Positions 1 through 64,000 of a DNA stretch of 64,000 bases are shown here, one piece after another. The DNA is from Lepiota brunneoincarnata. Its lineage: Eukaryota > Basidiomycota > Agaricomycetes > Agaricales > Agaricaceae. The DNA lies in contig JAEBUN010000001.1 in the NCBI GenBank assembly GCA_023014365.1, forward strand, positions 806,001 to 870,000, given 5' to 3'. A program made the translations under genes and the position numbers. The notes under the pieces are model-generated. The model worked only from the letters and a program-made list of their open reading frames with translations, ran no database searches and had not been told where the DNA came from. Position 1 is the stretch's first letter; every line of letters begins with the position of its first letter.

Positions 1-3000
1 GGCCCCCCAAATGCACGGTACGTCAATCCGCTGCTGTGTTTCAGAGGCGGTGTTATTTATCGACACGCTTTAGCCCCTCCTGTGGATGTACATAGCAGGA
101 AGCTTTGCTTAGGGTTAAGCACACGATGACTTCTGTCTGGGGACTTGGCTGTTCGGCATTTGGTATTTGATATGGCTGTTCACTACAGCTTTCGAGTCTC
201 GTTTCCTTGATGTAGAATCATTAAGTTGTAATTAATTGGTCGCACAAAAGGCATTCATTCCCGGCGGAACACGGTGTGCTAGGCTGGGAGAAGACTGTTG
301 CAAGCGCCTATGGATTCTTCTTTTTGATCCCTCACAGATAAAGAAGTCGCTCCTTGTGAGAGTAAATTAGGTGGGGGGTGTGATATTACTGGATCACCAT
401 GGAGGAGTAACATTTCCAATGTAGAGGGTTTGAAAATTGTACCACGAGGTGGCACTGAACAAAGGGACTGGGGTGTCACACCTAACTCGATCCCAAGTCT
501 ATGTTCTGCAACGAATAAGGGGTGCAATTAGCGATTAAGAGGAAGTAGAATTCTTAGGTTACCAAAGCCTTGCACGAGGTAGGCGTATCGAGACATCCCC
601 TTTGAGCCAAATTGCTTCTTTCTTCCTCTTCTGTTTTCTTCCTCTCTCCCTCCACCGTTTGGGACCCTTGTAGATCATTTCACTACTTTTGGGGTTGCGC
701 TGATTGGAGTTCTGCGTTGATAAGGGTGCCCAACGACACAGAGGTCCTTGGAAGAGGATTTTGACAGATAAGTGTGATTTTCCTGAGTTGATCAACGTCA
801 CCATCACCGTCACCTGGTCGTCGTGAATTGTACTCGGGGGTCCGAGGAATCATATTCGTTGTTGGTAGCTGTTTTCTCGTTATTCGGGTTGATAGAATGG
901 AACCACTCGTCGTCGTCCCGATCGAGGTTATTGTGGGAACTTTCAATCTCCGGCGGAGCAGAATCCCGAACCTCCGAGGCTGCTCACGACTCATCGATCG
1001 GATGATGGCTAAATATATTCCGACCTTTGCGGTTTGGACAAAGAACGCTGGCCACCCACCCCCCACCCCCCCCATCCTTGTGGTACGTATGCTGTATCGC
1101 GACGGACGTTGGTTTGTGAAATGTGGAAAGTCTCTCAGTAGCCTTTCGGCTCTGGCAGGGAGATGCCTCACCCAGCGCTCGTTTTTATATTAATGAAAAG
1201 TGTCAGGTTGAAGGCCTGGTCTTAGGGTGAGTCTTTACGAGAAAAAGGGTTTGATCAGCTGTGGATTTGAGCTTCGTCGTAGTTTCAGCGTCATGAGCAT
1301 GTGTAAGTATCATCGTGAAGGAAATAAAATATTATTTATTTGGGATTTTCATTCCTCCGGGTTGGATGGAGCCGCGTAAGGGTTGGTTTAGAAATAGTAT
1401 CATTGATAAGATCATCATTTATCACAGGTGCATCGCAAACACTGTTATCATTTCATCGCTGAGTGATCATCCTATACGGACGAACGTGGGCTACCCGGCA
1501 TGTTTGCATCATTAGAGATGCCCGAGGTTTTGCTTGATTGCTCTCGCCTGATATCGGACTGCCTTTACTTGCGCCATTCAGGATTGGACCCGATCCATTT
1601 CGAAGCATAAATGCCGTTGGAAGGCAGGTATCCAAACGCCAGGACCGATAAATAAAAAAAAAAAGACAACAATCTCTGTTGTACCCTATCACCGTAATCT
1701 ACGCTCAAATGAAACTCCGGACGAGAGTTCCGATATGGCACGCTATCCTACCCCACGTGTTCTAGATCACTGAGGGTGAAATTTCGAGTGAGAGAATTTT
1801 TTTTTTTCAAATGACGAATTTTCGGATTGCCGGTGTCTAGTAGGAGATCAAGAACAAGCTTGAGAGATGCAGGGACCTAAAATCATCTAACCGAGCGCGT
1901 TGATCTGAGGTAGGCATTGTGTGGGATAAGATACTCTGGACCGGGTAGAGGTCTCGGAAGACAAAAACGCCAGCAAGGCTCAACTGCCAGTGTGCATACT
2001 GCACTGAAGAGGTGAGACCTGGTCAGCATAATAAGCTCACAGGGGTTGATACTAATGAAGTACGGCAATAATTCTCGTTGAATGAAACAAAGGTCATGGT
2101 TACCGCACCAAGCGGGGGTTTATATCTAAACCTACTTTAAGCGACGTTCTAAATGATGTTTATCTTTAGCGAGAGGCTATTCTTATGACGACCCGCTGCG
2201 ATCAAGTGTGTGCTTTGCTCGACAAGATCGGGAATAGAACTTGCCTGTCTGAGGGATTTTGGACTGTTGGGCTAATTTCTCTCTCTCTCTTGAGTGACGA
2301 AGAAGATGGTTTGTAAATGGAATGGGGATGGGATGATGCCTCGCTGATGAGTTGTCCTGTCGTACTCTGGACCGGACGAGGTATTTTGTGCTGTGATAAG
2401 GGTCCTGATGTTCATTCTTGACCGAACTAGACGCACTTCTCGATCAGCTCTACCCTTTCCTTTCCTTCTCTAACATGCTCATGATGAGCTATGATGAAAT
2501 GGCGAGATCATCAGCTTCGCTGACACACCGGACATATTCACCAAGCGCTGATTGCATGCGCAAACTGCCAGACCACCACCAGAGCCAGAGAAATGAATCC
2601 CTCAATAGCTACCGTGAGGCATAAATGTCATGTGAGAAGAATGATGACGGGTAAAAACAAGCATTAAGCTGCACTGGGCAAGTAACCTGCTGGACGAGCG
2701 CTCGTCTGGAATTCTATTGGGCGGAGCCAAGATCTCAGTAGTTCCTCGGGCCCCTGAGGCGTTGTCTTGGGGTTACCGCACAGGGGGGGGGAGTTGCGCA
2801 AAAATGGATGTTTGGAAAAAGGGGAAAAGAGCACAGCCAGTTTGGCACGTTTCAAGTACTTCTTTCGTACACAGGATCGGGGGGGGGGGGTGGGCTAGGC
2901 GGACGGATTGAGTTTGGGCCGGTCTAGATGAATGGTCAGTCTCGGTGTTTGTGTTCATGATTGAGACCCTGCGGCTTTGCAGGTGCTCGTGTCAACTGAG

Positions 3001-3752
3001 GTTAGGTTACGCAGGGTTTCGTGTGAGATTGCATGGGCAGGGTTGACGGTGGAGGTTGAAGGGACACGGATCTTGAGGTAATGCTGTAGATAAAAAAACT
3101 ATGGGGGCCAAGAGGTAACATGATTGACTGGCAGACTCAATGAAGCGGAGAGAGGATGAGGTCGCTGCCAAGGGGTAGATGTGTCTTAGCGCCGGCGCCC
3201 CAGCCGTAAGCGACTTGGTACCAACGGGCAAGGGGGGGGAAATCGATGTCATATTTGTGTTGAATGTTGGAGCCAATATAAAAAGTGTGGGAACACGTCC
3301 TGATCGGTGTGATTGGGAGAGAAGATAAGAAGGTCATTGTGCGAGCATCTGACGTTGTCACAGATTCTGCTGCAGGGAAATCGTCGAGATCAACGAGCGA
3401 GTTTTCGATGGTGGAGGAAACCAAGGTGTTGGGGGAGGCCACGGGTTTGCCCATGGGCTGCTGCCATGTTGTCTTGTGTTTACGAGAGAGGACCAGATAG
3501 ATCTGAACGGTACCTGTTTCTGATGAGAGCCCTGAAGACATGAGCCCTTGATGCTTTTTGCTGGTTGCAGCAGTGGGGTTCTCGATGGGCGAGAAGCCTA
3601 CAATTCTTGACGCAAATGGTGACTGTACCGAGTGGAAAGGGCTGGGCAAAGGATATCCCGTGGAGGGTGGGGCTGAGCTTGGCTGGTCTTGGGCCGGGAA
3701 TTGTGTAGGAACACGTGCCCAGGGCGTATTATTAATCTTCGGCAGGAACAAC
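1..3752. other. Upstream region without a recognised gene
   Basis: I see no recognisable protein family, RNA gene or repeat family here. There are short homopolymer tracts (a G run near 2880-2891, an A run near 1655-1665). A 204-codon open frame on the minus strand (3137-3751) ends close to the NHA1 promoter and could be a divergently transcribed gene, but its sequence matches no family I know and its composition is not clearly coding. Confidence 0.5.
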
Positions 3753-3760
3753 TATATAAA
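3753..3760 (+). promoter_or_regulatory. Putative TATA box of the NHA1-like gene
   Basis: TATATAAA stands about 200 bp before the inferred start codon at 3961. It is followed by a pyrimidine-rich stretch near 3810-3850, a common arrangement in fungal promoters. The link to the gene is inferred from position alone. Confidence 0.4.
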
Positions 3761-3960
3761 CATTCGGCAGCCAAGGCCATATCCGCCTCAGGCTCGACAA
3801 CTCCAAGCTTTCATTTCATCCGCCACCTTTTTTTCCTGGCGGCCCTTTGCGTCGTTATAAGACCTCGACGTCCTTGTGTTCTTGCGGAACACCGCAGGTC
3901 CTTTGTCACTGAAGTCTCCCACCTAGGGTGTTCGGTCAGCCTTATCGGCCCAACGACGTC

Positions 3961-6900
3961 ATGCAGTTCCACCCCGTGCGTTTTCTCACTCTCCTCTTCC
4001 CAACCTCATGGGTTCACACCCAACCAGTTTGAAGTGACTATTCCCCACATCATCTATGCCTGCCTCGGTGGTTTTGTCGTCTTGGTGAGCAGACATCGCT
4101 TTCCTCTGCATCACATGAAATCTTCCTAACAGACGCCCAGTTCGGCATGTTCTCACTCTTTTTGCGGGAGCGCGTGAGTGCTTATCACTTGTGGCACAGC
4201 TTTTTTCGGATCTCATCGTTTCTGGGGTGCAGTTATATATTGCTGAAGCATGCTGGGCGTTTCTTTTCGGTGTCATTATCGGTAAGCCCCTCCTCCCCCC
4301 CTAGTCCATCGGCGGCTACCCCATGAAGCGCTCCTAGGTCCTTACTGCGCCAACCTCTTCGATCCACGCTCCTGGGGCGGAGGGAGTGAAACCATAACAA
4401 ATGCAGTCACTCTCGAATTCACCCGTGTTGTCCTCGCCATCGGCGTTTTTGCCATTGGAGTCGAGTTACCCAAGGCTTACATGGCTCGTCACTGGAAGAG
4501 CCTCTTCTTCCTGCTGTTTCCAGTCATGACCTGGGTACGCCTTCCTTTACTTTTTCCTTCACCCCTTCCACCACTCATCAATCGTGGTACCCCCTAGGGC
4601 TGGTTCGTCTCCGCTGGTTTGATATATGCCTTCATCCCGGGTCTCAGTTTCCTCTCGAGTCTAGCCGTCGCTGCGTGCTTGACTCCGACAGATCCAATCT
4701 TGGCTGCCGCTGTTGTCGGTGGAAAATGGGCTGACAAACACGTGCCCGCCCATATACGACACCTTCTGGCGGCGGAAAGCGGGTGTAACGATGGGGCTGC
4801 CTACCCCTTCCTATTCATTTCCCTTTACTTGATACTCGACAAGAACACCGGGCACGCTATACGCGATTGGTTCTTGCTTCTCTGGATTTGTGAGCTCCCC
4901 TTCCACTATCCCTTAATTATACATCATTTGTTGACGAGTCATAGATCAGGTTGTCTTGGGCATCGTAATTGGCGGTCTCTTGGGTTTCTCCTTTCGTCAC
5001 CTTATGAAATTCTGTCAACGGCGTGACCTCATCGACAGACACTCATATGTCGCCCAATATGTGTCCTTGGCGATGTTAACAATCGGAGTATGTTCCTTGC
5101 TTGGATCAGATGACCTCTTGGCCGCCTTTTCCTGTGGGACGGCTTTCGCTTGGGACGGCTTTTTTAATCGACAGACCGAGGAATCGGTTTTCAGTTCAGT
5201 TATTGACTTGCTGTTCAACGTAGCGGCGTTCGTGTTCGTCGGAGCCTGGATGCCGTTTGACAAGTTCCAGGACGCACATCTTACATTGAGCGTCTGGAGG
5301 TTGATCGTCATCGCCATTCTGATCCTCATCCTCAGACGGCTCCCGGTCATGATTGCTCTGTATAAATTTATCCCTGACATTAAGACATTTCGGGAATCAC
5401 TCTTCACTGGCCATTTCGGCCCTATCGGGATTGGTGGGTGTTAAAAGTTCGTTTGCATCTATTGGCGCTGGATCTCAAAACATTTTTCATTGCATTCATT
5501 AGGCGCGGTCTTCATTTCTACTCTCGCAAGCGAAGTGCTGCATACAGGTCATGATGCCGAAGGGGTTACCGTTGATCCTCAAACCGAGCTCTTGCGAGAG
5601 TCTATCCAACCTATTGTTGCTTTCATGGTCCTCTGCTCTATCACTATCCACGGATTGTCCATCCCCTCATTCTCCCTTGGCCGTCGAGTGCATTCCGTTT
5701 CACGTACTTGGTCTAGAAGAGATACCTCGGAGGCAGGTCCAGATTGGACTAACCAAATCCGGCGGGTGACCCGTCCGGACGAGGTCGTAATCAATAGGGA
5801 CAAGGCCGATATGATGGAAAAAGGGGAGCTTGGCCCTGTTCCTGTTATCGTAACGGAGGAGGAGGAGGAGGAACAAACGACGCGCGAGTCAAGCCGGACT
5901 GATATCATTCATCGCGAGGAGGTTGAGGAGCGGCGGACGCAGGAGAGGGAGGCTCGCCAGTCGGAACGACGGGATACGGATGAAGGTAGTGCGGAGACCA
6001 AGGTGAATACTGCCTCTGGCGAGCACCCGGATAGAGAAAGGGATTACCGGGAGCAGTCCCCAGCCCGATGGGGAGGGGGATTATGTTGAGTGGGTTGAAC
6101 CGCATCATCGGATCATCGAGCGAAGGCAGGGTCCTGGGTCAGAAGTACGTTTTGTCTTTTTTTTTTATTTTATTTTCAAACAAGGCATTTATAATGCTAT
6201 CCTAGGTTGACGTCGAGGTCACGAACGAAGGCAGTGAAGAGATGAATGCTTCAACCCCAAAACCGCCCATCAGGCACCCATTTTCCGGGACGAAGGCTGG
6301 AAGCAAGCAACTCGCGGACGAAAGGAAGAAATGGAAGGAGACCATCGGCCTCTGCGCAGAAAGACTTTGAGAAGCTCGAACGAACAGCGAAGAGCGTGGA
6401 AGAGAGATTGAAGGAGAGAATTCTACCGATTAGCCGGTCGAGTGCTCCAAGTACCATGGTATCCCTTCCATCATCACCAACAACTTTAGACGCTGTAGCC
6501 CGCGAGAGCGGTGACGAGGAGGAGGAGGAGGAGGAAGGGTGGGCATCTGAAACTAGTAACAGCGGTCAACCTATCGTTGGATCGAGCATGAAGATAGGCT
6601 CGTCAACGTCCACGAAGGCGGAAGGGAAGAAGAGGTTGAGAGTATTGGGAGTTGGTAGGAAAACCCGTCACCGCGTTTCAGCTCAGGCGGGGAGTCACCA
6701 CGGGGCATTTGACCCAGCAAATGAGAGCATCCGATGAGAGCGAAGAGGAGACGAGAGGGCGTAGCGGTGTAGTGGCTGGGCCGAGTCGAGACAATGTGGA
6801 GGCGGCTGCTCCGCATAGGGGATTGGATTCAGGGAGACCGAAGACGGCGGAGTCGGTGAGGAATCATCGGCTAGAAAGTATTAGGGCGCAGGCGCATCGA

Positions 6901-7131
6901 CCACCTACGAGGGATGTTTCACCGTCGCGGAGCGTGCGGTTCGTCGATGATCCTAGTGACGTGAGTGGTGGTGGTGGTACGTTGAGCACAAGAGCGTCGA
7001 GGGTGTGGGGGGATGTCACACCGACGTCGCCTAGAACTCCGGATACCCCCAGTGGGCCTGGTCCTGGAGCAATCGAGAAGGTTGAGAGTAATGGGAGTTC
7101 TGGCGGAAGCTGGAGTGGCGCAAGGAGGTAG
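3961..7131 (+). CDS. NHA1: Na+/H+ antiporter, Nha1/Sod2 family
   Basis: Plasma-membrane alkali-cation/proton exchanger that expels Na+ and K+ for H+. Inferred exons are 3961-3975, 4028-4084, 4141-4173, 4233-4281, 4338-4534, 4598-4889, 4945-5433, 5503-6002, 6064-6144 and 6206-7131. The tiny first exon (MQFHP) joins in phase to FEVTIPHIIYACLGGFV, the usual family N-terminus. Family signatures include TPTDPILAAAVV, the ion-site stretch AESGCNDGAAYPFLF, SDDLLAAFSCGTAFAWDG and GHFGPIGIGAVF, covering about a dozen membrane helices. The long hydrophilic acidic tail carries the conserved block DYVEWVEPHHRIIERRQ in the exon at 6064-6144. The tail reads through only with two single-base frame corrections, near 6340 and 6655, so either the sequence has errors there or the tail is truncated in life. 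The membrane domain itself is intact. Confidence 0.93.
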
Positions 7132-9191
7132 CTGCTGTGTACGAAAACCGGCAGTATTGGGGGGAGGTTTCATGACTTGACGAAGCGATGCTTTGACATG
7201 ATTCTGCAGGATTTGGTCTGAAACGATCTTTGGAGATTTTCTTTTTGGGATAAAGGTGCTCGTTGGGGAGGGGGGCTTGTTCGATTAGACGAAGCAAAAG
7301 TAACAAACGAATGGTCTCCGACCAGTATTTGTAACCTGTGGCGATACCGTGCTCCGAGATGTGTGGGGCGCATATAGAGGTGGACGTGTTTTGATATCCA
7401 AATTATTGTAATACCGTATCTCCTGTGGTTTTCTTATCTTTGTCATTTTGTATCAGTAGCCTCAGTCTGCTGTGCTCTGAAATCAATGTTCTGGCTGGCT
7501 ATTATCCCACAAATGGCGGATAGATGTTATAGCCGACTGCAGCTATGGCGTCAGGGGGGGACAAGCTTTGTTGAAATCAACGTAATAAGGTCAAGAGAAA
7601 GAGAGAGAGAGAGGTACAGGCCCAGTGAAGTGGATGAAACATGCGTCTCCTCGGGACTACCCACACGACAGGAGGCCTAAGCCATGTGTTGTTGGGGATA
7701 CAGGATTGTGCATTTTGACAATGAGACTGTTCTGGGGATGGTATTGTGGCATGGGACAAGGCACAATACTTGACACTTACTCACTCGAAGTTTTTCTTAC
7801 ATGGTTAAATGCTGCCGGAGAGAGAGAATGGGCGAAGGGCGTCGATGCCAAGAAATTTTTTTCAGAGCAGGTTCGGGAGAAATTAGTTGGGAGATCCGCA
7901 GGTTCAGGATGAGGGGGTGTGTTATGATGTTGAGATTGTAGATCTTATCTTGTTGACGACCCCTTTTTGACTTATTTTTTATGGGACGCGGGCTTGGGCA
8001 CTTGGCCCTGCTGGTATGTAATGTATGTATGTTGCTCCCTTATTCCCCATTTGTTATGACACACGGATTAAGTCTTCGCCATAAGGGCAAGCAAGAGTAG
8101 GAGTTTGAAATCGGGGAGCATGAGTGTGACTGACCGGCGTGAAGGCTTGGTATCTATAGTGGATATACTTGGAGGCCGCGTGAATATGAGAGAGAGTGAG
8201 TTGATGTTAATGAGTCACTCCGGCTTGGGTCCTGCCCTCGCTCGCTTAAGATTTAGGATTATTACTATGTGTTCGGGTGAGAGCGAGAGGTTCACGAATA
8301 CACGGAACTGATGAAACGTTGTTATCCTGTCACTGAGAGAACAAAACCAAGAGTTTCTCACAAAGGGGGTAAAGGGGGAGGGGCGTGGTGTCGAGTACGA
8401 ATCAAATATAGCCAATACGAGTGGTACGATGGATGTGGGTCATTGAGTTTTTTGAACAGATTGACTTGACGGAGCTTGTCGTAAAGCTTGGTGGTGCCTT
8501 GGTAGGGGCATGTTGAGAGCTTATTTGAGTTGAGGAAGGCAGGGAACGAGAACTTTGAGGAGAAACTAGTGGTAGAGTGGGTCAGGAAACTGTCATCACG
8601 TCATGCCACCCATCCGACGCATCTGATCGATACACGGGTTTGAATTTTTTAGATGTGTTTTCCGTATGATTAATCCTGAGTGATTGCTGGGTTGACTGTT
8701 TGGTGCAGAATATTATCATCAACGGTGCAGGGAGAGGAGATAGTGCGCGGAGCAGGCATCCATCTGGTTGACAATCTGAAGGGAAGACGTGCCTGAGAAA
8801 TATTAAAGCCGGGGTAAAAACGCTCTGCGGGTGTTCGTGGGCTCAATACCTCTTATGGTAATGGGGTAGATTACGGTCAAGAAAGGAACCTGGGTTGAGC
8901 GGCCTGCTCCGAGTAGGGCTATTAAACGTTGTACTCGAGCAAGTAACGGCTTTTAACATATTGACGAACTCAATGTTACGGTTGGTGAATGACGCCCGTG
9001 ATGGTCGGATGGGATGCGTGGGAACATTTGTCATGAGAACCGGGGCGTATGGGCCCCACTGTCTACTCCGTTCTTGGGCTGGACATCCGCGCGTATCACA
9101 CTGTTACAACGACAAAACGCCAGATACGCACATTATTTAAAAGAACCGTCATGGGACCAGGTAGCAATCATATCTTCAACCCTGGGGCAGC
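7132..9191. other. Intergenic region between NHA1 and the NRPS-like gene
   Basis: No gene was recognised. The stretch holds a short GA microsatellite near 7597-7613 and a T-rich segment near 7855-7985, but no conserved protein on either strand. The last 100 bp form the presumed promoter of the NRPS-like gene, with an AT-rich TTTAAA near 9135. Confidence 0.5.
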
Positions 9192-12100
9192 ATGTCTCCC
9201 GTTCTCGCTGGCAGCACCTTCATTAGACCCCACGTCAACCTTGGCTACGGCAATGACCGCCCAGACGGTGTAAACACCCTCCCAGAGCTCGTCGAATTCG
9301 CTGCGAAACATAATCCAGATCATATTTTCGGTCAGCAGATCCGTTCCAACGATGCATCCAACCCCTGCATCATCACCTTCTCTCAACTTGCTTCTGCTGT
9401 CGAACGCGCCGCGGCATGGCTTGTTGGCAGCGGTGCTACAAAGGGCCGTACAGAGCGAGAAGTCAAGGTCCCGCCCGTCGCCATTCTTCTCGGGAGTGAT
9501 ATCACCATTTTCCTTTATATGTGCGCGTTGCTTAGGATTGGTACTCCCTGTGAGTCCTAACATTCGATTCGGTGAATGTTCGGATTCCTCAACCATGACG
9601 CACATTCCATCTTCTTGACAGGTCCTTATTTTGTCTGCTACGCTTGACCCCTGTCGCCATTGCTCACTTGTTGAAGAAGACCAATCCCACCGCTGTCCTC
9701 ACCTCTAATCAGGTGTCTCGTGCCACCAAGGAGACACTCGCTCTTTTCGAGGCTGAGAAGCCCGAAGGATTCGAAGTTCCCCAGTTCTTTGATGCGCTTG
9801 GTTACGAAGACTTCCTGAAGCCCTACAGGAACCCTTGCCGAGTACCCTATCCCACCAAAATACCCTATTTTCGCTTACGAGGACCTTGATGCCGTTGTTC
9901 TTCACTCTTCGGGTACCACCGGTCTCCCTAAACCCATCTATCATGCACAAACATATCCTCTCATTTACGCTGCATGTCACCGTTTCCCAGAGCAAAAAGA
10001 TCCCTTCCGCTACTCCGTCTCGACTTTGCCATTGTATCATGTGAGTAATTTTCCAAAAAGTCAACTTACGCCTTATTTCTCATTGAATTTTTTTTTTTTT
10101 TCACCCAGGGATTTGGTCTTTTGGCGCCGACCCTTTCGCTTTCTATTGGTCTCCCATTCGTGCTACCTCCAGCAACGATTATTCCTACAGGCAAGACCAC
10201 TCTTGCCATGCTCAAATCTCCGGAGCTCGCTTCATGCTTTCTGTGCCATCTATCCTTGAGGATATTTTGAGGCTTCCCGGAAAGGCTGGTTTGGAAGCTC
10301 TTCAGGAGCTCGAGGTCGTCGCCATTGGCGGTGCTGCCATGAAGGAAAATGTCGGTCACGAACTGGTCGAAAATGGTGTCAACCTTCTTAATCACTGGGG
10401 TAAGCAAATCACTTATATAGACTCGGAGACGAAACTGACTTCTGCCCTTGTTCAGGTGCCACCGAAATTGGTGCTATTGCTCCCATTGAGCACATTCCTC
10501 GCGGCTATGACTGGCACTACTTGATGCCACGTACAGATATGGGCCTCCGTTTCGTCCCCTTGGATGATGGGAGCAACACCTACCGCCTTATCGGTCGTGC
10601 TCCAGGTTGGACCCAGGACTACGTCGTTCAGGATCTTCCTAGGTTGCCAACCCTCACGCAAGCAAGCAATTCAAAATCTTGGGTCGGGCTGATGACCTCC
10701 TCGTCCTCGCCACTGGTGAGAAAGTCCGTCCTACGAACATGGAGCGGACCATCGCCGAGCATCCTGATATTAAGGATGTTCTCGCATTTGGTGAAGGTCA
10801 GGCTGCTCTTGGTCTCATTGTCGAATTGAAGGCTGCGTCTGCTTGGGATATCGGTGATCCTGATGCTATCGAAGCTTTGCGTGCCACTATCGTCCCCTTC
10901 CTTGAGAAGGGTAACTCCTTCACAGATGCCCATGGAAAGATTACAAAAGAGATGTTGATCTTTACTCGCGAAGATACTCGTCGTCTTCTCCGTACCGACA
11001 AAGGCAGTCTCAACAGGAAAGCCAACTATGCTCTTTTCGAGAAGGAGATCAAAGAGACGTATGAGCGCGCAGACCTGCTCAACGCCGTCCCCCTACCCTC
11101 TCCTTCTGCCGACGGTGGTAACGCATTGTTGATTGCTGTTCGTAATCACGTCCAAACCGCGACTCACGCTCCCACAAGTTCTCCAGAGAACGACAACCTC
11201 GATTTCTTTGAGGGTGGGATGGACAGTCTTCAAGCGACAGCGTCTTCGCCGGGCTCTCCTCAATGGCCTCAAGGTCACTGAGGGTCTCCCTGTTCCTGTC
11301 ACCGACCTCGAATCCGACTTTGTTTTTGAGAATTCTTCCGTTACCAAGCTTTACAATGCTGTCAAGGAGGTTATGCAAGGTACCTATAATTCCAACGGAG
11401 AGACCAAAGAGACCAAGAGGATTAGAGCTATGGAAGAGATGGTTGAGAAGTACCGTCAGGAGCTCACCACTTATGCCGATATCGCTGCTGAAGTTCGTGC
11501 AAAGAGGAAAGCTCATTTTGGGAATATGACAATCGCAAGGCTGTCCTGTTGACCGGGTCCACCGGTAGCTTGGGATGCTTTTTGCTCGCTCGCATTGCCA
11601 GTGATGAGACTGTCAGAAGGGTGTACTGCCTGAACCGTCCCACTCCTGGTGTTGATGTCCGCGAGAGGCAGATCAGCTTGATGAAGAAGAGGGGTGCTGA
11701 GCTCGCGAGTGAGTTCTGGGAGAAGGTTGAGATTCTCGAGGCGGAACCTAGCAAGTCCGATCTTGGTCTTGGGAGAGGCTAAATACAACGAGGTAGGAGT
11801 CGCTTCTGGTATCTGCGCCCGAAATATTTTGCTAACTCGTGAGGTATAGCTTATTGGCATCACCCATGTGATTCACAACGCCTGGCCTGTCAACTTCAAT
11901 CGTAATCTGTCCTCTTTCGAACCTCACATCAAGGCCCTATCCAACTTCTTCCGCCTCTCTATTCAGAGCTCTGGTACCCGTCCTGCAGGCTCTGAGCCCA
12001 CTCGCGTCCTCTTCGCATCATCCATTGCCGCTGTCGGTCGCTTCCCTATCCTCAATCCCGAAGGCCCCCTCGAGGTTCCCGAGGTTGCCTTGGATGCGAT

Positions 12101-12748
12101 CAATACGGCTGAATTCGGTTACCCTGAAGCCAAATGGGTATGCGAGCGCATCACTCTTGCTGCTGTCGAGCAATATGGCCAGGGTGCCGATGCACTCGTC
12201 AAGGGATCCAATGTCCGTATTGGTCAGATGACGGGACCTGAGGGTTCTGGGACTTGGAATGAGAGCGAGCACTTCCCGCTTATCGTTCACTCTAGTGCTG
12301 CGCTCAAGGTCCCTCCCTGCACTTACTGGTTCTTTGTCCTGGATCCCTGTCAACAGGGCGGGTGATGCTATTACTGAGATGCTCTTTTCCAAGGGCTTCA
12401 AGCCGTTTTATCATATGGAGAACCCATCTCGTCAGTCCTGGGAGGGTCTCATGGCGAATTTGGCGTCTATCCTTGGTGGTGGTGGTGATTCTGAAGCCTC
12501 TGCCTACCATTCCGTTCGACGAGTGGTTGGGGAAGGTCAAGGCTGCGGGCGAGGATAAGAAGAATCCGGCGTACAAGGTGCTCAACTTTTTGCAGAATGA
12601 CTTTATTCGGATGTCGAGTGGTGTTGTTATTTTGAGGACTGCGGAGACCAAGTTGGATTCGCCGGCTTTGGTGAAGAGTACTGCTTTGGATAGGAAGCAT
12701 TTGGAAGAGTATATTGCGTATTGGAGGAAGGTTGGCGCTATGCAGTGA
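9192..12748 (+). CDS. NRPS-like adenylate-forming reductase (A-T-R)
   Basis: Activates a carboxylic or amino acid as its adenylate, loads it on a carrier domain and reductively releases it as an aldehyde or alcohol. The adenylation domain (9192 to about 11080) shows the ATP-binding core VVLHSSGTTGLPKPI, NHWGATEIG after an intron at 10400-10455, and ILGRADDLLVLATGEKV. The carrier domain near 11200 has DFFEGGMDSLQ, with the phosphopantetheine serine. The thioester-reductase domain starts with LLTGSTGSLGCFLLARI (Rossmann GxxGxxG) and has a YPEAK catalytic motif near 12120. Introns at 9550-9621, about 10032-10110, 10400-10455 and 11793-11848 fit. About nine single-base indels (near 9636, 9835, 10228, 10640, 11240, 11520, 11770, 12310 and 12480) interrupt the frame without in-frame stop substitutions between them. 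This points to sequence error or very recent inactivation. Substrate unknown. Confidence 0.88.
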
Positions 12749-15387
12749 GTTTTGGTGGAAGTTTCTGGGTGGTGGTGGTGGTGGTTGGAAATGATTTTTG
12801 ATACCAATGCCTCTCGTGTTACTACTATTTTCTAGTGTATTTGTATAATTGTAGACATCAGTGTTATTTTAGAGGTCAATATCTACGTAGGCGTAAGACA
12901 CACTCAGCTTAGAGGCTACAACCTTATGACTTGATCGAACTGCCTGAATCAGAAAGGGTGTTGTAGCAGTGCTAGGGTCATGGTAGAGGGCTCATTCCGA
13001 TGACAACGTTACTTTGCGGTGATAGAAGATGGAGTAGCAAATCGACGATCACGGAGGTTTGGGTGCTGTGCTGGACTAAGCGGTGATTTTTGTATCTTTG
13101 ACATCTGGTACCGGGAGAGGGGGGGGGGGGGGCGAGTTAAAACGACAAGCGAGACTCGCTACTCATCTGATCCGAGTCGGCGCAGGCGAGCAGGGTAAAT
13201 CTCCGAGGCCTAGGAGCTCTGTATATTGGGTTAACAGCATGGAGCTCCAGTTTAAGGCTTCGCTGGTATGTCTGACGAATTTGATACTTGCAATCATTTT
13301 TAGGCCTCTTAGCGGACCGGGATATTGACTGCTTTTGCCACGGATAATTCTCGGTCAAGTGCTCAGTAAGGGATCCTGGGAGCATTCAAAATGCCGTAGA
13401 CCATGGATGCCTTTGCGATAGTTAGTCGGGAGTAAAATGTGGTAGGAAGAAAGGGCCCTTCCCGCGTCTCTCTCTCTCTCTCGTCTGAAAGTGTAGAGAC
13501 GCGGGATAATTGAATGGTTCCGTACGGGCAATCTTAACGCCTTCCGAGTCGAGGAAAGTGATTCACTCTGCAAAGAAGAAGAGCTCTATGGTGGAGCAGA
13601 AAAGACTTGCTCTGTGTGATTTAGCGACAAATATATCTTCGCTAATTAATTTTATTGTGAAGGTGGGGTGGGGGCCGAGTGATGGGGATGTGCCAGGGGC
13701 GGCCCGCGCCGTCGTGAGTCGACAAGTACGAACCTTTGTGGGGGTTGTAAGGCAAATTTGGGATCTTACTGAGTACCTTGCTCTTTATTCAGAGAAAGAA
13801 CACTTTGCATTAGGATTTGTTCGTATATTCTGGAATTTTTATTAGCAACGGAAGGACACAATGTCGGTTATACTGTCTCTGCCAAAGCTGAGTTTTCCGT
13901 GGTATTGCTATCAGATTAGGAGGAGTGAGTCCTAGGGTAGGGATGAATTCCTTAACCTACCATCCGGGTCATTTCTATGACGTGTATGCAACCAGTGTTG
14001 TGCCATTCAGGAAGTCACGTCACCTTCATGAAGGAATCTTCATGAGCTTTCATAAACATTCATGAAGCGGGAAAAGCCGATGAAGGCTCATCCTAGCTTT
14101 GACGCGTAGTAAAAGTTGATGCTCACCGCTATAATCAGTTTGTTTGTGTTTCTACTGGTCTCCGGAGCAACGTGACGTGATTACGGCGCCGCATCAAATT
14201 CATGCCTTCATGAAGGATTCATGAACTTGCACAATACTGTATGCGGACAGAAGAACCAATTGCAATGCGGGGGAGGGGAGGGGAGGGGGGAAAACGAGAC
14301 TCTTGCACTTGCCGAACATTCGTATTGTTATCGCCTATCATCCTCTTCTCCCGATGCCGAGAGAGAGACCAAATCAGTTCCACGTAAATGGTGATTGAAC
14401 GGAAATTGACGAGGAGTTCATGGGCCGAAACTCTGGGCAGGGGTTCCAATCGCACGAAATACATTGTACATACATACGTTAACCCAGATGCCGCCGGTGC
14501 TTAGTGACCGTCGGTGCCCCCCTCGATTGCCCGGGATGAAATTGGCAGGCACGTGGATAATGGTGACCTAAGCCGGCGCTCAACGACCGACCCAGAGCAA
14601 GTTCGGTGGGTCCTGGCAGCCAGTGCAAGGGCGGGGTAGCAATACTGCGGCTGGTTGATGAAATCAGATTATTTAGCGCCCTTATAAAGGTTTAAGGAAG
14701 TAGGAACTGGGTGTCCAGGGTTGGCGAACCGACTGTTGACGGTTGTTTTTTTGGGAGGCGCCCTTGAATTTGCAGCGCCGCACAAATGGCGGGGTATTTG
14801 TTCTGTCCTTGAACTCGAGACACGTTATCATGATCATCTACTCCGAAAGCCGCCCGCAGATCCCCCAGCAGAGAAGGGCACTCTAATTGGTTGTCCTTGG
14901 GGGGGCGGTGCTCTTAGTGCAACTCATGGGTTGGTGGAAGCCGTCGGAGAATCAATTTATTGTTTGTTTGTTCGGAAGTTCCCTTTTGTCCACAATCTTT
15001 GTCTGCATTGTCTCTTCTTTGTCGTCGCGTCGATGCATGGGAAAGTTGGATGAGCTGTCGAGGTGGTCCATTTGTGTGTAGTGTGGCTAGTGAAGATTTC
15101 TCTGGGTGGTGGTGTTGTGTGGGAAGATATGATATGAAGAATATGAATAGCTCAGGGATGACGTGGTGAATGTTGGTGACCAACAAACGAACATCCTCCC
15201 TGCGTGCTGGGCGCCAACCGGAGGCAACTGTCAACAGCGAAGTTCGCTCAACCTTCGCTCCACACTTTCATGCTCCCACTCTGATATCCCCTCAGCCACT
15301 TTCACCCACCCCCCCCCCCCTGCTTCCCCTTTCCCATTGCTGTATTCTTGCATTCCGACGACTGCGCTGTGACGCACAAATCCCGTA
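12749..15387. other. Intergenic region with repeat-like palindrome cluster
   Basis: No convincing gene. The region contains a long G run near 13118-13132, a CT microsatellite near 13468-13482 and a cluster of TTCATGAA palindromes at about 14028-14225 (listed separately). The last 100 bp before SHO1 include a C-rich tract near 15305-15320, likely part of its promoter. Confidence 0.5.
14025..14226. repeat. TTCATGAA palindrome cluster, MITE-like candidate
   Basis: Four full copies of the palindrome TTCATGAA and one partial copy lie at the two ends of a roughly 200-bp stretch: three in the first 45 bp and two in the last 20 bp. CCTTCATGAAGG occurs at both ends. The layout resembles a short non-autonomous element with subterminal palindromes. 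No target-site duplication could be fixed by eye. Confidence 0.35.
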
Positions 15388-16755
15388 ATGGCGCACACCA
15401 ACTTTGAAATGGGGGAAGAAAGCGGTCGTATGTCTAGGGCTTCAGCAGACTTCTCCAGGTTGCTGGGCAAGAGCTACATTTTCCTAGCAACCCTTGTGTT
15501 GGCAGTAGTATGCATCAGAGTAGCTGATCCGACAAGCTTTCGATGCTCACGCGCTCTCAGATTGCATGGTTCATCTCGTTCATTTCGCAGGCTATTGTTA
15601 CAGCAGACAGTAAGTCATCCCCTGTCGTGCCTCAAAAGCTGACCTCCCCCTCTTACACGCTCAAACCTACACAGTTGGCAATGGCCCCTGTTGGGACGTT
15701 GTGGTTCGCAATCTTCATCCAGCTCGCCATAATCGCAAGCCTCATCATCGCCCTCCACGCTAACACCCTCTTCCAACATGGCATCCCCTCTCGCAATCCT
15801 CGCTGCCCTAACGACCTCCTTCGGCGCCCAAGGCGTCGACCGTAACATCTACTTTGGTGCACCGTCCCAAAAGGCCCTCGCAGCAGGCTGGTTGATAACC
15901 TGCATCGTCGATGTTATCTGGATCGTTCTCCTATCTTCCGAACCTTCCTCGCCCACCTTCCGACTAGTTGCATCTGGACCGGGCCTCGGTGCCGGGGTAC
16001 GATTCGGCTTCTCCAACGGTCGCACCAGTCTCCACGCATCCGCACCAAAATACAACGAGGGCGTACCACTCGACAATCAACAACGGAATACTATCGTAGG
16101 GAGCGTTATCGGGGCTGGCCCGGGTAACGATGAGAACAGAAACTCGAGGATACGGAATAGCGTCACTGCTGACCCCGAGACTCAGAAACGCAGGTCTGCG
16201 GGCGTGTGGAGCGGTTATACACCGCCTCACAGTGTTGGAGAGGCTGGCCCGGGGTCGCCGAGGAATATGGCTTCGCTTCCTCAAGACCCATCCGCGGTGG
16301 GCCAGGATCCGTCCAATGCAGCGGCACCAGGATCAGTGACTGGGACTGAATTGGATACGAAGCCCACTTCGGAGATGATGAATGTTCCTGAGCATGATAG
16401 ACCGATTAGTGGTGGTAGTATGACTAATACTGCTGACCCGTCAAGACCAGTGGGGAAGGCTATGGCTCTCTTTGAATGTGAGTGGGGTCCGCGTTGCAAT
16501 TGTTTCTTGATCGTAAGACTGAGCCGAGTGTTTGCTATGAACAGATACTGCGTCACCCACCGATCCTTACGAGCTCTCGTTTAGTAAAGGAGAGGTGTTG
16601 GATGTACTTGACAAGTCTGGTAAATGGTGGGAAGCTATCAAATCGAATGGAACGAAAGGAAGTGCGTGTCTTTTCTTCCTTTTTTTTCATTCTTGCGTCC
16701 GTAGCGCTGACTCTTTTGGGTAGTTGCCCCTTCAAATTATCTCAAACTCCTATGA
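15388..16755 (+). CDS. SHO1: High-osmolarity sensor protein Sho1
   Basis: Membrane osmosensor and adaptor that recruits the MAPKK Pbs2 in the HOG pathway through its SH3 domain. Inferred exons are 15388-15507, 15561-15609, 15675-16477, 16545-16661 and 16724-16755. Four hydrophobic helices lie in the first half, with IAWFISFISQAIVTAD and GTLWFAIFIQLAIIASL as recognisable family blocks, then AAGWLITCIVDVIWIVLL. A polar Ser/Pro/Gly-rich linker follows. The C-terminus is a complete SH3 domain: ALFEYTASPTDPYELSF, GKWWEAIKSNG and GIAPSNYLKLL, ending at the stop. The start may instead be the internal ATG at 15430. Single-base indels near 15685 and 15785 break the frame within the membrane domain and need checking. 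The family assignment is firm. Confidence 0.9.
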
Positions 16756-18026
16756 ACGTCTCTTTTTTTCTTTCTTTCTTTCTTTCTTTTTCGAGATGTG
16801 TTACGTGTATCTCTATCTTTGACTTACCAGACCATCATGACTATTCATGACGATGACGGCTGTTTTGGTTCAAATTGTGCTGTTCCGATGTCCTTTTTTT
16901 TTTTTTACCCTGATGTAACAGCCTGCTTAATATACAAGATATTGAACCATAGAATGTTGAGGGGGGAAATTAGTAATTTGGCTCCAGCCTGATACTTGTT
17001 CTACATAGAAGGACTGGAACATGTTCCGAGCAAGAATCAAACAAAGCTATGATTTTTGTAGATATGGGAGCGGAGATCTTGGACCCTAGAGAGAGATGCC
17101 GCAATAATATCTCCTTCACTTTCTTTGTAACGTTTTGCTCTTGATTTCTAACAGTCATGTCATCATCTGTCCCTACTGCGTTACCCGAGATTAACATCAG
17201 AATCAGTGTCACTCGGTATCATCTGTGCTAACATTAGCACGGTTGGCTGCACTCGAACAAAGATTAGGACGTCGCAAAGTGGCGCTCGCATCGCTTAGTG
17301 TTGCTTCAGGTCAATTAAGTTGTTTTTTAAGCTGCTGTCAGTAGTGTCCATCTCAACCCACTGAGTGCGGTAGTTGCAAAAGGTAGGTCCATCTTGAGTG
17401 TTCACTCACTGCTCTTTATCTTTGGTAGTACGGGGGTATAGCACGATCCAGTTACGACTGCCTCCGTGAACGGCTCTGATGATTTTCGGACGGTGGATCA
17501 GGATTCGGTCACACCCTTGAGCCACCTGACAAGGTTAAGGTTCTCTCGGGCGGCTTGTTAAAACAGTCGAAAAACTGTATTATGCGTTTCTATCCATATA
17601 CAGGTTTGAGATTGATGATGTCTTCGAATATCACAGTAGTTGAGTTGTCGAATGATAGGACTGATGTATCATGATCAGAAACCCTGAGTACTGCTAGGTT
17701 CCGGCTTCTTTTTTTTCTCGCTCATCCACGCCTTCGACTTCCAACATTACGGTAATTGTGCCAAACGAGAGTCCGGATCCGTGTCCCAAGTCATAGATGA
17801 ATTATGAACAAGCATTGTCCATGATCAATCAACAAGCTATTCCGAATCACCCAACCTTCTCGCTGACAGTTGGTACGTACCCAGATCTCAGAAACGATAG
17901 GAACATCCGGTTGCTAACTTGTATTGTTCTTGCCTCTCATATAAATGTTCTGAGCAAACCGCCTGTCGTTTGGCACAACCACCTGAACCCCATCGTCCTG
18001 CTACCATCTTTGCTTGCCGCTAGAAA
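16756..18026. other. Intergenic region downstream of SHO1
   Basis: No gene recognised. A (CTTT)n microsatellite occupies about 16763-16795, just after the SHO1 stop, and T-rich runs follow near 16893-16905. The segment 17800-18026 precedes the membrane-protein gene and may hold its promoter, but no clear TATA element is seen. Confidence 0.45.
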
Positions 18027-19049
18027 ATGACAAAATTCGACTCAAGTGATTTAGCCAAACGTGAGATGACTTGGGTTATTGGACTAATCGTTGCAGCTAC
18101 ATGTTACGGCGCACTTCTTGCACTTGGAATTGCTTGCCTGGGGCTGATGGGTTATGCTCCCCGAGGCGATACCGAACGAAGGCAGCACCGTCTGCTTCAG
18201 GTCTACATCCTTGTCCTCCTTGTGTTAAACGCTGTCCTGCAAGCAAAGACCATACAGGAAACACTCGTTGCCGTTTTCGAAACGGACCCGGAATCTCTCA
18301 CTCATTTCCACCTCAGTTCTTACAATATCATATTCTTCTTGATCGCAGGCATTGACTGACGGACTCCTTGTAAGTGTTGCTGACCGCAAAATTTCCCATA
18401 ATTGACAATTCCGAATTTAAGGGTCTGGCGTTGCTACATGGTCCAGCGGGCTTTGACCACTGCTCAATCATCCTGGATGCACCATCTCTGTTGGATCTTC
18501 CCACTATGCCTATTAATTGCTGGAGGAGGTCAGTACATCAACCTCCCAGAATACTGTGACTCGCTGCTCACAGGAATGCATCCTAGTCATGGGGGTCTCC
18601 AGCATCGCACATGTGAAACATAATCAGCCTTTATCGGAAAAGCTGGCCCCTAGTGGGATTGCGCTGGGTATTGCAGTAGCAGTCTGTAATGTCCTCCTCA
18701 ATCTCTTCGCGACTCTCAATATCATGATCCGTTTACTCTTGCATCGGCGTTCGATGATTTTGTCCTTTGGAAGTGCATCCCCACTATCGAAGCCACATCT
18801 CCCGATAGTAGGAATTCTCCTACAGTCGGCTGCAATTAACATTCCGATTACAGTTGCAGCCATTGTGACAACCCATTTTACCAACCAGGGGAATTTCTCA
18901 GGGGCAGTTTTGGAGGTTCTCATCCCAGCTCAGGTCAGTAACTATTCATTGTGTGACCAGGGGTTGTCACCTAATAAACTTGCTAGTCATTTGGGTCTAT
19001 ATCTGTCATATATCAGGTCACAAAGGGAAGAGGCTATTGGTGGAAATAG
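18027..19049 (+). CDS. Seven-helix fungal membrane protein, copy A
   Basis: Multi-pass membrane protein of a fungal family without known function, the most diverged of five copies in this window. It starts at MTKFDSSDLAKREMTWVIG and shares with the others the blocks CYGALLALGIACLGL, ESLTHFH, LTDGLL, then after an intron VWRCYMVQRAL, LFATLNIMIRLLLHRRSMI and PIVGILLQSAAINIPIT. The last exon, after an intron ending near 18987, reads SFGSISVIYQVTKGRG and stops at 19047-19049, as in the intact copies. One-base discrepancies near 18350 and 18421 disturb exon 1 and its splice junction. It lies 13 kb from the main array, so it may be the ancestral or an independently moved copy. Confidence 0.65.
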
Positions 19050-19342
19050 GAGAGATGCAGAGGAGAACAGAAGTTGAGGACTTTAGTCTGGTGCTGGGAC
19101 TGTGATGGGAGGAACATGTAGTATTTTACTTATATAGTGGGTTGCTGCCATTTACAGTGTCCAAATTCTCCACTACAAGTTGTTGGTAGTGTCGAGCACT
19201 CTGCTGGTTTGGGTCCTCAAGTATTGTTTCCACTTCCACTTCTGTTTTTTGTTATTATTACCAGGAGTATATAATAGGCACAGACAAAGATTTGATACCC
19301 TCGTGCATTTGCGACAGGTCCTTGTATTTTTCTGCTCTGAAT

Positions 19343-19620
19343 TCACATAATCCAACAACAATGGTCTATCGAGCACATGCTCACTGCAATTTCGGATGTT
19401 TTCATTCCGTAGGTGTAGTAGCGCTTGGTTAGGATGTGGGGTGTTCTTGCATGTAAATGAGCTTGTGGAGTGCGTAGCGATAAATTAGCAAAGAGGGCGC
19501 ACTCGTGGATGGAGAAGAAGGGGACGTGATGATGAACACAATGGGAACGCAATGACTAGGAGGGGTTAGAATGTGCGGGGTGCAAGAAGGGGTAAGTTGT
19601 TGGTGAAGCAGGCAGAGAGA
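19343..19620 (-). pseudogene. Relic of the PEX30-like gene (first)
   Basis: The plus-strand sequence from about 19405 to 19620 closely resembles 30775-31010 inside the PEX30-like gene. On the minus strand the remains read IHECALFANL and HILTKRYYTYG, against IREVALFIGL and PILTKRYQSFI in the intact gene. Frame and spacing are lost, so this is a decayed partial duplicate. Confidence 0.6.
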
Positions 19621-20045
19621 TGTGGGGGGACTTATGCGGGTTTCGCCCTTGCGAAGGGGCTCATCAGAGGGCTTAACCGCTGCCCGAACCTGCCTTGGCT
19701 CATGTAGCGACAGAATTAGACTACCTAACTTAGGGTGGCTGTGGGGGAGTATGAATCAATATATTAATTGATCTGCCGGACCGGCTAGCGCGCCGGGGTG
19801 CCTCCGGGACCCCGTACAGGTAGGTAGGAAGGGGGGGCTGGGCCTGGGGCATCCCTCCCACTCGGACCCCTCATGGCACGGTGCCTGATGAGAGGCTGGC
19901 CCACTGCGTCGTCTTTTACACTACGGCTTTTTCGTCTGTCTGTCTGTGCGTAATTCCTTAGCCATATCCTTACTTAAGCGTCAGGCCGGCCGTCTCCGAA
20001 GATAGGGCAGCAAGCTGCGAAAGTGCGAGGTCTTGGAATCGAACC
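19621..20045. other. Non-coding, repeat-like segment
   Basis: GC-rich sequence with short internal inverted repeats and no coding signal. It ends at about 20031-20047 with CTTGGAATCGAACCAAG, a perfect tRNA T-arm hairpin when read on the minus strand (stem CTTGG/CCAAG, loop TTCGATT). No complete tRNA can be folded around it, so this could be a tRNA-derived repeat end or chance. Confidence 0.3.
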
Positions 20046-20049
20046 AAGA

Positions 20050-20260
20050 GGATTGATTTGTCAGGATTATGTCCATGCCGGCTCGAGACGTGTCAGGAAA
20101 AAGGACATACCATGCCTGCCGGCCAAGTCCGAATGTCATGAATTCCGAGGTGAGCGCTGTTAGCTGGTGTTTCAGGGATCTTGCTCTGCGAAACGGAAGC
20201 CTTAAAATTCTCGAGGATTAGGATAATAGCGCTGATGCAAGCATGAAATTCAATAGGGCA
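20050..20260 (-). pseudogene. Duplicated fragment of P450-1 (heme-exon region)
   Basis: About 200 bp nearly identical to 21769-21955 of the P450 gene downstream. It comprises the end of the last intron, the exon coding YYPNPREF to the heme-site start, and the intron before it. A one-base difference (GTTTCAGGG against GTTTCACGGG) breaks the frame. The copy lacks the rest of the gene. It keeps the sequence ATTCAATAGGGCA directly beside the exon, whereas P450-1 carries about 440 bp of extra DNA at that point. Confidence 0.8.
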
Positions 20261-20577
20261 AACCACGGGACGTCACAGCATGATGAGAGCCTGGACCTCC
20301 ACTGGAACTCTCATTGGCGTGGGAGCGGGGAGATGAGACAGCTCTTAAAAGGCGTCTCGCAGATCAGGCGATAGGACGGCCTTCCTTCCTCAAAACCCCC
20401 AACAGTGGCTTGAGTGCACAGCTTTTGTTACAATCTTCTTCCTTCGTGGCGTACACGAAGGAGAGCATTTATACAAGAGATTTGCACCTAAACCCCTCGA
20501 GTGAGCCGTTTAAATCCTGTGACTATGAGGTTGCGTCGAATCACTGCCGTAAACCTAGCCCCCAGCATTCATACACA

Positions 20578-21222
20578 ATGCCTCGCAGAAACAGGAATAA
20601 GCGCCGAGAGATGGGCCCTCTTGAAGCTTTCTTCAATCAGTATCCCTGGTTTACGTACGACCCTGACGAGTCGGCATCAGACCAATTTCACCGGCTTCAG
20701 AGAGAGGCCGGACTGGGGTCGTGAAGATCCCGAACAAAAAGATGCTTGGGAAGACTATCTCGAAGCACTCGTCCAACAATTCAACACTTCCTACGGCGAC
20801 GATGAAGATGACCTCACCGCTTGGCATGCCTTACTCGCACGAATCGATATAACTGACCTCCCGGAAGCTGTGGAGGATTGTAAAAGCGTGAGTCTATTAT
20901 AGGGTCTTTTCTCCACTACACTGAACTGTCTGTCACTGACTCGACGATGTGCATACGCTTTCAGATTATTGAGGGCAAATTCATTAATCTTGTGGACCTC
21001 GTCGATGCCAGAGATGACCCAACACGCTCGATTCCACACTTCGGTTCCGAGGTAGAGCTCAGCGAATATACCTTGTCAGAACACAAGGTTTTCCCGAGGG
21101 ACCACGTCTCTGCAGGGAGTTTGTTGAAATATCTCCTCCGTCATATCCTCTCACCGGCCGCAAATCGCCGTGATTTCACAGTTTCTCGACGTGGCAAGAA
21201 AAGGAATCGGCGGAGGTATTGA
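20578..21222 (+). CDS. Conserved Agaricomycete protein of unknown function
   Basis: Two exons (20578 to 20887, and 20965 to 21222) encode a soluble protein of about 190 residues. It begins MPRRNRNKRREMGPLEAFF and contains LEALVQQFNTSYGDDEDDL, AWHALLARI, FINLVDLVDA, SEVELSEYTL and a basic C-terminus. I know this as a recurrent lineage-specific family of Agaricomycetes, often in many copies, with no assigned function. One base is apparently missing near 20700 (REAGLG changes frame before REDPEQKDAWED). The rest of the frame is well kept. Confidence 0.75.
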
Positions 21223-21581
21223 ATTGCGATACAAGTTCTATCATGTACTCTTAGTTTCAATCTCAGAATCTATCGTTCTCTATTTGTGATGTTTTGTTCA
21301 GAGATCAATGAGACGATTCAAGATTTTGTCACAACTAGCAGTTACGTGGGGTTGAGGCTGTGGATTGCTGCACCAGCTGAGCCCCAAGAAGGGCCTTCAG
21401 CCAATCTACTCGACCCTGTCCACAGAAGATATCCTGCATTCGTTGATCGTCGAAGCTTCATTGCTGTGGCGAGAGTTGTGTGGGTTCCAGAGTGTGGTAA
21501 TATTTACAGAAAAGAAAAACCGTGTCAACAAACAACTGCTCAAGGTAGCAACGACACTTCTTTTCGCCTTTGAACACTCCC
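21223..21581. other. Convergent intergenic gap
   Basis: Short gap between the 3' end of the conserved small gene and the 3' end of P450-1, which face each other. No additional gene or repeat is evident. Confidence 0.5.
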
Positions 21582-24154
21582 CTACACCCTCCTTTTCCTA
21601 AAAGACACTCTAGCCGTCCTATTTGGAGCAAGGAACACACCAGTAAACCATGTATCCTTTGGCCTCCCATTCTGCTCGTCGGTCAACTTGATATCGTACT
21701 CCAGTAAAAGGCGTGCAACAATAGTTTTGGCTTCTGTAATGGCAAAAAAGCGTCCCGGGCTGTATGTTGGATTGATTTGTCAGGATTACATGCCGGCTCG
21801 AGACGTGTCAGGAAAAAGGACATACCATGCCTGCCGGCCAAGTCCGAATGTCATGAATTCCGAGGTGAGCGCTGTTAGCTGGTGTTTCACGGGATCTTGC
21901 TCTGCGAAACGGAAGCCTTGAAATTCTCGAGGATTAGGATAATAGCGCTGGCGCAAACACGAATCTTGTGCTACGAGGGATCCAGATAAAGTAGAAAGAT
22001 ATTAATGTATTGGGTATGATTGTATAAGAATATGAGGGTTACTTAACGGAGCCTGGTACTGGGCAGATTGGGATGAGGGGGCAAGGCTTGAGGAAAGCCT
22101 CGGAGACCCCAGGTGGTGAGGCCGAGGAGGGAGCGCGGTCGGGTCACCCCGTAACCGAGCCACCAACTGGCTACACCTGTACCAGGTCCGGTTAGGGAAG
22201 GAGATAATAAGGGTATGGGTGGGTGGGTTTTGAAGGACGCTGGATACGGTGTGGTATATGTGTGAAGTCGAAAGTGGACAGCGATGTAGGAGTGGTAGTG
22301 AGGAAAAAACGAGCCGCGTTGCTGTAGCGTGACCTTGTCACATGTCTACCCTCGCCCAAGAATCTGCACCTGGCTCGGAGCTTCGCCAGGTGCCCCACGT
22401 TCAATAGGGCACGGTCCTGATACACGACCCTTGTTTTTATACTCACCGCGAGGTTACTGCCCTTTGGAAGAAAAGTTCCGTCGGAAAAGGTGAAATCCTT
22501 CATGACTTTTCGTAACATCACAACTAAAATGAGGGCAGTTATGTGTGAGCATCCCTTGTTCGGGATTGTTTGTGATTTTAACTTGCGCCGTCTCACCAGC
22601 ATCACAACCATGGAGTCTTTGTGATTCCTTTACGAAGCTATCCAGCTTCCGCATTCTCTCGATCGCAACTTTGCTCCAGCCCTCTTCCCTGACCGCGGCA
22701 GAAATCTCCTCCCGCAAGGGCTCGATGTACGAAGTGTATATTGCCAGGTTAAAGAGAACATGGGTTAAAAGCTGCACCTCGTTAGGCTCATTAGCCGGAT
22801 AGAATGGGCAGAATAAATACTCACAGCGGAAGTGGTATGGATGGCTACAACGTTAAGGAAGATCATACGAGTTGTGATATCACGCGTCGTTCGCCGACTT
22901 CCTGGAGCCGAGTTCAGCATCCACGTAATCATGTCGTTCTGTACAAAATAGTTTGATGAGTGGCTCGCTAGACGAGGAAGTTGACAACTCACAGACTCAA
23001 CCTCATCATTGTCTTTCCGCTCTAGTCTGGCCTTGATAATGGGTCGCAAAAACCCCTCGACCTCGGTTACTCTAGCAGCGCTGTTGAACAAGGCACAGTT
23101 AACGATGCTATGAAATTCGGCGGTTCAGCTTTATTTTGCCCAACGAACAAATACAGGCGTACGGACGGTTTGAGAAACGTAGGGAGTTGTGCGAGTGCAA
23201 AGCCAGTCTTGGCCACGTGAATAGCGAAGCTTTGCATGATATCGGTGTACCTCGGATTGGAAGCCTGGGAATGGCATCGTCACAACTCGAGTGTCTCTAG
23301 GAGATCGCTTCTGGACGTACTGAGTTCCGGACCAGCGAAAAATCTTGTACTGACTCTCGAGATGATGTGGACGACCGATGAGTAAGCTGGGAGACTGATC
23401 CAATCTAAGGAGTGTAGATAGTCGAATAGAGCTCGGGATGAATAACCGCGATAGGAGTGAGTCCTCACCCTTATGCACGTCTGTTCCCAAGAGATCTCCA
23501 ATGGCCTTGTCGACTTCGTCGAGGATATCCGGGAAGCGTACGCCAATGTTTCGGGTCATTGGACCGCGAACAATATTGATGTGATATGTATCGGACATCA
23601 GTCCTGCCCCCACCGTGTAGTCAAATTGAGCGGTCTTGAGAGAAGGAGGCTCAGGTCGTGGTCCGGCAGCCTGAGGGCAGGTGGGTTAAAGTGTGGTACT
23701 TGCCTCATTCACAGCCATGAGGAACGAGGTTGATCATTATCTGCCTTTCGAATATCCTCCAAGTCTTCGGGATCGTGAACGAGTACTAGCCATGTGAAAT
23801 ATCTCGGAATCTTGAAAACACGGTGCTAGGGACGATAATATGGTCACTGCCACTAGACGGAAGGACTTGGGGAGGAGAGTACCTTCTCGTAACCTTCTTG
23901 TATGAAGCGGTAGCCATATATAAACGACACAAATGAGCCCATCCAAGACGTCAGAATCCCAGAAGGGCCGATAGTCGGTATCTTATCAAGCTGGATACTC
24001 ATCAGTGCACTTAATTGAAGGACATTGGTAGTATAGATAGCATACCCCATATCTTTTCCTCCATATATATGCGGCAACATAAAGTGATGTGATTGATATA
24101 GCCTCCTAGAGTAACGGGATGAAAGGGGTGCGGCGGATGGGTGAAATGGTTCAT
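21582..24154 (-). CDS. Cytochrome P450 monooxygenase, copy 1
   Basis: Heme-thiolate monooxygenase anchored by an N-terminal membrane helix. The minus-strand reading gives the proline-rich hinge LDKIPTIGPSGILTSW near 23990, YFTWLVLVHDPEDLEDI near 23780, the block RGPMTRNIGVRFPDILDEVD near 23540, an I-helix FLNVVAIHTTSAV near 22850, the K-helix FVKESQRLH near 22650, and the heme loop FGLGRQACPGRFFA split by an intron near 21760-21850. The protein ends RVSFRKRRV, like its neighbour. The AIHTTS I-helix in place of AGxDT occurs in several fungal families resembling CYP68 or CYP512; I cannot fix the subfamily. About 440 bp of foreign-looking DNA (21962-22399) sits in or beside the intron before the heme exon. 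The start at 24154 is tentative and an indel near 24080 is likely. Substrate unknown. Confidence 0.85.
21962..22399. mobile_element. Insertion in the P450-1 intron
   Basis: Compared with the duplicated fragment at 20050-20260 and with the paralogous P450-2, P450-1 carries about 440 extra bases between the heme exon and GTTCAATAGGGCA. The insert is GC-rich with internal inverted repeats (for example near 22100-22180) and no open frame of a transposase. A short CACG at both edges might be a target duplication. It looks like a small non-autonomous element, class unknown. Confidence 0.45.
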
Positions 24155-25305
24155 GGATGGGGGTGGATCGGTTGAATCCATCATACGCCAGGATGATTTT
24201 ATGCTCTTCGGGTCCGTGCGAGCGGTGATAGTTAGTACCGAGTTGGTACAAGGCTTGAAGCACAAATGCACGGCATGCACGAGCGAGAAGCCCATGACCA
24301 CATGATCTGAGCCGGGGCAATGTGGTGCGGGTATTAAGGGTCTTAAGGACATTAGTCGTGATGCTTTGTTCATACTTGTAGGTAAAGACAAATAGCGAGC
24401 ATTATATCACTCCCTTAGGAGAGAATATACACATTCAGGCTCAAGTTGAGCCATGAGCTGAGGTGCGAGGAGCTTCCAAGCCACAAATGATGCAAACAGG
24501 TTTATATATTGATCAACTTAGTCTCAAACAAACTTTACTATGAGGAACAGGGGGATCAGTAGCAGCGCAGGAGGAACGGTAGAGATACCTGATGGATTTG
24601 TAAACGGTGCCAGTGGGAGCAGGGAACAGGTTAGGGGGTGGTGGTTGAGCAGGAGGGCACCGAGAGGAGCGGGTTTACCATCAGAGAGTATCAGGAGCGT
24701 CGATGATCATACACAAGAGAGCGACAAGAGGAACGGTGGTCGCGCTAGCTGGTGGTTGTCGTGTTAGCAAGTAGAGGTTGCGTTGGCGGAAGGGTAGAGG
24801 TCTGGGGGAAGATAAGTCAAGGCTCGCAGGAATAGCGGCCGGTGGCTTATGTGTCTGGTCAATTATGGAATCCAATCTCATTCCATAATTGAAGGGGACG
24901 AAGCCACGTGGAAGGGCTGGTTAGTGGCACGCATATGGGAGAATAAATCAGCAGTTTGTCGCATCCAAACATCGGCTCGGGGCGCCTTGCTACCCAAATT
25001 CTATAGCAAGACGAGAGTTTGGAAAGGCGTCTACACACTTTCAAAATCTTCACATGCGTTTTACTCCTAAATTCGTAAGCGTGGCCACCATTAGATCCAG
25101 ATGCGACCTGTTGTCTTTGCAAACTTTGTCTGTCGTTCTGTCTGACAAAAATTCCCTTAATAGTTCTCGGAGTCTTATCAATATTCGTGGCATCACAAGG
25201 ACTGGCATTGTTTACATCCTTCGACTATACAGAATGTATGGCTCAGGCCAGGGAGCACTGTCTCGAAAACACGAGACTCAGTATTGAACACATTATATAC
25301 TATCT
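24155..25305. other. Gap between the two P450 genes
   Basis: No recognised gene. This is where the promoter of P450-1 (reading leftward) should lie, and the end of P450-2 closes the gap. The GA-rich part at 24540-24800 has open frames but no family resemblance. Confidence 0.45.
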
Positions 25306-27441
25306 CTATACCCTCCTCTTCCTCAGAGACACCCTCGCATCTCCGTTCGGCACAATGAAAAAACCAGTGAACCACGTGCTCTCTGGTCTTCCTTTCTCTT
25401 CATCGGTTAACTTGATATCATACTCCATCAAGAGTCGAGCCACAATAGCCTTGAGTTGTGTAACGGCAGAGAAACGTCCTGGGCTGTAAAGGATACAATG
25501 GATCGGTAAACTAGGACCACTCGCCGAAACAGGTAGTAAGTGGACAATACATACCACGCGTGTCGACCAAGTCCAAAAGTCATAAAATCGGTTGTGAGAG
25601 CGGTGAATTGATGCTTCAGGGGATCTTTTTCTACGAAGCGGAACCCATGGAATTCTTGAGGATCAGGGTAATAGTGCTAGAGGGGCCGATTGAGTCAGTA
25701 TTGTAATGTTTAAAAGTGGTCGTGAACATTCTTTGCTTGCCTCATCATGATTAATTGCTCTGCTTGTCACTACAAGATCGCACCCTTTTGGAACAAAAGT
25801 TCCGTCGGAAAAAATGAAGTCCTTGATGACTTTCCTGCCCATCAAAACTGAAGCAAGGGGCCATATGAGCTCAAAAATAACAGAGTATGTCTGCAATCTA
25901 CTACTCACCAGCGTCGCTGCCATGGAGCCTCTGCGATTCCTTGATAAAGCTATCCAATTTGCGCATTTTATCCATTGCGGTTTTGGTCCATCCCTCTTCC
26001 TCGATAGCGGCGGAGATTTCTTCTCTCAGGGGCTCGATATACGAAGTATATGTTGCAATATTGAACAGAACGTGAGTTAACAACTAAATCGAGGATATGA
26101 GCCCATCATTCCCGGAGTGGGAGGTCAAGAGAAGCAATTACAGCAGAAGTGGACGAGATAGCCGCAAGATTGAGTAGGATCATGCGAGTGGTAATATCAC
26201 GAAATGTTCGCTGATCCTCCGGAGCAGAGTTCAGCAACCAAGTAACCATGTTGTTCTGAAGCAGAACTTTAGTGAGCAATCGCTAAGTTTCCGCGCCTTT
26301 TTTCTCCAAATTCTCTTTGATGATAGGTCGCAAATATTCCTCGATCTCGTTTACCTTGGCCGGACTGTCGAACAAATAATGGCTAACGACCCTGTGACAG
26401 AACAATTTAGGCGTGTTTGCTTGTGGTTTTTAAATATGCGTACGGTTTGAGGAAATCCGGAAGCAGCACGAGTACGGATCGGGTCTTCATCACATGGTCA
26501 GCGAAACCTAGCATTATACTTGTGTACTTTGGATTCGAGCCTGGATGACAATATGAGTACCAGATCTCTCTCTTGTGCTTCCAGCCTTACTGAGCTTAGG
26601 ACCAACAAAGAGCCTCGCAGTGACTCTGGAAATTATGTGGAGAGCCGATGGAGAAGCCCGTAGATCGACCCAATCTGAGGAGGGAGGAAGGCGAGTGCAA
26701 GAATGGTTGTTGTCATCAATCTGGCCAGAGAAGACTTTGCCTAGGACACTCACCATTATCTGCTCCCGCCAAGAGCTCTCCGAGAGCCTTGTCCGTTTCG
26801 TCGAGGAGATCTGGGAAGCGTGTCCCAACATTCCGATTCATCGGCCCACGGACAGTGTTGAGATGGTATGTGTTGGATTGGAGCCCTGGACCCACGGTGT
26901 ACTCGAATTGACCAAACTAAGAGTGGGAGGAAGGAGATTGGGATTGGTGAGTTGGCGATTCAGGTTTTAATTGGCTATGACGGTTGTCACCTCTTCCATT
27001 GCTACAGGGAATGATATTTGGTCATCGCCTGCATTTCGAATATCTTTCAGGTGCTCATGTCCGTTGACGAGCACCAACCAATCAAGAAATCGCGAGATCT
27101 TGAAAATGCCGTGCTGGAGATCCATAGGTTACAGCCGTTCCAGTAGAATAGAAGATATTCTGGGAATTTTACCTTCTTGTAGCCTTCGTCTATTATCTGA
27201 TATCCACGCGTCAAGGTGGCTAAAGAGCCTAACCAAGACGTTAGGATTCCGGAAGGACCTACAGTCGGTATCTTATCTAGCTGTTGATTGTGGTCAATAC
27301 ACTCAATTAGTGGGAGCAGGATGGTTGGCGTACGCCCGAGGTTTTTCTTCGCACATAGGCGACGACATAGAAGGTAGAAATAATTCCAACCGCGAGGGTT
27401 GTAAAGTGAAAATTGTCCAGCAGAAGGCCAACGACGTTCAT
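25306..27441 (-). CDS. Cytochrome P450 monooxygenase, copy 2
   Basis: Tandem paralogue of the P450 at 21582-24154, apparently more complete. The first exon on the minus strand encodes MNVVGLLLDNFHFTTLAVGI, a membrane anchor, and is spliced through an intron with branch-like CTAAT to LDKIPTVGPSGILTSWLGSL. Further on are the I-helix region MILLNLAAISSTSAV (near 26170), K-helix FIKESQRLHGSDAGE (near 25920), FSDGTFVPKGCDLVV, SRAINHDE, YYPDPQEFHGFRF and the heme loop FGLGRHACPGRFSA, whose cysteine codon is split by an intron. The intron before YYPDPQ (25677-25740) begins GCAAGC on the coding strand, a GC-AG intron. It ends RVSLRKRRV at 25306. Function beyond monooxygenase is unknown. It likely arose with copy 1 by tandem duplication. 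Confidence 0.88.
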
Positions 27442-28758
27442 GAGGGCAGAGCAAATTAGTTACATTAGAACGCCTTTCGTCGCAGGGCTTAAATACCATT
27501 CTTGTGGCTAAGCATAATCGTGAATGGTCGCGATTAGTACGGGAGTTAATTTGTGATTGATCGGAGCTATATTGCGGAGCATGTTGCATCGAATCATACG
27601 CTCAAGCTCCAAGTATGAAGCCCAGAATGAGCGCAACGGGGATATATCTCGTTCTCCCGCCATCGCAATGTCATGATGGTATTCTGGAAATTGCACAACT
27701 AGTTCAGAGAGAAAAATTTACCGAGTAACCATTTCACGACACGAACTTAACCGGTCTCTGGTGGTATTTGGGTGCGTGTGCGAAATTCAAACTGTAGCTA
27801 GTTTTAGCCCGGTACTTTTGTCGCACCTGGTGCGTGTGGAATAAGAATGACTCACGACAGATAAGATGGAAATGAGTCAAGGGTGTGGAGGAGATAGAGG
27901 TGGTATGTATATGGTTCAACGAGGGCGGTCATGTCGGTTCTTGGGTGGATTGAGCAGAGGTGTATCAATCAGCGATAGGAACATATAACGCCGTAGAGAA
28001 CTATCAGGATCTATGGCAGAGGAGCCGTCGCGTGCGCTTGAAGAAACTATGTACTTGTGACGCCCATCCCTGCTTGAGGGGTAGTAAACCTTGGCCTCTG
28101 GACCGTATGCACCAAGCGAGGCCCATCCAGGATCCTAATGCATACCAAGTCCAACTATGACAAGTTTGTTAATATGTAGCAAAGTATAGAACTCACTCAT
28201 ACCCGCGGCACAAAGCCAGGAAAAAAATTGCATCTACCTCTGCAGTAACCATTCCCGGTTAATACAGATCTATGGGACCCACGATAGTAACTACACCACT
28301 CCCGCATCCCAGATTGCTCAATCAGGGAAGAGAATAGGGTGAGCGCCTCAATGAAGGATAGAATAAGATGGTAGGAATGAGAGTCATGACGAGGTGGGGA
28401 GAAGTGACATAAAAATTTGGATCCTTGAGAGAAGAGGAGGTGTAGATGATAATACCGGGAAAGCACCAGGGCCGATGTGCGCCTTTGCAGCAACGCAGTA
28501 GTGAGTGTCGGGAAACGCGCGGCGGAGGCATCCAAGGCCGCACGTGATGGTTCTGTCTGGACATTTTAATCCTCGTCTTTGTCCTTGCACGCTGGGAGAC
28601 TGGGAAAGCGTGAGGGTCCTTAGCTAATCCACCCTCTTCTGTCCTGTTCATTCAAGGCTAGGAATCGCAGAGTAAGCGCCTATATCCCAAGGCCTTGCGC
28701 TGTTCGGCAATTCTGAACCCTCCATACGTTGCTGCCTCCACCTTATCTCGCAACCACC
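27442..28758. other. Region with decayed fragments
   Basis: Between P450-2 and the Crinkler relic I see no intact gene. A minus-strand frame at 27508-27696 (FPEYHHDIAMAG, MLRNIAPINHKL) looks protein-like but I do not recognise it. A PEX30-like relic lies at 27840-28020 (listed). The stretch 28200-28650 has minus-strand frames of unknown nature, among them TITCGLGCLRRAFPDTHYC. Confidence 0.4.
27840..28020 (-). pseudogene. Relic of the PEX30-like gene (second)
   Basis: The plus-strand text, including GGAGATAGAGGTGGTATGTA and the following bases to about 28010, parallels 31040-31150 in the PEX30-like gene. That segment spans the exon start MTTLATPYTYH and its upstream intron. Only this part is recognisable and no frame is kept. 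It is a second, independent partial copy of the gene 2 kb downstream. Confidence 0.5.
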
Positions 28759-30033
28759 ATGTCTGAAATAATCTCTTTAAACTGCATGGTTTCGGAGACG
28801 GCATCGACCGTATCTTCTCCATAGAAATCGAAGCCTCAAAGAAATTCAGCAAACTCAAGGAAGCCATCAAGGACAAGGAAAGCGCATTTCACGACTTGGT
28901 TCCTCGCGACCTGTAACTCTTCAAGGTTGCTATTCCTGTATATGGCCCCTTCAGTTATAAGATAGAGCAGTGGAATCGCTTAAATCAACGACCATTGTTG
29001 CCAGTCAAAAGAGTGTGTTCGCCCTTTCCGCATGTGAAGGACGAGGAGCTCCATATTATTGTCAAAGTCCCAACTGCCGGCGAGTCCCTTCACGGACCCC
29101 TAATGATAACGCCCAACTTACGATTCTTCTCATAGCCACCCTCCTCTGCCTTGTTGGTTGCGTACTAGGGAATGACGAACAGGATGTCTTCGAAGTCGAA
29201 ATTCGCTGGGGAAAATCTGTATTGACCCTCAAGGATGCTATCAAGGAGAAGAAGAAGCCTCAGCTCGGCCGCGTTCCCGCTGGCTCTCTCATTCTCTGGC
29301 AGATTTACAATCCCATCGATGACCACCTCAAAGGAACCGCCGAGTTGAATGAAGAAGATGGCGCTACCCAACTTATCAACCCCACTGAAGCCTTATCGCA
29401 CTACTGGAAAGAACTTCCCAGGTATATCTACTCTTCGGATCCCGAACTTGGAACTCGACCCCTACCCGTTTATCCGAGAATACAACTCAACCAAGTTCAC
29501 ATACGTGTCACACCTCGCTCACAAATACCCAAACAATGCATGGTACAAGGGCAGAGCTCAACAACTCCACCCATCTTGTGGTCGTGAAATTCGTGTTGTT
29601 GGAATACAATATAAAGGCTCACCGTCTTCCGGCTCAACACCAATTGGCGCACATCTGCACTATGTTGACATGGAGGAGCCCGAAGCGCAAACGTACGATG
29701 GGCGATACACTGCTCGTGATGGATTTCATCGATGGGAGCCAGAGGGCTCGGGTGTTCCCACTGAATCCCAGTTCGCCAAGGTCGAGAGAGCGATCAGATT
29801 GTTACATTTATAGGATCCTCGTGTTTGGAGAGCTTCAACCATCCCAATATCCTGATCCGAGGCGAGACAGTCATGCTCACTGACTCCAGTTGGTGTGGCA
29901 TAGCGGGTAGGACACGCTATCCTACAAGCCTCACTCGTGACGTTGAATTTAGGCTAGGGCGGAGGGTGTGAGATGGGGCTTCTATTATGAGAAAGGAGCA
30001 TGACGAATTATGTGATTGGATCAGCTGAAGCAC
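28759..30033 (+). pseudogene. Decayed Crinkler-type effector with kinase domain
   Basis: Starts MSEIISLNCMV and reads on, after a one-base slip, as GDGIDRIFSIEIEASKKFSK and LKEAIKDKESAFHDLVP, the ubiquitin-like Crinkler header. A stop (TAA) interrupts it near 28915. A second header follows at 29150-29420 (NDEQDVFEVEIRWGKSVLT, LKDAIKEKKKP, VPAGSLILWQIYNP). It is joined almost directly to a kinase remnant: KFTYVSHLAHKYPN, LVVVKFV, LLVMDFIDG, FGELQPSN and a DSSWCG-like metal loop. Compared with the intact paralogue at 36009-37921, the nuclease-like middle is missing, the catalytic Asp of the GDLRxxN loop is Glu, and at least five frame breaks occur. Non-functional as a kinase, probably a dead gene. 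Confidence 0.75.
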
Positions 30034-30166
30034 CTATGGTGTTTGAGGGACAATTCAGTTTTTCTAGGCATTTGTTGTTATTCCTGATGAAATGGTTACT
30101 TGATATTGCGGAATATCGTGACATTCTAATAAGTAAAAAAGGGGAATCTAAGCAATGTATTACTCC

Positions 30167-31869
30167 CTAGCTGTCCACAGCGGCTCTCCTCGCATCATAC
30201 CACACCCTCCTCACCCACCTCCTCCTTCGGGTCACGCTTCCACTCCCAGCAGTATACGGCCCAGGCCGTGGTCCCAGCCACATATCATTCGTATACACCC
30301 ACCCATCTTCATCCCCTCCACTCTCGGTCCATCCAGCTTTGAGATCCTTCCTCCAATCCTCCGTCTCGACAAACGACCACCCGGGACCAAGCGAAAATGT
30401 TAAATTACTGCTATAACAGGGTCCATGAATCAGCCGCCATCATACGATCGACCGATGGAAAACGAGGCGAGCCAAGGGATAAATCACGAACCTGATCTCA
30501 TCCTCCGGTCCAATACCCGTCCACCCATCCATCCCCCTAGTCCAAGCACTCCTTTCCTCGAGTTTAAGATTCTGCTTACTCCATCCCTGTCCGTTTGATT
30601 CCGTTACTGGCACCGACCCCTCGTATCTCTCATTTTCAAACAGCTCGACCTCGCGCATCTCGGCGCTCCAACAATCATCCGTCAGTCGGTCATTGTCGAT
30701 GATCCGTTCAAGGGTGGTTTGGATTGGCAGGTCGAGGAATTTGACTGCGTTGGGGCTGACTCGTTGTATGAAACTTTGGTAGCGCTTGGTTAGGATGGGG
30801 AGGTGTTCGCGGGTGTAGATGAGGATGTGGGGTGCGAGAGCGCGAATGGTGGGGTGGGTTGCGATGAAGGGTGCTAGACCGATAAAGAGGGCGACTTCGC
30901 GGATGGGGAAGGAGGGGAGGTTGATGATGAAGAGAATGGGAAAGAATGTGATGACTAGGAGGGTAAGAATGTGTGGGGTATAGGGAGAGCGCGTTGTGGG
31001 TGAGGCGTACGGGGAGATGTTGGTTGTTGAAGAGGTGAGGTGTGCGGGGGATAGGCAGAGGTGGTAAGTGTATGGTGTGGCGAGGGTGGTCATATCAGCG
31101 CTGGAGTGGGGTGAGTAGAGGTATATGATGTGGCGATAGAAACATACACAAAGCCCATAAGATTTTGGATGCCCTGTAGGTTAGCCTGCCACACAACCGT
31201 GCCCTCGACCGGTTGGGCTGGAGTAGGTGGGGGGCTCGCTGTCGTTGAGTCCGTTGCATTTGAAGCATAAGGATAAGAAGAGAGGATTATTGCAATTAGA
31301 GCAGCATGGGGTATGAGGAGAATCATCCTTGGGAAATAGCCTGCACACGGTCAGGATGATGCTAGTCTTCAGGGTCAAAATTTGAACATACAAAGAAACG
31401 CGTAGAGCGCCATCCATGCGGTCGTTCGTTTCCACCCGCGTTTCCAGAGAACGATCTCCTCTACTCTATCCTGGAGCCAAAATACGGGCCCAACTCTTGC
31501 GACGAAGCGCCTGAAGTTGTTGGACATGATAGGGAGTGAGAGGGGATCTCGAGATGACAAAAGGGTAACCTTCTCCGGCTCGATCTTTTTGCGTGGGCTT
31601 GTTGGCGATGAAGGTGCAGCGCCCGGAATAGGTGTCGGTAGAGAACCTATCAACATCTGGGGCAGAAGCGCCATCGTCTGGGATGCCAACGAACCAGAAG
31701 GCGCAGTTGAGTTGGATCTGGGACGAGGGTCCGGTGGCGGTGATGGGTTGGGTAGCGAGGTCGGTATTTTTTGTGCTGGCTGGATATCTGAGCCATTGCT
31801 TGTGGATGCTGAGCGTAGTCTTGTTGCTGCTGGGGGAATGTCTATGTAGTCGAGAGTAGCCATGGTCAT
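30167..31869 (-). CDS. Peroxisomal membrane protein, PEX30/Pex23 family (dysferlin domain)
   Basis: Integral ER/peroxisome membrane protein that shapes ER subdomains and controls peroxisome number. Starting at 31869 (MTMATLDYIDIPPAATR), a Ser/Pro-rich N-terminus leads to the family block NNFRRFVARVGPVFWLQDR, TTAWMALYAFLC and, across an intron, YFPRMILLIPHAALIAIIL. A further intron near 31094-31140 leads to MTTLATPYTYHLCLSP. Two hydrophobic helices follow near 30900-30960 (ILTLLVITFFPILFIINLP). The C-terminal dysferlin domain shows ELFENERYEGS, KLEERSAWTRGMDGW, GPGWSFVETEDWRKDL, DEDGWVYTND and VTRRRRWVRRVWYD. Stop at 30167-30169. All exons keep frame. Two decayed partial copies lie at 19.4 and 27.9 kb. 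Which of PEX28-32 it corresponds to cannot be told. Confidence 0.9.
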
Positions 31870-32284
31870 CGTACGAGCGCTAGTTATACACGTGATTACT
31901 GATTGAATATATTGGAAAAGTGTACCAACGCTCACCGACATCTTGATAGAACGTACTGCGCCGAATCTACAATCATGTTGGGATCACCGTACTACACTCT
32001 AGCCTCCTACAAATTCCTAGAAGCGTTCAGAGTTCAATATGTTCGAACCAAGAACACCCACTCCCCCCTTTCCGACTCCCTACAATGTCCTCATTTATAC
32101 TCCGTGGGCAATACAAACAGGACAGGATTACAATTATCCTGCTGGTTAGTTTAAAAACTCTTTTCCTTGGAGACGATGGTCACCTGGTTGCTACTTCAAG
32201 CGCTCGTGCTTATATTAAATCTATCACCCCACACGAGGGATTTTGTCTTCACTCACTTCCACCGCCGGACGGTCTGACTTGAGG
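31870..32284. promoter_or_regulatory. Divergent promoter region, PEX30-like and membrane copy B
   Basis: This 415-bp gap separates two genes reading away from each other. TATTAAA at 32213-32219 stands about 66 bp before the ATG of membrane-protein copy B and is conserved in position in the other array copies. No separate gene is seen. Confidence 0.45.
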
Positions 32285-33000
32285 ATGGTAGTCGATTGTC
32301 ATCTTGGAGGATCTCCCCTCATCCTCAACAAAGAAATCAGTTGGTTCATCGGTCTGATTCTTTCGGGCATGTGTTATGGCGCACTTCTCGCGCTCGGGAT
32401 CACTTTTCTGGGACTACTGAACTCTCCACCATCCCAAGGCACTCATAAACAGCGTCGCCTGTTTCAGGGACACATTGCCGCTCTGCTTTTGTTCAATACT
32501 TTTATACAAGCCAGGGATATCACAAGAACAACAATCGCCATATTCAAAACGGACCCGAAGTCTCTCACCCATTTCCATCTCGTTCCCTCCAACATCATAA
32601 TTGTACTCATCGCACTCTTGACCGATGGACTCCTGGTAAGTGATGATCACCTACATATTACGACTCATGATTTGTGAATGTAGGTTTGGCGGTGCTACAT
32701 GGTTCAGAGGGCTCTTGTAACTACTCGTCCCGCACGCTTGCACCATCTCTTCTGGGTCTTCCTGTCATGCTTGCTAGCCACCTCAGTAGGTTAGTTCCCC
32801 GCTTCCATGTCAATCCAACTACCATCGCTATTCCTCACTACCAGCTGCCACAGGGACAGCCTCAATCATACTTGGAGATCCCAACTTACCCTTGGTGGAA
32901 AGGCAGGACCCTATCCAAGCTTTGTTGGCTACCGTAGCAGCATCAACCAATATCGTGCTTAACATATTTGCAACAGCCTATTTGCACCATGTCTGCCGGA
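32285..33000 (+). pseudogene. Seven-helix membrane protein, copy B (chimeric, truncated)
   Basis: Begins MVVDCHLGGSPLILNKEISW and matches the intact copies through exon 1 (CYGALLALGITFLGLL, LTDGLL), exon 2 (VWRCYMVQRALVTTRPARL) and the first part of exon 3 (LGDPNLPLVERQDPIQALL, NIVLNIFAT). At about 32985 it jumps at CCTATTTGCACC into sequence that belongs to decayed family members elsewhere in the array (for example 39805 onward). The helices encoded by the rest of exon 3 and exon 4 are lost. This looks like unequal recombination between a good and a decayed copy. Confidence 0.75.
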
Positions 33001-33480
33001 ACTGTTCCCTATTCTTCCTAGTCTCAGTCGGCCAGTGCCTTGATCTACATAATATCAATCCACTGCCCCCCATAGCCACTTCTGTAGCTACAGGGATTGC
33101 CCCCCACCCCACCCGGGGCTCCAAGCGCCTTTATCAGATGAGCCAGATCACGTCCGAACCTGCTTAGCTAGCGAAAACGCAGTCTTCAAAGTCCTCCTCA
33201 ATATCCTTACGACTCTCAATACCATAATTTGGTTGCTTGTATGTAGATACATACACCAGCACCCAGTGGTCTCACCCTTCGGAGCTACAAACATCCCCGC
33301 TATCCAAAACTAATCACAAACTTATTCTGATCGTTGCGGGTTGTCTTTCCGATGGCACAGGGCCTCTGGACGGCATTTCTAGTCATTTCTAGTCGAGGGT
33401 CGTCGTATGAGCGCTAGTCCTACATAGTGATTACTGATTGAATATGCTCATCTTGATGAAATTTATCGCGCCCAGTCTAT
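32985..33480 (+). pseudogene. Decayed membrane-protein copy joined to copy B
   Basis: Sequence similar to 39805-40080 and 43940-44250: the order CACCATGTCTGC, AGCCAGTGCCTTGATCTA, GGGATTGCCCCC, TTTATCAGAT recurs in all three. It is a remnant of the 3' half of the membrane gene with multiple stops. Nothing else was found up to copy C's promoter. Confidence 0.6.
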
Positions 33481-33804
33481 AATTAGTTCAATCATGATTG
33501 GATCTATACTGGTCGCCCTAGCCGCCTACAAATTCCTGAGTTTACCCTCCGTTTGATAAAACACCTACCTTTCTGACTCCTTACAACATCTTCCTATCTA
33601 CACACCTCAGGACATCTGCGCCGGGTGAAGCTACAAGTGGACGGGATCGGTGTTATGGTGGATAGTTCCGAGAATCTTTGTCCCTGGAAACGATAAAGTT
33701 AGCTGGTTGCTACTTCCAGCGCCCGTGCTCGTATTAAAACGTTTTATTCCACACAGCTACTTTCGCCCTCACCCATTTCTACCGCCGGACGGTCTGGTTT
33801 GAGG

Positions 33805-34863
33805 ATGACGACCGACTATCAACTTCAAGGATCTCCCCTCACCCTCAGACAAATGGAGATCAGTTGGTCCATTGGTTTGATTCTTTCGGGCATGTGTTAT
33901 GGCGCACTCGTTGCGCTTGGGACTGCTTGTCTGGGACTACTGAACTCTCCACCATCCCAATGCACTCATAAACAATACCGTCTGCTTCAGGGACATATTG
34001 CCTGCTCTGCTTTTGTTCAATACTGTTCTGCAAGTCAGGGATATCACAAGAACAACAATCGCCATATTCAAAACGGACCCAAAGTCCCTCACCCATTTCC
34101 ATCTCGTCCGTTCCAATATCCTAATCGTCCTCATCGAAATATTGACCGACGGACTCCTGGTAAGTGATGATGACCACCTACATATTACGATTTACGATTT
34201 GTGGATGTAGGTTTGGCGGTGCTACATGGTCCAGAGGGCTCTTGTAAATACTCGTCCCGCCGACTTGCATCATCTCTGTTGGGTCTTCCCGTTATGCCTT
34301 GCTAGTCACTTCAGCAGGTTGGTCCTCCCCTTTCCATGTCAGTACGACTATCATCGTTATTCATCACTGCCGGCAGCCACAGGGACCACCTCGATCAGTA
34401 CTTGGAAACCCCAACTTACCCCTGGTAGAAAAGCAGGACCCCACCCAAGCTTTGTTGGCTGCCGTAGCAGCCTTGGCCAATATCGTGCTTAACATCTTTG
34501 CAACTCTCAACATCATAATCCACTTACTTCTCCACCGGCGCTCAATGATTGCATCATTCGGAGGTTTTCCTTCACTATCAAAAGTTCAGCTCCCAATCGT
34601 GGGAATCCTTCTGGAATCTGCTGCGATCAATATACCCATCACCATTCTTGCCGTTGCAATCTCTTTACCCTTTAATGGCGGTCCCTGGGCGCCGGTTATG
34701 GGAGCCGTTGTTCCTGCTCAGGTCGGTACCTATCTTTGAAATTTAGTCGTCCTGTGTATTCAGCCCTGATTGATAGTCAATTGGCTCTATATCCGTCATT
34801 TATCAAGTTGCGAGGGGAAAAGCTGTTAGCGGGAAAGGGAAAGACGTCGAGAGTGGGAGCTAG
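33805..34863 (+). pseudogene. Seven-helix membrane protein, copy C (frameshifted)
   Basis: Full-length by alignment with the 296-residue intact copies, from MTTDYQLQGSPLTLRQMEIS to the last exon SIGSISVIYQVARGKAVSGK and stop TAG at 34861-34863. Introns sit at the same places (about 34159-34210, 34318-34376 and 34723-34776). Three single extra bases break the frame: GCCTGC near 34012, CCTTGC near 34294 and ATCAGTAC near 34400. Reading around them restores the family sequence with few substitutions. It is therefore either a young pseudogene or an intact gene with sequence errors. TATTAAA at 33732-33738 is conserved upstream. Confidence 0.65.
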
Positions 34864-36008
34864 CACAGGCTCTTCTATTTGTGGTAGACAGTATAACAGC
34901 GAGTGCCGAATCACTGATGAGTTTATTCAGGATGGCATCGACCGAATCAGATGCGACCACCTCCCACTGTATCCCCCCAACCATTCGGCCATCGCTCCGC
35001 ACAACATCGTCTAGCCGTGACCTACGATATCAATATAGCCAATCCCTGGAGACAAACTCATCAATGCCTATCAACAAACGGGGTGATTTTCGATTAATAA
35101 AGGTTTATTTGGCCTTAGAAATGATGAAATCTCCTGGAATGTTCGTGCCCGGGTCAAGCATATGCTGTGGGGCAGGCCATGCTCTATTCAGCACAGCCTC
35201 TATTTCACTCGAGCTCATTTCATCACAGGACATTGTAGTGCGAAGATGACAATTAGTTACCACATTGGATCTCCTCTCACCGAACACGAGATTGACTTAT
35301 GACTGTCAGCATTTGTTATGGTGCAATGGCCGGGCTTATAAGCCTTCCTCCATTTTGCAGGTCAGGCGATGTTGCATGGTTCAGGGGGCTGTTGACAATG
35401 ACCATTCAACCTGTTTGCATCGTGTCTGCCGAATTTTTTCTCCATTCCTTCTACTCATCCCAGTCGACGAGTGCCTTGATCCCACACCAATCCCCACCCC
35501 TCAATAACCACTTTGATGGTTATGGGGATTGCCTCTAATTCGGGACTCCAAGCCGCCTTTATCGGAAGAACCAGACCACGTCCAATATCATATACCATTT
35601 GCTTTGATACCGGTAATCAGTGGTCGCATTCTTCGGAGGTACATACATCCCCGCTATCTAAAATTCAGCTCTCAACGTAGGAAATCCTCCTGGGATCCAC
35701 TGAGATCAATGTATTTGTAACTACAATCTTATTCCGATTGTTGCAAGTTGTCTCGTCGGTGGTATGGGCCTCTGGGCGATAATTCGCGAGATCCTTATCC
35801 CGGCTGAAACCAGTCACTTTATCGGGTTATGAAGGGGACAGGTATTAGCGGTGAAATGCGGCGACAAGTTTAGCGCTGCTCTCCTAATCATGTAGCAACT
35901 ATCGTATATTATACTTACACAAGCCCGGAGAGGGGAGGAGGGGAAAACAGATTTCTATCTGCTGGCCATGCTGACAAATCAGTTGCGCTCGCTCTTTTCC
36001 ACCACCAC
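34864..36008. pseudogene. 3' flank and decayed membrane-protein relic before the Crinkler gene
   Basis: The first 350 bp are the 3' flank shared by copies C, D and E (GATTCAGGATGGCAT-type sequence, then GGGGTGATTTTCGATTAATA). From about 35240 to 35850 is a decayed family member in which fragments such as GSPLTEHEID and SGDVAWFRGLL can still be read. Comparable relics follow copies D and E. The last 150 bp directly precede the Crinkler-kinase start and also recur near 46700-46780. Confidence 0.55.
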
Positions 36009-37921
36009 ATGCCTACCACTACAGTTTGGTATCGCCTCGTCACTGGGGAAAACGTACTCCCGGGGACGTCCCTCAGCCTAGAAATTGAGAAAAATGTTGC
36101 AGAGTTGGTAGTGAAAGTCAAGGAACAGAATGCAGCCATCCTCCAGCATGCCGCCCCCGCCCAGTTTATTGTATGGCGATGCAAGGACAGATCGATTGTT
36201 CTCAACGGCGGGAACTTGGGGGATCATGTTAGGGGGATCTTCTCAAACGGGGAGGCTGAAAAGCTCGATGGGAGGGACACGTTCGCAGATCTAGCGGTCT
36301 CGGCAACGGAGACACTGCTTGTGCAAGTGCCCGGTGCGTTTCCACCTTCCTCGTGCAATTATATTATTCTCAGGTGATTCATTATCAGCTGTGCGGATAC
36401 CCGAACTAGAGACAGGCAAGCGGAGGCTAGAAGCGGAGGACGCCGTCAGCAAGCGTCAGAGGTTCAGTGAAGGTGAGAATCAGATATGCTCAATCCCATA
36501 CTTGTTGATTACAGCGGAGCTTAGCTCAGGAGCATGATGTTGCGGCTGCTCGCATGGCCCTTCCTCCTTCTTCTGCTGCAGCAATGCCGGCATTTCGACA
36601 CGAACAAGACAAAAGACCGGTCCTTAACGGTCGCCCGCACGATAAATTTGGTCTTCCCGTCGGCCTATTTCATCCCGTATTCAACTCTTTCTATACTGCC
36701 ATGAGAAACCAGGAGTGCTTGTGTGCAGGTGCAGCGACGTATTCCTCAGTGAGGGCCCTTTTCACAGCCTTTGCGAATATTTATGACACGGAGGCTCAAC
36801 GGATTACTGCAATCGACAAGCATTTAGTCCCCCTCCTCGGAGACGCATTTGTCAACGTGGAGGTACAGGGAATCAGAAGCGATGGGGTGATAATCGAGTC
36901 CTGTGGCCCTTCCACCGCGTATCTGTTAGTACGAGAGGTCAAAAATGAAATTGGAACGGGTAGCGCAGATCCCTACAACCAGGGTAGTCTCACTTATCGC
37001 AGATACTGGGCAGAGGCACCTCGTAAGGGACTGGTCCGCGTTCAGAATTGCTTCGCTGATACGCACCTACTTGAAGGTGTCATCAGAGACCGTTGCCATT
37101 GCCCAAGCTTCATTCTGGCGATTGCGGGACCATGGTTGTGTGTCCTTGGTGGTGTTTACCTTCAGAAGGCGGTCGTACAACCTTTAACGGACTATGTCTG
37201 GCTTGGTGGCGACAACTTCAACGATGAGCGATTGCTCTTTGCTTCACGACTGTTTACTGCCTTGAGGTCTGCCATTTCCAGCCTTCGGTCATACTACAGG
37301 GCTCTCCAACCAAGCCTCTTAAATCCAATCCCACAAGACCTAACATCTGAATTTCCGTTTATCACACAATACGGGTCGAAGAAGTTCACGTACCTGTTGC
37401 GCCTTGCTCCGGAATACCCAAACAAACTATCATACAAGGCCACGCTTGACCACGAGCGCCGTATGGTGGTTGTGAAGTTTGTATCGACATACCATGCACA
37501 GGCCCACCGCATTCTGGCCGAGCATAAACTGGCGCCGGTCCTCCACTATGCCAGTACCGAGGATACTGAAGCATCAATGTATGGCGGACGATATATGATA
37601 GTGATGGATTTCATTGACGGAAAGCCGGCGGTGGGTTCTCTCCCCAAGCACCAATTCAAACGGATCGAGCAAGCGATACAGCTGCTTCATTCGCAAGATC
37701 TCGTGTTCGGTGACCTTCGATCCCCGAATATTTTGGTCACGGATAAGAATGCTATGATCATTGACTTTGATTGGTGTGGAAAGGCGGGGGAAGCGTGTTA
37801 TCCTGCTAATATGAACACTGCTGAAGAGCTTGGTTGGCCCGAGGGTGTTGGGCCAGATTCCATCATGATGAAGGAGCATGATCTCTTTATGTTGGAGAAA
37901 TTACGGTCCCACAGCATTTGA
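36009..37921 (+). CDS. Crinkler-type effector: header + PD-(D/E)XK-like nuclease + protein kinase
   Basis: Three exons (36009-36333, 36374-36472, 36525-37921) join in phase to a 606-residue protein without frame breaks. Residues 1 to about 115 form the ubiquitin-like Crinkler header (WYRLVTGENVLPGTSLSLEI, KLDGRDTFADLAVS, ETLLVQVPG). A basic linker with KRQRF follows. Residues about 225-330 look like a restriction-endonuclease fold: D261 in SDGVI, E279-x-K281 in LVREVKNE, then DPYNQGSLTYRRYW with a conserved Gln. Residues about 425-600 are an atypical kinase: Lys459 in VVVKF, VMDFIDG, catalytic D538 and N543 in GDLRSPNIL, metal-binding D555 in DFDW. Crinkler-class proteins are known from oomycetes and fungi as effectors or intergenomic conflict proteins acting in the nucleus; this protein's role is inferred only. 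No signal peptide is seen. A decayed paralogue (28759) and a kinase-only fragment (42266) lie nearby. Confidence 0.85.
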
Positions 37922-37928
37922 ATAGTAT

Positions 37929-38545
37929 TTGTTTGAAATGCCGTTTTGCTCCCTCTACTTGGTCTGCCTGACTGATGGAACTGCCTATCCTGTGGCAAAC
38001 ATTATTCAAGCACTATTTCCTAGCCACCCACCATCGCCTATGGTCGAGCAAGAAGCAGTCGGACGCGGCATGAATGGGTCGGAACCCTTTTTGTGCGACT
38101 GCCCCAACGTGACACAGACGCCCAAACCTCGTTCTTTCCTCTATGACTTTGAAGCCGGCCCGCCTGGGCAAGACGCCGCGCTCAACATCTTGCAGCGATC
38201 TTTTGACTCTATGGAGCGGTAGATATGGAGCTACTGTTGTCGACGTTTGTGGTGAACCTATTGGAAGACTTGAAGAACCACACAATTTTGATTGATCGAT
38301 GTGGTGATCTCGTCGGTCTGCTGAACAATCTGACAGTATCGACGACGACGAGGGTGGCAGTGTTTGATATCATTACAATCATTACCTAGGACACCGCAAC
38401 AGGAATCAACGGCAGCTAGCGCGGAGAGTACAGCTGTACTCTATGATATCCTCAATTCATTCCCTTGTTTATCACACAGTCTGTGTGTACAGTACATCCC
38501 TGCTATCCAAAATCCAGCCCCTACCGCAGGAATCCTATAAATTAC
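37929..38545 (+). other. Conserved downstream segment of the Crinkler unit
   Basis: Follows the kinase stop and is repeated after the kinase fragment (42773-43390). A 97-codon frame here (37929-38222) contains PPSPMVEQEAVGRGMN and GPPGQDAALNILQRSFDSM. The second copy has a stop within it, and a second short frame (LLEDLKNHT, DRCGDLVGLLNNL) is broken here but open there at 43060-43431. This could be a 3' UTR or the remains of a small adjoining gene. I do not recognise the protein. Confidence 0.4.
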
Positions 38546-39240
38546 TGAAGAGTAATTAACCCTTCTAAACACGAAATGAATGCGAGCACGATCGAGTCCA
38601 ACAATCGTTAGGCTTCAAGACCGACCAGGAGTGCCCACGGAGTCAAAGCGATGTAAGAACAAGGTGAAACAAGTGGTGATTTCGAGAAAATGAGGCAGAC
38701 AAATATTTTTAGAAGAGTTAAAGTTCGAGAGTTAATGAGAGCGATTTTAGACGAGCTAGAGTGCAAAAGATGGACAGTAAATTGACTGGTCTTTAACTAC
38801 AGGTTGTACAGGCCTTAAATACGAAAAATTATGGATTTTTTGATGAATATTTCGGAGCAGGAAGAAGATAAAAGAAGCAATCTCAAAAGCAAAAGTAAAG
38901 TACAGTAAGACAACCTAAAACAAACACGAAACAGGGGTTAAATATATAGAGAATACAAGTACATTACCATGACAGTGTGCAAGATGTAGAGAGGGATAAG
39001 AGAAGGAAATAGATTCATGGTACAACGAGACGAGACAGGAATGAAGAATTAAACATAAATTTCAAAACTAGAAGGTTGAAAAGAGGGGGGAATGGAGACA
39101 ATAGATACTTAGTCCAAGATATGAATGGGTAGCTCGACGACAGGCACTCCAAACGTCGTTAGCGATCCGGTTAATTAGAATCACAAGAGATTGATGAGAG
39201 GTTGCCGTTTTCATGGGCAACCGAACTCACAATCTCTACA
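38546..39240. mobile_element. Probable solo LTR (695 bp, TG...CA, target duplication TTAC)
   Basis: AT-rich element starting TGAAGAG and ending CTCTACA, imperfect inverted ends, flanked on both sides by TTAC (38542-38545 and 39241-39244). The sister repeat unit at about 43370-43400 lacks it: CCTATAACCTACTGCAATC runs straight across the point of insertion, while here CCTATAAATTAC and TTACTTCAACC are separated by 695 bp. No coding sequence inside. It contains AAATATATAG near 38940, a possible TATA element. The features fit a solo LTR of a retrotransposon; the internal parts are not in this window. Confidence 0.7.
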
Positions 39241-40418
39241 TTACTTCAACCAATATATCCCTACCCAGAACCTTATTCCGACCGCTGCAGGTTGATCCTG
39301 TGAGCATTTATCTCACCCGGATCAGGTCAGAAAACGCTACAGAGTTCATTAGCCCATGCTCTTGTGAGAACCTGTATATTGTGTTGGATCGTTGGTCGGT
39401 TTCTTCGGGATGGCATTAACCGGATCAGATGCAACCACCTCCTGGCGCACTTCCCGGGTATTCAGCCATCGTTCTGGATAACGTCCCTCAACTGCAACAT
39501 ACAATGTGCTCACAGCCTACCCCTTGAGACAGAATTTGCAGGGAGTCTGAACGCCTTAACGAGCGGGGTGATTTCGATTAATAAAGTATATACATTGAGG
39601 GGAGCTATGCTCTATCCAGTTTCACTCGAACTCACTTCATGGCAGGATGGCGTAATAATTACTGGATCTCCCTTCACCGAACAAGAGATTGACTGGATTA
39701 TTGGTCCGATTGTCAGAGACATATTTTATGGTGCGAAGGGCCGGGCGTATAAAATTTCCACCTATCATTTAGGTCTGACGATGTTACGTGGATTATTCAA
39801 CCTATTTGCACCGTGTCTGCGGTAGCTGTTCCTTATGCCTCCTAGTCTCAGTCGAGCCAGTGCCTTGATCTAATATCAATCCATAGTACATACTACCCTC
39901 CATAAACACTTTGGTAGCTACGCGGGATTGCCCCCACTCGAGACTCCAACCAGCCTTTATCAGATAAGCCAGATCGCACCCAAACCTGCATAGTTACTGA
40001 AACAGCGGCCTTCAAAATCCTCCCTAACACCCCACTAATCCTACACATGATTACTGATCATCTTGATGAAATGTATCACCCCAAATCTAAAACTGATTCA
40101 ATCATAATTAAACTATACTAATCAACCTAACCACCTACAAATTCCTGGATTTACTCCCCGTTCGATAGAACACCTGCTTTTCTGACTCCTTACAACATCC
40201 TCCATCTACACTACACACCTCGAGACAGTTTCTGCGGGAGGCGCTACAGAGGGACGAGATCAGTGTTTGCTGGTGGATAGTTCCGAGAATCTTCGTCCTT
40301 AGAAACAACGTAGCTACCTTGTTGCTATTTCAAGCCCTCATGTTCGTATTAAAACGCTTTAGTCGACACAGCTACTTTCTACCTCACCTTTTCTACTGCC
40401 GTACAGTCTGGCTTGAAG
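39241..40418 (+). pseudogene. Decayed membrane-protein relic and promoter of copy D
   Basis: 39290-39600 matches the 3' flank of the membrane genes (GGATGGCATTAACCGGATCA). About 39640-40080 is a decayed gene copy in which TGSPFTEQEIDWIIGPI can be read before stops accumulate. 40200-40418 is the conserved 5' flank of copy D with TATTAAAA at 40347-40354. The corresponding stretch before copy E (43430-44564) has the same order. Confidence 0.6.
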
Positions 40419-41474
40419 ATGATGACCGACTATCAAATTCAAGGATCTCCCCTCACCCTCAGACAAATGGAGATCAGTTGGTCCATTGGTTTGATTCTTT
40501 CGGGCATGTGCTATGGCGCACTTGTTGCGCTTGGGACTGCCTGTCTGGGACTACTGAACTCTCCACCGTCCCAAGGCACTCATAAACAGCGTCGTCTGCT
40601 TCAGGGACACATTTCTGCTCTTCTTTTGTTCAATACTGTTCTACAAGTCAGAGATATCACAAGAACAACAATCGCCGTATTCAAAACGGACCCAGAGTCT
40701 CTCACCCATTTCCATCTCGCTCGTTCCAATATCATAATCATCCTCATCGAAATATTGACCGACGGACTCCTGGTAAGTGATGATGACCACCTACATATTG
40801 CGATTTACGATTTGTGGATGTAGGTTTGGCGGTGCTACATGGTCCAGAGGGCTCTTGTAACTACTCGTCCCGCAGGCCTGCATCATTTCTGTTGGGTCTT
40901 CCCGTTATGCCTGCTAGTCACTTCAGCAGGTTAGTTCCCCATTTCCATGTCGATACGACTGCCATCGTTATTCCTCATTACCTGCAGCCATAGGGACAGC
41001 CTCAATCATACTTGGAAACCCCGACTTGCCCTTACTAGAGAAGCAGAGCCCCATTCAAAATTTGTTGGTTACTGTTGCAGCCTTTGCCAATGTCGTGCTT
41101 AACATCTTTGCAACTCTCAATATCATAATCCGCTTACTTCTCAACCGGCGCTCAATGATCACATCGTTCGGAGGAACTTCTTCGCTATCAAAAGTTCAGC
41201 TCCCAATCGTGGGAATCCTCCTGGAATCTGCTGCGATCAATATACCCATCACCATTTTTGCCGTTGCAGTCTCTTTACCATTTGGTGGTGGTCCCTGGGC
41301 GCCGCTTATGGGAGTTGTTGTTCTTGCTCAGGTCGGTGTCTATCTTCTCTCATTTAGTCGCCCTGTATACTCAACTCTTGTTGGAAGTCAATTGGCTCTA
41401 TATCTGTCATTTATCAAGTTGCGAGGGGAAGAGCTTTTAGTGGGAAGGGGAAATATGCCGAGAGTGGGAACTAG
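40419..41474 (+). CDS. Seven-helix membrane protein, copy D (intact)
   Basis: Four exons in consistent phase give a 296-residue protein. Exon 1 (40419-40772) runs from MMTDYQIQGSPLTLRQMEIS to LTDGLL, exon 2 holds VWRCYMVQRALVTTRPAGL and FPLCLLVTSA, exon 3 holds LNIFATLNIIIRLLLNRRSM and PIVGILLESAAINIPITIF, and exon 4 holds SIGSISVIYQVARGRAFSGK, stop at 41472-41474. About seven hydrophobic helices and a short cytosolic tail are visible. The family is widespread in Agaricomycetes and has no known biochemical role; a receptor-like layout is possible but no GPCR motif is seen. Conserved TATTAAA about 70 bp upstream suggests all array copies share one promoter type. Nearly identical to copy E, so duplication or gene conversion is recent. 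Confidence 0.85.
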
Positions 41475-42265
41475 CACTGGCTCCCCTATTTGTAGTAGAC
41501 AGTATAACAGCGGGTGCCGAATCACTGGTGAGTTGATTCAGGATGGCATCAACAGAATCAGATATGACCACCTCATATTGTATCCCCCTAAGTGTTCAGT
41601 CATCACCCCAGCACATGCTGTTTAACTGTGACCTATGATGCTGTCATGGCCTATCCCTCGAGACAAATACATCGATGGCCATCAACAGATGGGTGATTTT
41701 TGATTAATAAAGAATGTTTGGCCTTGAAATGATGAAATCGCCTGGAATGTTCGCCCCCGTATCAGGTATGTGTGTTGGGCAAGGCCATGCTCTATCCAAC
41801 ACAATCTCTATTTCACTCGAGCTCAGTTTATCACAGGATATTGTAGTGCGAAGATGACAATTAATTACCATGTTGGATCTCCCCTCACCAAGTGAGAGGT
41901 TGGCTGAGCATGGTGCGATGGTTGGGCTTATGAAACCTCCATCATGCAGGTCTGGTGATGTTACATGGTCCAGGGGGCCGTTGTCAACGACCATTCAGCC
42001 CATTTGCATCGTGTCTGCCGGATCTTGTCCCCATTCCTCCTAGTCGCCGGGTGCCTTGATCCCATATCAATCGGCCGCCCTTCATAACCGCCCCGAAGGC
42101 TACGGGGATTGCCTCTATCTCATTCGGGCTCCAAGCCGCGTTTATCGGAAGAGCCAGGTGACGTCCAAATCTGCTCAGCTACCGGGACAGCCCTCTTCAA
42201 AATTCTCCTCAGTATCTTTGTGACTCTCAATATCACAAACAGTTTGCTTTCACACGGGTAATCAG
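41475..42265 (+). pseudogene. 3' flank and decayed membrane-protein relic
   Basis: After the shared 3' flank of copy D there is a decayed family member at about 41857-42265 with SGDVTWSRGPL-like remains, closely matching 45997-46410 and, more distantly, 35240-35650. It is cut at 42265 (GGTAATCAG), where kinase sequence begins abruptly. Confidence 0.6.
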
Positions 42266-42765
42266 ACAAACTATCATACAAGGCCACGCTTGACCACGAG
42301 CGCCGTATGGTAGTTGTGAAGTTTGTATCGACATACCATGCACAGGCTCACCGCATTCTGGCCGAGCATAAACTGGCACCAGTCCTCCACTATGCCAGTA
42401 CCGAGGATACTGAAGCATCAATGTATGGCGGACGATACATGATCGTGATGGAGTTTATTGACGGAAAGCCGGCGGTGGGTTCTCTCCCCAAGCACCAATT
42501 TAAACGGATCGAGCAAGCGATACAGCTGCTTCATTCGCACGATCTCGTGTTCGGTGACCTTCGACCCCCGAATATTTTGGTTACGGATGAGACTGTTATG
42601 ATCATTGACATTGATTGGTGTGGAAAGGCGGGGGAAGCGTGTTATCCTGCTAATATGAACACTGCTGAAGAGCTTGGTTGGCCCGAAGGTGCTGAGCCAG
42701 ATTCCATTATGATGAAGGAGCGTGATCTCTTTATGTTGGAGAAATTACGGTCCCACAGCATTTGA
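42266..42765 (+). pseudogene. Kinase-only fragment of the Crinkler gene
   Basis: From ACAAACTATC at 42266 the sequence is nearly identical to 37422-37921 of the intact gene, down to the shared stop. Header, nuclease-like domain and the start of the kinase are missing, so no normal start codon remains; an internal Met lies at 42307. Kept are VVVKF and GDLRPPNIL, but the metal-binding loop reads DIDW instead of DFDW. The upstream junction is an abrupt join to a membrane-gene relic, indicating a deletion of roughly 1.4 kb relative to the full unit. An open frame of 152 codons persists, so a short product cannot be excluded. Confidence 0.75.
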
Positions 42766-44564
42766 ATAGTATTTGTTTGAAATGCCGTTTTGCTCCCTCT
42801 ATTTGGTGTGCCTGACCGATGGAACTGCCTATCCTGTGACAAACATTGTTCAAGCACTATTTCCTAGCCATCCACCATCGCCCATGGTTGAGCAAGAAGC
42901 AGCCGGGCGCGGCATGAATGTGTCGGAACCCATTTTGTGCGACTGCTCCAACATGACACAGATGCCCAAACCCCGTTCTTTCCTCTATGACTTTTAAGCC
43001 GGCCCGCCTGGGCAAGACGCCGCGCTCAACATCTTGCAGCGATCTTTTGACTCTATGGAGTGGTAGATATGGAGTTACTGTTGTCGATGTTTGTGGTGAA
43101 CCTATTAGAAGATTTGAAGAACCACACGATTTCAATTGATCGATGTGGTGATCTCGTTGGTCTGCTGAACAATCTGACAGTACCGAACAGGATGAAAGCG
43201 GCAGTGTTTGATATCATTGCCCAAGGAATCGCGTCAGGATTAACGGCAGCTAGCGCGGAGAGTACAGCTGATATCCTCAACTTACTCCCTTGTTTATCAC
43301 AAAGTCTGCATGTACAGTACATACAGTACATCCGCTGTGCGAGGTCCGGCCCCCGCCATGGGAATCCTCCTATAACCTACTGCAATCAATATATTTTTAA
43401 CCACGATCTTGTTTCCATCGTTGCAGGCTGATCCTGTGAGCATTTATGTTGCCTAGATCAGGTCAGAAAATAGTACAGAGTTCATTAGCCCATGCTCTTG
43501 CGAGAACATGTGCTATGTGTCGAATTGTTGATCAGTTTCTTCAGGATGGCATTAACCGAATCAGATGCAACCACCTCCTGGCGCACTTCCCGGGTGTTCA
43601 GCCATCATTCTGGATAACTGCAACTTACGATGTGCTCGCGGCCTGCCCCTTGAGACAGAACTTGCAAGGAGTCGGAATGCCCTTGACGAGCGGGGTGATT
43701 TCGATTAATAAAATATATACATTGGGGAGAGCCATGCTCTACCCAGCACAACCACTGCTTCACTCGAACCCGCTTTATGGCAGGATGGCGTAGTGAAAAG
43801 ATGATGATTGATTACTGAATCTCCCTTTACCGAACAAGGGGTTGGCTGGGTTATTGTCTGATTGTCGGAGGCATGTGTCATGGTGCAAATGGCCAGGCAT
43901 ATTAATTCCCACACATCATTTAGGTCTGATAATGTTACACGGATTATTCAGCCCATTTGCCTCATGTCTGCAGGAGCTGCCTATTCCTCCTAGTATCAGT
44001 CGAGCCAGTGCCTTGACCTAATATCCATCCATGCTGCCCTTCATAACCACTTTGGTAGCTACAGGGATTGCCCCCACCCCGCCCGAGACTCCAAACAGCC
44101 TTTATCAGATAAGCCAGATTGCATCCAAATCTGCTTAGCTACTGAAACAGCGGCCTTTAAAGTCGTTCCCAACACCCCACGAGCACTAATCCTACACTTT
44201 GTTATCGATCATCTTGATGAAATGCATCGCAGGTCTATAGCTGGTTTAATCATGATTGGGTCTGTGCTGGTCGCCTAGCGGCCCTACAAATTCCCGAGTT
44301 TTACTCTCCGTTCTATAGAAGACTTATTTTTCTGACTCCTTACAACATCCTCCATTTATACACCTCGGGAAAATTTTGGTGGGGAGCGCTACAGAGGGAT
44401 GGGATCAGTGTTTGCTGGTGGATAGATTCGAGAATCCTCGTCCTTGGAAACGGCGGGGTTACCTGGTTGCTATTTCAAGCCCTCGTGTTCGTATTAAAAC
44501 CCATTGTTCGACATAGCTACTTTCGCCCTCACCCATTTCTACCGCCGGACGGTCTGGCTTAAGG
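42766..44564 (+). pseudogene. Repeat-unit spacer with relics before copy E
   Basis: 42773-43390 duplicates the segment after the intact Crinkler gene. 43430-43790 is membrane-gene 3' flank, and 43800-44250 a decayed copy with many stops. 44350-44564 is the 5' flank of copy E with TATTAAA at 44492-44498. A 123-codon frame at 43060-43431 (VVNLLEDLKNHT, DIIAQGIASGL) is open here but broken in the sister unit. I do not recognise its product. Confidence 0.5.
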
Positions 44565-45619
44565 ATGACGACCGACTATCATCTTCAACAATCTCCTCTC
44601 ACCCTCAACCAAACAGAGATCAGTTGGTCCATTTTTTTGATTCTTTCGGGCATGTGTTACGGCGCACTTGTTGCGCTTGGGATCGCCTGTCTGGGATTGC
44701 TCAATTCTCCACCATCCAAAGGCAATCATAAACAGCGTCGTCTGCTTCAGGGACACATTTCTGCTCTTCTTTTGTTCAATACTTTTCTGCAAGTCAGAGA
44801 TATCACAAGAACAACAATCGCCATATTCAAAACGGACCCAAAGTCTCTCACCCATTTCCAACTCGCTCGTTCCAATATCATAATCATCCTCGTCGAAATA
44901 TTGACCGACGGACTCCTAGTAAGTGGTGATAATTCCCACATATTGCGATTTACGATTTGTGAGTGTAGGTTTGGCGGTGTTACATGGTTCAGAGGGCTCT
45001 CGTAACTACTCGCCTCGCCGGCTTGCATCATTTCTGTTGGGTCTTCCCGTTATGCCTGCTAGTCACTTCAGCAGGTTAGTACCCCCTTTCTATGTCAGTA
45101 CGACTGTCATCGTTATTCATCACTACCGGCAGCCACAGGAACAGCCTCAATCGTACTTGGAAACCCTAACTTGTCCTTGCTAGAAAAGCTGAACCCCACC
45201 CAAGCTTTGTTGGCTACCGTAGCAGCCTCTGCCAATGTCGTGCTTAACATCTTTGCAACTCTCAATATCATAATCCGCTTACTTCTCCACCGGCGCTCAA
45301 TGATCACATCGTTCGGAGGAACTTCTTCGCTATCAAAAGTTCAGCTCCCAATCGTGGGAATCCTTCTGGAATCTGCTGCGATCAATATACCCATCACCAT
45401 TTCGGCCGTTGTAGTCTCTTTACCCTTTGGTGGTGGTCTCTGGGCACCGCTTATGGGAGTTGTTGTTCCTGCTCAGGTCGGTATCTATCTTCTTCCATTT
45501 AGTCGTCCTGTGTACTCAACTCTGGTTGGAAGTCAATTGGCTCTATATCTGTCATTTATCAAGTTGCGAGGGGAAGAGCTTTTAGTGGGAAAGGGAAAGA
45601 TGCCGAGAGTGGCAGCTAG
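44565..45619 (+). CDS. Seven-helix membrane protein, copy E (intact)
   Basis: Exons 44565-44918, 44969-45074, 45133-45476 and 45533-45619 join in frame to 296 residues. It starts MTTDYHLQQSPLTLNQTEIS and ends SGKGKDAESGS. Helices include SGMCYGALVALGIACLGLL, HISALLLFNTFL, SNIIIILVEIL, FCWVFPLCLLVTSA, ANVVLNIFATLNIIIRLLL, VGILLESAAINIPITI and a C-terminal SIGSISVIYQVARG. No catalytic motif is visible. All splice sites are GT-AG with normal 50-60 bp introns. This is the cleanest copy and is the best reference for the decayed members of the array. Function unknown. Confidence 0.87.
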
Positions 45620-47392
45620 CAACTGGCTCCTCTATTTGTGGTAGACAGTATAACAGTGCCGAATCACTGATGAGTTGATTCAGGATGGCATCAGCAGAAT
45701 CGGATGCGACCACTTCACATTGTATCCCCCCAAGTGTTCAGCCATCACCCCAGAGAACATTGTCTAACTGTGACCTATGCTACCATCATGGCCTATCCCT
45801 CGAGACAAATACATCGATGCCTATCAACATACGGGGTGATTTTCGATTAATAAAGAATGTTTGGCCTTAGAAATGATGAAATCACCTGAAATGTTCGCGC
45901 CCGTATCAAGCATATGTGGTGGGCAAGGCCATGCTCTATCCAGCACAACCTCTATTTCACTCGAGCTCAGTTTATCACAGGACATTGTAGTGCGAAGATT
46001 ACAATTAATTACCACGTTGGATCTCCCCTCACCAAGTGAGAGGTTGGCTGAGCATGGTGCGATGGTTGGGCTTATGAAGCCTCCATCATGCAGGTCTGGT
46101 GATGTTACATGGTCCAGGGGGCCGTTGTCAACGACGATTCGGCCCATTTGCATCGTGTCTGCCGGATCTTTTCCCCATTCCTCCTAGTCGCCGGGTGCCT
46201 TGATCTCATATCAATCCGCCGCCCTTCATAGCCGCCCCGAAGGCTACGGGGATTGCCTCTGTCTCATTCGGGACTCCAAGCCGCCGTTTATCGGAAGAGC
46301 CAGATGACGTTCAAACCTGCTCAGCTACCGGGACAGCCCTCTTCAAAATTCTCCTCAGTATCTTTGCGACTCTCAATATCACAAACAGTTTGCTTTCACA
46401 CGGGTAATCAGCTGTCGCATTCTTCGGAAGTACATACATACATCCCCGCTATCCAAAATTCAACTCTCAACCTAAGAATCTTCCTGGGATCCACTGCGAC
46501 TAACGGATTCCTAACCACAAACTTATTCCGATCATTGCGGGTTGTCTCGCCGGTAGCATGGGCCTCTGGGCAACATTTCTGGAGATCTTTATCCTGGCTG
46601 GAGTCAGTATCTGTTACTTGTCAGGTTGTGATGGGGACAACTACCAGCGGTGAAATACGGCGAACAGGGTTAGCACTGCTCTCCAGGTCATGTTATAACT
46701 ATCGTATATTGTACTTGCGCAAGCCTAGAGAGGGGAGGAAAACAAATTTCTATATGCCAGCCGTTGCCTGAGAAACGCTCACTTAGCACGTGTCTTAATA
46801 ATGGTTCCTTAATAATCCACCACAAGCGCCAAGTGTCAAAGTTTATTCGGCTCCGACACCGTGTTTGGAGTCTTGGTCCATTATGTATAGGGGCAGGAAA
46901 CAATGCGTTCGCTGGCCTCCTGCTGGGCGATGAGCTGCGTGCTCGGCCAGAAGCACGAGAATACCCGACATGGACTTTCGGTAGCCTGGGAAAAGACATA
47001 CGGGGAAACAGAATCAGAAGGCCAATGTCCTGGGAGCGGCTATGAGAGGGAACAAGAAGCACCATGTTGTGATATGTATCGTCAGTTGGATGGGGGTCCT
47101 GAGAAATAGTAGAGCTTGAAGTTCTATTTTAAACAATAGGGTAGCGATTAGGCGTCGAGGCCTCCCCTTATTACTTGGTATATCTCGGATGTTGATATCC
47201 CATGCCGCCGAATAATACATGACACGTGGGAACCGCCTATCCTGTGAGCATTTATGTCACTCGGATCAGGTCAGAAAGTAGTACGGAGTTCATTAGCCCA
47301 TGCTCTTGTGAGAACATGTGTTGTACGAGGGATTGTGGCGTGTGGTGGGCGACGACTGCCCCACGCCCTCGCCTTGCCCTCTCCTTAGGACC
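45620..47392 (+). pseudogene. End of the array: relics and unassigned DNA
   Basis: 3' flank of copy E, then a decayed membrane gene at about 45997-46600, then sequence at 46680-46780 matching the 5' flank of the Crinkler gene (compare 35870-35960). The Crinkler gene itself is absent and 46780-47220 is unassigned. 47225-47320 repeats the CCTGTGAGCATTTATG segment seen at 39296 and 43433. The array stops directly before the first lactate dehydrogenase gene. Confidence 0.5.
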
Positions 47393-49785
47393 ATGCACTC
47401 TTCACAACGATTTCTTCCACTCGGGCGTTGTTTGGCAAAGTCTCTAGCTCGCAAACCCCAGCTAACAAGGGCTTGCCGACCTCGCCTATACTCTATCCAA
47501 GGAGATAACGCGGGACGCAGCAATTCACGCTTCACAGAGACTCGTTACTCGGCGTGGCTTACCCGGAACACTCTTCTCGTCTTGGGGTCACTGGCCAGTG
47601 GTCTGGTCGGTTATGAACTTGCTCAATCCAAACAAGTTTCCCCATCTATCTTGACAAGCCCCAAGTACGGCACCCCCAAAGACTTTCAACGAGCGATAAG
47701 AGAACTTCAAGAGACTTTCGGTCAGGATGGGAAGGGGGAGGAGGATCTTGTTTCGACGGATCCTGCTATATTGCATGACCATGGGTTTTCCCCTTTCGTC
47801 TATCACGAAGGTCAGACCAGTCACATCTACGATGAATAACATGGTTTATGCTTATTTTGTGTGACTAGGCTTGACCCACAGCGTGGTTGTGTTTCCTCGA
47901 TCAACAGAAGATGTCGTCAAAATCGTCAAAATCGCTACGAAATATCGCATGCCCGTAATCCCGTATTCGGGGGCTACCAATCTGGAGGGGCACACTCGCG
48001 GTGTAGGGCCTTTCAATGTTCTCAACTCCTTACGTTAACCGACCCCCGATCTATCACCATATCAGTATCCTGGGGGCGGCATCTGTATTGACCTTTCAAA
48101 TATGGACAAAATCTTAGAGATTCACGGCATGTCCCGTTTTTTTGGAGAGCCAGATAGACGCTGAATCCATGACCGATTCTCAGAGGCGGACTCGGACGTG
48201 GTGTGCCAGCCTGGCGCGAGATGGGTGGATATTAATGAAGAACTGAAAGAAAAAGGTTCGTTTGCACGGCGGAATAGAAGACAACGGTTGACAGGCGTTC
48301 TTCCTCAGGGATCCCGCTGTTCTTCCCTGTATGTATTAGTCATATATGACGCGAACGACTCTGATCCGCCCATAGCTCGACCCAGCACCGGGAGCGACCA
48401 TCGGCGGTATGCTAAGTACAGGATGCTCGGGTAGTAAGTCGCTTTAATTTTTATACTCATAAGGCGCTGATTGAACTTGTCCTCAGCGAACGCTGTTCGC
48501 TATGGTACCGCGAAAGCCGAGTGGTTTCTGAATGCTGTGAGTGCACCCGGATATGTTAGTTGTTGAAATCTCGTACTCAGTCAAAATAGACAGTGGTACT
48601 GCCATCGGGCGAGGTGATCAAGACGAGACGGAGGTCTCGCAAGTCATCCGCCGGATTTGACACTACGAAGTTGTTCATTGGTGCTGAAGGGACCCTTGGC
48701 ATCGTGACCGAAGGTGCGTGATATGCTTCGTTCTGTTGTCAACCCCCATGAGCTGAGACCGGCTTAGTGACTATCAGGCTTGCGCCCGTACTACCTACAA
48801 CGGTTGCATTAGCAAATTTCCCAGACGTGAAGAAAGCCACGGAAGCTGTCGTTGAGATCCTCAACCAGGGTGTTGGAATTCGTACGTGCTTACAATCATG
48901 TTACCTTACCCCCCTGTACCTCATCCTACTCATTTTGCTATTCACAGAATGCATTGAGCTTCTAGACAACGTCTTCATTGGCGCACTCAACACGCATGGT
49001 TTTTCGGGCCGGAGATATGCTGACAAGGACTATCTATTCTTCAAATTCCAAGGTCCTACCCAGGCCTCACTAAAGGAAACAGGCGCGATAGTGAAGAAGA
49101 TTGTAGAGAAACATGGCGGGAAAGACTTCGAGTTCGCGAAAGATCAAGAACAGGCTGAAGCTATGTGGAATGAACGGAAGAATGCCCACTTTGCTGGTAT
49201 GGCTTTGAAACCAGGCTCAAAGGGCTGGCCGACAGATGTTTGGTGAGTAAAGTGGTCCATATCGTCCTCTACGCCGTAGGCAAGGGATTCTGATACTAAA
49301 TTGCAGTGTACCTGTATCAAAACTTCCTCAACTCGTGTATGAAACCAAGAAAGATTTGCAGGCCATTGGCTTGATTGCGCCGATCGTGGGGCATGTAGGA
49401 GACGGCAACTTTCACACCCTGGTTCTAATGGATGGTGAGAAGGAACTTGAAGTTGCAAGAGAGGCTGTCCATAGAATGGTCCAAAGAGCTATTGCGCTAG
49501 ATGGAACATGTAGGTGGTGTTCCGCTATTCTCTTGTGCCGAAATGCTGAAACGTTTCCCAGGTACGGGAGAACACGGTGTTGGTGTCGGAAAGAAAGAGT
49601 ACCTTGTGGAGGAGCTTGGAGAGGGTACAGTAGAGCTTATGAAGACCATTAAGAGGGCTATTGACCCGTTGGGCCTATTCAATCCTGGAAGGTAACTCCG
49701 TGGTCCTAAGTACAGGAGAATTCGACTGACAAGACAATTGTAGTTATACCCTGATCCTTCCCCTCCATCGGAAAACCGCCACTAA
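47393..49785 (+). CDS. DLD1: D-lactate dehydrogenase (cytochrome), copy 1
   Basis: Mitochondrial FAD enzyme oxidising D-lactate to pyruvate with electron transfer to cytochrome c. The start [20 protein letters not shown] is an arginine-rich targeting sequence, followed by a hydrophobic anchor [17 protein letters not shown]. The FAD-binding domain has [29 protein letters not shown] (usual family form SGGT, so Gly to Ala here), PGATIGGM and [11 protein letters not shown]. The C-terminal oxidase domain has [12 protein letters not shown] (metal-binding histidines) and [19 protein letters not shown], then NPG and LYPDPS. About eleven introns fit, one of them GC-AG (48127-48183). One base seems missing at the last donor (near 49693), which would otherwise extend the C-terminus in another frame. 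Tandem paralogue at 53058. Confidence 0.88.
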
Positions 49786-51021
49786 TTTTCTCGGCTCGGG
49801 AGCCCTACAATTGATATGGCTCTCCTCAGGCGCCGAGGTTAGGTGGCTGTGCTTACGGAACAGTGACTATGTGACGGGCAGGGCCCTTCACCCTTTCGCA
49901 ACTCATCATTTTCTATTGTCTATCTACAATCTCTCGACATAGTTTTCACCATAATAGATCCTTCTGTACTGTGTCCAGCAACCAGGGTGCATATCACTCA
50001 GGTATGGTATAACGTCATACCAAATTTCAATATCCCCCGGACCACCACGCGTTCAAACTATACCACATGCTTTGAGCAGACTCAAAAACAGTGGCAAAGG
50101 AGAAGGGCCATTTTCTTTGTGGGCAATCTATGTCAGGCTATACCTGAGCCGTTGATTCTGAGCACAAAAGGCCCGTAGCAAGATCAAGCTAGTAGGACAG
50201 TTGATTAGCAACATAACTTCGAACCCTATTGAGTATCAAAACTCATTTGGTTCACGAGATCGGGACCTTTGCGGTTTATTAAAGGCGGTGCCATTCAAAA
50301 GCCGCCCGCAACGAACGTAAGCAACGTCTTCAGTGTTAATTTGCGGCTCGGAGCTGTGGAGCCAGTTCCGGATCCTTTGCAGTATATTGGTTCTTGCATT
50401 AGGGGAGGGGGTAACGTGCAGAAGAGTGGAAATCGGCATTGGGGAGTGTGCGTAGAGAGCACTTCTAGTCCTATCGACGCTTTCCACTCAGTTAGCTGGA
50501 CACTAAAAGTCCACAAAACACCTACCATTTCCATAGAGATAGTTACTTTCGGTCGTTGCGGGATTGTTCAGGGACAAAATGTTAGGCATTGTAGAGCATC
50601 CCTCGCCTGTGGGGTACATGAGAGCTTTGAACACCAACAACAGGGAGCTTGCGCCTGGAACGGGCGGCTGAGGGTGTATAAGGCCACGATTCCGATTCAC
50701 GTTGGTCGGCTGTGAGACTCTACAAAGCTGAGAAACTGAATGCTCCGGAAAGTCGCCAAAAATCAGATAGCCATGAGGCCCCCCAATGCTGGCCGCACCC
50801 GACATGGGCGGCTATATACATGACTTTGCCAGGCACGTTCTTCGTGTTGGTTCGCAGGCTTTCGCTTGAAGTTTCGGAATGCTCTCACCATCGTGGGCAC
50901 GCTCATCGGTCCGGTCATTGCAGGCAAGTATAAGTCCCATGCACTTCCGGGAGTCGGCACACCTTCTGCGAGAGCCATTGGCCTTTGGCCCTCGTATTTT
51001 TTCGTCGCTTGACTGCACTAG
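49786..51021. other. Intergenic region before the acid phosphatase
   Basis: No gene recognised. Open frames on both strands (for example 50269-50715) do not resemble known proteins. No repeat shared with the rest of the window was noticed. Confidence 0.45.
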
Positions 51022-52820
51022 ATGTTCTTCAGGCACTTCCTCGTATTGGGCTGGCTTGGCGGTGCGGCATGCTCTGCTTTCAATCCGCTGCAACATTCTG
51101 GCCCGGCGTCGCCTTATTTTGATGCACCGTCCCAGGATGGGATCCCAACCGGCACGCCACAGGGATGTAAAGTTGACCAGGCTGCGTACATCCTTCGCCA
51201 TGGCACGTAAGTCTTGCGCAGTACTTCATCATTCATATCAGTGAACTAATCTTACGCCTAGACGATATCCAGAACCGGGCTCATTCACAGGATGGCAGAA
51301 CCTGTTTTCAAAATTTCAGAACAATGCTTACACCGCTTCTGGGCCCTTAGCGTTCATTCCATCATGGGTTCCACCTGTGGACGATATTCCCCATGAACCT
51401 CTCTTCCTTACTTCGACTGGTGCTAGGGAAGCCTTCACCCTAGGAGTGGATCTAAGGAAGCTGTATGGGTTCACAAAGGGAGGTGAGAACTTCACAGTAT
51501 GGTAAGTAATTTATCTCTACCTCTGTGATTGATCATTGTGATAGGATGGATGTTGTATTTGCAGGTCAGCCAGTCAACAACGTTGCGTTGATACAGCAAC
51601 CTATTTCCTGCGCGGCTACCTATCCCAGGGCAACTACCTCACATCCCCCTCTCTCAATCGTGGACTAATAGTCACTCTACCGGATTCTGTAAACTTTACA
51701 TTCGCCAATTCTTTGACGCCCTTCTACGTCCTGCCCAAATTACGTTTCTGGGGACCATGGTAGTGTGATGGCCTAGTGCATATCGTGCGACTTACCAGAG
51801 TGGTATTGCAAAGCGTTTGAATAGGTTTTTGGATGGGTTGACGCTCGACGCAACGGACGTTGGTGTTATGCAGGATTTATGCGGATTCCAAGTTGGGATC
51901 AATGGAGATACGAGTTTCTGTAATATTTTTGAAGGTAAGCAAACTACTTTTCTACCACATGTTTAGCCGTGATCGACTTTGAGTTGATCATAGAATCTGA
52001 ATGGTTGGATTACGAGTACGCACATGACCTCAATTATTACTATGGGTGGGTTGCCTTGTATATCCTTAAGATCGCCATCAAGCTCACACTTGTAATTGGT
52101 AGATCTGGTCCAGGAAATCCCTTTTCTGGGACTACAGGCTACCCTCGGGTGAAGGCCATCACAAATCTCTTTCGACAAGGCCCAGGACAAACGTCTCCGG
52201 GAGGTACCTTCCGACCTTCCTAACTTGATCATGGGCTTTACGGTAACTGTTTTATTCCGTGTTTTTCTCCCAAAAATATCGAAAATAATTGTTGAATCCG
52301 TAGCATGATAATAATCTGCCTCCGGTTATTTCTGCTCTTGGTCTTTGGAACACTTCCTCTCATCGTGGCGTCTACCCTCTCTCTCCAACTAGACCCAATA
52401 ATGCAAGAGAGTTCCGAGCCTCATATCTTGTTGCTTTCAGAGGTTATGTTGCCCTGGAAAGGCTGACTTGCTCATCTTCACCTGGTATGGTCCACCACGC
52501 CCCTGGCAATCATGAAGATCACGAGGGGTAATTCAAAGGGAATATACGTGCGAGTCAGGGTAAATGCTTCATAATTTTAGGCTACTGTCGGGCTAACACT
52601 GCCCCAGGTTGATAATGCACCAGTCGCAATTCCGGGCTGCACTTCTGGTCCAGGTTCCACTTGTCCGTTGAATTCATTCATAAACTATGTCGAAAAACGC
52701 GGCGTTGCATCCGGCGATTTTGTCCAAAGATGTGGTCTACAGAATGTCCCTAATGCGACCAGTGAAGTTACTTTCTTGTCGGAGTTCCCCCAGAGCAGCG
52801 TTCAGCTTGTAGGACTTTGA
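51022..52820 (+). CDS. Secreted histidine acid phosphatase (phytase-like)
   Basis: Phosphomonoesterase of the histidine acid phosphatase family, probably extracellular. Exon 1 (51022-51206) begins with a signal peptide, MFFRHFLVLGWLGGAACS, and continues CKVDQAAYILRHG. The catalytic motif RHGTRYP is completed across the intron 51207-51261. Then follow PGSFTGWQNLFSKF, SASQQRCVDTATYFLRGYLS, GINGDTSFCNIFE, EWLDYEYAHDLNYYYG, GYPRVKAITNLF and the proton-donor region IMAFTHDNNLPPV near 52230-52325 (HD motif, split by an intron). The C-terminus has SFINYVEKRGVASGDF and CGLQNV. Frame corrections are needed near 51718 and 51775. It sits between the two lactate dehydrogenase genes on the same strand. 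Phytase versus general acid phosphatase activity cannot be decided from sequence. Confidence 0.87.
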
Positions 52821-53057
52821 TATCGTGATAGCGTGCGTGTTTCTACCTGTGATATGGAAACAAGGATCAAGGAACAACTTGAAATCTAAACCCATTTTAA
52901 ACCGGAGGCTACGCTCGCAAAGTCAGAGAAGGGAATAAGAAAGCGATTAGAGAATACGAGGGGTGAGAGCGCTTGCTGGCGCCTGATAGTCGATATTAGG
53001 GACACCATTCAGAACTAGTGATGCGTAACCCTCAACCCTGCCCCTCACTACCAGATC

Positions 53058-55436
53058 ATGCGGTATTTCCATCGCCACCCTCCGCTCAGGCGCACACTCA
53101 TAAAACACTCAACCTGCGCAACCCAAGTGACGGGACCCTGCCGACCCGCTCGGGTGCGCTCTACACAAAAAGGAGATAAAGCGGCGGGCGGGGATCCGTG
53201 CATCCCTAACAGTCCCCGTTCAACATCGTTTAACAGGAATGCCCTTCTTCTCTTGAGTTCATTTGCTGGCGGTCTTCTCGGTTACACGCTCGCCCACCCC
53301 CCACAGGGCTTCCCGTTTTCTCCGACAAAAAGCTCCAAATATGGCACCCCCCAGGATTTTCAACGGGCGATTCGGGAGCTGCAGGTGACTTTCTGTGGGG
53401 ACGAACAAGAGAAGGAGGATCTTGTTTCGACGGATCCGGATGTGTTGCATGACCATGGGTTTTCCCCTTTTGCCCATCACGAAGGTAAACCGACGTTGCA
53501 ATCCCATGCAAGGCGCTTATATGATGAAAATAGGTCTGGCTCACAGCGTAGTTGTGTTTCCTCGATCAACAGAGGATGTCGTCAAAATCGTCAAGATCGC
53601 TACAAAATATTGCATGCCCGTAATCCCGTATTCGGGGGGTACCAATCTAGAGGGGCACACTCGCGGTGTAAGGCCCTCCAGTTTTCACAAGCCCTTACGT
53701 TAACAAACCCCCGATCTATCACCATATCAGCATCCCGGGGGCGGCATCTGTATTGACCTTTCGAATATGGACAAAATCTTGGAGATTCATGGCACGTCCC
53801 TATTTCGGAGAACCAGATAGAACCTGACTCTGTGACCGATTCTTAGAGGCGGACTCGGACTTAGTGTGCCAGCCTGGCGCAAGATGGGTGGACATTAACG
53901 AAGAACTGAAAGAAAAGGGTTCGTCTGCAAGTCCGAGTGTAAGATAGTTATTGACGATTGGTCTTCCTCAGGAATCCCCCTGTTCTTTCCGGTGTGTATA
54001 GCCATATCTCATGTACCGGCTCTCATCCGCCCATAGCTTGACCCAGCACCGGGAGCTACCATCGGAGGCATGCTGAGCACAGGATGCTCAGGCAGTAGGC
54101 CTTTTTTTGTTCTACACCCACATGGTTATGACTGAACTCGTCCTAGCGAATGCTGTCCGCTATGGTACTGCGAAAGCCGAGTGGTTTCTCAACGCTGTGA
54201 GTGCTTCCGAATATGTCATTTGTTGGTATCTCGTGCTCAGTTGGGCCAGACTGTGGTATTGCCATCGGGCGAGGTGATCAAGACGAGGCGGAGGTCTCGC
54301 AAGTCATCTGCCGGGTTTGATACTACGAAGCTATTCATTGGTGCTGAGGGAACCCTTGGTATCGTGACTGAAGGTACGTGCCGTTCGTCCTTCCGCTTCC
54401 AATCTTTGTGGATTAAATTCGGCATAGTGACTATCAGGCTTACACCTGTATTGCCCACAACGGTCGCACTGGCGAGTTTCCCCGATGTGAAGAAGGCTAC
54501 GGAAGCCGTTGTTGAGATCCTCAACCAGGGCGTTGGAATTCGTACGTGTTTCTAAGCGCGTCTATCAGGTGCTTGTCTCCTCACCCGTCTCTATTGCCAT
54601 TACAGAGTGCATTGAACTTCTGGACAATGTACTCATCAGCGCACTCAACAAGTATGGTTTTTCCGGGCGTCGGTACACGAACAAGGACCACCTTATCTTC
54701 AAATTTCAAGGCCCTACCCAAGCCTCGCTGAATGAAACGGGTATAATAGTGAAGAGGATTGTCGAGAAGCATGGTGGGAGGGACTTTCAGTTTGCGAAGA
54801 GTGAAGAAGAGGCTGAGGCCATGTGGAACGAGAGGAAGAATGCGCACTTCGTTGAATTGGCTTTGCGACCAGGTGCCAAAAGTTGGCCGACAGATGTTTG
54901 GTGTGTATCATCTTTCTTGATTTTGACCTCAGTTCTGATACGTATGCTGGATGATAGTGTGCCTATCTCGAGACTTCCTCAGCTTGTGTATGAAACCAAA
55001 AAGGATCTAGAGAGCAGAGGATTGCTTGCGCCGATCGTGGGTCATGTGGGAGATGGAAACTTTCACGCTACAATCCTAATCGATAATGAGAAGGATGCTG
55101 AAGCTGCAAAAGAGGCTGTGCACCTCCTGGTCCAACGAGCGATCGCGCTGGATGGAACATGTGGGTGATCTTTGTTATCGTGTGATTCGGAATACTGACG
55201 CATTTCCCAGGCACGGGCGAACATGGGGTCGGTGTCGGAAAGAAGGAGTACCTGGTTGAAGAACTTGGAGAGGGCACAGTGGAGCTTATGAGGACAATTA
55301 AAAAGGCCATTGACCCGCTGAGCTTGTTCAACCCTGGTAAAGTAATTCGCCTCCCCGCCATCACTGAAGAATTGACTAACAACAACCTACTTTGCAGCTA
55401 TATCCCGAGCCTTCACAATCTGAGAAACGCTTATAA
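53058..55436 (+). CDS. DLD1: D-lactate dehydrogenase (cytochrome), copy 2
   Basis: Paralogue of the gene at 47393, same strand and same intron positions. N-terminus [18 protein letters not shown] is a mitochondrial-type presequence, followed by the anchor [19 protein letters not shown]. The FAD domain keeps the canonical [11 protein letters not shown], then [54 protein letters not shown]. The oxidase domain has [52 protein letters not shown] and [16 protein letters not shown], stop at 55434-55436. The intron at 53792-53846 starts GCACGT, a GC-AG intron matching that of copy 1. All domains appear complete, so this is probably the functional reference copy. The N-termini of the two copies differ much more than the catalytic parts. 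Confidence 0.9.
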
Positions 55437-55881
55437 GTCGTACTAGACAGCGCTGCGTTAGTATAACGTCACTCTACCAGGCAATGTTCCCCCAGGGCAC
55501 TAGTTGTAACCCCTACTGCACTGTGGCCCTTCCAGCTACGCCACGACGGTTCCATAGGTTTACATTGTCTGCTGAAATTACGCGTAAGGAGATGCCGACC
55601 ACGACCAAGAGGGACAGACGTTGGCGGACTAGCCAGCATTTGGGACCGGGCCGTGGGCTATTGCCACGCTGAAACCTATTCATGTTTATCAATTCACCAT
55701 GGTTTTCAACACAGCGACGGATGCGCCGAATATAACTTTGGCTTTGACAAGAGGGTAAAACCAAATTAGAATCTCAGGTTGTCAAGCGGGAGACAGGAGG
55801 TAAGGGCAAACGTGTATTACGAGGTGGTATTACGAGGTGGACTCGTGACAGTAAACAGAACTGCAGCCGAACAACAAAGAG
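55437..55881. other. Convergent intergenic gap
   Basis: Lies between the 3' ends of the second lactate dehydrogenase gene and the minus-strand membrane protein. No further feature seen. A short direct repeat ATTACGAGGTGG occurs twice near 55815-55840. Confidence 0.45.
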
Positions 55882-57594
55882 CTAAAAATGTGGAAGGAAG
55901 GTCGTCCACACGAGGTCTGTATAAGCATCCTGTGGGAGAGAACGGAGCGTAGTAAAGGATAAAACAAATAGAATGGCCCTTGAGGCGAAATAGAACATGC
56001 CACCACCCAAGGCGATCAAGAGGACAACCAAGCCCATTACATAGCCAACAAAGTCTGGTAAGGCATCGTAGTCAGGTAAAAACACAAGCAGTGCCATTCC
56101 AGCATAGAGTAGGGGTTGAACGGTGATCCAGAATGCGGCAAATTGCCATATGGTCTTTTCCCAGGGGGAAGGGAATGAAGACAACCAAATTGGTATGAGA
56201 TGGACAGCACCAAAGGATGCATTGACTATACAAATACCCACCACCATCTGCCAATTCTCGTCCCCATTCACGGTTGCGTAGAATTCCGGAGACTGGGGCC
56301 CGACCAGAAGTCCGTCCAGATCTCCACTATCATTGTAATGAATGGTTCAATTGGTCTCGACAAGGAGAGAAATGTCCATAGTACGCCTCTCCAAAACGGT
56401 GTCGTGGATTCCCAGCCTCGATTTGGAGGAGGGATCGAGATGGGAAATGAGATGACAGTTCGGATCAGGATTCTGCATTTTTCAATGATACTCCTGATCT
56501 TGCGAATCGCAAACTGATACCCAGCCCGGGCGTCCAATAATGCTTGTTGCCTGGCACCAGATTGGGACACTCCTGCTGTTGGAGCCAACTCCCCGTGTGT
56601 CGATTCTTCGATAATCCCACTATGATACTGAAGGCGAGCTCCAACAACGCTTCCACGATCACAGCCCACTGTAAATGATGATCCCAAGCCGTTGCATCTC
56701 CCTGGCACCCAAACTGCAAGCGCCACCTGTATGTTCTGCGGCTTTCTCCACCACAGCGAGCATGTGATGATATTAAGGAGCGCGTAGGCGAGCGTCAACA
56801 CTTCCAGTTCCGTTACCTGGAGGCGTGTACCCCAGCGAACAAGGCATTGGAAAATGAACCATGATGTTTGAGAGACCACTAGGAGTTTGGTGAGGAAATC
56901 GCCTTTACTCTTATCCTTGATCTCCTCTTCAGGTACGTCAAAGCGATCCGGCATTTCATCGACGTCTGTGATAACCTTGGGGGTCATATCAGCTCCGTAT
57001 AACACTAAACCGCGCATTTCGAGGAGGAATCCATGTGTGAGGGTCCATGGTGAATTGAATCTTTTGTACACCATATTTCTGGGTCGTGGGTTGCGGAAGA
57101 ACTCTCGAATTTCCTCCCACTGACGAGAGGGCCCCACAGTATAAAATCTTTCTGTCGGGGGCGGCATGAGAAAAGAGAAGCATCAAGAGGACTCTAGTTC
57201 TCTGCTTACGCTCTGGATGGAATCGTTTGTTGTACTTCACCGCATGTCTGGCCGCCCCAATACGCTGCCTTAGAGCCCATATGGTGACAAACTCCGGACC
57301 CAGAATAGCGTATAACATGATTCCAACCCTCTGCTTGAATTTTGTCCATCCTGAATCATTCCAGTCTGGGACATTTGGGTGGACTGCGACCCAAGTACAA
57401 GCAAAAATTGTTGCCAGGCAACTCCAGACAATTTCTTGTAGGGCGCGACCTCCTAAGTCGTTGGGGTTTCCAGCAATGAGAGCGAGCTCACGGCCAAGGA
57501 TTGGGATAGTTCGTCGGTCAAATTGTTGGGCAGGGGGTAGTGTATTAACGCTAGTGGTGGCGATGGTGACGATTAGCAACGAGAAGACAATCAT
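55882..57594 (-). CDS. Fungal multi-pass membrane protein, unknown function
   Basis: Minus-strand gene starting MIVFSLLIVTIATTSVNT, a signal-like segment. Conserved blocks follow: GRALQEIVWSCLATIFACTW, VHPNVPDWNDSGW, GIMLYAILGPEFVTIWALRQ, WTLTHGFLLEMRGLVLY, EEIKDKSKGDFLTKLLVVSQ, TSWFIFQCLVRW, VTELEVLTLAYALLNIITC and LWWRKPQNIQV. The C-terminal third has four or more helices, among them WQMVVGICIVNASFGAVHLI and VVLLIALGGGMFYFAS, stop at 55882. I recognise this as a family common in Agaricomycete genomes, usually annotated only as hypothetical. Introns or frame changes near 57170, 56700 and 56270 link the three parts. No enzymatic motif is visible. Confidence 0.75.
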
Positions 57595-58669
57595 GAGGGA
57601 ACAGGCAGGGTGGGAGAGAGACTATGGGTTTGCAGACCGGCTTGCAAAAGCGGTCAACTCTGAACTATCAATCGTTCTTTATTTATATGCGGTCGGCAGC
57701 TGGCCTGTCCACTAATCTATACTAGGCATTGCTAGATGGAAACAGCACCTTGGTTGTTTCTCATACCAACCCCCGATACTATGGTACAAGTGCTCAGAGT
57801 GGTGGCACTCAGCGCTCAGCCTTGTTTTCCCTGTGACGCACTGATAATAAACAGGGAGCGGTGCAATCTTGTCGAAAAGATTCCAGGTTTGCTTATCAGT
57901 GGTCCGTGGATAAATTGTCGAAGCACGAGATGACCTGGCCCGTGTTATTTGCACACCAATAAATATAGCCTCCTCCCTGTGCTTGAGGAACAGATTTTCT
58001 CCATCTCTCTCCCCCGGATTTTCTCCTTGTTCCCAGTCCTCACAAGTTTTTTTGCTCCCACCCACGAACTTCCCAGTGGTGTGTTACAGCCACTCAGCAC
58101 CTGTTCCGGACTTCTCAGTCGATCCTACCAATCGTTCAGGCCTGGCAGCCTCTTCCCTCAGACTACCTCTTGGCAAGGTTGCAGCCATCCCCCACTCGCG
58201 TGGAGAACCTCTTAGCCCTCATACATCTCCCCGTTGATCACATGATAATTAAATGTCACCGCCAGGGCCTCTGCAACCACTGCTGGCGTATGACTATATT
58301 TGAACGTGAGATATCTTTTGATTATACACTGAAACATCAGACGAGGGTATCACTACTGTGAATATAATTAATATCCAGTTCCTACGTGGCCTTAAGCAAT
58401 TGCATATTTATGATATCCATGGTTGTAATATCCTTGTCTGATATTTTAGCACATAATCAACAGATATTGCACGTACAGAAATAGTCATACGCCAACAGTA
58501 AATACAAACAATTCCCCACCCGATCTATGCGAACGTTTCCCATTCTCACCGTCATTTGCTAGGTAACAGGGTGTGAAATAAACTTATTTGGCAGCATCAT
58601 ATCGATCCTGAACATTGGGCACACTTGAACAGAACGTGCAGTGGTTTGCTGCCCATGAAATGCTGTGTG

Positions 58670-58925
58670 CCACACAAGAAAATACCGCTCTTCGCTGAGC
58701 TTGGGTTGGCGAAACTTGATTGAGTCTAAACATAATCTCGAGTTTTGTATATACAATATGCCGGGTCGATCCGGGATCACCTCGTAGATGCTTGACGTTA
58801 AATTAGCTGATGCCTTGCGTCTCTCGCAGTGCCAACCCGGTATTAAGGCCCGAACAACGGGGGTATCATCGCGGAGCCATGAAGGAGGGTGTTGATTATC
58901 GGCAACCTCTATGGGTTCTCCCTAT
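58670..58925. repeat. Repeat copy left of the GMC gene
   Basis: About 250 bp alignable by eye to 62590-62850: ATACCGCTCTTCGCTGAGCT, then a central tRNA-like part with GTCGATCC, then CAACCCGGTATTAAGGC, GGGGGTATCATC and GGTGTTGATTAT occur in the same order in both. The two copies are clearly diverged. Read on the minus strand, the better copy holds GGTTCGATCC, like a polymerase III B box. Confidence 0.6.
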
Positions 58926-59908
58926 GGCGAGGGCGAAAATCGTTGTGTGGATGGGTGTAAGGATGAGTTTGAAGGGTTCCTTGTGGGTAGTGCGAGCTGA
59001 GACAACATCAACCACTAATTATGAGAGTAAAAGTTGAAAGGAACGACAAGGAGGGGGGACCTCAGCGTGAGAACACCATGACACCGGGATTGAGAAGTAA
59101 TTAGAATATGACACGAAAACTGGTAAACAGGGGCAACTTGATGGCAAATTGACGGCCCGATTCAAGTCCCTCAAAGGTACGAAATTCAAGTCCCAAACAT
59201 TGCTTTCCTGACCTCAATTTTCGCTGCTAAGTCACCCACAAGTACCATCTGTCATATAATTGCTCAGGATTGAAGTCCCTCCTTCAATAGGACAGATTCT
59301 TGTACTCAAAGCCACTCATCACAATCATCATGCAACCATTCTGACGGGCCATATCCGGACGGCGGAGTGCCATGACACCACTTCCTGCTTCATAAATTGT
59401 TCGCTTTTGAGACGGGTAGGTCGATGACCAGCTACGCCGTTGTTGCACTCTCATTAGGCTGGGTTCGGTGACACGATAGCCTCTTGGCATACTTCTCTTT
59501 CTCATGGACTTCGACCAAACTCGAATTTCTCTAGTATTCACCTTCCATGCAACAGATTTAGACCTGGGAATTATTTTGAATCTACTGCGTTCTCATCTGC
59601 CTGACTCAACCCGGCTCTGGTGGGTCACATCAGTAAATTCGTGATAGGACTGAAATGACCTGGCTCGTGTACGAAGTGCTGAATAGTAACTAGTTACGGA
59701 CCTTCATCAGCTGGTCCTCGAGCGTTCTGTACCGAAGGACTTAAAACCCATTATGCGTGTTCCCACAAAGCCTCGTTCTCTGCAACCACGAGGCTCCCAA
59801 CCGGGTGCAGGTGGCTCTACTCATATATTTAGGCACCCTGGGATATTGTTTCAACCTTTTCAGGATAGAACCATGGGCCTTTCGGTCAGTCCCAGATGCT
59901 CACGATCA

Positions 59909-59916
59909 TATAAAAA
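59909..59916 (+). promoter_or_regulatory. Putative TATA box of the GMC gene
   Basis: TATAAAAA lies 62 bp before the start codon at 59978, a normal distance for a strong fungal promoter. Assignment is by position only. Confidence 0.5.
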
Positions 59917-59977
59917 GATGAGTTGTTGACGCTTTGGAGCGGAATTAACAACCTTGCAAGGTTTCCAGTTTCTCCCA

Positions 59978-62323
<2,346 letters not shown>

Positions 62324-63170
62324 TGAAGTGAGTTCACGAGGATTTGAGTTGCATATTAAGTATTTTTCGCCATCTGGATGTTATCGATAGGATGCAGCCC
62401 ATACAAAAATCTTGTTGTTGTCGAACGTCGAATTATCACATCTGAAGGTTCTATACAGAACCTTTCGCACGAAATAGACATCCTTCATGCATAGCGCAGC
62501 ACACCGATGTCTTGTCAATATATCAATAACTACTACACTTCTCATCATGAAACTAGGAAAGCACTCACAAATGCGAATATAGCGACACAGACACACTAAC
62601 AATACCGTTCTTCGCTGAGCTCGGGGTTGGCGAGATTTGACCGAATACAAACATAAACCCGAACTCTGATATAATACACAATATGACAGCCGGATCGAAC
62701 CGTGATCGCCTCAGAGATGCTTTGGTTTAGGGTAGCTGATACCTTCCACCTTCGCAGCGCCAACCTGGTATTAAGGCTCAAACAATGGGGGTATCATCGG
62801 CAGAGTCATGAAGGTGGGTGTTGATTATCAGCAACCTCCATAGGTTCTTCCTGTCATGCCTGGATCTACAATGCATGGAATATGTTGTAGGGTTGTCCTC
62901 TCTGCCACGTGGGGACATTGCGATTATCTAGTGTAGTTCGGCTCTTGTTTATCTCCTTTCTTATCTTATACCTCATACTTACTCCCTTTCCCTCGTTTAC
63001 GTAGAAAGCTTCACTCTTTCTCAGTCTCGTTCTCTTGTTTTACATATTTTATCCCTCCTTTTAGTTCCGAGACTCGTAGATTTTCGGGCACGTAGAAGCT
63101 TATAAATACAGTGCCACGTAGTTACCAAAAACATCTTTTTACCCCCGAACTCGGCAGCAGCCTTACAATG
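62324..63170. other. Intergenic region with the second repeat copy
   Basis: Holds the right member of the repeat pair (62590-62850, listed separately). The remaining 300 bp to the kinase stop are pyrimidine-rich, with no coding signal. Confidence 0.45.
62590..62850. repeat. Repeat copy right of the GMC gene, SINE-like candidate
   Basis: Second copy of the repeat at 58670-58925. On the minus strand it begins GGCGCTGCG near 62763, has a possible A box (GTATCAGCTACCC) and a good B box (GGTTCGATCC) about 45 bp later, then a non-tRNA body ending near 62590. This layout suggests a tRNA-derived SINE, but the T-arm is imperfect and no poly(A) or tail repeat is evident. Confidence 0.45.
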
Positions 63171-64000
63171 TCAATGGCGGTCCACTAATGAACACCTGTA
63201 GTCCCCCACCCAATGATGAAGAGTCCTTTGTACATTATCGTAATCAATCGAGATTGTTCGCGACCTGGCCTTCCTCTCATTGTGGCCGAGAATGGCGGAG
63301 TCAAGTTCAATGGGAGGACGGTCATCATCCACGTTCAGGACAGCAATGAGACTCCGGGCAGCACTTGCTGAAGGGCGACTTCCTGGGTCGTAGTCCCAGC
63401 AGCCTCGTATGACTGGTCCCACCGCATTGTCAACTGACTTGTATAGCTGTTCATCACCCAGAACTGGTTGTTCCGGAGTGATTCCTCCCCTCAAGAAGGC
63501 ACGTATCAGTTGAGCGGACAATGTGTATTGCGCAAATGGAATTTCGCCAGTAACGGCCTTTTGAATATCAGAGAACTGGTTGAGTAAGAATTGTTGATGG
63601 TACAGCAAAACAACCACCTCACCTCGAAACAGATGCAGCCGAATGCCCAGATGTCGGTCTCGTATGTAGGCGGTGGTACAAGGTCCCCAGTGAAGAACTC
63701 CGGAGCCATCCAATTTGTGGTTCCAGAATACTCTGCAGCTGTGGTGGTGCCAACGACCGTTGTGGTGATCTTGGAAACACCGAAGTCCGCGAGCATCGCC
63801 CTTTTGGTTTCTGCAATTAGGATGTTGTTCTATAGGGTTTGAACATCGGAACGAGTTCATATCTTCGAAACCAATTGAAAACTTGCCGCTTTGAGGTCAG
63901 AATGCACAATCTCCTATGCTGTGTAAGTACTCCAGCCCACATATAATATCGGAAAGCTGTGAGTTGCGATAATGAGTCTGAAAACAATCATCATCACGGT
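63171..64000 (-). CDS. Protein kinase, TKL-like (3' part, cut by window edge)
   Basis: Minus-strand gene whose 5' part lies beyond 64000. Visible in order: SDIICGLEYLHS near 63950, catalytic loop EIVHSDLKAAN (HSD in place of HRD), MLADFGVSK with intact DFG, GTTNWMAPEFFTG (APE motif), ETDIWAFGCICFE, then across an intron AVTGEIPFAQYTLSAQLIRA, GCWDYDPGSRPSA and a tail to the stop at 63171. These are the C-lobe motifs of a serine/threonine kinase of the TKL-like group that is expanded in Agaricomycetes, often with WD or NLR-type partners. N-lobe and any N-terminal domain are not in the window. The C-terminal tail after the kinase domain is short and shows no known motif. Confidence 0.85.

What the first reader, a model, noticed from the sequence alone, without database searches (positions are those of the whole stretch)
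32200..47320. Tandem array co-amplifying a seven-helix membrane protein with Crinkler-kinase units
The order membrane gene, decayed membrane gene, Crinkler-kinase (or fragment), spacer and 5' flank recurs about three times with shared flanks and promoters. Two membrane genes are intact (296 aa each) and nearly identical, while others decay. The repeated linkage of a membrane protein with a nuclease-kinase effector might be a functional pair (for example sensor or immunity partner with effector) or just a passenger duplication. I know of no description of such a pairing.
Basis: partly seen in the sequence, partly recalled or inferred. Interest (0 to 1): 0.75.

Follow-up and report, generated by a model that had tools for sequence, protein, structure and literature searches.

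The report
Mushroom receptor-gene array with passenger Crinkler
A mushroom-family fungus carries a decaying tandem array in which a GPCR-like membrane gene was copied together with a neighbouring Crinkler gene; the repeats are real, but the evidence points to accidental co-copying rather than a working two-gene system.

Summary
Window 32140-47320 is a tandem array of four units plus an edge fragment, at 82-87% DNA identity (92% in the Crinkler part). Two four-exon, 296-aa membrane genes are intact, 263/296 identical, so not "nearly identical". The other two copies are truncated or frameshifted. One 606-aa Crinkler gene is intact; another survives as a 3' kinase stub; a third slot keeps only its 5' flank.

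The functional-pair reading fails the tests available here. No unit holds both an intact membrane gene and an intact Crinkler. None of 14 other Crinkler loci found in the genome lies within 20 kb of the membrane family. Three fetched 10-kb Crinkler loci contain no membrane-gene match. In the two other species where searches found both families, they sit on different contigs. The membrane protein has a GPCR-like predicted fold.

Most likely: passenger co-duplication, a Crinkler carried along with a tandem-prone receptor-like gene and then mostly lost. One anomaly remains: the three closest Crinkler paralogues lie 23-27 kb from membrane clusters (3 of 14 within 30 kb against 2 of 80 P450 loci), a post hoc regional signal.

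The parts
32140..33413 (+). Unit 1: membrane gene copy A (starts 32285), fused at 32974 to relic sequence of the family, so truncated; no Crinkler match found
   Evidence: blastn self-comparison, gene model, tblastn
33805..35011 (+). Unit 2 membrane gene copy B, pseudogene: single-base insertions in exons 1, 2 and 3 relative to copies A, C, D
   Evidence: alignment of the five copies; model breaks
35109..35962 (+). Relic sequence of the membrane family directly upstream of the Crinkler; related stretches at 41717-42262 and 45861-46757
36009..37921 (+). Intact Crinkler gene, exons 36009-36333, 36374-36472, 36525-37921, 606 aa; keeps 54 of 54 residues invariant among 18 aligned homologues
38546..39240 (.). 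Solo LTR-like insertion (TG...CA ends, 4-base TTAC flanking repeat); 27 other places in the genome at 84-99% plus one partial at 70%; with it set aside the Crinkler 3' flank runs into the next unit as at 43345-43400
39241..40035 (+). Start of unit 3: sequence related to the membrane gene's 3' flank and to the other relics; recurs at 43378-44172 and as a fragment at 47239-47320
40419..41474 (+). Unit 3 membrane gene copy C, intact: exons 40419-40772, 40824-40929, 40988-41331, 41388-41474, 296 aa; keeps 18 of 18 residues invariant in 14 homologues
42262..43322 (+). 5'-truncated Crinkler: 167 codons of the kinase plus 3' flank, 92% identical to 37419-38497; at 42262 the upstream relic is joined to about kinase codon 440
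44565..45619 (+). Unit 4 membrane gene copy D, intact: exons 44565-44918, 44969-45074, 45133-45476, 45533-45619, 296 aa; keeps 18 of 18 residues invariant in 14 homologues
46374..47238 (+). Unit 4 Crinkler slot: 5' flank kept to 46757 (its counterpart ends 47 bases before the Crinkler start codon in unit 2), then single-copy sequence; no Crinkler coding match
47239..47320 (+). Right edge of the array: an 82-base fragment of a further unit start, beside the next gene

Best explanation
Passenger co-duplication. A Crinkler gene came to lie just downstream of members of a tandem-prone, GPCR-fold membrane gene family. Unequal exchange between homologous membrane-gene stretches then copied a block of roughly 6 kb (relic, membrane gene, relic, Crinkler) head to tail (inferred from the shared unit borders). 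Afterwards the units decayed independently: the membrane gene survives in two units, the Crinkler in a third. Shown: the repeats, shared borders, intact and broken genes, and no tight linkage in the other loci examined. Inferred: the mechanism, and that the two genes act separately, the membrane protein as an orphan receptor-like protein and the Crinkler as an intracellular nuclease-kinase of the CR REase-kinase kind.
For: Repeats share borders across units. The intact Crinkler sits with pseudogene B; intact membrane genes C and D sit with a Crinkler stub and an empty Crinkler slot, so no unit keeps the pair. Of 14 other Crinkler loci found in the genome, 0 are within 20 kb of a membrane-family match; the same distances mean 0 of 13 membrane intervals outside the window have one of these loci within 20 kb. 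Three fetched 10-kb Crinkler loci hold no membrane-gene match, nor do the further 20 kb on C10 up to 158 kb. Several membrane intervals are multi-copy (C58, C10, C1:948-955k), so tandem growth does not need a Crinkler. In Leucocoprinus leucothites the contig lengths differ (Crinkler 3,759,449; membrane 907,604 and 425,688), as in Leucoagaricus sp. SymC.cos (Crinkler, only 34% identical, 209,095; membrane 87,059). Macrolepiota fuliginosa gave 18 membrane hits, six on a 71,555-base contig, and no hit among the 47 Crinkler homologues.
Against: The three Crinklers most like this one lie 23-27 kb from membrane clusters; 3 of 14 within 30 kb, where 1.35% of the genome qualifies (binomial P 0.0008, post hoc), against 2 of 80 P450 loci and 1 of 88 NACHT and 1 of 31 DUF6534 matches. 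The intact Crinkler and intact copy C are only 2.5 kb apart. The kinase stub has no stop inside and a low dN/dS (0.29, bootstrap 0.09-0.69), so it is not plainly neutral. The homologue searches score capped candidate lists, so linked members in other species could have been missed.
Confidence: 0.85

Rival explanations
1. Functional pair: the membrane protein senses a cue or holds the Crinkler inactive (sensor or immunity partner), and the two were amplified together because they work together.
For: Repeated linkage in one array; regional proximity of the three closest Crinkler paralogues to membrane clusters; membrane protein has a GPCR-like predicted fold, compatible with a sensor.
Against: No unit keeps both intact; 0 of 14 other Crinkler loci within 20 kb; 0 of 2 other species share a contig; many membrane hits and no Crinkler hit in Macrolepiota, and Crinkler hits in many Agaricomycetes without a membrane hit (capped lists).
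Confidence: 0.05
2. Shared compartment (can be true alongside the best explanation): both families prefer the same fast-changing regions, so they meet more often than other genes, and this array is one such meeting.
For: 3 of 14 Crinkler loci within 30 kb but 0 of 14 within 20 kb; the stretches fetched between them are not copies of each other; LTR insertion and duplicated neighbours in the window.
Against: P450, NACHT and DUF6534 matches do not show it (2 of 80; 1 of 88 and 1 of 31); the two C58 loci are not independent.
Confidence: 0.35
3. Selection for dosage or diversity of the membrane gene drove the amplification, with the Crinkler as ballast (a special case of the best explanation).
For: Two copies intact, C-D dN/dS 0.41 (0.26-0.70); multi-copy clusters elsewhere.
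Against: Two of four copies in the array are broken; comparisons with them give the same ratio (0.33-0.40), so it may mostly reflect time before breakage.
Confidence: 0.3

Closest known systems
CR (Crinkler) effectors of the REase-plus-kinase type (review PMC5289972, passages seen, after Zhang et al. 2016, not read)
   Same: Full-length homology to Agaricomycete proteins, of which 12 of 18 scanned match the Pfam Crinkler header and 18 of 18 a kinase at E up to 0.1; a conserved E-x-K stretch ahead of the kinase (its reading as a nuclease motif is recalled, not profile-tested)
   Different: The window gene's own header exon matched no Pfam model and is not in the genome list for PF20147; role not known
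Fungal GPCRs and candidate GPCRs (class D Ste2; DUF6534 candidate class, PMC12842992 section 3.5)
   Different: No Pfam match for the two window models; among 15 homologues only two weak single matches to unrelated families; the DUF6534 search of the genome lists nothing at this array; no sequence match to solved structures
Tandem gene arrays made by unequal exchange with passenger genes (general knowledge)
   Same: Shared unit borders, head-to-tail order, mixture of intact and decayed copies
   Different: Nothing tested sets it apart

Membership tests
Crinkler (CR) proteins | N-terminal ubiquitin-like CR header (PF20147) | tested here: inconclusive
   Window header exon alone: no Pfam match, not in the genome list; 12 of 18 full-length homologues match at E up to 0.1, best 5.3e-10; closest homologue P0018 at 0.076, under the cut-off
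Crinkler (CR) proteins | C-terminal kinase domain | tested here: met
   18 of 18 homologues match PF00069 at E up to 0.1; the window's exon 3 matches at 1e-5, 25.5 bits, under the curated 31.7; the family profile matches PAK4 chains at 1.8e-7
Crinkler (CR) proteins | REase-superfamily nuclease domain with catalytic residues | not tested
Fungal GPCRs | Seven-helix GPCR fold | tested here: met
Fungal GPCRs | Coupling to a heterotrimeric G protein | not testable with these tools
   needs an assay
DUF6534 seven-helix family | Match to PF20152 | tested here: not met
   No match for C or D (E up to 1, earlier models with wrong tails), none for 15 homologues (E up to 0.1); 31 genome matches, none at the array, one 2.5 kb from the membrane cluster on C10
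Dedicated effector-immunity or sensor-effector gene pair | Conserved adjacency of the two families outside one duplication | tested here: not met
   0 of 14 Crinkler loci within 20 kb; 0 of 2 other species share a contig
Dedicated effector-immunity or sensor-effector gene pair | Both members kept intact together | tested here: not met
   No unit has both intact; the intact genes do remain neighbours, 2.5 kb apart, across a unit border

The most novel reading that the evidence does not exclude
The GPCR-fold membrane protein and the Crinkler are parts of one system (for example a receptor that releases or restrains a nuclease-kinase), tolerating loose linkage of 20-30 kb at other loci and split across units here.
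Probability: 0.05. Interest if true: 0.8.

Novelty: new member of a known kind. Interest (0 to 1): 0.25.

Why it matters
It shows how an apparent two-gene cassette can arise from tandem copying and how to test it: unit integrity, genome-wide adjacency with control families, and contig sharing in other species. As a by-product it describes a tandemly expanding family of GPCR-fold proteins without a Pfam model, found mainly in Agaricaceae in these searches, which may deserve a place among candidate fungal receptors.

Tried and rejected
Three-exon models of the membrane genes (365 and 323 aa) were rejected: homologues show a further exon, and the corrected models have GT-AG introns and 296 aa. 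The wrong models were the queries (whole) and, cut to 319 aa with the last 51 residues in the wrong frame; the 365-aa form was also in the tblastn. The genome clusters were found again with homologue P0011, except the weak ones on C28 and C78:1-8k, which rest alone.

A segmental duplication as the cause of the 23-27 kb spacing was not supported: the fetched stretches on C58 and C10 do not resemble each other beyond the two families and local repeats. Fetched were 20 kb on C10 and 10 kb of each C58 interval, so not all of it.

dN/dS as a test of function of C and D is weak, because comparisons with broken copies give the same ratio. Window Crinkler against the C10 and C58 paralogues: dN 0.25-0.36, dS 1.8-3.0, too saturated for a ratio; the paralogue pieces contain 0-4 in-frame stops, introns or decay. 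Families missing from the VIA-align list are not excluded.

A paper pairing Crinklers with seven-helix proteins was not seen in the listings (3 papers; 4; 2; 15 listed of 37; 8 listed of 19); this is no proof that none is in print.

Counts. Of 117 P450 matches (92 of 467 candidates scored) I kept 80 by hand, dropping second exons, close neighbours and some likely allelic copies, not uniformly; one dropped row near a membrane cluster is a second exon of a counted locus. All 88 NACHT matches (88 of 277 candidates scored) and all 31 DUF6534 matches were used. For Crinklers, 16 places were reduced to 14 loci (C55/C69 with equal scores once; two C7 places 8 kb apart once); the window's own two were left out. 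For the 54 invariant residues 18 of 47 homologues were aligned; for the 18 residues 14 of 17 (P0003, P0015, P0017 left out).

Full report
The window lies at C1:806001-870000 of an unnamed 55.6-Mb, 95-contig genome. The best named relatives of its proteins are Agaricaceae: Macrolepiota fuliginosa for the membrane protein (45%) and Leucocoprinus leucothites for the Crinkler (62% over the whole length).

Array anatomy. Self-comparison shows four units head to tail on the + strand. Unit 1 (32140-33413) has membrane copy A, fused at 32974 to relic sequence. Unit 2 has copy B (33805-35011), a relic (35109-35962) and the intact Crinkler (36009-37921). Unit 3 starts at 39241 with relic sequence, then intact copy C (40419-41474), a relic, and a Crinkler reduced to its last 167 codons and 3' flank (42262-43322). 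Unit 4 starts at 43378 with relic sequence, then intact copy D (44565-45619), a relic, and the Crinkler 5' flank (to 46757), followed by DNA that matched only itself in the genome. An 82-base fragment of a further unit (47239-47320) ends the array. A solo LTR-like insertion (38546-39240; 27 other places at 84-99%, one partial at 70%) interrupts the border between units 2 and 3; with it set aside, that border aligns with the border between units 3 and 4.

Genes. The membrane genes have four exons with GT-AG introns and code for 296 aa in both C and D; the proteins share 263 of 296 residues and each keeps 18 of 18 residues invariant in 14 homologues. Copy B carries three single-base insertions and copy A is truncated. 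C against D: dS 0.146, dN 0.060, ratio 0.41 (bootstrap 0.26-0.70); introns differ at 22 of 164 positions. Ratios between A, B and the other array copies are 0.33-0.40, so the figure does not separate live from dead copies. The Crinkler has three exons and 606 aa and keeps 54 of 54 residues invariant in 18 homologues. The kinase stub differs from it by 11 synonymous and 12 non-synonymous changes (ratio 0.29, bootstrap 0.09-0.69), and 51 of 560 positions differ in the 3' flank.

Is it a pair? Within the array no unit keeps both genes. In the genome, membrane-family matches form 13 intervals outside the window (my grouping), several of them multi-copy, and Crinkler matches form 14 loci outside the window. 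None of the 14 is within 20 kb of a membrane interval, and three fetched 10-kb loci around the closest Crinklers contain no membrane match. In other species, Leucocoprinus leucothites has membrane genes on contigs of 907,604 and 425,688 bases and its Crinkler on one of 3,759,449; Leucoagaricus sp. SymC.cos has them on contigs of 87,059 and 209,095, its Crinkler being a distant one (34%). Contigs are told apart by length only, and the protein searches score a limited set of candidates, so further members may exist. Macrolepiota fuliginosa gave 18 membrane proteins, six of them on a 71,555-base contig, and none of the 47 Crinkler hits.

Result against this reading. The three Crinklers closest to the window's own lie 23.1, 24.2 and 27.3 kb from membrane intervals. 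Three of 14 within 30 kb, where 1.35% of the genome qualifies, gives a binomial P of 0.0008; controls are 2 of 80 P450 loci, 1 of 88 NACHT and 1 of 31 DUF6534 matches, from lists that were partly capped. The cut-off was chosen after seeing the distances, two of the three are on one contig, and the stretches between that I fetched are not duplicates of each other. I read it as a shared compartment or an old loose linkage, not as a cassette.

Verdict. A real, decaying tandem array in which a Crinkler travelled with a tandem-prone receptor-like gene. Passenger duplication is the best explanation (0.85).

Noticed in passing
window 17880-19076: A further, more distant member of the membrane family about 13 kb upstream of the array, with a frameshift near the end of exon 1 and Q for the invariant E of the ESAAIN stretch; likely a pseudogene.
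   Followed up: partly
window 28961-30010: A second, distant Crinkler: header matches PF20147 at 5.2e-13, followed by a kinase-like stretch with stops.
   Followed up: partly
G000 C10:134k, C58:1304k, C58:1447k: The three closest Crinkler paralogues lie 23-27 kb from membrane-family clusters, more often than control families; unexplained.
   Followed up: partly
G000 C10:329664-342448: A DUF6534 match, the membrane cluster at 332-339 kb and a NACHT match lie within 13 kb of each other.
   Followed up: no
window 47559-49698 and 53230-55348: Tandem duplicate at 77%; a frame of the second copy matches FAD-oxidase_C. D-lactate-dehydrogenase type is my recalled guess.
   Followed up: no
window 20050-26258: Several local duplications: 20050-20247 vs 21769-21963 (95%), 21582-21949 vs 25306-25678 (70%), 22460-22941 vs 25784-26258 (69%).
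   Followed up: no
window 30440-31983: Left neighbour on the minus strand: two frames match the Pex24p peroxin model weakly, under the cut-off.
   Followed up: no
window 13990-14239: Shares 91-92% with part of C10:138001-148000; probably an interspersed repeat.
   Followed up: no
G000 assembly: Pairs of contigs give equal scores in family searches (C55/C69, C43/C50, C35/C44), which looks like retained second haplotypes.
   Followed up: no
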